Of a stretch of 29,717 nt of DNA, positions 1-29,717 are shown in pieces (positions within the stretch are counted from its first letter, which is position 1; the number at the start of each line of letters is the position of its first letter). The stretch lies in IMG/VR virus record IMGVR_UViG_3300028025_001135, positions 1 through 29,717 of that record; one strand, given 5' to 3'. Position numbers and translations under genes: made by a program. The DNA is from a virus. The notes under the pieces are model-generated. The model was given only the letters and a program-made list of their open reading frames with translations, made no database searches and was not told the DNA's origin.

Positions 1-1
1 T

Positions 2-30
2 ATTTTACAGCAAAAGGCTGTTCCTGTCAA
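2..30 (-). promoter_or_regulatory. Sigma70-type promoter at left edge
   Basis: On the minus strand a perfect TTGACA (25-30) is followed after 17 nt by TAAAAT (2-7). It lies just past the stop codon of the 379-aa gene, so it should drive the next gene beyond the left edge. The -35 falls inside the loop of a hairpin (14-35). Predicted from sequence only. Confidence 0.65.
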
Positions 31-35
31 GCCCT
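12..35 (-). terminator. Hairpin with short U-run overlapping a promoter
   Basis: On the minus strand AGGGCT (30-35) pairs with AGCCTT (14-19) around a 10-nt loop, with one G-T pair, and the RNA ends in four U, two of them in the stem. It begins at the stop codon of the 379-aa gene. The stem is short, so termination may be partial. RNA starting at the overlapping promoter would lack both arms and escape it. Confidence 0.45.
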
Positions 36-1173
36 ATTTGCTTCTAAGGGTCTTGACTTTGTGTCCAACTAGGGTGTCTGTTGGCTTGCCGTCACGGTAG
101 ATTCTAATGACTGCGGCTGGGTCTTCTGGTGTGCCTGTTACTGAGAAGTCTGAGTTGGGAACATTGTACTTACCATTTCTAATAATTCTAACAATCTTAC
201 CTGTTGCTGTACCCCCAGAAGAATTCCAGGAAACCATGCTACCAACGCCTACAGCCTTTGACAGACTAACTTCGTCTCTAGAATAATCTTTACCAAAATC
301 AGCGAACAAAGCCTTGTCTGCTTCTCTAGTTGCAATGCCACGGCTCCAAGAGAATCCAGCGTCACCGCCCCAAGCGTCCCACATAATTCTACCGTTGCTT
401 GGGTTGCTTGTGTTGTTAAAGTCCTTGCCCTTCTTGTCTACCTCGTGGCGTGAGAAAAATGAGTACATTCTTTTTACTACGCTAAGGGACATTGAGCGTC
501 CTGCTACGATATCTCTGGCTCTACCCCAGCCCACAGGAGTTCCTGCACCAGTGGCTTTGCCTTCTTCTTTCCAACGGATAGCACGAGCAGCAGCAGATTT
601 CATTCCAGCAGTTGGAGTATATCCCTCTGCCTTCTCTACACCATAGTCCATGCCGTATTCCATCTCGTCTTCGTCTTCACTATCCATTGTGTGACCTTCT
701 AAAGTCTCTAGGTATATCGCATCTTGGTACATCATGCCAATGCTGTATGCTGTTGGCTCCCATGTGCCTGGCTCGTCTTCGTCTTCTTCATAAATTCTAA
801 CAGCCATTGCTGGGTTCTCTGGCGGCATCGACTGAATGGCATACTCTGTTCCAGGAACACCGTATACACCACCCTCTGTCATAATGTGTTCTACCATGCC
901 GTGAACCATTCCCTCTGTGGTCATTCCCATTACATAGCAACCCTCCATGATTTCTCCACCCTGCTTGTACATGGCACTGATTGATGTGCCACCACTAGAG
1001 ACAGCACCAGAAGCATCGCTACCGTTGCCACCTTGCAACTTTGGTTTACGAAGTTTAACTTTCTTTCCCCCACGCATGGAGTCTGGTGTTCTTACACCAC
1101 TGTTAGGATAGTTAGGGTTTGGTGTGGACGATGGGTTTGCCCCAGCCACTGATTTAAAAAAGAATTGTTCCAT
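34..1173 (-). CDS. Phage protein with two Tudor-like repeats flanking a conserved core
   Basis: This 379-aa protein has three visible parts. The centre, about residues 185-285, contains AAARAIRWKEEGK, VKRMYSFFSRHEVD and WDAWGGDAGFSWSR, a block I recognise from proteins near the head genes of tailed phages, where it can be fused to or sit beside prohead protease. The last 70 residues resemble the small Tudor/SH3-like hypervirulence-associated domain (VSWNSSGG, GKIVRIIRNGKYNVP, PAAVIRIYRDG, TLVGHK). A diverged second copy seems to occupy about residues 68-145 (GMVEHIM, YGVPGTEYAI, PAMAVRIYEE). The N-terminus is low-complexity and an acidic stretch follows the first repeat. No Shine-Dalgarno precedes the ATG, but an extended -10 lies 6 nt upstream, suggesting leaderless translation. 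The role is unproven; a head-associated or DNA-handling function is a guess from context. Confidence 0.8.
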   Translation of the reverse strand: MEQFFFKSVAGANPSSTPNPNYPNSGVRTPDSMRGGKKVKLRKPKLQGGNGSDASGAVSSGGTSISAMYKQGGEIMEGCYVMGMTTEGMVHGMVEHIMTEGGVYGVPGTEYAIQSMPPENPAMAVRIYEEDEDEPGTWEPTAYSIGMMYQDAIYLETLEGHTMDSEDEDEMEYGMDYGVEKAEGYTPTAGMKSAAARAIRWKEEGKATGAGTPVGWGRARDIVAGRSMSLSVVKRMYSFFSRHEVDKKGKDFNNTSNPSNGRIMWDAWGGDAGFSWSRGIATREADKALFADFGKDYSRDEVSLSKAVGVGSMVSWNSSGGTATGKIVRIIRNGKYNVPNSDFSVTGTPEDPAAVIRIYRDGKPTDTLVGHKVKTLRSK

Positions 1174-1179
1174 TTGATT

Positions 1180-1188
1180 ATTGTACCA
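1180..1188 (-). promoter_or_regulatory. Extended -10 promoter, leaderless type
   Basis: The minus strand reads TGG (1186-1188) followed by TACAAT (1180-1185), with only 6 nt between the hexamer and the ATG at 1173. No -35 is evident 17 nt upstream. RNA would start at or next to the ATG. The same layout recurs at 23904 and 26507. Confidence 0.5.
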
Positions 1189-1232
1189 TATCTATTAAAG
1201 GTAGGCAGTTTTAAATCATACCCAGGATAGTT

Positions 1233-1259
1233 AGACTACTTCTTTGGGGTAGTCTTTTT
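1233..1259 (+). terminator. Plus-strand intrinsic terminator
   Basis: On the plus strand AGACTAC (1233-1239) pairs perfectly with GTAGTCT (1249-1255) across a 9-nt loop and is followed by four more T, giving a five-T run with the last stem base. On the minus strand the hairpin is preceded by A and has no U-run after it. It would therefore stop antisense RNA arriving from the left. It overlaps the 3' end of the holin-like gene, whose Lys-rich C-terminus uses the same bases. Confidence 0.5.
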
Positions 1260-1499
1260 GACTGGAGCCTTCTTAGGCGTAGCCTTTGCAAGTGCTTCCT
1301 TGATGTCCTCTTCCTTTGGAACGATGCCAAAAGCAGCGTCCTTTGGGTTGATGTATCTTAGAGCAACTGGCAAGACAGCAGCGACCAATGACCAGGCTAG
1401 GTCTAGTGGGTCAGTTACTCCTGCTAGGTATAGTGCAGAAGCCGCACCAAGTACGCTTCTTCCATACGATGCTAGTAGTGCCTTAATTTGTGCGTTCAT
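1236..1499 (-). CDS. Small membrane protein, holin candidate
   Basis: This 87-aa protein starts with a short polar segment, then one or two hydrophobic stretches (about residues 14-27 and 33-47, around LGAASALYLAGVTDP and LAWSLVAAVLPVALRYINP). It ends in a Lys/Pro/Ala-rich positively charged tail (PKKAPVKKTTPKK). Small proteins with the pattern GRSVLGA, AGVTDP, NPKDAAFG are common in actinobacteriophages and are sometimes labelled holins or minor structural proteins. A strong ribosome site (AAGGAG) sits 7 nt before the ATG. The holin role is inferred from size and topology; two other small membrane proteins at 6274-6689 are equal candidates. Confidence 0.6.
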   Translation of the reverse strand: MNAQIKALLASYGRSVLGAASALYLAGVTDPLDLAWSLVAAVLPVALRYINPKDAAFGIVPKEEDIKEALAKATPKKAPVKKTTPKK

Positions 1500-1519
1500 T
1501 TTTTTCTCCTTGTTAATGC

Positions 1520-1960
1520 CTAGTTGTTAGGCGTTTGGTTTTCCTTTGGCAATACTTCTTTTAGTTTTTCGTATGCCTTAGAAATTTTTGTTAATACGTT
1601 TGTGTGGGCTGTCTCACCTGATACCATGCCAAATGTTTTTGCCCACTGAAGTTCTGGTGCAATATCCTTATCAAATTCAGATAGGGCTGCTTGCACCTCT
1701 TCGATATACTGGAATGCCCAGTCACGAGATTCTGATACAAACTTCAGGAATCCGTCAGTCTGTTCCAGTTTAGCGTTTTCAATATCCTGATACAGTTCTT
1801 CCACCTTTTTCTGCAAAAGCATTCTATCTGCTAGTTCTTGCATGTATAGGTCAGACAGTGCTTTAAACAATGTCCGAGTCTTAAAGAATCTATAAACAAG
1901 ATAGATAATGATTGTTACTAATACCCCAACAACCACAGAGTCAATCCAAGATGGAATCAT
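1520..1960 (-). CDS. Membrane-anchored helical protein of unknown function
   Basis: This 146-aa protein opens with one clear membrane segment (about residues 9-25, VVVGVLVTIIIYLVYRF) followed by a charged, largely helical region. A coiled coil is likely at about residues 35-65 (Met/Leu/Glu/Lys-rich). The predicted topology is N-terminal anchor with a soluble domain. The start overlaps the end of the 77-aa gene region, with AGGAC 8-9 nt upstream of the ATG. A spanin-like role would fit the shape but not a Gram-positive-type host, so I leave the function open. Confidence 0.6.
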   Translation of the reverse strand: MIPSWIDSVVVGVLVTIIIYLVYRFFKTRTLFKALSDLYMQELADRMLLQKKVEELYQDIENAKLEQTDGFLKFVSESRDWAFQYIEEVQAALSEFDKDIAPELQWAKTFGMVSGETAHTNVLTKISKAYEKLKEVLPKENQTPNN

Positions 1961-1965
1961 TTACA

Positions 1966-2199
1966 TCAGTCCTTCAACGCTTCACGAACAATGTAAACAA
2001 TAGCACCATGCTCTTCCAACACTTTCTTTACATCTTTGATGTATTGAATAGCATCTTCTACTTGGTGGTCAAGAAGACTTTCAATGTCTTCTGGGTCAAT
2101 CTGAACAGTCAGAAAGTCATTGGCATCTAGGATAGTTACACCAAAGTTTTCTGGTGGTGTAAGTGCCTTGAATGCCGTTGCCATTTCAACAGTATACAT
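1966..2199 (-). CDS. Conserved small acidic phage protein, unknown
   Basis: This 77-aa protein begins MYTVEMATAFKALTPPENFG and continues with an acidic alpha/beta sequence (DANDFLTVQIDPEDIES) and a helical C-terminal half ending in VYIVREALKD. No catalytic or metal-binding motif is visible and no membrane segment is present. The start has AAGGAA 6 nt upstream of the ATG. It begins 1 nt after the WhiB-like stop codon, so the two are probably translated from one mRNA. I do not recognise a function. Confidence 0.6.
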   Translation of the reverse strand: MYTVEMATAFKALTPPENFGVTILDANDFLTVQIDPEDIESLLDHQVEDAIQYIKDVKKVLEEHGAIVYIVREALKD

Positions 2200-2200
2200 T

Positions 2201-2491
2201 TTATTCCTTATCTATCGTTAGGTCAGACCAGGTTTTAGCCCAGGCTTCTTTTGTTTTGTGTCTATTGAACTCTCTAGATATTTTTCCATTATCTAGATAC
2301 ACTCCGCCCCACACTCCAACCTGTTTGGTTGATACACCAACTGCAAAGCATTGACGCATTACAGGGCAGGTGGAACAGAACTCGTCCACGTCGCTTCTTA
2401 GTTCGACATCTTCTTCGTACTTGTCAAAGAAAAGATTGGTGTCCCAGCCGTCACACTTGGCAGAATCTCTCCAGTTTTTATCATCGGACAT
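2201..2491 (-). CDS. whiB: WhiB-family transcriptional regulator
   Basis: This 96-aa protein has the full WhiB signature: four cysteines at about C13, C39, C42 and C48 (C-x25-C-x2-C-x5-C) that would hold a 4Fe-4S cluster, then the turn GVWGGV at residues 59-64 and a basic C-terminal segment after it. WhiB proteins are restricted to Actinobacteria and their phages and act with the primary sigma factor at promoters. This copy could therefore redirect host RNA polymerase or interfere with a host WhiB. The ATG lies 11 nt inside the upstream gene, with GGTGAAGAAG as a probable ribosome site. Identification of the family is firm; the targets are unknown. Confidence 0.93.
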   Translation of the reverse strand: MSDDKNWRDSAKCDGWDTNLFFDKYEEDVELRSDVDEFCSTCPVMRQCFAVGVSTKQVGVWGGVYLDNGKISREFNRHKTKEAWAKTWSDLTIDKE

Positions 2492-2702
2492 TCTTCTTCA
2501 CCAATTTAGTTGGGATGTCCCAACCGCTTTCGCTAACGTCAAACCGATTGACTGTGTGCCACTCGTGCTTGATAAACTGGGCATTAGGCTGCATCCATGC
2601 TGTTGGCGACTTCTTCGCCTCTAGCACAGTCCAACCGTCCCACGACAAAGACTCATTGTTATCTACAATGGTCTCCATTTCTTCTAGTGATTTAATTAAC
2701 AT
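2481..2702 (-). CDS. Small phage protein, unknown
   Basis: I place the start at the ATG at 2702 rather than at 2735, because AGAGAGGTG lies at normal spacing before it; this gives 73 aa beginning MLIKSLEEMETIVDNN. The protein is Trp-rich (WDGWTVLE, AWMQP, HEWHTV, GWDIP), with a final basic KLVKKNVR. The composition suggests a compact domain of beta strands, but no family is clear to me. It ends inside the WhiB-like gene, consistent with translational coupling to it. Confidence 0.55.
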   Translation of the reverse strand: MLIKSLEEMETIVDNNESLSWDGWTVLEAKKSPTAWMQPNAQFIKHEWHTVNRFDVSESGWDIPTKLVKKNVR

Positions 2703-2715
2703 AATCACCTCTCTC

Positions 2716-3066
2716 TTAGTAGCGATAAACGCCAACTTCGATGCTCTTCGCTTCCGCTATGGAAACAAGGTCTGATAACGATTCTTTAGGCTTGCTAAAG
2801 AATAGAAAATAATTAATAGAATTAATATTGTCACGAATCCACGAAGGCGGAACTTTGACTAACTTAATCCTGACACCGTGTGCCTTCAGGCTACGCTCAG
2901 ATATGTTTGCAAACTCTAACGCAAATTGGTTAATGTTAACAGGACCAGCAGACATGATAGTAAACTCCTTATCATCTTCTGGTCTGTCACGCAAAGCGTT
3001 CCCAATACCACGCAAGAATACTGCGTAGTCAGTGAAACCTTTAGTTCCCTGAATCCCTACTATCAT
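2716..3066 (-). CDS. Conserved phage protein with Rossmann-like start, possibly SLOG-like
   Basis: This 116-aa protein starts with MIVGIQGTKGFTDYAVFLRG, continues with FTIMSAGPVNINQFALEFAN and NISERSLKAHGVRIKLVKV, and ends in EAKSIEVGVYRY. The beta strand, glycine turn and helix, then a second strand with SAGP, resemble Rossmann-like SLOG/DUF2493 proteins that bind nucleotides, but I cannot confirm this. Similar small proteins are familiar from several unrelated phages. It overlaps the 137-aa gene by 26 nt, with GGAAGGA about 7 nt before the ATG. Confidence 0.6.
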   Translation of the reverse strand: MIVGIQGTKGFTDYAVFLRGIGNALRDRPEDDKEFTIMSAGPVNINQFALEFANISERSLKAHGVRIKLVKVPPSWIRDNINSINYFLFFSKPKESLSDLVSIAEAKSIEVGVYRY

Positions 3067-3454
3067 TCGATAGTCCTTCCGTTAATCGTTCGACAACAAA
3101 TATCATCTTGTCTAATTCTACCTTATCAATGGTCGTCATGTCAACTGTTTTCTTATTTTCTTGGTCAACTCTACCATTTTCAAATTTTGCTGTATAAACT
3201 CTATTGTCTTCAATCCAGTATGCGTCTTCACCAACAAAGAATATGCGAGTGTATTGAGACTGATTGTGCTTTGCTGACTGAGACACTACTGGCTTAATCT
3301 CTGGCATAGGAATAAAATCCGCAACCAATTCGTACTGACGACTCTGACTAAAGTTTGTTTTAACAGACTTCATGCTGTTCTTAGGATGATTAACTAGTTT
3401 TGCAACAATATACATTGTCACTAGGGTTACTATCGAACCTGCAAAATATTCCAT
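3041..3454 (-). CDS. Conserved membrane-anchored phage protein, unknown
   Basis: This 137-aa protein begins with one hydrophobic segment (about residues 4-21, FAGSIVTLVTMYIVAKLV) and continues with a soluble domain with conserved-looking pieces: QYELVADFIPMPE, YTRIFFVGEDAYWIEDN, VYTAKFENG and DKVELDKMIFVVERLTEG. I recall similar proteins in other phages, but with no assigned role. The ribosome site AGGTGATT is 4-8 nt before the ATG. A promoter candidate with perfect TATAAT lies 16 nt further upstream. Confidence 0.65.
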   Translation of the reverse strand: MEYFAGSIVTLVTMYIVAKLVNHPKNSMKSVKTNFSQSRQYELVADFIPMPEIKPVVSQSAKHNQSQYTRIFFVGEDAYWIEDNRVYTAKFENGRVDQENKKTVDMTTIDKVELDKMIFVVERLTEGLSNDSRDSGN

Positions 3455-3470
3455 TTAATCACCTACGACT

Positions 3471-3499
3471 ATTATACTAGATTGTTGCATCAAAAGCAA
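3471..3499 (-). promoter_or_regulatory. Promoter candidate upstream of the small-gene cluster
   Basis: A perfect TATAAT (3471-3476) lies directly after the glycosyltransferase stop codon. A weak TTGCTT (3494-3499) sits 17 nt upstream within that gene. The spacing to the next start leaves room for a leader of about 10 nt with a Shine-Dalgarno. The poor -35 lowers confidence. Confidence 0.45.
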
Positions 3500-4397
3500 G
3501 CCAGTTTTGCTTTGCTTTGTCCCAGGTAAAGTTGTCGTGGATATCCTGTACCTGCTGTGTATAGTCATATCCATTTTCTTTAATCATCCTAATAGCCTTA
3601 GTTAGTTCTTCAGCATATTGTTCTGGTGTTAGTTCCTTAAACGGAATCATCTTTCCATACCCCAAAGATGTTTCTGGCAATGCTCCAAGGTCTGTGTGGA
3701 CCGTGTAGCATCCAGCAGAGAGTGCCTCCATCTGTGTAAGACAGGAGGTCTCTGGATAGATTGATGGGTAGGCGTGAATGTGTGCGTCTGCAAAAAACTT
3801 GTACAGGGTTTTGCGTGGTGTCTTGCCATAGAAATTTACTCGTGGGTCGTTTACACCATCTAGATTGTATGAGTGTGGTAAGTCTGGGTAGAAGTCGTTA
3901 AAGATATTAAGTTCAAAGTCTTCCTCAATTAACGGAACAGCCTTTAGCAAGACATCCATACCACGTTCGGCAGTAGATGCATGAATAAGTTTAACCTTAT
4001 TAATCTTTTTAAACTTATCTGGGTTTGGGGTAATTGGTTCAATTGCATTTGGAATTACATAAATTTTATCTGCACCAATATTCATCTCTTTTGCAAGAAC
4101 TTTCTTTTCGTATTCAGATACTGCAATGACACGCTCTGTGGCATTTTTAACTAACTTATTGTTTAGCACTCTCTCTACATGCCCCACAAATTGACTAACG
4201 TTATTGTGAAGCCAAAAGATATATCTGCTACCGTCAATCCCGATTGTCTGTAAGTCTGGCAGGTGTCCAGGAATAATTACATTAGTATAGTTATTGATAT
4301 TGGTCATGTGTGGCAAGATGTTTTTAATAAATCCTCTAGCCATTGTTTCTGTACCACCAAAGTAATTTTCATTGTATTTAAAAGTTGGGTGTGCCAT
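3477..4397 (-). CDS. GT4-family glycosyltransferase
   Basis: This 306-aa protein is a GT-B retaining glycosyltransferase of family 4. An N-terminal glycine motif, NYFGGTETMARGF, is at residues 11-23. The strand-helix segment ERVIAVSEYEKKVL, then IYVIPNAIEP (113-122), marks the domain linker. The donor-binding EX7E pattern is at E216 and E224 (YPETSCLTQMEALSAG). The donor is probably a nucleotide sugar. It is short for the family, mainly because the N-terminal domain is reduced. Phage GT4 enzymes may decorate virion proteins, DNA or host wall polymers; nothing here decides which. The ATG overlaps the stop of the DUF7455-type gene by one base, indicating coupling. Confidence 0.88.
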   Translation of the reverse strand: MAHPTFKYNENYFGGTETMARGFIKNILPHMTNINNYTNVIIPGHLPDLQTIGIDGSRYIFWLHNNVSQFVGHVERVLNNKLVKNATERVIAVSEYEKKVLAKEMNIGADKIYVIPNAIEPITPNPDKFKKINKVKLIHASTAERGMDVLLKAVPLIEEDFELNIFNDFYPDLPHSYNLDGVNDPRVNFYGKTPRKTLYKFFADAHIHAYPSIYPETSCLTQMEALSAGCYTVHTDLGALPETSLGYGKMIPFKELTPEQYAEELTKAIRMIKENGYDYTQQVQDIHDNFTWDKAKQNWLAFDATI

Positions 4398-4627
4398 TAG
4401 TCACTACCCTGAAGTCTATTTTCAATAAGTTTATCTCGTTCGTCAATAGTTTCAAAAGCAAACGAAGTTAGTTTTTCTTGGTGTCTATTGTAGTGGTGTC
4501 CACAGAAATCAAGTGAGCCTGTTACTCCTGTTACACGAACGTAGGCTTGTGCTCCACAATAGTCACATCTATCGGTGGCAGTTAGTTGCCATTCTTTTAC
4601 TGGTGTATCTAGAAGTTGCTCTGTCAT
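4397..4627 (-). CDS. DUF7455-type zinc-binding protein
   Basis: This 76-aa protein has a compact zinc-ribbon pattern: CDYCGAQAYVRV near residues 21-32, then a beta turn and DFCGHHYNRHQEKL (about 41-54). The pairing of C-x2-C with C-x2-H-H is typical of small DUF7455 proteins of Actinobacteria, often found beside sigma-factor or WhiB genes. The function is unknown; a nucleic-acid or RNA-polymerase partner would be plausible. It starts in a TAATG overlap with the FmdB-like gene and ends in an overlap with the glycosyltransferase, so all three form one operon. Confidence 0.75.
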   Translation of the reverse strand: MTEQLLDTPVKEWQLTATDRCDYCGAQAYVRVTGVTGSLDFCGHHYNRHQEKLTSFAFETIDERDKLIENRLQGSD

Positions 4628-4803
4628 TACTTATCCGTCCTGTAGAATCCGCTACCCTTGAAAGTTACTGCTCCTACTGAGTATACCTTAGTTAGAGTAA
4701 TTTTGCAAGTCTCGCATTCATATCCAGGGTCAGCGTCATTAACACCTCTAGTGACTACTAGTCTTACGTCACATTCTGGACATTTGTATTCGTATGATGG
4801 CAT
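4627..4803 (-). CDS. FmdB-like zinc-ribbon protein
   Basis: This 58-aa gene is easily missed because of its size. It begins MPSYEYKCPECDV and carries a second pair in YECETCKITLTKVYSVG, giving two C-x2-C knuckles about 19 residues apart. The start MPxYEYxC and the later aromatic GSGFYRTD are the hallmarks of FmdB-type regulatory zinc ribbons, whose precise role is not known. AAGGAG lies 5 nt before the ATG. The stop TAA shares a base with the ATG of the next gene. A terminator-like hairpin lies just upstream, so the mRNA for this gene may depend on read-through or an unseen promoter. Confidence 0.82.
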   Translation of the reverse strand: MPSYEYKCPECDVRLVVTRGVNDADPGYECETCKITLTKVYSVGAVTFKGSGFYRTDK

Positions 4804-4816
4804 TCTATCTCCTTAT

Positions 4817-4858
4817 AAAAATGTGCGTGGTAACCACATACAATGATTACCACGACAC
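4817..4858 (-). terminator. Intrinsic terminator after the endopeptidase gene
   Basis: On the minus strand the arm GTGTCGTGGTAA pairs with TTACCACGCAC, with one bulged base, to form an 11-bp stem (bases 4823-4858). It is followed by a run of five T (4817-4821). It is 9 nt past the M23 gene stop and just upstream of the FmdB-like ribosome site, so it would separate the lysin transcript from the following operon. Confidence 0.75.
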
Positions 4859-4866
4859 ATAATTAG

Positions 4867-5598
4867 TTATTCTGCTTTTGGTGCAGCCTTTGGTGCAACT
4901 GCAACAGGCTTAGTAGCAGGTGCTGGAGTTGGCTTTGCCACTGGCTTAGGTGCAACTGCAGGTTTTGCTGCTGGAGCCTTAGCCTTAACTGGCTTGACAA
5001 CCTTTGCTTCTGCTGGGTTAGCAACAGTTGGAACGTCAGGTAGTGAGTGAGTCGGAGCAACAGTTACTGTCGCATCGTCAGCAGTAGCCTTGTGTGCCTC
5101 TGCCTCAGCCTTTTCAAAAGCAATTACTGCCTTGATGAACGCCATTGGGTCGTAGTAACCCTTGCCTGTATTGAAACCAGCAAGTGGCTGACCCTTGATG
5201 TGACCTGCCCAGATTTCCCAGTGTAGGTGCTTACCAGTTGCGAAACCAGTTGCACCCATCTTACCAACGATTGTGCCAGCAGTAATCTTCTGACCAACCT
5301 TAACCTTGATTGAACCCTTAACCATGTGGAAGTAGGTCCATGTGACCTTCTTGCCCATCACGGTTGACTGAACAATAATTGAGTGACCACCAGATGTTGG
5401 TGAGTCGTTTGGCTTGACTGCAATTACTTTGCCGTCTGCCCATGCTTCTAGGTAGGTGGTTTCTCCACCCTGCCAGATGTCAACACCGTTGTGGTGTTTC
5501 TTTACTTTCTTAATTGGGTGCATTCTCCAACCGAATGGGGAAGTTACCTTCCAGGACTTGCCTGGGATTCCATCTACTGGATATTGTGATTTTGCCAT
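4867..5598 (-). CDS. M23-family peptidoglycan endopeptidase (endolysin)
   Basis: This 243-aa protein has a LytM/M23 zinc metallopeptidase domain in its first 155 residues. Zinc ligands are H36 and D40 (HHNGVDI) and H126 of HLHWE, with H124 and H91 (TYFHM) as catalytic histidines. The motifs SPFGWRMHP and GATGFATGKHLHWEI match the family. The last 70 or so residues are a Lys/Ala/Pro/Val-rich repeat (KPVAKP, PAPATKP), probably disordered and able to cling to cell wall. No signal peptide is seen, so a holin is needed for release unless it is virion-borne. AAGGAG precedes the ATG by 11 nt. It is the best endolysin candidate here. Confidence 0.92.
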   Translation of the reverse strand: MAKSQYPVDGIPGKSWKVTSPFGWRMHPIKKVKKHHNGVDIWQGGETTYLEAWADGKVIAVKPNDSPTSGGHSIIVQSTVMGKKVTWTYFHMVKGSIKVKVGQKITAGTIVGKMGATGFATGKHLHWEIWAGHIKGQPLAGFNTGKGYYDPMAFIKAVIAFEKAEAEAHKATADDATVTVAPTHSLPDVPTVANPAEAKVVKPVKAKAPAAKPAVAPKPVAKPTPAPATKPVAVAPKAAPKAE

Positions 5599-5622
5599 AT
5601 AGCATCATCTCCTTCTAAAATA

Positions 5623-5631
5623 ATTATACCA
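5623..5631 (-). promoter_or_regulatory. Extended -10 promoter for the endopeptidase gene
   Basis: The minus strand has TGG (5629-5631) and TATAAT (5623-5628), 24 nt before the start of the lysin gene. The region 17-18 nt upstream is the acceptor stem of tRNA-Thr and shows no -35. The motif equals those at 8675, 23904 and 26507. Confidence 0.55.
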
Positions 5632-5645
5632 TAAAGCATAATCTG

Positions 5646-5717
5646 AGCCACCTAACAGAATCGAACTGTTGACCTCCATATTACAAGTATGGCACTCTAC
5701 CGCTGAGTTAAGGTGGC
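5646..5717 (-). tRNA. tRNA-Thr (UGU)
   Basis: This 72-nt gene folds into a full cloverleaf: acceptor GCCACCT/AGGTGGC, D stem ACTC/GAGT, anticodon stem CCATA/TATGG with loop CTTGTAA (anticodon UGU), T stem AACAG/CTGTT with loop TTCGATT. The discriminator base is U and the CCA end is not encoded, so the host must add it. Confidence 0.95.
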
Positions 5718-5721
5718 GAAG

Positions 5722-5795
5722 CGATTCCGATGGGACTTGAACCCACGACCTCTACCGTGACAGGGTAGCGTTCTAACCAACTGAACTACGAAATC
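5722..5795 (-). tRNA. tRNA-Asp (GUC)
   Basis: This 74-nt gene has a full cloverleaf: acceptor GATTTCG/CGGAATC (one G-U pair), D stem GTTC/GAAC, anticodon stem CTACC/GGTAG with loop CTGTCAC (anticodon GUC), T stem GTGGG/CCCAT with loop TTCAAGT. The discriminator is G, as in tRNA-Asp. CCA is not encoded. It lies 4 nt upstream of tRNA-Thr. Confidence 0.95.
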
Positions 5796-5896
5796 AAATG
5801 CCCCTTGTCAAAACCCAGATAGGGACAACATCTGTAACAGTTTTTACTAGTATCCTGTTAAAGCCATCTATGCTTTCGCATACCGCTTGGTGTGTG
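5796..5896 (-). other. Structured noncoding spacer between tRNA-Asn and tRNA-Asp
   Basis: These 101 nt hold no reading frame of note and no fourth cloverleaf. On the minus strand there are three successive hairpins: TATGC/GCATA closed by a GAAA tetraloop (about 5867-5880), TAACAG/CTGTTA with a 14-nt loop (about 5834-5859), and TTGTC/GACAA enclosing CC/GG (about 5804-5827). An alternative pairing AGATGG/CTATCT also exists. It may be a small RNA or a processing element of the tRNA transcript. No known RNA family is recognised. Confidence 0.45.
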
Positions 5897-5969
5897 CTGG
5901 GCATCCAGGGCTCGAACCTGGGACATTTCGATTAACAGTCGAACACTCTGCCAACTGAGTTAATGCCCA
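5897..5969 (-). tRNA. tRNA-Asn (GUU)
   Basis: This 73-nt gene has a perfect 7-bp acceptor TGGGCAT/ATGCCCA with discriminator G, D stem ACTC/GAGT, anticodon stem TTCGA/TCGAA with loop CTGTTAA (anticodon GUU), and T stem CCAGG/CCTGG with loop TTCGAGC. CCA is not encoded. It is the first tRNA of the cluster, about 9 nt after the predicted transcription start. Confidence 0.95.
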
Positions 5970-5984
5970 TTACTTTCTTCTTCA

Positions 5985-6013
5985 AGTATACCTGAATCAG
6001 AAAGCGTTGTCAA
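5985..6013 (-). promoter_or_regulatory. Consensus promoter for the tRNA cluster
   Basis: On the minus strand TTGACA (6008-6013) is followed after 17 nt by TATACT (5985-5990), placing the RNA start near 5978, just before tRNA-Asn. The -35 is part of the wider ACTTGACAA motif shared with other promoters here and overlaps one arm of an inverted repeat. Confidence 0.8.
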
Positions 6014-6032
6014 GTTCTAAATTAGGAACTTG
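6011..6032 (-). repeat. Inverted repeat overlapping the tRNA promoter -35
   Basis: The minus strand has CAAGTTC and GAACTTG as perfect 7-bp arms around an 8-nt loop. The second arm runs into TTGACA. It also covers the stop codon of the 63-aa gene. There is no U-run, so an operator or mRNA 3' hairpin is more likely than an intrinsic terminator. Confidence 0.5.
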
Positions 6033-6208
6033 GTAACTGGTGAGCAAGGGTCTCCGCCCTCTTCCCACTCTGCTTCTTCTTCTTCTGTCATGTATGGGTC
6101 GCCATCATGTGTGTAACAGAATGGTTCGGTAATCCAGCCTTTCTGAATACCAAAATCCATCCACTCCCAGACTTCTGTTTTGTCTGCAATGTTTTTCTTA
6201 TTGAACAT
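6017..6208 (-). CDS. Conserved small acidic phage protein, unknown
   Basis: This 63-aa protein has the sequence pattern WEWMDFGIQKGW, CYTHDGDPYMTEEEEAEWEEGGDPC and a hydrophobic end. The combination of a single THDG turn with a run of glutamates and GGDPC recurs in small proteins of actinobacterial phages, but no role is assigned. Two cysteines are present, about 24 residues apart. The ribosome site AGAGAGGG lies 7 nt before the ATG and is also the right arm of a hairpin. It is the only protein gene directly after the strong promoter at 6237-6265, before the tRNAs. Confidence 0.75.
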   Translation of the reverse strand: MFNKKNIADKTEVWEWMDFGIQKGWITEPFCYTHDGDPYMTEEEEAEWEEGGDPCSPVTKFLI

Positions 6209-6210
6209 AT

Positions 6211-6257
6211 AAAAACCCTCTCTAGGTCATGTATCAATTATACAGTACTAGAGAGGG
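6211..6257 (-). terminator. Terminator hairpin with a promoter -10 in its loop
   Basis: The minus strand has perfect 10-bp arms CCCTCTCTAG (6248-6257) and CTAGAGAGGG (6216-6225) around a 22-nt loop, followed by five T (6211-6215). Read-through RNA from the holin-like operon would form the terminator. RNA initiated at the enclosed promoter starts near 6230 and lacks the first arm. In that RNA the Shine-Dalgarno AGAGAGGG, carried by the second arm, would be free. Confidence 0.75.
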
Positions 6258-6265
6258 CTTGTCAA
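6237..6265 (-). promoter_or_regulatory. Perfect consensus sigma70 promoter
   Basis: TTGACA (6260-6265), exactly 17 nt, and TATAAT (6237-6242) on the minus strand are all consensus. The -35 is within ACTTGACAAG. It lies directly after the holin-like stop codon and drives the 63-aa gene and perhaps the tRNAs. It is interlaced with the terminator hairpin at 6211-6257. Confidence 0.9.
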
Positions 6266-6273
6266 GTATGTTT

Positions 6274-6510
6274 CTACTTCTCTGAAGGGATGTTGTCCAC
6301 AAATGCACGGTCAATTTCGTCTTCTGTAAGTTCTCCATCGTTTAGGTAGCCACGAGCAAGGTCTTCTATAACGTTAGCGACACCCATGATACCAGCAAGG
6401 AGTGCTGCCTGTACGACATCAATACCAATCGCTGCACCAGCACCTACGGTTGCTAGGGCTGAGACCAAAAACAATGAAAGCATACGCTTTGCAATCTTTA
6501 AGTAATTCAT
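6274..6510 (-). CDS. Small membrane protein, holin-like
   Basis: This 78-aa protein has two hydrophobic segments (about residues 10-31, MLSLFLVSALATVGAGAAIG, and 33-49, DVVQAALLAGIMGVANV), then an acidic helical tail with DGELTEDEIDRAF. The layout AKRM, GAAIGIDVV, LAGIMGVANVIEDLARGYL is familiar from small actinophage proteins often called holins. AAGGAGG lies 7 nt before the ATG. The start shares a base with the stop of the 59-aa membrane protein, so the pair is co-translated. Two small membrane proteins in a row suggest a holin pair, although the lysin is about 700 bases further downstream behind a terminator. Confidence 0.7.
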   Translation of the reverse strand: MNYLKIAKRMLSLFLVSALATVGAGAAIGIDVVQAALLAGIMGVANVIEDLARGYLNDGELTEDEIDRAFVDNIPSEK

Positions 6511-6689
6511 TAATCTTCCTCCTTATCTTTTGGATTTCTGAGTGGATAGGTAATCATCCATAGAACTGACGTTCCCATGATTGCCCAACCTACTACTTCT
6601 TTTGCTGAACCCTCAAGGACCAGCCACGCAACGAACATACCAAGGAGTGTCCAGGCTTGACCCAATAGGTCATTTAAAAATTTCTTCAT
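6510..6689 (-). CDS. 59-aa two-segment membrane protein, holin candidate
   Basis: This gene is shorter than 60 codons but well supported. It begins MKKFLNDLLGQAW and has two hydrophobic stretches, about residues 13-26 (TLLGMFVAWLVL) and 32-50 (VVGWAIMGTSVLWMITYPL), and a charged end (RNPKDKEED). TAATG overlaps couple it both to the PA14 gene before it and the 78-aa gene after it. AAGGAGG lies 8 nt upstream of the ATG. The hairpin topology is that of class II holins, but a partner for the anchored PA14 protein is also possible. Confidence 0.75.
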   Translation of the reverse strand: MKKFLNDLLGQAWTLLGMFVAWLVLEGSAKEVVGWAIMGTSVLWMITYPLRNPKDKEED

Positions 6690-8638
6690 TAATCTTTCCT
6701 CCTTATGCTTGATGTTCCACCTGAGCCACCTGCTGATACAGATGCTGCTGCCGATGGTGCTGCTGCAGTAAGTGCTGCTCCTGTTGCTGCATTGACTGCT
6801 GCTCCAACAGCAACAACTGCTGTCACAACAATCTTTTTAGATTCTTCTCTTACCTTTGGAGACATGTCAGAACCTACGTTACCCATAAAGTTAATTGCGT
6901 CTGCAAGGGCTACAACGGTTGCTCCAAGTACTGGCACTGCTGCTAATTCTTCGTTTACTTCAATGTCGTCTGCTTGGGCTGCAACGAATAGGGCATCAAG
7001 AGCCTCTTCATATTCTGGGGAGCCTTGCTCTGAATTTTCCAGGATTTCATTTGCTACAGATATAAGTTCTGTTACTTGCTCTTCTGAAAGGGATTGTGGG
7101 TCTACCGTCGCAACATTTACTGGTAACTCAGGTTCACTGGGTTCGGGGGACACTGGCGGCTCTGGTTCTGGTAGCGGTTCTGGGATAATTTCTGTTGGCT
7201 TTTCAATAGGTTTCGGGGTCTCTTCAGGCGTAGGTGTTGGCTCGGTAAAAGGTGGAATGGCTTGTAGTTCTTGTTGACGGACAATCAATTCCTCCTGTTT
7301 ATTTGTTACATCCAGGGATGCTACTTCAATTATACTTGCCTTTTCTGTCTGCGTAACTACTGATGTATCATAGTCTCTCTTAGCATCTGTCTGGTTACTT
7401 GTTGCTACCGATAAGTTTTGTTCTGCTGTAGAGACCTCAGCATTTGCCTGTATAATTGCTGGCAATAGTTCTGGGTTTTTAATCAATGGTGCTTCGGCAT
7501 CCTCGTCTGGGACTAGCACAATAATTTCTTCTTCTCTAAATCTAAGTTCATCTCTAAATAAAGTAATCTCGTCATAGACAATAACCTCGTCGTACACAAT
7601 CTCTTCTGTAAAGTAAGTTACCTCTTGATACCTAACGACTGGTTGATAGACTATCTCTGTTACTGTTCGTTCTCCAAACCAGGTTGCAGGAACTACTTCC
7701 ATGATACCGCCATCAACCTGTGAGTAAAGTTGTACCCATGCTCCGCCACCATTCTCATAGTAATACAAGGTGGTTGGATAAAGAATACCTGCTCTAATCC
7801 ACATAGGCTCAGAAGTTGTTCCGCCCCCACCCTTGTCTCTCCAGTCATTGATTAGTGACATTCCAGCAATAGTTAGTTTGACTCCATCATCTCCTGGTGC
7901 ATAGAAACTATACCAGTTGTCTTCTGGAACCATAATGTTTCCCTCAAATTTAACAAGAACGTCTTCGGACTTTCCAGAGTTTAGAACTAATCCACTAAAC
8001 CATTGGAAGTCAATGTTGGGTACGTTCATGCTGGCAAGCGGTGTCTCTGATTCGGTTGGTATTGGTGGGGCATTGTTGTATCCTTGTCTATTGTAGGATG
8101 TTGCTGTAAGTCCACCTGGAACTACAGTTGTAACTTCAACTGGTTCATAATCTAAATAAGGTTGCAACTCTGTGTGTGGAACTAAGATTGTTCTTGGAAC
8201 TAATTCTGTTCTTAGAACTAACTGAGTGTATGGGACCTGAACCGTATACGGCACTTGAATAATTTCCACCTGTTCTTTAGTAGGTCTTACCCAGTCAGCA
8301 TCTGGAATTAGTTTTGTGTTGTATTCTGTCTGAGCCAACTCTAGGCTTGCTTGTGCTTTAGTTAAAAGTAATTCTTTGTTCTGCACATCTATAATTTTGT
8401 TATCTAGAATTGTTTTGTTTGACTCTACCGTGGCATCTATGATAGCCTTGTTATTTACGGCTGCCTGGTATGCATCTTGAGCAATGACCAGGGCATCTTG
8501 GGCAGCACTAATCTTAGCCTGTGCTTCTGCTATAACTGCATCATACTCAGCCCTTGTTTCGGCAGAGGCTGTGGACGGAAAGAATAGGCAGGAAAAGGCT
8601 AGTAGTATTGCGAATAATAGTCTAGGGGTCTTATTAAT
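6689..8638 (-). CDS. Exported, membrane-anchored PA14-domain protein (AUU start)
   Basis: The frame extends upstream of the GTG at 8386 to an ATT at 8638 with GAGGAG 8 nt before it; this start gives 649 aa with a classic signal peptide (residues 1-26, basic start, LLFAILLAFSCLFF, cleavage after ASA). No ATG, GTG or TTG occurs in frame between the upstream stop and the signal peptide. Then follow a coiled coil (about 27-113), a beta-repeat of VPYT/VPRT/VPHT units (120-169), a PA14-like domain (206-319: NWYSFYAPGDDGVKL, NDWRDKGGGG), a second tyrosine-rich beta repeat (324-377), a second coiled coil (389-462), a Pro-rich linker (463-509), an acidic helical part, an Ala/Val membrane segment (about 602-629) and a basic tail IRRKD. 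PA14 domains bind carbohydrate or act as spacers in adhesins. I infer a surface-displayed stalk with a PA14 head, made in the infected cell; receptor masking or cell adhesion is possible. A virion fibre is less likely because of the signal peptide. Confidence 0.8.
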   Translation of the reverse strand: MNKTPRLLFAILLAFSCLFFPSTASAETRAEYDAVIAEAQAKISAAQDALVIAQDAYQAAVNNKAIIDATVESNKTILDNKIIDVQNKELLLTKAQASLELAQTEYNTKLIPDADWVRPTKEQVEIIQVPYTVQVPYTQLVLRTELVPRTILVPHTELQPYLDYEPVEVTTVVPGGLTATSYNRQGYNNAPPIPTESETPLASMNVPNIDFQWFSGLVLNSGKSEDVLVKFEGNIMVPEDNWYSFYAPGDDGVKLTIAGMSLINDWRDKGGGGTTSEPMWIRAGILYPTTLYYYENGGGAWVQLYSQVDGGIMEVVPATWFGERTVTEIVYQPVVRYQEVTYFTEEIVYDEVIVYDEITLFRDELRFREEEIIVLVPDEDAEAPLIKNPELLPAIIQANAEVSTAEQNLSVATSNQTDAKRDYDTSVVTQTEKASIIEVASLDVTNKQEELIVRQQELQAIPPFTEPTPTPEETPKPIEKPTEIIPEPLPEPEPPVSPEPSEPELPVNVATVDPQSLSEEQVTELISVANEILENSEQGSPEYEEALDALFVAAQADDIEVNEELAAVPVLGATVVALADAINFMGNVGSDMSPKVREESKKIVVTAVVAVGAAVNAATGAALTAAAPSAAASVSAGGSGGTSSIRRKD

Positions 8639-8652
8639 TTGTTTTTCTCCTC
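8636..8652 (-). promoter_or_regulatory. Ribosome binding site with AUU start codon
   Basis: GAGGAG (8647-8652, minus strand) is followed after 8 nt by ATT AAT AAG (from 8638). The spacing is ideal and the signal peptide begins right there, so AUU is the most likely start. AUU starts are known from infC and depend on initiation factor 3 levels. A single-base error of an original ATG would look the same. Confidence 0.6.
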
Positions 8653-8674
8653 GTTGGAAATGTCCAACAAGAAT

Positions 8675-8703
8675 ATTATACCATTATATTACGTTAATGT
8701 TAA
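8675..8703 (-). promoter_or_regulatory. Promoter for the PA14/holin operon
   Basis: TATAAT (8675-8680) with TGG directly upstream forms an extended -10; TTAACA (8698-8703, one mismatch to TTGACA) is 17 nt upstream. It overlaps the last codons of the large terminase gene and leaves a leader of about 30 nt before the AUU start. Confidence 0.7.
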
Positions 8704-10480
8704 ACTGTTTAAAGTAGGATTCAAGGTCTTTATCTGCTGGTTTGTTGCGTTGAACGATGTCACGCTTATCAAACTCGTGTAATTCTTCTGTTGGTCTCCT
8801 GTCACGGAATGTATGTATCTCTACCATCTGGTTGTTGTCCCTTGCTGTGTGGGAGATAGCACCAAAGATAGCACCACAAACAGCGTCTGCAAGGTCCTTG
8901 GAGGACTTTCTGGGGTGGTCTACACGATTACCCTTCATAATTTTCAACTCCGTTAGTTCTTCAAACAGAAGGTCGATGGCTGGTAGGGCTAGTCGTTCCT
9001 CATAAACAAGCATAGCCATATCTTCGTAGTGCTTCTTAGCAACAGAAACAGTCTCAGTCTTTATACCAACAGACTTCAATTCGTTCTGGATATCAAATGA
9101 CTGCCAGCGGTCGAAGGAGACCATTCCCAAATCAAAGCCTAGTCTGCGTAGGTTCTGAATCCACTGCTTTACTTCTGAAAGGTTAACAGGACCTTCAATC
9201 TTTGGCTCCCAATATACTACTGCATCTACCACTACGATAGGCATTACTTGTTGATAGTCCTTAACTACCTGAACATTTACCCACTTCTCAACGTGAGCAA
9301 TAGCCACAGCACACTTGTCGTGGCGTTGTGCAAGGTCAGCGTGAACAAAGTATTTCTTGTCTGGGTCTGGCTTGAATGAGTCCATAAAACTTTTGTTAGA
9401 GTCAATTGGGTTTACGATTGTCATACAGGCACGAATCTTTTCTTGCTGCTTGAAGAACGCATCTGACATGTAGGTTGGTACGCAAGCAAAACGTTGCATG
9501 GCATCACCAAGGTCTGTATAAAATGCCAACTTGAAGTCGTCAATCTTACGAGTAGGGTTTACTACCCACGTCGGTCTTTTAATAGCAAACATTCCTGGAA
9601 ACTTGTAGGAGAGGATTGTATCTTCGTCCCACTCAATCTCAAGGGTGTTTCCTTCTGCATCTTCTGGTAGGTCTGGATTCATAACAAACTTGTGATGCTT
9701 TGTGATAACTTCTTTCTCTGCAATCACCGCATCGTATCTCTGGGAGATAAAGTCTCCAGGGTAACGTGGGAAGGATAGCAGGGCTACCTTACCTAGGTCG
9801 GGGAAGCGAGAGTCCACAGAAGCACGGAAGGCTTTGTAGATGTTGTCAGCAGTCTTACCTTGGTCGTTACCAGTTCCAACCTCTTGAGCAAAACCAGAAA
9901 TCTCGTCAAGTACTGCTAGGATAAGGTTCAGACCTTCGTGAGACTCACGCTCTGAGTGACCAGAGTAAACTGTGATGGCTTGGTCAAACTCAATGCTGTC
10001 TGCCTTGGCATAGAACTTTCCAGCAAACCAAGGAGAGCGTTCAATCTTATTCTTGAAGCCTTTGAAGAAAACGTTCTTAGCCTGTTGTGCGTTGATAGCG
10101 ATGTTGATAATGTCAATAGCATCTCCTGTTGGCTTACCAAAGTAGCGAGCAGGGTCTTTAAGGCAAAGTAGTTTATAAACGATGTAGCAACATGCTACTG
10201 TGGAAACGAAGTCCTTACCAGAACCCTTTCCTAGTTGTAGGATAACTTCATTCTTAGTATACTTATTGTAGTATCTACGACCTTCTGTATCCCCCATGAT
10301 TTCAATGACTTCTTCTAGTTTGTAGATTTGGCTCATAGCCTCTACAATGTCGTACTGAATTTGTGATAGTGGTGGTTGCTGTAGATAGTCTTCACCCTCA
10401 ACAAATGTTTTAACGTCTACTGGAACTTCAGCAAAGACGTTGCTTTTCAGTACCTCAAAGAACTCATTGAACATTGACAA
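8684..10480 (-). CDS. terL: Terminase large subunit
   Basis: This 598-aa protein is the DNA-packaging motor. The N-terminal ATPase has Walker A GKGSGKD (84-90) and Walker B LILAVLDEIS with D192-E193. The C-terminal RNase H-like nuclease shows the acidic residues D382 (FVHADLAQRHD), D457 (VSFDRW) and D532 (DLADAVCGA). Length and order match the family. Two starts are possible: TTG at 10480 has AGGAAG at 9 nt, while the ATG at 10474 is too far from it, so I prefer the TTG. It overlaps the small terminase-like gene by 17 nt. The C-terminus ends in the promoter of the PA14 operon. Confidence 0.95.
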   Translation of the reverse strand: MSMFNEFFEVLKSNVFAEVPVDVKTFVEGEDYLQQPPLSQIQYDIVEAMSQIYKLEEVIEIMGDTEGRRYYNKYTKNEVILQLGKGSGKDFVSTVACCYIVYKLLCLKDPARYFGKPTGDAIDIINIAINAQQAKNVFFKGFKNKIERSPWFAGKFYAKADSIEFDQAITVYSGHSERESHEGLNLILAVLDEISGFAQEVGTGNDQGKTADNIYKAFRASVDSRFPDLGKVALLSFPRYPGDFISQRYDAVIAEKEVITKHHKFVMNPDLPEDAEGNTLEIEWDEDTILSYKFPGMFAIKRPTWVVNPTRKIDDFKLAFYTDLGDAMQRFACVPTYMSDAFFKQQEKIRACMTIVNPIDSNKSFMDSFKPDPDKKYFVHADLAQRHDKCAVAIAHVEKWVNVQVVKDYQQVMPIVVVDAVVYWEPKIEGPVNLSEVKQWIQNLRRLGFDLGMVSFDRWQSFDIQNELKSVGIKTETVSVAKKHYEDMAMLVYEERLALPAIDLLFEELTELKIMKGNRVDHPRKSSKDLADAVCGAIFGAISHTARDNNQMVEIHTFRDRRPTEELHEFDKRDIVQRNKPADKDLESYFKQFNINVI

Positions 10481-10997
10481 TAGTTATTACTTCCTGTTCC
10501 CTAGATACTTGAGAAAGCCTACGCATAATCTCGTCTCGTACCTGTGGATACTCGCTTGCAATATCTCTAAGAATACCAACAAGGATATCCTGCTTGCGTT
10601 CAATCTCTAGCATTTCTTCTGCGAGTTCTTTGTTCTCAAGTAGACCAGCCTTCTGTAGCATGTCTATACGAGTCTTCTCTAGGTCCATCACAAGTTTAAT
10701 ACCTGCGGTCTTAGCCCCTAGATTGGCTGTGGTAGTTGCATCGTCAATTACTTCGTATGCTTTACTAATTAGTTTGTTATAGTGCGTATCTGCTCCCACC
10801 AGGGCTTCCTTAGCCCTAGCACGGATAGCAGCATTGTCTGAAGCCATCACACGCCATTGGTTAATGTGTGCGACTACCTTTTGTCTTGGTAGAGCAAGTT
10901 CCTTAGAGATGGCTGTTGGCTCTTCGCCTTGGAGATATTTCTCCACAACCTTGTTCATCTCGTCAAGATGTTCTACCGTTAAGTCTTCAATCGACAA
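10464..10997 (-). CDS. Probable terminase small subunit
   Basis: This 177-aa, largely helical protein begins with a helix-turn-helix-like segment (about residues 15-50: MNKVVEKYLQGEEPTAISKE, ALPRQKVVAHINQW), followed by long helices (KLVMDLEKTRIDMLQKAGLLENKELAEE) suited to oligomerisation. Position directly before terL with overlapping ends, size and HTH plus helical layout all fit a small terminase that recognises the packaging site. The sequence itself is not strongly diagnostic to me. The start is TTG at 10997, preceded by purine-rich GGGGAAGG and AAGAAG. Confidence 0.7.
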   Translation of the reverse strand: MSIEDLTVEHLDEMNKVVEKYLQGEEPTAISKELALPRQKVVAHINQWRVMASDNAAIRARAKEALVGADTHYNKLISKAYEVIDDATTTANLGAKTAGIKLVMDLEKTRIDMLQKAGLLENKELAEEMLEIERKQDILVGILRDIASEYPQVRDEIMRRLSQVSREQEVITIVNVQ

Positions 10998-11274
10998 TCT
11001 TCTTACGCCTTCCCCTGCGAGCAGGAATTCTTTTCACTCTCTCAATTGCAAATGAGCAGTACTGTCCTGACGTTGCTTTTTGCACTTCAAAGCAGTCTAT
11101 CCACATTGCACCAGTCTCAGTATTAGTAACAACACTGTCGAACTTGAACTTACGCCCATGCTCGTCCTGTATCTTAATTATATCACCCTTGACGATTGTG
11201 AATGTGCCTACCTGAAGTTCGTATACACGAGAGAATTTAGTTGGTCCTGGCTTAGTTTTTCTGCGACTAATCAT
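10987..11274 (-). CDS. Conserved small basic phage protein (DUF7246-like)
   Basis: This 95-aa protein has a beta-rich centre (VYELQVGTFTIVKGDIIKIQDEHGRKFKFDSVVTN in two halves) and ends with RVKRIPARRGRRKK, a strongly basic tail suited to nucleic-acid binding. The pattern of a KGD turn in an SH3-like barrel followed by an RIP-RRGRR tail is known in many actinophages next to terminase genes, with no proven role. It sits between the lipoprotein and the small terminase and shares overlaps with both. Confidence 0.7.
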   Translation of the reverse strand: MISRRKTKPGPTKFSRVYELQVGTFTIVKGDIIKIQDEHGRKFKFDSVVTNTETGAMWIDCFEVQKATSGQYCSFAIERVKRIPARRGRRKKIVD

Positions 11275-11750
11275 TAGTTAGGAAGTTCCAACTTCTCGTC
11301 TACCGAAAATACTAGGGCTACCTGTTCTCCAGGATTTACCTTTAGGTCTGCAATCCCCTTGTCAGCGTAAGTCCAGTCCTTATCTGGTGTACGAATCAGC
11401 AATGCCCAGTATGCAAACATTGCTGGCATCTCCTCGCACTTCTCAACATATGAATCTTGGTCTTTGCTAACAACTGGAGTGACCGCATCTGGAAGACCAT
11501 TTACACGACATACAATCTGCAGACCGTACTTGTCTGTTCCAGCAACAGAGTATCCTGCAAGATTGAAAGCAGTCATTGCTTCAATTTCAGAACCTGCGGC
11601 AACACAGGTCTGTGTCTTCTCACTCTTTAGTGATTGGAAGTCAACAATAACTGTTACGCAATTGTCTGGACTTACAACGTTCTGCTGAGTTACACAACCT
11701 GTGGTGGCTAAAGCCAAACCTAGGGCTAGTGCTATGGCTGTATTTTTCAT
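11274..11750 (-). CDS. Exported lipoprotein, possibly DUF4430-like
   Basis: I place the start at the ATG at 11750, because it begins a lipoprotein signal peptide (MKNTAIALALGLALATTGC) with the lipidated cysteine at residue 19 and has AAGGA upstream; the longer frame to 11816 has no such logic. The protein is then 158 aa. The mature part has five further cysteines and a pattern (MTAFNLAGYSVAGTDKYG, IVCRVNGLPDAV, YWALLIRTPDKDWTYADKGI) resembling DUF4430 domains, which relate to cobalamin-binding proteins; that match is moderate. Phage-encoded lipoproteins in other systems block DNA entry by later phages, so superinfection exclusion is a candidate role. The ATGA overlap couples it to the HTH gene. 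Confidence 0.75.
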   Translation of the reverse strand: MKNTAIALALGLALATTGCVTQQNVVSPDNCVTVIVDFQSLKSEKTQTCVAAGSEIEAMTAFNLAGYSVAGTDKYGLQIVCRVNGLPDAVTPVVSKDQDSYVEKCEEMPAMFAYWALLIRTPDKDWTYADKGIADLKVNPGEQVALVFSVDEKLELPN

Positions 11751-11902
11751 CGTTTTGATTTCCTTAATCCGAACTTGGCTAGATATACATAGATAGTTTC
11801 TACGCTCGTGCCACATTCTTTTGCAATATCTTGAGGCGTTTTCTTATCTAGGTGGTAACGCTTCTTTAACCACGCTTCACTAGTATACAACTTATTTGCC
11901 AT
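11747..11902 (-). CDS. Small helix-turn-helix protein
   Basis: The ATG at 11902 gives a 51-aa protein that is almost entirely one HTH: SEAWLKKRYHLDKKTPQDIAKE, then CGTSVETIYVYLAKFGLRKSKR, divided by the turn after the first helix. The longer frame from 11977 runs through the resolvase gene and lacks a ribosome site. Small homeodomain-like HTH proteins of this kind occur in phages as free-standing DNA-binding units or as remnants of homing endonucleases. It starts 4 nt after the resolvase stop; the ribosome site is weak. Confidence 0.7.
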   Translation of the reverse strand: MANKLYTSEAWLKKRYHLDKKTPQDIAKECGTSVETIYVYLAKFGLRKSKR

Positions 11903-11906
11903 GATG

Positions 11907-12482
11907 TCAATACCCAAAAGCCTTATCCCAATTAGACAAAGCCCAGTGACCAATTGCACACGCATCTGCAACATCATCGTCGTCTAGTTGTTTGTCGTAA
12001 TTAATATTAATAAAGTTAATTGTTCTCTGCTTGCGAACCTTACGCTCTTCGCCCTTGAACCAGGAAACAGACTTGCCTGGATTCTTCTTTTGAATCTCAT
12101 GCTTTTCTTCTTTAGTTAGTTTCTTATTACCAATAAAGTTCTGCCAAGTCATGGGTGAGACTGAGCCAATCTTCTTTACCCCAGACATAGAAGCAGCCCC
12201 AAGTAAGGCTCCCTGGACCATAGCCAGTTGAGCAGCAGTCTTAGGGCTGTTCATAAATACTGTGTGTTCAATTATAACTGCTTCAAAATTAAAGTTATCA
12301 AAGAATGCTTTAGTCTTTCTAGCAGCATCCATAACCTTATCGTATGTGTGTAAGCCTTCAAAGTTAATCTTGCCACAGGCAATAATCTTTTTGTCTTCGA
12401 AGATAGCAAACGCAAGACTATTTGTACTAGCGTCAATGGCACAGAATTGTTTTGGCTTCTTAATCAAATTCAATTTTACCAT
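11907..12482 (-). CDS. RuvC-like Holliday junction resolvase
   Basis: I start at the ATG at 12482 (191 aa), because AAGGG lies 8 nt before it. The RNase H-fold acidic residues are visible: D17 in FCAIDASTNS, E72 in VIIEHTVFMNSP, and D170/D173 in LDDDDVADACAIGHWAL. The segment KKIGSVSPMTWQNFIG and the basic stretch KGEERKVRKQR are also typical of phage RuvC relatives. It would cut four-way junctions or branched DNA made by the RecA-like protein before packaging. It starts inside the Zn-finger gene and precedes the terminase operon. Confidence 0.85.
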   Translation of the reverse strand: MVKLNLIKKPKQFCAIDASTNSLAFAIFEDKKIIACGKINFEGLHTYDKVMDAARKTKAFFDNFNFEAVIIEHTVFMNSPKTAAQLAMVQGALLGAASMSGVKKIGSVSPMTWQNFIGNKKLTKEEKHEIQKKNPGKSVSWFKGEERKVRKQRTINFININYDKQLDDDDVADACAIGHWALSNWDKAFGY

Positions 12483-12759
12483 TGGCAATACCCTTAATCT
12501 GTTTTAGTATTTGATTTACTTCATCTGGATTTGCTTCACAGTTCAAGCAGGTCTGACTATCATTATAGGCTGACATCTGCTTACCACAAGACTTACACGG
12601 TCTTGCTTTACCCTGACGCTTTTTTACCTTATCCCGATTATACTTCTCAAGAATCTTCTCTTTAGTTGCTTCTTCCCTACACAGGGCAGAGCAGTATATC
12701 TGGTAAGATAACTTAGTATTGAATTGGTTATCGCAATAACTACAGTGTTTGCTTTTCAT
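12460..12759 (-). CDS. Zinc-knuckle protein with two cysteine clusters
   Basis: This 99-aa protein has two zinc sites: C6-x2-C9 with C23-x3-C27 (CSYCDNQF, YCSALCREEA) and C54/C57 with C71/C74 (CKSCGKQM, CLNCEA), separated by a basic helical linker (KEKILEKYNRDKVKKRQGK). Such proteins are frequent in phages near recombination genes and probably bind DNA, RNA or protein partners. I do not know a defined function. It overlaps the Cas4-like gene by 20 nt and the resolvase by 23 nt, so it belongs to the same recombination operon. Confidence 0.75.
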   Translation of the reverse strand: MKSKHCSYCDNQFNTKLSYQIYCSALCREEATKEKILEKYNRDKVKKRQGKARPCKSCGKQMSAYNDSQTCLNCEANPDEVNQILKQIKGIANGKIEFD

Positions 12760-13549
12760 CTAGTGGCTCCAAAGATTTAATTTTAATCTCTCCAGAACCA
12801 GCAGAGGCACATGCAGCCTGAATAGGGCATGTCTTGCAAATCTTTGAGTTTGAACGATAGTTTTTCTCTGGCAGGGTTTTATCTTCCCAAGCCTTTCGAA
12901 CATTTCTCATCCACTCAAAAGCGTTCTCTACCCACTCGTACATGTACTGATTTAATTCTACAGGAAAAATCAACAGTTCGTGATTGTTCTTGTTCTCATA
13001 AATCAGGATTGCCTTATTCTTGTTTAGAATCTTCATGTAAATAAGCAACTGGACCATGTGTCCCAGTTTTGGTTTCCCTGCTGCTTTACGATATTCGAAA
13101 CCTTCGTTAGGCATTGTTTTGATTTCACCGAGAAGTTCTGAGCCTTCCCAGTTAAGAATAACGTCACCATATCCAAAGATTGGTGGGCTATCATATGTTA
13201 CTTTAAATTCAGAATCTACAAGCAGACCAGGGACGCTGCCCATTGCTGTTTGAATTCTTTCGTGAGCCTTTGTACCAGCGGTCATGTTTGCACCACCATA
13301 GGCATCGGCGTTGTCTGTAAAGTTTGCACCCTCAAAGGCTAGATACCAATAGCGAGGACACTCTCCGTGAGAGAATGCAATCGTGCTTGGTGCGAATGTC
13401 TTCTTGGTCTGAAACTTGTCTACACGATTGATGGTATAACCAGAGTTAATCTTTTCAATCAGTGCCTCTTTGTCAATGAATGATGGCTTCGAATTTGGAT
13501 TCGATTCAATCTTCTTGAGCATTACTTGTTGCAATAAACTTTTTGCCAT
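12740..13549 (-). CDS. Cas4/RecB-like PD-(D/E)XK exonuclease with Fe-S cluster
   Basis: This 269-aa protein shows the complete Cas4-like pattern: C64 (HGECPRYWYLAF), H96 (AGTKAHERI), D129 (GYGDVIL), the E142-x-K144 of GEIKT, a Q167 in MVQLLIYMK, and three C-terminal cysteines C238, C241 and C247 (CKTCPIQAAC). The four cysteines would bind a 4Fe-4S cluster and the others form the two-metal nuclease site. Phage Cas4-like proteins are thought to be 5' exonucleases for recombination. Its place between RecA-like and RuvC-like genes supports end resection. No ribosome site is apparent at the ATG. Confidence 0.88.
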   Translation of the reverse strand: MAKSLLQQVMLKKIESNPNSKPSFIDKEALIEKINSGYTINRVDKFQTKKTFAPSTIAFSHGECPRYWYLAFEGANFTDNADAYGGANMTAGTKAHERIQTAMGSVPGLLVDSEFKVTYDSPPIFGYGDVILNWEGSELLGEIKTMPNEGFEYRKAAGKPKLGHMVQLLIYMKILNKNKAILIYENKNNHELLIFPVELNQYMYEWVENAFEWMRNVRKAWEDKTLPEKNYRSNSKICKTCPIQAACASAGSGEIKIKSLEPLDEKQTL

Positions 13550-13556
13550 AACGACA

Positions 13557-13862
13557 CTAGCGAGTAATATATTTAAGAGCCGAAACTAAGTTGTTGATTG
13601 ACTCAGCAGCGGTGTAATAAATATTCTTCTTCGCTCTATCTCCTTTATCTACATTGGTTAGCCATGTGGCTTTGAAGGACATCTTCGCTGCAATTGCTTG
13701 CAAACGTACAATCTCCACTTGAGCAACATTTAGCGGAATGTCTGGCTTAAGGATTACCTTAGCAATAAAAGTAAGAGCAGTAGTCAGTTCCTCGTCATTC
13801 ATGTAGTCAGCAATCTCTGTGAGACCGTTGACCATATCAATTGTGTTAGTTGTTTGTTCCAT
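13557..13862 (-). CDS. Conserved helical phage protein, unknown
   Basis: This 101-aa, mainly helical protein begins MEQTTNTIDMVNGLTEIADY and contains VAQVEIVRLQAIAAKMSFKATWL and a basic KGDRAKKNIYYTAAES near the end. The pattern RLQAIAAK followed by KKNIYYT is familiar from marine and actinobacterial phages, with no assigned activity. AAGGAAAC lies before the ATG, and a promoter (13888-13917) is 25 nt upstream. It is the first gene of the transcript leading to the Cas4-like nuclease. Confidence 0.75.
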   Translation of the reverse strand: MEQTTNTIDMVNGLTEIADYMNDEELTTALTFIAKVILKPDIPLNVAQVEIVRLQAIAAKMSFKATWLTNVDKGDRAKKNIYYTAAESINNLVSALKYITR

Positions 13863-13887
13863 TTTGTTTCCTTAATGTTGTAGTTCT

Positions 13888-13917
13888 ATTATACACTATC
13901 AGGTGGCAGTTGGTCAA
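13888..13917 (-). promoter_or_regulatory. Promoter at the end of the PD-(D/E)XK-like gene
   Basis: TTGACC (13912-13917, minus strand), 18 nt, TATAAT (13888-13893). The -35 is within ACTTGACCA, similar to other promoters here. It overlaps the last codons of the upstream gene and would drive the Cas4-RuvC part of the operon. Confidence 0.75.
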
Positions 13918-14188
13918 GTATCATCTCTAACAGGCTGAACTCAATAACAGCGAGGCGAGTCTTAATTCCTGAATCGCCCAGTACGACAACAATGATAGGG
14001 TCATTGTTATTACGGATAGCGTCAGTAGTAGCCTTAGCCCAAACCTCTTTGTTAAGTGTAAAGGACTTGCCAACTTCCTTGAAATCGGCTGTGAAGTTCC
14101 TCCAAGTCGCATCCCCCTTGTGGGTATTCCTCCCAGAGTTCTTGTGTTGCTTGGCATCAATACGTTTAGACTCACTACGCTCACTCAT
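13889..14188 (-). CDS. Possible PD-(D/E)XK-fold nuclease, small
   Basis: This 99-aa protein has a basic N-terminus (SERSESKRIDAKQHKNSGR), then KGDATWRNFTADFKEVGKSFTL, with D and D-x-K spaced as in Hjc-like resolvases and VRR-NUC-type nucleases (GD, then DFK, then KSF). A later strand (IIVVVLGDSG) completes a possible restriction-endonuclease fold. It is shorter than typical Hjc proteins. The assignment is tentative, but position next to RecA supports a DNA-processing role. It overlaps the Zn-ribbon gene by 8 nt and carries a promoter in its 3' end. Confidence 0.6.
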   Translation of the reverse strand: MSERSESKRIDAKQHKNSGRNTHKGDATWRNFTADFKEVGKSFTLNKEVWAKATTDAIRNNNDPIIVVVLGDSGIKTRLAVIEFSLLEMILDQLPPDSV

Positions 14189-14351
14189 AATCCTTCCTAG
14201 ATTTCTTTGTACTCAAGTTTACCACACTGACGTGTTTTTCGGGACACATCCAAGTAATCTCTTTTGTCTCAGGATATACCCTAACAGTCTTTACCTCTAC
14301 CTTACAGGTGTGACAAGGAAAACTACCAGGATAAATAGTGTACTTAGCCAT
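14181..14351 (-). CDS. Small zinc-ribbon phage protein
   Basis: This 56-aa gene lies between the RecA-like and nuclease-like genes and overlaps both by 8 nt. It begins MAKYTIYPGSFPCHTCKVEV and continues with TVRVYPETKEITWMCPEKH, giving C-x2-C and C-x3-H ligands, then a Lys-rich end. The motif order (YPG, CHTC, YPETKxxTWMC, KH) is known in other phages. It may bind DNA or a recombination partner, but this is unproven. The ribosome site is weak, so it may rely on coupling to the upstream stop codon. Confidence 0.75.
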   Translation of the reverse strand: MAKYTIYPGSFPCHTCKVEVKTVRVYPETKEITWMCPEKHVSVVNLSTKKSRKDYE

Positions 14352-15357
14352 TGTTATTTACCATAGCCTTAATGCTGTCTTGCAGGTCTAGGTCTTCTCG
14401 TACTCTTGCTACAAACTTATCTCTACCCTGCAACTTAGTGCCGTCAGGAAGGATATACCAGGCTCCTGTACGCTCTACAATGCCCATCATCTCTGCAGTG
14501 TCAACCAAGTCTCCAATGCTGTCTATGCCTACGAGAGGACCTCTGAAGTAGAAGTCGTACTCACCAGACTGAAAGCCTGGAGATGTTTTAGAGAACTGAA
14601 GTTCCCAGCGAACCTTGCGACCAATCTTTTCTTCAATCAGTTTATCGCCAATTGGAATCTTGCCCTTGATGGCTTGATTGTCTGACTCAGAACTAAATAG
14701 TTTAATTACTGTTGATGAATAGAACTTGGTAGCCTGTCCACCTGTTGGCTGTTGGCTAGTGTACATAGCAGAGATATTGTTACGGCTCTGGCTAATCAGA
14801 ACAAACAGCGTTGGCTTTACTTTGTTATTAGCATAGTTAAGCATCTTCCATGCGTTGCTGAAGTCACGAGACTCTGCACCAATCTGCTTGGTGTTTTCTA
14901 GTTGCTTGAGTTCATCAGTATCCTTCTCAAAATAAATAGCAGGTAGTAGAGATGTGATTGAGTCAACCACGATAACATCTACACCAGCATTCATTAGATT
15001 AGTTCCTACATCTACCATTTCGTTAATTGTACGAGCCTGAGAGACAATTAGGTTCTCCGTATCTACCCCAAGTTTCTTAGCCCAGTCTTCCGAGTAGGAC
15101 ATCTCAGCATCAATCCAAGCACATAACTTACCCTCTTCTTGTGCCTGAGCAATCATCTGTAGGCAAAGTGAAGACTTTGCAGACGACTTGCTTCCCCAGA
15201 TTAATACTTGACGACCCATAGGTAGTCCACCGAGTAGAGCACGGTTAAGACCAAAACTAGGCGTAGCCTGATAGGTTGTTTCAAACCCTGCACCATTAGA
15301 CAGACGCTTACGAATGCGTGGGTCTAGTTGTGCCATTGCTTCTTCAAATGTGGTCAT
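14344..15357 (-). CDS. recA: RecA/UvsX-like recombinase
   Basis: This 337-aa protein is a RecA-fold strand-exchange ATPase. After GGLPMGRQVLIWG the Walker A reads GSKSSAKSS (55-63), with alanine A60 where glycine is usual, then K61-S62. Walker B is VDVIVVDSITSLLP (about 114-127). The segment EDWAKKLGVDTENLIVSQ and the L2-like stretch with MYTSQQPTGGQATKF are also RecA-like. It would promote replication repair and concatemer formation with the nearby Cas4-like and RuvC-like proteins. It starts in an ATGA overlap with nrdH, with GGAG 8 nt upstream. Confidence 0.92.
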   Translation of the reverse strand: MTTFEEAMAQLDPRIRKRLSNGAGFETTYQATPSFGLNRALLGGLPMGRQVLIWGSKSSAKSSLCLQMIAQAQEEGKLCAWIDAEMSYSEDWAKKLGVDTENLIVSQARTINEMVDVGTNLMNAGVDVIVVDSITSLLPAIYFEKDTDELKQLENTKQIGAESRDFSNAWKMLNYANNKVKPTLFVLISQSRNNISAMYTSQQPTGGQATKFYSSTVIKLFSSESDNQAIKGKIPIGDKLIEEKIGRKVRWELQFSKTSPGFQSGEYDFYFRGPLVGIDSIGDLVDTAEMMGIVERTGAWYILPDGTKLQGRDKFVARVREDLDLQDSIKAMVNNNG

Positions 15358-15581
15358 TTGATTGCTCCTAACTTTTCTGGCTTGTATCCAGACCAGGTTT
15401 CTGTATCTGTCACTACGATTGGTGCTGCTTTGAATCCTTGATTAACAAACTCAACCAACTTCTCATAGTTGTCGTCTGACTGTAGATTTTCTACGGTGTA
15501 CTCAATGCCTTCTCTATCCAAAAACTTTTTGGTCTGCTCACATTGAACGCAGTTTGGATTTGTATATACAATTACTGACAT
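15354..15581 (-). CDS. nrdH: NrdH-type glutaredoxin-like redoxin
   Basis: This 75-aa protein has the dithiol active site C11-V-Q-C14 near its start (YTNPNCVQCEQTKKFLD), a TxPxx-type cis-proline at P54 (KAAPIVV) and the C-terminal WSGYKPEKL motif that marks NrdH. NrdH donates electrons from thioredoxin reductase to class Ib ribonucleotide reductase. No reductase gene is in this window, so it probably serves the host enzyme or one elsewhere in the phage. TAATG overlap links it to the mazG-like gene; GGAG is 10 nt upstream. Confidence 0.9.
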   Translation of the reverse strand: MSVIVYTNPNCVQCEQTKKFLDREGIEYTVENLQSDDNYEKLVEFVNQGFKAAPIVVTDTETWSGYKPEKLGAIK

Positions 15582-15916
15582 TAGAAACGCACTCCGTGCT
15601 TCTCTGGACGAGTCTTGTTGAATCCAGTCTTGTTCTCAAATGCGTAGTCCAGGGACACAGTTGTATAACCGTGCTCTACCAAACCAGCATAAAGGTCAAG
15701 TGTGCGAATAAGAATATCTGAGAACTCTGCAGCAATCTCGTCTTCGCCCTTGTCTTTGCGGATTGCTTCCATAACCTCAGTAACTTCTGACACAATCATC
15801 ATTAGTTGTTTAGTTACGAATATGTCTACCTGTTCTTCGGTAGCCTCGTCAATCACTTTCCAGAAACCTTTTTTGACTGCGGTTTCATGCAGTTGCATTG
15901 CTAGTTCATCAAACAT
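15581..15916 (-). CDS. MazG-like nucleotide pyrophosphohydrolase
   Basis: The ATG at 15916 (111 aa) is chosen over the longer frame, because GGAGG lies 9 nt before it and the MazG fold begins at KKGFW. The metal-binding residues are E44 and E47 in SEVTEVMEAI, and E64 and D67 in AEFSDILIRTLDL, the usual E-x2-E/E-x2-D pattern. Such enzymes hydrolyse NTPs, dNTPs or ppGpp. In a phage it could clean the nucleotide pool or damp the stringent response. It overlaps the polymerase gene by 8 nt, so both are translated together. Confidence 0.88.
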   Translation of the reverse strand: MFDELAMQLHETAVKKGFWKVIDEATEEQVDIFVTKQLMMIVSEVTEVMEAIRKDKGEDEIAAEFSDILIRTLDLYAGLVEHGYTTVSLDYAFENKTGFNKTRPEKHGVRF

Positions 15917-18900
15917 TAAATACGTCCTCCATAATAGTTGTTCCATCTTTAGTTTTACCCAAAGAGAATTTGTATACGTTACCTTCGTCAATCTTCATGT
16001 AAGCCTTTGGATAGGCAGTAGGGAATACAGTAACGCTGTGTAAGTCCCTTGAAGAATCTGCCAAGACCAAAGAAGCCATCTTCTTGCCAGCCTTGGTAAC
16101 TCTTGACTTGAATGATACAACATATAGTTCATCATCCTTGTAGGGTAATTGACGGAAGTTAAGAATCTTAATCAATCCGCTAGTGTTACCCTTCGCTTCG
16201 TCAACAGGAATTGCTGTGACGATACGATTGTCACTTGCTAGAATAATATAGGTACGACCTGCTTCGACAGTAGACTGCTCTTCGTCGAAGATACCAGTGC
16301 TACCAGTCTTGTCTAGAATCTCTACACGAGACCAGCCCTTGCCACGCTTGATTGTCTTAACCATTCCCATAAGAACGTAAGCACCCTTTTCCTCGTACTC
16401 TTCAACATCGTTGATGAATGCGTGGTAGTGTGATGGCACAGACATGTTGAACTCTGGCAAGTTTAGATACTCGTACAGGTTCTCTTTGACTTCTTCATCG
16501 TTGCGTGGGTTGTCTGTGAATGTTGCAGCACCAATTACTTTGAGTGCTTGCAAGGCACGAGAGTTTACCCCATTACCCTTACCAAACGTGAACTCCTCAA
16601 GTTCTTTGTAGGAGTTGAACGGACGAGCAGCCATGTACTTTTCTGCAATGTTATCACTAATAAACTTAATAGATGATAGTCCGAATCTAATACCCTTGCC
16701 CTCAATCTTAAAGTCGATGTCGGAGTCGTTGATGTGTGGCAACTTGACCTGAATACCCATACGCTTTGCTTCAATCAGGTACTCTGTACGAGCATCCTTG
16801 TCACTCTCGTTCTTAAGCAGAGCGAACATGAATTCGATTGGGTAGTAGTACTTCAACCAAGCAGTCCAGTAGGAAACAGTTGAGTAGGCTACAGCGTGAG
16901 ACTTGTTGAATGAGTATCCAGCGTGAGCCTCAAAGTCTGTCCACAAATCTTTAGCAAGGTTAGGTGACATAAAGCGAGAAGCACCATTGATAAATTGTTC
17001 TTGGAACTGGTCGAACTCTTTAGCATCTTTCTTCTTACCAATAATCTTACGAACCTTATCGGCTTCTGCCATTGTCATACCGCCAAGTTCTGTACAGGCT
17101 TGCATAACCTGTTCCTGATACAGAATACATCCGTAGGTGTCAAGTGTGAATGGCTTCATCAACTGGTGGTGGTAGGAGATGTTCTGCTTACCGTGCTTAC
17201 GAGCGATGTAGTCCTTACCAATTGTGTTCATAGCACCTGGACGAACCAGAGCGTTAGAAGCAGCCAACTCGTTGAAGTTCTTGACACCCATCTTGACTAG
17301 CAGGTTGGTATATGGTGTGGCTTCACATTGGAACACGCCCTTAGTGTAACCGTCAGATAGCATACGGTAGACGTTAGCATCTTCCATGTTCAAAGAGTGC
17401 AGGTCAATGTCTGTTCCAGAACGCTCCTTGATAATCTTAACAGTGTCCTGAATAACAGATAGGGTCTTTAGACCCAGAGCATCAATCTTGATTAGACCGA
17501 TACGTTCTGCTTCTTCCATGTCTACTGCTACTACTGGAATACGTTCCTTGCTACCTGGGGCAGTGCGAGTTTCTAGCGGAGCGAACTTAAAGATAGGCTC
17601 CTTAGATGTAACCACACCAGCAGCGTGAATACCAGTGCCACGAATACGACCACGAAGTTGCTCTCCATAGTACTCAATCTCTGGATACTTCTCACGGAAC
17701 TCTGCAGTTGATTTAGAGTTTAGATAGTCGTCCCAGTCGTCAACAAGTTTAAGAACCTTATTCACATCTGCTAGTGGAATGTTTAGTACACGAGCAATGT
17801 CACGAACGACACCCTTACCCTTGAACTCAAGGAACGTGGCAATCGAAGCAACGTGGCGATACTGTCTAACTAGATAGTCTTTCACATCTTCTCTGCGTGA
17901 GTCTTGGATGTCTGTATCAATATCTGGAAAGTCATTACGCTCTGGGTTGATAAATCGGAAGAACAGAAGACCGTGCTGAATAGGGTCAATGTCTGTGATA
18001 CCCAGCGTGTAGCAAAGTAATGAGCCAGCAGACGAGCCACGTCCTGGACCAACCATTACGTCTTCTTTCTTAGCCCAGTTAATCATGTTACGAACAACTA
18101 GGAAGTAAGGACCAAACTTCTTGTCCTTGATAATCTGAAGTTCTTCTTCTAGACGGTCAAGGTATTCTTGCTTATCGGCAAGACCACGTTCAACAAGACC
18201 AGCCATAGCGAGTTCCTGAAGTTCTGTATCTGGGTCTTGATACTGAACAGGTAGCAGGTCAAGGTAGTCTGGCAAGTCATAGTCCTGAATCTGGTCAGCA
18301 ATGTCCTTGCTGTTCTGGTACATGTCTTCACGGTCGATGCCTTGCTTTAGCATAGCGTTACGCATCTCTTCGTCAGACAGTAGGTGAATCTCAAAGTCCT
18401 TGAATGACATCTGACGGTCTGCACCATACAGGTAGTCTAGTTTGTCTAGAAGATTGTCGTAGTCTTGTGTACCAGCAAAGTTTGCATCGCCAACTACCTT
18501 GTTAGAATATGAGTTTAGGATTAGTTTAAGTTCCTGAATCTCACGTTGTGATGGGTCTGCGTGGTGGCAGTCTGGAGTAATAACAGGCTTAACACCAAAT
18601 TCATCTGCAAGTGCTAGAAGCATCTTGTTTACTTGTGGTGGGTTGTGTGGCATGACCTCAATGTAATAGTCGTCACCAAATGTTTTCTTAGCCCACTGAA
18701 TGTGCTCTTTGGCTACAGATAGGTCGTCTGCTTCGATAGCCTTGCACAAGTATCCTGATAGACAGCCTGAAGTAATTACCAGACCTTCCTTGTACTTCTC
18801 CAGAATCTCCCAGTCCATGCGAGGCTTTTTATAGAAACCCTCAGTCCAGGCTAGTTCATTTAGTTTGTTAAGGTTCTCAAGACCCTTTGCATCTTTTGCA

Positions 18901-19187
18901 AGGATGATAAGGTGATTGTAGTTTAGATTGAGTAGGTCTTCTTTGTCCTTCTCTTCGTGGTCAAAGCGGTCTTTACAGATGTACCCTTCGACACCAAGAA
19001 TTGGTTTGATACCTGCTGCTTTTGCAGCACGATACATCTCACGGTGTCCCGATAGAGAGCCGTGGTCTGTGATTGAGATAGAAGTCATACCCACAGATAC
19101 AGCACGGTCAACGTACTCCTGTGGTGTGGCAATGCCATCGAATAGACTGTAGTGTGTGTGAACGTGAAGTGGAGCGTAACTGCTCAT
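15909..19187 (-). CDS. dnaE: DNA polymerase III alpha subunit (DnaE type)
   Basis: This 1092-aa protein is a family C polymerase. The PHP domain is at the N-terminus (LHVHTHYSLFDG with H8, H10 and H12; ITDHGSLSG). The palm has GPGRGSSAGS at 380-389 and catalytic aspartates D422 and D424 (PDIDTD), with D569 in KIDALGLKTL. The fingers/HhH region follows (YSFNKSHAVAYS), then an OB-fold-like part (about 930-1000, VLMGMVKTIKRG). It is slightly shorter than cellular DnaE. It probably replaces the host replicase on phage DNA and may use the host clamp. The PHP ligands look intact, so proofreading by PHP is possible. AAAGG lies 7 nt before the ATG and a strong promoter 33 nt upstream. Confidence 0.96.
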   Translation of the reverse strand: MSSYAPLHVHTHYSLFDGIATPQEYVDRAVSVGMTSISITDHGSLSGHREMYRAAKAAGIKPILGVEGYICKDRFDHEEKDKEDLLNLNYNHLIILAKDAKGLENLNKLNELAWTEGFYKKPRMDWEILEKYKEGLVITSGCLSGYLCKAIEADDLSVAKEHIQWAKKTFGDDYYIEVMPHNPPQVNKMLLALADEFGVKPVITPDCHHADPSQREIQELKLILNSYSNKVVGDANFAGTQDYDNLLDKLDYLYGADRQMSFKDFEIHLLSDEEMRNAMLKQGIDREDMYQNSKDIADQIQDYDLPDYLDLLPVQYQDPDTELQELAMAGLVERGLADKQEYLDRLEEELQIIKDKKFGPYFLVVRNMINWAKKEDVMVGPGRGSSAGSLLCYTLGITDIDPIQHGLLFFRFINPERNDFPDIDTDIQDSRREDVKDYLVRQYRHVASIATFLEFKGKGVVRDIARVLNIPLADVNKVLKLVDDWDDYLNSKSTAEFREKYPEIEYYGEQLRGRIRGTGIHAAGVVTSKEPIFKFAPLETRTAPGSKERIPVVAVDMEEAERIGLIKIDALGLKTLSVIQDTVKIIKERSGTDIDLHSLNMEDANVYRMLSDGYTKGVFQCEATPYTNLLVKMGVKNFNELAASNALVRPGAMNTIGKDYIARKHGKQNISYHHQLMKPFTLDTYGCILYQEQVMQACTELGGMTMAEADKVRKIIGKKKDAKEFDQFQEQFINGASRFMSPNLAKDLWTDFEAHAGYSFNKSHAVAYSTVSYWTAWLKYYYPIEFMFALLKNESDKDARTEYLIEAKRMGIQVKLPHINDSDIDFKIEGKGIRFGLSSIKFISDNIAEKYMAARPFNSYKELEEFTFGKGNGVNSRALQALKVIGAATFTDNPRNDEEVKENLYEYLNLPEFNMSVPSHYHAFINDVEEYEEKGAYVLMGMVKTIKRGKGWSRVEILDKTGSTGIFDEEQSTVEAGRTYIILASDNRIVTAIPVDEAKGNTSGLIKILNFRQLPYKDDELYVVSFKSRVTKAGKKMASLVLADSSRDLHSVTVFPTAYPKAYMKIDEGNVYKFSLGKTKDGTTIMEDVFNV

Positions 19188-19219
19188 TATTTACCTTTGT
19201 TAGTAGTTATTGTATTACA

Positions 19220-19248
19220 AGTATAATGCATCTGGATGTTCTTGTCAA
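19220..19248 (-). promoter_or_regulatory. Consensus promoter for the polymerase operon
   Basis: TTGACA (19243-19248), 17 nt, TATACT (19220-19225) on the minus strand, in the wider motif ACTTGACAAG. It lies immediately after the strong terminator of the ssb-like gene, 33 nt before dnaE. Confidence 0.85.
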
Positions 19249-19254
19249 GTGACG

Positions 19255-19290
19255 AAAGTGGGGGCAGGGATGCGATTCACCTACCCCCAC
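19255..19290 (-). terminator. Strong terminator between ssb-like gene and dnaE
   Basis: On the minus strand GTGGGGGTAGG pairs with CCCTGCCCCCAC in a GC-rich 11-bp stem (one G-U pair) around a 10-nt loop, spanning 19258-19290, followed by TTT. Only three T follow, but the stem is very stable. It insulates the polymerase promoter from the upstream replication transcript. Confidence 0.75.
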
Positions 19291-19302
19291 AATCAATGGA
19301 TA

Positions 19303-19956
19303 CTACCAGTCAGTGTTGCTGGAAGTTACTGAAGTGTTTTCAAATCCGAAGTAGAAGTTTTCTTGGTCTTCGTACTTAACTTCACGGACAACCTTCTCAA
19401 GGTCGAATGTTTCCAGTTCACCCCAGTTGTGTGGTTCTGAATCTGGCTTGGTTGGAAGCAAGGTGTAGTTGGTTTCAGTTCCCTGACCATTACGCTTAAT
19501 CTTCCACTCAAGGTTTGAGATTGAGCCAGTTTCGATTGCGTATTCACGCAAGTTACCGAATGCTGACTGCTTTGAGATACCCTGTGACCATACAGCCACA
19601 TATGGGGTCTCTGTTCCATCATCGATGATTACGTTACCGTACCAACGAAGACGTGAACGCCATCCACCCTTTGGCTCTTTACGACCCATCTCACAACCGT
19701 AGCAACGACCTTCTGAATCGATGGTACATGCTGCCTTACGCTTGTAGTCCTTTGGGTTGGTGTGTTCTGCGATTACCACGGAAAGTCCACGGTCCTCGCT
19801 GAAGTTTGCTGAGTCGCTGTCTAGTTCTTCAACGAAGCGAATCTTTGCAGACTGTCCGTCAGCCAACTTGACCCAACGAACTTTCTGACCTGTGTTTTCA
19901 TATTTTGGCTTATCCATTAGTGCACCGATATCTTTTAGCCCTTTAATTACGCTCAT
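19303..19956 (-). CDS. Putative single-strand DNA-binding protein, gp32-like zinc type
   Basis: This 217-aa protein has a possible zinc site H65, C77, C85, C88 (H-x11-C-x7-C-x2-C) in AEHTNPKDYKRKAACTID, SEGRCYGCEMG. The order and spacing closely resemble T4 gp32 (H-x12-C-x9-C-x2-C), which carries its zinc in the OB-fold DNA-binding core. The core is rich in Trp, Tyr and basic residues (GGWRSRLRWYGNVI, LEWKIKRNGQG) as expected for single-strand binding. The C-terminus ends in Asp-Trp and is polar. Its place between primase and polymerase supports this. The name is inference from motif and context. AAGGAG lies 8 nt before the ATG. Confidence 0.75.
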   Translation of the reverse strand: MSVIKGLKDIGALMDKPKYENTGQKVRWVKLADGQSAKIRFVEELDSDSANFSEDRGLSVVIAEHTNPKDYKRKAACTIDSEGRCYGCEMGRKEPKGGWRSRLRWYGNVIIDDGTETPYVAVWSQGISKQSAFGNLREYAIETGSISNLEWKIKRNGQGTETNYTLLPTKPDSEPHNWGELETFDLEKVVREVKYEDQENFYFGFENTSVTSSNTDW

Positions 19957-19988
19957 AGTATTTCTCCTTATGTTTGTTTAGCGGATTA

Positions 19989-20933
19989 CTAGTTTAGCAT
20001 ACTGGATATGGTTTTGTCAAACGATTCATCAATATTTTTTATTGCATCGTCAGGCATGTCTCCGATATCCTTGTATTGCTTATCTATTTTAATTACAGTA
20101 ACACGAGAGCCTAGTCGCTCTACGATTTTGTCTTTCATGTTACCGCCAGCCTCATCGTTATCAGCAATAACAATAACGTTATTGAAGTACTTCTGAAGCA
20201 AGTCTGTTTGTATTCTGGATACATTTGCACCCAAGGTTGCTACTGCAGGAAATCCACACTGGTCTAGGCGGATAGCATCAAATGATGATTCAACTACATA
20301 GACTTTACCAGCAGCCTTTACTCTGTGTAGATTGAATAGGACTTTGCTCTTTGGCAGCCCTGGAGTATTCTTAAAGTCTTTACCTTCGACAGACCGCCCC
20401 ACAAACCCCACAGAAACGCCGTCAGGCGAGTGTACAGGGATTGTAACCATGTCTTGCTTCTCTGAGTACCCCAAATTAAATTTGTTGACTGAAGCCTCGT
20501 TTATGAGCCTTCCTGAGTAGTATCTCATGGCTCTAGGAGATTCCAATGCCTGAGAACTTAAACGCTTGATTAGCAGTTCGTCATAGGGAATGTAGTCTGG
20601 CTTGTTTACTAATGACTGATTAATTTGATAAGATAGGTCAGTCTCTGTTTCTTTGGACTTGATGTAGCGTACCGCCTCAAAGTAGGTGCGACCAGACGTT
20701 TTCATAATTAGTGATGGCAGGTCTGAGACATGCTGGCATGAGAAGCAGAAGAAGAATCCAGTACGCTTATCTACTTCGCCAGCAGGTGAGCGATAGTTAT
20801 TGTGGAATGGGCAGAAGATGATGTAGTCAGAATCTACTTCTGATTCAATGTTGATTCCAGACCCATTGATAACTCTTTTAATTTGCTCTTGTGAGTAGGA
20901 ACCATTAGTGTTCCGTCTATTCCCATTATGCAT
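19989..20933 (-). CDS. dnaG: DnaG-type DNA primase
   Basis: This 314-aa primase has an N-terminal CHC2 zinc ribbon with C41, H44, C63 and C66 (FCPFHNNYRSPAGE, FFCFSCQ), and a TOPRIM domain with E214 (YVVESSFDAIRL), DNDEAG at 257-262 and the D-x-D-like GDMPDD near 290. It is about half the length of cellular DnaG and lacks the C-terminal helicase-binding domain. It synthesises RNA primers. The ATG at 20933 is 100 nt inside the upstream gene in another frame; the first ten residues (MHNGNRRNTN) look unlike the rest, so the conserved part begins near SYSQEQIKRVING. Confidence 0.92.
   Translation of the reverse strand: MHNGNRRNTNGSYSQEQIKRVINGSGINIESEVDSDYIIFCPFHNNYRSPAGEVDKRTGFFFCFSCQHVSDLPSLIMKTSGRTYFEAVRYIKSKETETDLSYQINQSLVNKPDYIPYDELLIKRLSSQALESPRAMRYYSGRLINEASVNKFNLGYSEKQDMVTIPVHSPDGVSVGFVGRSVEGKDFKNTPGLPKSKVLFNLHRVKAAGKVYVVESSFDAIRLDQCGFPAVATLGANVSRIQTDLLQKYFNNVIVIADNDEAGGNMKDKIVERLGSRVTVIKIDKQYKDIGDMPDDAIKNIDESFDKTISSMLN
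19991..20020 (-). promoter_or_regulatory. Promoter for the ssb-like gene
   Basis: TTGACA (20015-20020), 18 nt, TAAACT (19991-19996) on the minus strand. The -10 overlaps the primase stop codon. The -10 is two mismatches from consensus. It would allow extra ssb-like mRNA. Confidence 0.55.
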
Positions 20934-21178
20934 TCTGATTTTCTCTTTCCTAAATATGTTCCGTATAGCGTTAGTGTAAATTCAAAGTATTCTTTTGTAC
21001 TGTTATATTGTATCGTGAATTGTGGGTCTATGTCAAGTCTTTGAACATACCCCAACTCACGCATCTGTAGTGTTTTTAATCTCTCAATCTCAAGCCTAAT
21101 TCTACCGATGGCAGCATCATCTTTAATGATGCCTTCAACAGTAAAAGTTTTAATAGACTTGTGATGTAAATGTTCCAC
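20834..21178 (-). CDS. Conserved protein overlapping primase, unknown
   Basis: This 114-aa protein begins MEHLHHKSIKTFTVEGIIKDDA and contains LGYVQRLDIDPQFTIQYN and FEFTLTLYGTYLGKRKSECI, an alpha/beta pattern I recall in small phage proteins next to primase. The last 33 codons overlap the primase gene in a different frame, which is long for a phage overlap. No catalytic motif is visible. It lies 12 nt from the end of the DnaB gene. A possible internal promoter is in its middle. Confidence 0.7.
   Translation of the reverse strand: MEHLHHKSIKTFTVEGIIKDDAAIGRIRLEIERLKTLQMRELGYVQRLDIDPQFTIQYNSTKEYFEFTLTLYGTYLGKRKSECIMGIDGTLMVPTHKSKLKELSMGLESTLNQK
21007..21036 (-). promoter_or_regulatory. Possible internal promoter before primase
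   Basis: TTGACA (21031-21036), 18 nt, TACAAT (21007-21012) on the minus strand, inside the 114-aa gene. It carries the ACTTGACA context of other promoters here. Because the bases also encode protein, chance is not excluded. Confidence 0.4.
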
Positions 21179-21190
21179 ATACTATTATAA

Positions 21191-22411
21191 CTAGTTTTCT
21201 TCGAAATCCTTGTACTTGTACCAGCCCTTGTCGAAGTCTACCTGTACCAAGAACTCGCCCATAAATCCGTTACGGTTCTTTCGGAAGACACACTCAAGGA
21301 TGTCGGAGTTGGTTGCACGACCCAGGGCTAGAACCCAGTCAGCGTCGTAAGCAATCTGGCGTGACCAAGCAGTTTGACCTAGCGTAGGAACGGTATCCAG
21401 TTTGTTTACATCGTCTGGCGTAGCAGATGAAATGGCAATGATTGGAATTGCTTCCGAGATAGCCATCAACTTTAGTTCACGAGAAAGGTTCTTCATACGA
21501 ACAGTCTCGTTATCAGACTTCTGGTTAGGTGACATCAACTGTAGGTAGTCAACGATTACTAGGTCTGGCTTATACTGGTCCATCTTACCACGAATAACGG
21601 ATGGTGTAACTTCCCCACCAGAATCGTTAGAGATGATGTGGAACTCTGGCTTGCCAGCAAGTTCCTTCTTGTGCCAACGCTTTAGGTCTTCAATCTCTAC
21701 CTGACCATTGCTCAACTTGCGGTGTGACCATAGACCCTCACCCATGATAGCAAATACACGGTTACGAACTTCTGTCTCTGACATTTCAAGTGAGATGATT
21801 AGTGGAGACTTGCCAGCCTTCCATGCCTGTACCGCCATGTAAAGGGCAAACCAAGACTTACCGATACCTGGATAGGCTAGAAACACACCCAACTGACCTG
21901 GAGTAATACCAGCAGGTAGGTAGTTGTCAAAGCCTGGCAGACCAGTCTTGATACCGATTGAGCCTAGTTCATTCTGGCGAGCAAGGTTCTCAAAGTACGC
22001 AACAGCAGAATCAATATCAGTAGCGTCAATGTCCTTGATAACTGCGGTGTTCTTCTTTAGTTCTGATGTCTTTTGGATAAGGTCTTCTAGTGCTTTAGTC
22101 CCCTGACCTGCCTGTACTTCTGTAGCAGTAGAACGCAGAACGTCCTTGAGACTGTCGTTTAGGAACTCAGCCTGTAGTTCTTCCAAATGGTACTTCGTAG
22201 CCCCCACGCCTTCTTCTGGAGAGAAGTCACGGAACTTGTCTACCACTAGAGAGATAGGTGGGACAGTTCCATTGTTTTCGGAATAGTTACGAATGAACGT
22301 CCAAATATCCGTGTGTGTACGAAGAATGTTTTCCACGTTTGCTTGTAGCAGGACGTGTACCTGCTTGTCTGCCAATACTGCAGATATTAGTTTAGATTCT
22401 GTATTAGTCAT
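21191..22411 (-). CDS. dnaB: Replicative DNA helicase, DnaB type
   Basis: This 406-aa protein has a helical N-terminal domain and a RecA-like ATPase with Walker A AYPGIGKS (179-186), Walker B DLVIVDYLQLM with D288, a sensor region IIAISSATPDDV, and the arginine-finger segment VFRKNRNG. Length is a little below cellular DnaB (about 450-470 aa). It unwinds the fork for the phage polymerase. GGAG is 7 nt before the ATG, which lies in an 8-nt overlap with the 102-aa gene. The residues preceding Walker A (GITPGQLGVFL) are typical. Confidence 0.94.
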   Translation of the reverse strand: MTNTESKLISAVLADKQVHVLLQANVENILRTHTDIWTFIRNYSENNGTVPPISLVVDKFRDFSPEEGVGATKYHLEELQAEFLNDSLKDVLRSTATEVQAGQGTKALEDLIQKTSELKKNTAVIKDIDATDIDSAVAYFENLARQNELGSIGIKTGLPGFDNYLPAGITPGQLGVFLAYPGIGKSWFALYMAVQAWKAGKSPLIISLEMSETEVRNRVFAIMGEGLWSHRKLSNGQVEIEDLKRWHKKELAGKPEFHIISNDSGGEVTPSVIRGKMDQYKPDLVIVDYLQLMSPNQKSDNETVRMKNLSRELKLMAISEAIPIIAISSATPDDVNKLDTVPTLGQTAWSRQIAYDADWVLALGRATNSDILECVFRKNRNGFMGEFLVQVDFDKGWYKYKDFEEN

Positions 22412-22712
22412 TTAACCACTCCTTAGCCTTTTGACGGCGTTCGGCTCTCTCCTTAATGTCTTGGTGGAATTGCTTTCTAGCCTCAACAATTTTGTCAGCG
22501 TAGTTTGCAAAGTATTTCCATGTTGGTGATGTTGCTGTTTCAAAGTAGTACTCCAGTAGGTCATAGCATTCTGGAATACCGTAGGATTCAATAAGGGCAT
22601 CTGATGCCCATTGTTCTACATTCAAATTTAGTGAAGGCTTTTCTTCGTATCTTACAGTGTGTAACTTACTGTATCGACTGAGCAAAGCCATGCGGTCTTT
22701 GCGTTCAGCCAT
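22404..22712 (-). CDS. Conserved protein next to DnaB, possible helicase loader
   Basis: This 102-aa helical protein has the pattern LNVEQWASDALIESYG, ECYDLLEYYFETA and PTWKYFANYADKIVEARKQ, with a very basic end (KERAERRQKAKEW). A helical protein of this size directly ahead of, and overlapping, a phage dnaB suggests a loader or fork-associated partner. The sequence does not identify it. It is preceded by a coupled overlap with the 69-aa gene. Confidence 0.65.
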   Translation of the reverse strand: MAERKDRMALLSRYSKLHTVRYEEKPSLNLNVEQWASDALIESYGIPECYDLLEYYFETATSPTWKYFANYADKIVEARKQFHQDIKERAERRQKAKEWLND

Positions 22713-22921
22713 TACTTGCTCTCAGTCTCTTCTACAGACTCACGAACCTTCTCAGCAAGTTTTTCTTCTACAAACTTGTATACTCGCTCAAAGGCTTCGT
22801 TGGCAGTCTCTCCCTCACGCTTGTTATCTGCGATAGAGATATCAATGCGTAGTGATTGGAAGTTGCCTAGATTAAGGGTATAGCCCAAACCCACTGTTAC
22901 TTTAGTGCTTTCGTTTTCCAT
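22712..22921 (-). CDS. Conserved small phage protein, unknown
   Basis: This 69-aa protein has a beta-rich start (KVTVGLGYTLNLGNFQSLRIDISIAD) and a helical acidic end (AFERVYKFVEEKLAEKVRES). The pattern GxGYTLNxGNF..R.DI is widespread in phages of different hosts near replication genes. It has no known activity. TAGGAGAG is at normal spacing before the ATG. A strong promoter (22995-23023) lies 74 nt upstream, making this the first gene of the replication transcript. Confidence 0.75.
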   Translation of the reverse strand: MENESTKVTVGLGYTLNLGNFQSLRIDISIADNKREGETANEAFERVYKFVEEKLAEKVRESVEETESK

Positions 22922-22936
22922 GTCTCTCCTAATGGA

Positions 22937-23467
22937 TTAAATTGATTCGGACCAAATAGGTATAAATCTACCGTCTTCTGTCCTTGTATATGTCAGTATA
23001 CCATCTCCCATACGTCTTGTCAACTCCTGTTTTGAAGGTGTTACATCGTTAGTAATCAGACCGTCATTACGAGGTCTGCCGTGGTGGTATGATGCTAGTA
23101 TATCACGAAGTTCACGAACTTGCGACTCCGAATAATAACTTCTTACTTGCCATGCCCTGGCTCCTCCAGGCTGTGCCCCCATTGGTTCTGGGATAACACC
23201 TTTTTTTACTAGTTCTGGCATGTATTTTTTGTGCCTATTTACTAGGGCTGCTGTTTGACCAACAGTGTAGGCACGTTCTCTATTCTTTTTAAAATCACTA
23301 ATAAGACAACTTTCAATCTGGTCTTTGATAATATTATAAACAGACATAATTCCATTTGACTTATTTAGGTGGTGTGTTCTTACTAGTTCTCCGTTTAGAA
23401 ACCAAACCTTTTTGTTTCCTGGAATAACTGGAGAAGAGTTATACTCTTCCATTGTCTGTGCAGCCAT
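22937..23467 (-). CDS. Conserved HTH phage protein (MerR-like)
   Basis: This 176-aa protein begins with a beta-rich stretch (NKKVWFLNGELVRTHH, SNGIMSVYNII) and then a helix-turn-helix of MerR/excisionase type at about residues 64-92 (RAYTVGQTAALVNRHKKYMPELVKKGVIPEP). The second half has ESQVRELRDILASYHHGRPRNDG and TPSKQELTRRMGDGILTYT. The same order occurs in many actinophages and is likely to bind DNA, possibly origin or promoter. Its role is not known. TTGGAG is 4 nt before the ATG. Its own 3' end carries the promoter for the replication genes. Confidence 0.8.
   Translation of the reverse strand: MAAQTMEEYNSSPVIPGNKKVWFLNGELVRTHHLNKSNGIMSVYNIIKDQIESCLISDFKKNRERAYTVGQTAALVNRHKKYMPELVKKGVIPEPMGAQPGGARAWQVRSYYSESQVRELRDILASYHHGRPRNDGLITNDVTPSKQELTRRMGDGILTYTRTEDGRFIPIWSESI
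22995..23023 (-). promoter_or_regulatory. Consensus promoter for the replication module
   Basis: TTGACA (23018-23023), 17 nt, TATACT (22995-23000) on the minus strand, with TGG before the -10. It is embedded in the 3' end of the HTH gene and would feed the 69-aa, 102-aa, dnaB and primase genes. Confidence 0.8.
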
Positions 23468-23898
23468 TATACTCCAATAGCAATAATGTTTAGGTCTAGA
23501 GTAGTTGTTCCATCAGAATCAAAAGATACTTTGTAAGACATTGTTGACTGGTCAACTGATGTAATAGTTAGCGATGCATTTACAGAACCGCTACTGGAAG
23601 ACATAAGTGTTGCCGTTACTACTGGAACCTGATTGAATGTGGTTTTAAAGTTTACAAGTCCTGTTTTTGGTGTAGACTTGCTTACTTTAGATGCATTTAC
23701 GACATTAACAGTTTGTGCATCAAAGTTTATAGAGTTAGTTTTTGCGTTACCAGCACTTTGAGCCTTTCTAACAATAATGTTTGATGTTCCAAGGGTTGAA
23801 ATCTCGGCATTGATATTAATAATAGAATTAACAATGTCATAAATATACTGGGTATCAATTGGTTGCCCATTGCTTGGTAGTGAAGGTACTTTTGCCAT
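23467..23898 (-). CDS. Tail/fibre protein with possible H-type lectin-like end
   Basis: This 143-aa protein has a helical start (QPIDTQYIYDIVNSIININAEI), likely for oligomerisation, followed by a Ser/Thr-rich beta domain with VNFKTTFNQVPVVTATL and SYKVSFDSDG. That V-x-F-x3-F-x2-x-P-V-V pattern resembles H-type lectin and other fibre tip domains, so it may bind host surface sugars. The link is tentative. There is no Shine-Dalgarno; an extended -10 lies 5 nt before the ATG. Confidence 0.7.
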   Translation of the reverse strand: MAKVPSLPSNGQPIDTQYIYDIVNSIININAEISTLGTSNIIVRKAQSAGNAKTNSINFDAQTVNVVNASKVSKSTPKTGLVNFKTTFNQVPVVTATLMSSSSGSVNASLTITSVDQSTMSYKVSFDSDGTTTLDLNIIAIGV

Positions 23899-23903
23899 AC
23901 TTT

Positions 23904-23912
23904 ATTATACCA
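23904..23912 (-). promoter_or_regulatory. Extended -10 promoter, leaderless type
   Basis: TGG (23910-23912) and TATAAT (23904-23909) on the minus strand, only 5 nt before the ATG at 23898. No -35 is evident. RNA would start about at the ATG. Confidence 0.55.
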
Positions 23913-23915
23913 CAA

Positions 23916-25136
23916 CTAAAAGGTTAAGTTGGTCAGTGCTATCGAAGACGCTATGCTGCTAGATGTCTGAACCTCAAAGGCAGTAGAGTTATTGGGTGAG
24001 GTTGTGGTGTTGGTAATTTTGATAGTTCCAGAATATTGAGGGCTGCCGCCAACAGGACCATTGACAACAATTTGTTTACCAATTAAATCTTTTGCGTTAG
24101 ATATTTGTGGAATTGGATTGGCAGAACCAGTAATTGTAAGAACTGAAAAATATTGTGTTCCTCTGCCTGTTCCTTGAGGATTGCTTACGCCTAGGCTTGC
24201 AGTTCCAGTTTGCCAAGTGCTAAAAACAGGAGAAATGCTCCAAACTGTTTGCCTATTTATATAGTCATTTTCATATTTAGGATAGGTAGATATAGACACC
24301 AATGCCTGAACAAATTGGACATTAGATACTGTTGGGACTCCTGTTTCAATATCTTTAATTTGAAAAGAAAAAGAGTTTGCTTTTGTTGTTCCAGCAAATT
24401 GAAAAGGAAGCCAGGTCTGTATCTCGCTTTTAATGTTTGTAAAAGTAGTATATGAGAAGTTAATATATTCATCACCACTTGAAAATTTTATGTCAATACT
24501 GTTTTCTGATAAATTAATTGCGGTAACGTAACACACTGAGCCAAACTGAGTTGGTGGACCGCCCCCACCAGGTGAAGTGGCAGTAATGTACTGACCAACA
24601 ATAAAGTTTGCGGCATCGCCAAAGTCTGGAGAAATTTCAAGAGTTGCGGTATGAGCAACGCTATTGTAATTTCTTAGACTTGCTGATGTTGCCAAAATTG
24701 GTGGAGTTAAGCCAGTCTTCCAAGACAGGTATACGTCATATGAATAATTACTTCCAGATGTTACAGGCGACCAAGTATAAGTCAAACTGTCTGCTCCTGA
24801 TGAACCTCTAGAAATATTACTTGCAGGATAACTACCAGTAGGCGACATTAAGAGTGAAGAACTTCCAACTCTTGGAGACTTTGCATCTAATGCTACATTT
24901 GTTATATAACTTTCTCCGCTGTACCCTGCTAAAGAAGTGATAGATATTGCATTCTTAGAGTCTGAACTAATAATTGGAACAGTAACTGGCGAAGAATACT
25001 CTGACACATTACCAAAATTATCTAAAAATCTATATTCCAATAGGTAATAGGCACTGTTTGTGTTAGTGTCTGACCAATCGCTATTTGTATCTAGAATAAT
25101 TGTTTCAATATCTGTAGTTGGAATAATTGCGTTAAT
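23916..25136 (-). CDS. Tail/baseplate-associated protein with beta-rich insertions
   Basis: The frame stays open upstream of the TTG at 25040 to an ATT at 25136, 1 nt from the stop of the 453-aa gene; the extra 32 residues (NAIIPTTDIETIILDTNSDW and on) fit the protein, and neither ATG, GTG nor TTG is available before. GGTGGG lies 5 nt before the ATT. The product is then 406 aa. It has LLEYRFLDNFGNVSEYSSPV, a Ser/Thr/Gly-rich beta body, a laminin-like stretch with AYYL and WLPFQFAG, and two insertions with the pattern VGQYITATS and GKQIVVNG. It is probably an adhesin or baseplate piece. A TTG start at 25040 is the alternative. Confidence 0.65.
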   Translation of the reverse strand: MNAIIPTTDIETIILDTNSDWSDTNTNSAYYLLEYRFLDNFGNVSEYSSPVTVPIISSDSKNAISITSLAGYSGESYITNVALDAKSPRVGSSSLLMSPTGSYPASNISRGSSGADSLTYTWSPVTSGSNYSYDVYLSWKTGLTPPILATSASLRNYNSVAHTATLEISPDFGDAANFIVGQYITATSPGGGGPPTQFGSVCYVTAINLSENSIDIKFSSGDEYINFSYTTFTNIKSEIQTWLPFQFAGTTKANSFSFQIKDIETGVPTVSNVQFVQALVSISTYPKYENDYINRQTVWSISPVFSTWQTGTASLGVSNPQGTGRGTQYFSVLTITGSANPIPQISNAKDLIGKQIVVNGPVGGSPQYSGTIKITNTTTSPNNSTAFEVQTSSSIASSIALTNLTF

Positions 25137-25137
25137 T

Positions 25138-26499
25138 TTAACCCACCGCCAACATAAACCTATACTCTACCATGTTGTCAGAGTTTTCATTCATTACCAT
25201 TGGAACCCCAGAACTATTAACAATTGAGTATGAGACTAAGCCATAAAGTGGATTAACATTGTTTTTATTATCAAATCTGATTGCGTCAAGAATGATTGCG
25301 TAATCGGTATCTGCAGAGGCAGTTCCAATTGTTGCTGAGTTGTCCACCCTTCCATAAACCCTAACAGAAACCACGTCGTCCCAAGAAAAACCAGATGTTC
25401 TTGTAGCATTTGTTGTTTCGCCTAGCGTCAGTGACATGACTTTGTATCTGTTTGTTTGAGATGGAGAGTTGTCATAAAAATGATATATAGCAGAATCAGA
25501 GCCATTGCTACACATAAACTGAAGCATAACATTTGTTGCATCATAGGCTGAACTTGGAGACGTTACTACGTTTACCACAGAATACGCAACTTTTATAACA
25601 TCAGATGATGAATTGGAAGATAGGGTCGTGGTAAAAGGCAAAGAGATGTAGTTTGAGGTTGCAGCAGTAGCAGTTTTTAAGGCAGTGAACACCGACAAGT
25701 CTGCAGCAATTGCAATAGCCGTAGATTTAAATCTTGGTCTTTCTTGCCTTCCAACTCTTGCTGCATTAAAGAACAAACTGTTTGAGTCTACAAACATTGC
25801 TTTCTCGGTTGGAAACGTTAGTGTGTTTGATACGCTATCTATTGAAGATGGGTATGGAACATCAACGGATGCTGATGGCGTGTTGTATGTCCAAGATTCT
25901 GAATTTGTAAAACCTAGCAAGATTTGGCTGTCTGTTCCAGAACTATACTGGTTTGAGCCAGATGGATACAAGCCTAATTCTGTAATTTCAAATCTTTCTC
26001 CTTTTGGAAATTTTGCAGTCATTGCTATTTTAGGAATATATGATGTTGCATATCCTCCAGTAAAAGTATTGTTTGTGCTGAATGAACTATACATACTCAT
26101 AACTACTGTAAACTGAGTGGTTGAAGTAATAGTTGCTACAGCATATGTTCCATTAGGTGCTGGCAAATATCCAGTAGCAGTGTATGGAACAAAGCCACTA
26201 ATAGTAGTAGACTGCCCAACTGACAATCCATGTGCAGTTGAAGTTGTAATTGTTACGGTTGTTGAACCAGAAACAACTGCTGCAGTTGCACTCAACTTGT
26301 TTTCGTCTAATATGTAGTTATAGGATGTAATTAACCCTCTTGTTGTTTCAAAAGTAAGTTCATTTCTTGTTGAGTAGTCTACTGAACTTCCTGGCACAAA
26401 TGGCAGTTCTCCAGAACCAATTGCCACATAAGAAGCATAAGAGTTTGTCTGTCCTACAAGATATTTTGCAATAACGTTTCTTCCAAAATTAGTAATCAT
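25138..26499 (-). CDS. Tail/baseplate protein
   Basis: This 453-aa protein begins MITNFGRNVIAKYLVGQTNS, then SYASYVAIGSGELPF, the start of a type of phage structural protein placed after the baseplate genes. A beta insertion occupies about residues 72-151 (SGSTTVTITTSTAHGLSVGQ and VATITSTTQFTVV). KGERFEITELGLYPSG and a beta-sandwich part with YVVESS-like strands follow. The end, DNMVEYRFMLAVG, resembles the first part of the next protein (LLEYRFLDNFG). No Shine-Dalgarno is seen; an extended -10 is 7 nt before the ATG. Confidence 0.75.
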   Translation of the reverse strand: MITNFGRNVIAKYLVGQTNSYASYVAIGSGELPFVPGSSVDYSTRNELTFETTRGLITSYNYILDENKLSATAAVVSGSTTVTITTSTAHGLSVGQSTTISGFVPYTATGYLPAPNGTYAVATITSTTQFTVVMSMYSSFSTNNTFTGGYATSYIPKIAMTAKFPKGERFEITELGLYPSGSNQYSSGTDSQILLGFTNSESWTYNTPSASVDVPYPSSIDSVSNTLTFPTEKAMFVDSNSLFFNAARVGRQERPRFKSTAIAIAADLSVFTALKTATAATSNYISLPFTTTLSSNSSSDVIKVAYSVVNVVTSPSSAYDATNVMLQFMCSNGSDSAIYHFYDNSPSQTNRYKVMSLTLGETTNATRTSGFSWDDVVSVRVYGRVDNSATIGTASADTDYAIILDAIRFDNKNNVNPLYGLVSYSIVNSSGVPMVMNENSDNMVEYRFMLAVG

Positions 26500-26502
26500 A
26501 TC

Positions 26503-26976
26503 TTATATTATACCATTAATGGTTCCTTGGTTATAGGATTTTACCTCTAAGAGTATTCCTTCTTTTAGATTTATTCCAGGAATTACAACGCCCAGCCCTG
26601 GTTCAAGGTATGGTATTCCTGGGTTGAAGTCCATGTAATCTTGTATGTTAAGCACATACTGATTAAGTGCGGACTGAGAGGTGTCCTGACTATTCATTAT
26701 TTCAAGTGGGTTGACTTGTGCAACTACCGAAGAGATATTTGTTATTCTATCACTTGAGCCATATAGGATGTCAAACGGTATGTCATTAATTAGTTCTTGT
26801 CCACCAATGTCGTTAAAGATTGCTCCTGCCATTGTCTCAATTGCAACTATTTCCGTTTCAATAAATAGGTTAGATGTAGCAATCTTAATTGGGTCTTTTC
26901 CATTATACCCACTAACAACTGCCTTACCCACTTTGGCTGGGGTTGCCTGTTTAGTTTTAGTGCTTTTAACAGCCAT
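26503..26976 (-). CDS. Tail-associated protein, unknown
   Basis: This 157-aa protein has a basic start (MAVKSTKTKQATPAKVGKAV), then ATSNLFIETEIVAIETMAGAIFNDIGGQELI, a block known in phage tail proteins, and a C-terminal part rich in Ile/Gly/Pro (DFNPGIPYLEPGLGVVIPG). The exact role is unknown; a small baseplate or adaptor protein is likely from place. GAGG is 6 nt before the ATG, and the start shares a base with the 3' end of the preceding tail gene. The stop is inside the -10 of the next promoter. Confidence 0.7.
   Translation of the reverse strand: MAVKSTKTKQATPAKVGKAVVSGYNGKDPIKIATSNLFIETEIVAIETMAGAIFNDIGGQELINDIPFDILYGSSDRITNISSVVAQVNPLEIMNSQDTSQSALNQYVLNIQDYMDFNPGIPYLEPGLGVVIPGINLKEGILLEVKSYNQGTINGII
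26507..26515 (-). promoter_or_regulatory. Extended -10 promoter, leaderless type
   Basis: TGG (26513-26515) and TATAAT (26507-26512) on the minus strand, 7 nt before the ATG at 26499. No -35 is evident. It overlaps the 3' end of the 157-aa gene. Confidence 0.55.
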
Positions 26977-29717
26977 TATATTACCTCACTTAAATAAAGA
27001 CTCATTGTTGGACCATCTGGACTTCTATTATAGTCTATATGGTAGACAACAAATCTGTCTGTTGGAGAAGCAACCTGGTCTACAGAATCTTGTGCATAAC
27101 TAATAGTAACAATGTCACCAAGTCTAATCATTGGATTAGCAAAGATATCTAAACCAATTGACTTCTTTGGCTTCATAACTTTTCTAACCATCCAGTCCAT
27201 CAGGCTTTCTGCTGTCGCTATGCTTTGAATGTATGTTCCAGTTAGAGAGAAGTCTTGTTTTCCATATTTCATTCGGCTATTCTGGATATCCATATAAGAA
27301 TTATTTAAGACTCCATAGTTTCCATAACTACTTAAATCACTATTCTTTTTAAAGTATTCGTCTACCGTCAGGTCGTGTGACGATTGCTGTGTGAATGTTA
27401 TACCCTGGATTCTTAGATAGTTTCCAGTTGACTCGTCCAGGTTTACAGCAAAGTCGGTAATGTTAAACAGCAAGAATTCTGCAGTATATGGATTAGCCCT
27501 AAAATTAGACACAACGTATGCTTGTCTATCGTTAAAGGTTGGTGAAATCTTTGAGTAAAGTGCTGGATACGCCTTGTCGTATTTAACATTAAAGTACGCA
27601 CACTCACGCATAAGGGTTCCAAACTCTTCATAATGCAACTTATACTTTGGAGGGTTGCTAGAGCCAATGGATTCAACGTATGTATTTAGTACCGCTGGAT
27701 TAACTAAATACTTTCTGTATGAATCATTGTCTAGTTTATTATCGCTAAATATAAATCTAGAATCTGGTCCAGTATTTTGTTTTACTCCTGCAGCGATTGG
27801 GTTATCTCCAATGATGTAGGCATGTTCAAACATTGCCTTGCCAGAACCTCTTACAAATAGTGCCATGTTTTTACTATTCTCAGTTGTTGCTAAAGCATCT
27901 TCGTCGATAACTGTTGCAATAATTTTATTATTAAAATAAAGGTAAAACTTTTTTCTAATAAGCCCTGTCTTTGGATTGCTTGGCAGTTCTTCCATTTCAA
28001 CAGAAAGGTCGTATACCGTAGAACTTGTTTCGCCAACCATTTTTCCCATTCCAGAAAATAGTCCATCGTCAACAAAGATTGGTGCTGAACCATAGTATAG
28101 GACTACTGGAACTGATTTTTCACTTACAGTGTCATTTAATACTTTATAGAAAAATACATTTGGAATTGACTCTATAGTGTTTCCAGAATCTACTTCGTTA
28201 ATAATTGCGTTGCTTGTTAGTGCGTCAATTTCAAAATAATATCCAACATTGCTTGCTACTCCACCAGCATTAGCAACATTTAGATTAAACGCAATACCGC
28301 CGCCAGTACCACTAATTGTATACTTGTCAGTCTTGTTTGCAATTGAGTCGATAAAATCTGCTCCCAATGGAATCTGAGTAACTGCGTTAACTGCCTTATC
28401 GTCGTCGTTGACTTTTTGTCCCACAATTCTCATTCTAGTTCCAAAGCAAGTTGCATTTGGCACTTCGTTGGTAAAGTTTTTATAGACATATGAAACAAAA
28501 TCATTTTTGTTGTTTATTGGTTTTTCTGTTGCTACATCTCCAACACCAACAATTGTTAGTGCGGAGGCTTTAATGCTACCATTTGCTTTAATTTCGTCTA
28601 AAGTTTTTTTGTCTGTTGTTATAACTGGCAATGATGAATCAAACATGTTCTTTGAAGTTGACAATACCGTTGGGGTCGTGGTAGAAAATGGTGTAGTAAT
28701 AGAAAACTTGCTTAGGTCATTTAGTAGTCTATTTGATGCATAGATTTCTGTGCCAGCGGCTATTGACCCACCACTTGTTGCCTTATTTAAAGTTAGTATA
28801 GTTTTTGTTTTGCTTTTTACTTGTGTACCAGACTGAAATCTAGCACTTCCTGTCATGTAATATCCGTCTGGCACTCCTGCACCAATTGTAGAACTGTCGT
28901 CTACCGTTATTGTTGTAGCACCATTAGCAATGCCACCAGCCTTAACTATAATTGGAATAGTCTTGCTAGAGTATGAATGATTAAGTTCACTTGAGAATAT
29001 CCACTTTGAGTCCATCAGGAACGCTTTGGCTTTTGTCTTGTCTAACCAAGGGTGGTCTTTGTCCAGCACAGTGTGAGTAACAATCTTAGTTCCGAATTGA
29101 CCACGACCGTGTTTTGCAATTCCGTCTATAAGTGCTCCATCTTTATTGTACTTTGGTTCTGAGAAAATTCTAACACGACCAGTAGGATACATCTTTCCAT
29201 TAAACGGAAGTTTAGCAAAATATTTTTGATAGTCGCTTACACTTGTAATCCAAACATTGTGTTCTGCTACAGTAGTGGTAAAGTTTATAGCACCAGTTGT
29301 TGCATGAGGAACTGAAAGAGTTATGGTATTGTTTTTAATATCTATTGCTGTAATTTTTGGGCTTGCTCCAAAAGCCCCAGTGTATCCTCCTGTAGCAACT
29401 GCAGCAAGAGTTTGACCAATTTCTAGGTTGTAAATGTTTCCAGCCAGAAGCGTTACCGTGCTCTGACCAGACACAATATCTGCAGACAAACCAATTACTG
29501 GCGTACTTTGCGTTGTATGCTCTACTGCATCGTATTTAACAATTTCTCCGTTAGCATAGAAGTATCCTGTGTATCTAGTAAGCCAATAAATTGACTGTCC
29601 AAAGTCCATAACGTAATTGCTAAGTACTCCAGAAGTATATGTTGGTGGTTGGTCAGATAGCGTTGCGTTCAAAGCCAAGGCACTCATAGAGTAACTGGAC
29701 TGATTTCCCACATCATC
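26976..29717 (-). CDS. Large minor tail / baseplate protein (5' end outside window)
   Basis: The frame is open to the last base of the window; GTG at 29711 is a possible start but two further in-frame codons follow upstream without stop, so the gene may be longer. At least 911 aa are visible. It opens QSIYWLTRYTGYFYANGEIVKYD, with a beta insertion (about 72-149), then PFNGKMYPTGRVRIFSEP and a second insertion (about 253-325). A concanavalin-like beta sandwich spans about 440-640 (VGYYFEIDALTS, KFYLYFNNKIIATVID, AMFEHAYIIGD). The end (about 860-911: MIRLGDIVTISYAQ, DRFVVYHIDYNRSPDGP) is typical of tail tip or hub proteins. Receptor binding or tail tip structure is the likely role. Confidence 0.8.
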   Translation of the reverse strand, partial: DDVGNQSSYSMSALALNATLSDQPPTYTSGVLSNYVMDFGQSIYWLTRYTGYFYANGEIVKYDAVEHTTQSTPVIGLSADIVSGQSTVTLLAGNIYNLEIGQTLAAVATGGYTGAFGASPKITAIDIKNNTITLSVPHATTGAINFTTTVAEHNVWITSVSDYQKYFAKLPFNGKMYPTGRVRIFSEPKYNKDGALIDGIAKHGRGQFGTKIVTHTVLDKDHPWLDKTKAKAFLMDSKWIFSSELNHSYSSKTIPIIVKAGGIANGATTITVDDSSTIGAGVPDGYYMTGSARFQSGTQVKSKTKTILTLNKATSGGSIAAGTEIYASNRLLNDLSKFSITTPFSTTTPTVLSTSKNMFDSSLPVITTDKKTLDEIKANGSIKASALTIVGVGDVATEKPINNKNDFVSYVYKNFTNEVPNATCFGTRMRIVGQKVNDDDKAVNAVTQIPLGADFIDSIANKTDKYTISGTGGGIAFNLNVANAGGVASNVGYYFEIDALTSNAIINEVDSGNTIESIPNVFFYKVLNDTVSEKSVPVVLYYGSAPIFVDDGLFSGMGKMVGETSSTVYDLSVEMEELPSNPKTGLIRKKFYLYFNNKIIATVIDEDALATTENSKNMALFVRGSGKAMFEHAYIIGDNPIAAGVKQNTGPDSRFIFSDNKLDNDSYRKYLVNPAVLNTYVESIGSSNPPKYKLHYEEFGTLMRECAYFNVKYDKAYPALYSKISPTFNDRQAYVVSNFRANPYTAEFLLFNITDFAVNLDESTGNYLRIQGITFTQQSSHDLTVDEYFKKNSDLSSYGNYGVLNNSYMDIQNSRMKYGKQDFSLTGTYIQSIATAESLMDWMVRKVMKPKKSIGLDIFANPMIRLGDIVTISYAQDSVDQVASPTDRFVVYHIDYNRSPDGPTMSLYLSEVI

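Follow-up and report, generated by a model that had tools for sequence, protein, structure and literature searches.

Neighbouring phage operons can be separated by a terminator followed by a promoter, in which a GC-rich hairpin and a U-run after the last gene of one operon precede a sigma-70 type promoter. Intrinsic terminators combine a GC-rich stem and a directly adjoining U-run with a short loop (3–8 nt), while sigma-70/SigA type promoters have -35 and -10 hexamers spaced by 16–18 nt and a start ~7 nt downstream. In the insertion sequences IS10 and IS50, work by Davis, Simons and Kleckner from 1985 reportedly established that transcripts arriving from outside fold and hide the ribosome-binding site of the transposase gene, and that the internal promoter yields RNA without the first arm of this fold. 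Lastly, the extended start-associated sequence (ESAS) of Cluster K mycobacteriophages is present in multiple copies of near-constant sequence, and according to its authors there is little to support an mRNA hairpin (PMC3203893, PMC11373665).

Here we describe an element from a 29,717-nucleotide stretch of viral DNA (the window, which means the whole stretch analysed), in which a start signal, an apparent stop signal and a ribosome-binding site are packed into ~60 bases between two neighbouring genes. We observed a layout shared among relatives, covarying arms, a fixed position, essentially a single copy and a predicted difference in the accessibility of the Shine-Dalgarno (SD) sequence, and we consider it probable that the element closes a holin-like operon with a block to read-through, made up of a terminator and SD sequestration, to which a promoter for restarting transcription is fused. 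A literature search with partial coverage returned no published description of such an element and nothing relevant on overlapping promoters and terminators. Direct reading of the sequence placed the element on the minus strand and bore out an earlier note, made from the sequence alone, in which a perfect TTGACA-17-TATAAT promoter, a 10-bp hairpin and a five-U run had been reported as interlaced. In minus-strand order, it consists of TTGACA (6265–6260), AG, CCCTCTCTAG (6257–6248), TACTG, TATAAT (6242–6237), TGATACATGAC, CTAGAGAGGG (6225–6216), TTTTT (6215–6211), AT and ATG (6208–6206). The features of the locus are as follows:

6689..8386, minus strand: 565-aa PA14-domain gene of the upstream unit
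6510..6689, minus strand: 59-aa small gene of the upstream unit
6274..6510, minus strand: 78-aa holin-like membrane-protein gene, whose stop codon precedes the element in nearly all relatives
6260..6265, minus strand: -35 hexamer TTGACA, 8 nt past the stop codon of the holin-like gene
6248..6257, minus strand: hairpin arm 1, CCCTCTCTAG, within the promoter spacer and covarying
6237..6242, minus strand: -10 hexamer TATAAT, in the hairpin loop and in a small inner helix (UGUAU/AUACA)
6230, minus strand: predicted transcription start (+1), the seventh base past the -10 and in the loop, from comparison with leaderless relatives
6216..6225, minus strand: hairpin arm 2, CTAGAGAGGG, holding the SD
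6222–6216, minus strand: SD GAGAGGG, part of arm 2, 7 nt from the ATG of the 63-aa gene
6211..6215, minus strand: T-run, the U-tract of the putative terminator, doubling as part of the spacer between SD and start codon
6017..6208, minus strand: 63-aa gene with a conserved THDGDPYMT motif, the predicted target of the element's promoter

At the sequence level the promoter is of the sigma-70/SigA type, and its 12/12 match, with a spacing of 17 nt, was the only 12/12 match in a promoter scan of positions 1–20000. The best inverted repeat of the window is that of the element (13 nt, 92%). Nonetheless, two perfect 10-bp repeats with a gap of 12–40 nt were found in the window versus 0.8 expected, so a perfect repeat alone is not rare and conservation is needed as the deciding evidence. 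The arms enclose an outer loop of 22 nt, within which the fold prediction places an inner helix around a 5-nt loop, and arm 1 ends 18 nt ahead of the predicted +1. Rfam gave no match at the element.

Dozens of related viral contigs have the same layout written in other letters, as in L019, whose arms are CCCCTTTCAG/CTGAAAGGGG. In 1.44 Mb of related loci (both strands) there are 70 instances of the interlaced combination, versus 7 in shuffled sequences; ~20 of the 70 are weak-promoter matches that resemble chance. Across 35 aligned elements TTGAC is invariant. In an alignment of 29 elements, 98.3% of cells are paired over the ten pairs, compared with 35–66% in slid controls. In eight of the ten pairs both sides have changed; C-G/U-A and U-A/C-G exchanges occur, as do G-U pairs, and RNAalifold, unaided, predicts the identical ten pairs. 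Because the elements of this first sample had been chosen for pairing, a second sample was drawn by means of the holin-like protein instead, giving 81 distinct downstream regions of which 60 have a promoter. The interlaced hairpin is present in 53 of these 60, although the sequences are related to each other and such counts are not independent events. In the holin-selected sample, an element's own left and right sides pair better than swapped ones (7.75 versus 5.92 bp; 0 of 2,000 permutations).

Sequence around the arms is constrained as well. SD and start codon are separated by 6–8 nt in 50 of the 53 elements, and the six nucleotides past arm 2 hold at least four T in 41 of 53 relatives and at least three in 52 of 53. 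No comparable A-run lies ahead of arm 1, and the signal thus has one direction. U-tracts are weak in some relatives (CUUUGUC, ACUUUC), and in L264 and L235 the hairpin and SD are present and the U-run is absent.

Copy number was assessed with a covariance model built without the -35, which gave essentially one strong match per phage record, in nearly all records; many of the weaker matches are the identical site on the opposite strand. A dispersed repeat within one genome was rejected on this basis. In the holin-selected sample the element lies 0–21 nt past the stop codon of the holin-like gene. The gene that follows belongs to any of four families (63-aa, 129-aa, 174-aa beginning MTCIA, and 550-aa). 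Where the 63-aa family adjoins the holin-like gene, 19 of 21 promoters have the hairpin and 2 are plain; elsewhere, the hairpin is found in only 4 of 34, the other 30 being plain and mostly leaderless, and 9 further genes have no promoter (Fisher P = 5e-9 for hairpin versus plain by holin-like neighbour, relatedness ignored). Against this pattern, the hairpin also precedes a few 63-aa homologues without a recognised holin-like gene upstream (L036, L051 and L069). Given its fixed place past the holin-like gene and this contrast, the element, judged from gene neighbourhood, is conserved and is mainly a feature of where the holin-like operon ends, not of the 63-aa gene, a point beyond the view of the earlier note.

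Among candidate stretches in viral contigs, 361 relatives of the 63-aa protein were found, and its family (GWITEPFCYTHDGDPYMT motif) is common in such contigs; the family has no match in Pfam or PHROGs and none in the annotated phage collection. The holin-like protein matches PHROGs family phrog_26427, labelled nuclease, but a conserved glycine- and alanine-rich hydrophobic stretch suggests that this label is wrong. Its gene has no match in genome contigs and one relative in the phage collection, in Actinomycetia phage DSL-LC01, a lake-metagenome assembly without the element; from this single metagenome-assembled relative, the host is presumed to be a freshwater actinobacterium. Marine-type relatives of the holin-like gene also have no element, and there the next gene starts at once.

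The position of the transcription start was calibrated on the plain leaderless promoters of the 63-aa gene family, in which the gap between the -10 and the ATG is exactly 6 nt in 31 of 33 cases; the leaderless promoters among these relatives (L012–L079) are strikingly uniform. By this measure +1 is expected at 6230, in the loop, in agreement with the start near 6230 that the earlier note had proposed, and promoter-started RNA would therefore lack arm 1 and contain all of arm 2. Helices were assessed with simple rules and energy models. The predicted folding energy of RNA spanning the whole element is -27.1 kcal/mol (z = -6.5 versus shuffles), whereas RNA without arm 1 has no significant fold (z = +0.6). 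Mean folding energies are -25.2 kcal/mol for read-through RNA and -8.2 kcal/mol for promoter-started RNA. The earlier note had proposed that the SD in the second arm is freed in promoter-started RNA, and the predicted probability of the SD being unpaired rises from 0.007 in read-through RNA to 0.47. A leaderless two-codon open reading frame (AUG-ACC-UAG) at the predicted 5' end was considered and dropped: its ATG is ATA in the close relatives L005, L017 and L025, and it is thus not conserved.

From these data we infer termination, initiation and translational gating, along with any role in timing, in the following form. A polymerase arriving from the holin-like operon would transcribe both arms, the read-through RNA would carry the hairpin and U5, and most transcripts would end near 6211; in a transcript that leaked through, the SD of the next gene would be locked in the stem. 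A polymerase at the element's own promoter would initiate at ~6230, in the loop, and since its RNA lacks arm 1 no hairpin would form and arm 2 would be free as a ribosome-binding site. In this way, ~60 bp would give the next gene a promoter of its own and keep upstream transcription out of it. As a counterpoint to the terminator role, the 22-nt outer loop exceeds that of usual intrinsic terminators, though the inner helix may nucleate folding. The logic of insulating, restarting and gating, which the earlier note had put forward, gains comparative support from the covarying arms, the one-sided T-run, the SD spacing, the fixed position and relatives in which the functions are split.

In these split relatives the parts can be seen separately. 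L177 (3190–3380) has an ordinary small-loop hairpin and T-run at the element's site, followed by a separate promoter and a leaderless gene. L048 (4860–4995) has no recognisable -35 but keeps the hairpin, whose loop holds a relic of the -10, together with a T6 run; downstream of the hairpin lies a new promoter. L195 retains the hairpin, including a -10 within the loop, as well as a T-rich stretch, and its SD lies further downstream. The hairpin might accordingly be a terminator and promoter only, the overlap of arm 2 with the SD being an economy of space without translational gating: L195 fits this account, as do L048 and L177, which retain a terminator without an SD in the arm. We regard it as possible but lean against it, since the SD spacing is narrowly kept, the SD is predicted to be nearly all paired in read-through RNA, and L264 and L235 retain hairpin and SD without the U-run. 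Those same two relatives, in which pairing persists despite the missing U-run, are what would be expected if the hairpin were mainly a translational lock on read-through mRNA and a poor terminator, as in the IS10/IS50 transposase genes, and the large outer loop and the weak U-tracts in 12 of 53 relatives point the same way. That account is unlikely, however, because the T-rich stretch follows the arm immediately in most relatives (at least four T of six in 41 of 53), L177 has an ordinary terminator at exactly the element's site, and L048 keeps the hairpin and U6 with no gene start attached. Together, L177, L048, L195, L264 and L235 favour termination as the main role, with translational gating as the second.

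An explanation at the level of DNA is that the inverted repeat is an operator, with a dimeric repressor on both arms blocking the promoter, as has been suggested for the Cluster K ESAS. The dyad is centred on the promoter, the arm centres are 32 bp (about three helical turns) apart, and for the ESAS, with its similar layout, the authors propose a regulator (PMC11373665). We nevertheless consider an operator very unlikely: the letters of the arms vary freely while pairing is kept, G-U pairs included, there is essentially one copy per genome, the T-run is one-sided, and the SD placement and the terminator-like split relatives fit it poorly. Chance complementarity between a CT-rich promoter spacer and an AG-rich SD, without selection for pairing, could draw on the composition bias of both parts and on the ~0.8 perfect 10-bp repeats expected per window at such spacing. 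It is contradicted by covariation, with changes on both sides in most pairs, by the superiority of own over swapped arms and by the absence of the hairpin from plain promoters of the 63-aa gene family, and has practically no likelihood.

Other hairpins were noted in the window, all on the minus strand. Ahead of tRNA-Asn (5969–5896), a promoter TTGACA-17-TATACT (5973–6013) places its -10 within a hairpin loop; the hairpin, CTTTCT-GA-TTCA/TGAA-GA-AGAAAG, ends 3 nt before the tRNA and has neither a T-run nor an SD. Similar hairpins occur at 5 of 18 distinct tRNA promoters in related loci (each P ~0.01 or better), and L005 and L010 differ by compensatory changes. Since this second kind of interlaced hairpin, seen before some tRNA-Asn genes, lacks both U-run and SD, a further role for hairpins around -10 boxes is possible. 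At 8650–8703, a promoter TTAACA-17-TATAAT is followed by a short hairpin, CTTGTTGG/CCAACGAG, overlapping a GAGGAG SD. A 12-bp hairpin, CGTGGTAATCATTGTATGTGGTTACCACG (4826–4854), just past an M23 peptidase gene (4867–5598), is a candidate for an ordinary terminator.

Returning to the read-through block with restart promoter, we tentatively suggest, with somewhat less than even confidence, that it represents a class of phage regulatory element not described before: the hairpin closing the preceding operon would have a promoter built into it, so that 60 bp terminate, restart and gate, and the same phages would reuse the principle of a -10 in the loop directly before some tRNA genes. If so, such a hairpin would be a general means of separating adjoining transcription units, and would show how a compact genome insulates and restarts transcription in minimal space, with three overwritten signals and compensatory evolution. 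It would explain how the holin-like operon is separated from the following genes in phages of freshwater actinobacteria, offer a natural and directly testable design for a read-through-proof promoter, and mean that annotation pipelines demanding short loops overlook such terminators.

Compared with the systems outlined above, the element resembles the Cluster K ESAS in that a short inverted repeat overlaps a SigA-like promoter a little way before the start of a phage gene, in both cases in actinobacterial phages (presumed here). The ESAS, however, is a 17-bp imperfect, near-constant repeat with several copies per genome, while the element is essentially single-copy with variable arms; upstream of Adephagia gene 91, the ESAS repeat includes the -35, has no T-run and leaves the SD in a separate 13-bp sequence. 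This ESAS-linked 13-bp SAS, GGGATAGGAGCCC, is absent from 6265–6206. With IS10 and IS50 the element would share the logic of a self-blocking read-through RNA and an escaping internal-promoter RNA, arm 1 lying upstream of the predicted start and arm 2 over the ribosome-binding site. In those transposable elements the arm comes from the terminal repeat. The arm described here sits within the promoter spacer and is joined by a U-run, and the site is a boundary between phage operons, fixed past the holin-like gene with no adjacent transposase. Like an intrinsic terminator, the element has a 10-bp stem directly followed by U5, but its 22-nt outer loop kept it off the list of the terminator scan, and we therefore claim it as terminator-like rather than as a standard intrinsic terminator. 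A GC-rich hairpin and U-run after the last gene of an operon, with a sigma-70 type promoter, are common to the element and to the terminator-then-promoter arrangement, which L177 has in exactly its separate form at the element's site; in the element the two are interlaced, arm 1 falling within the spacer, the loop holding the -10, and arm 2 serving as the Shine-Dalgarno of the next gene.
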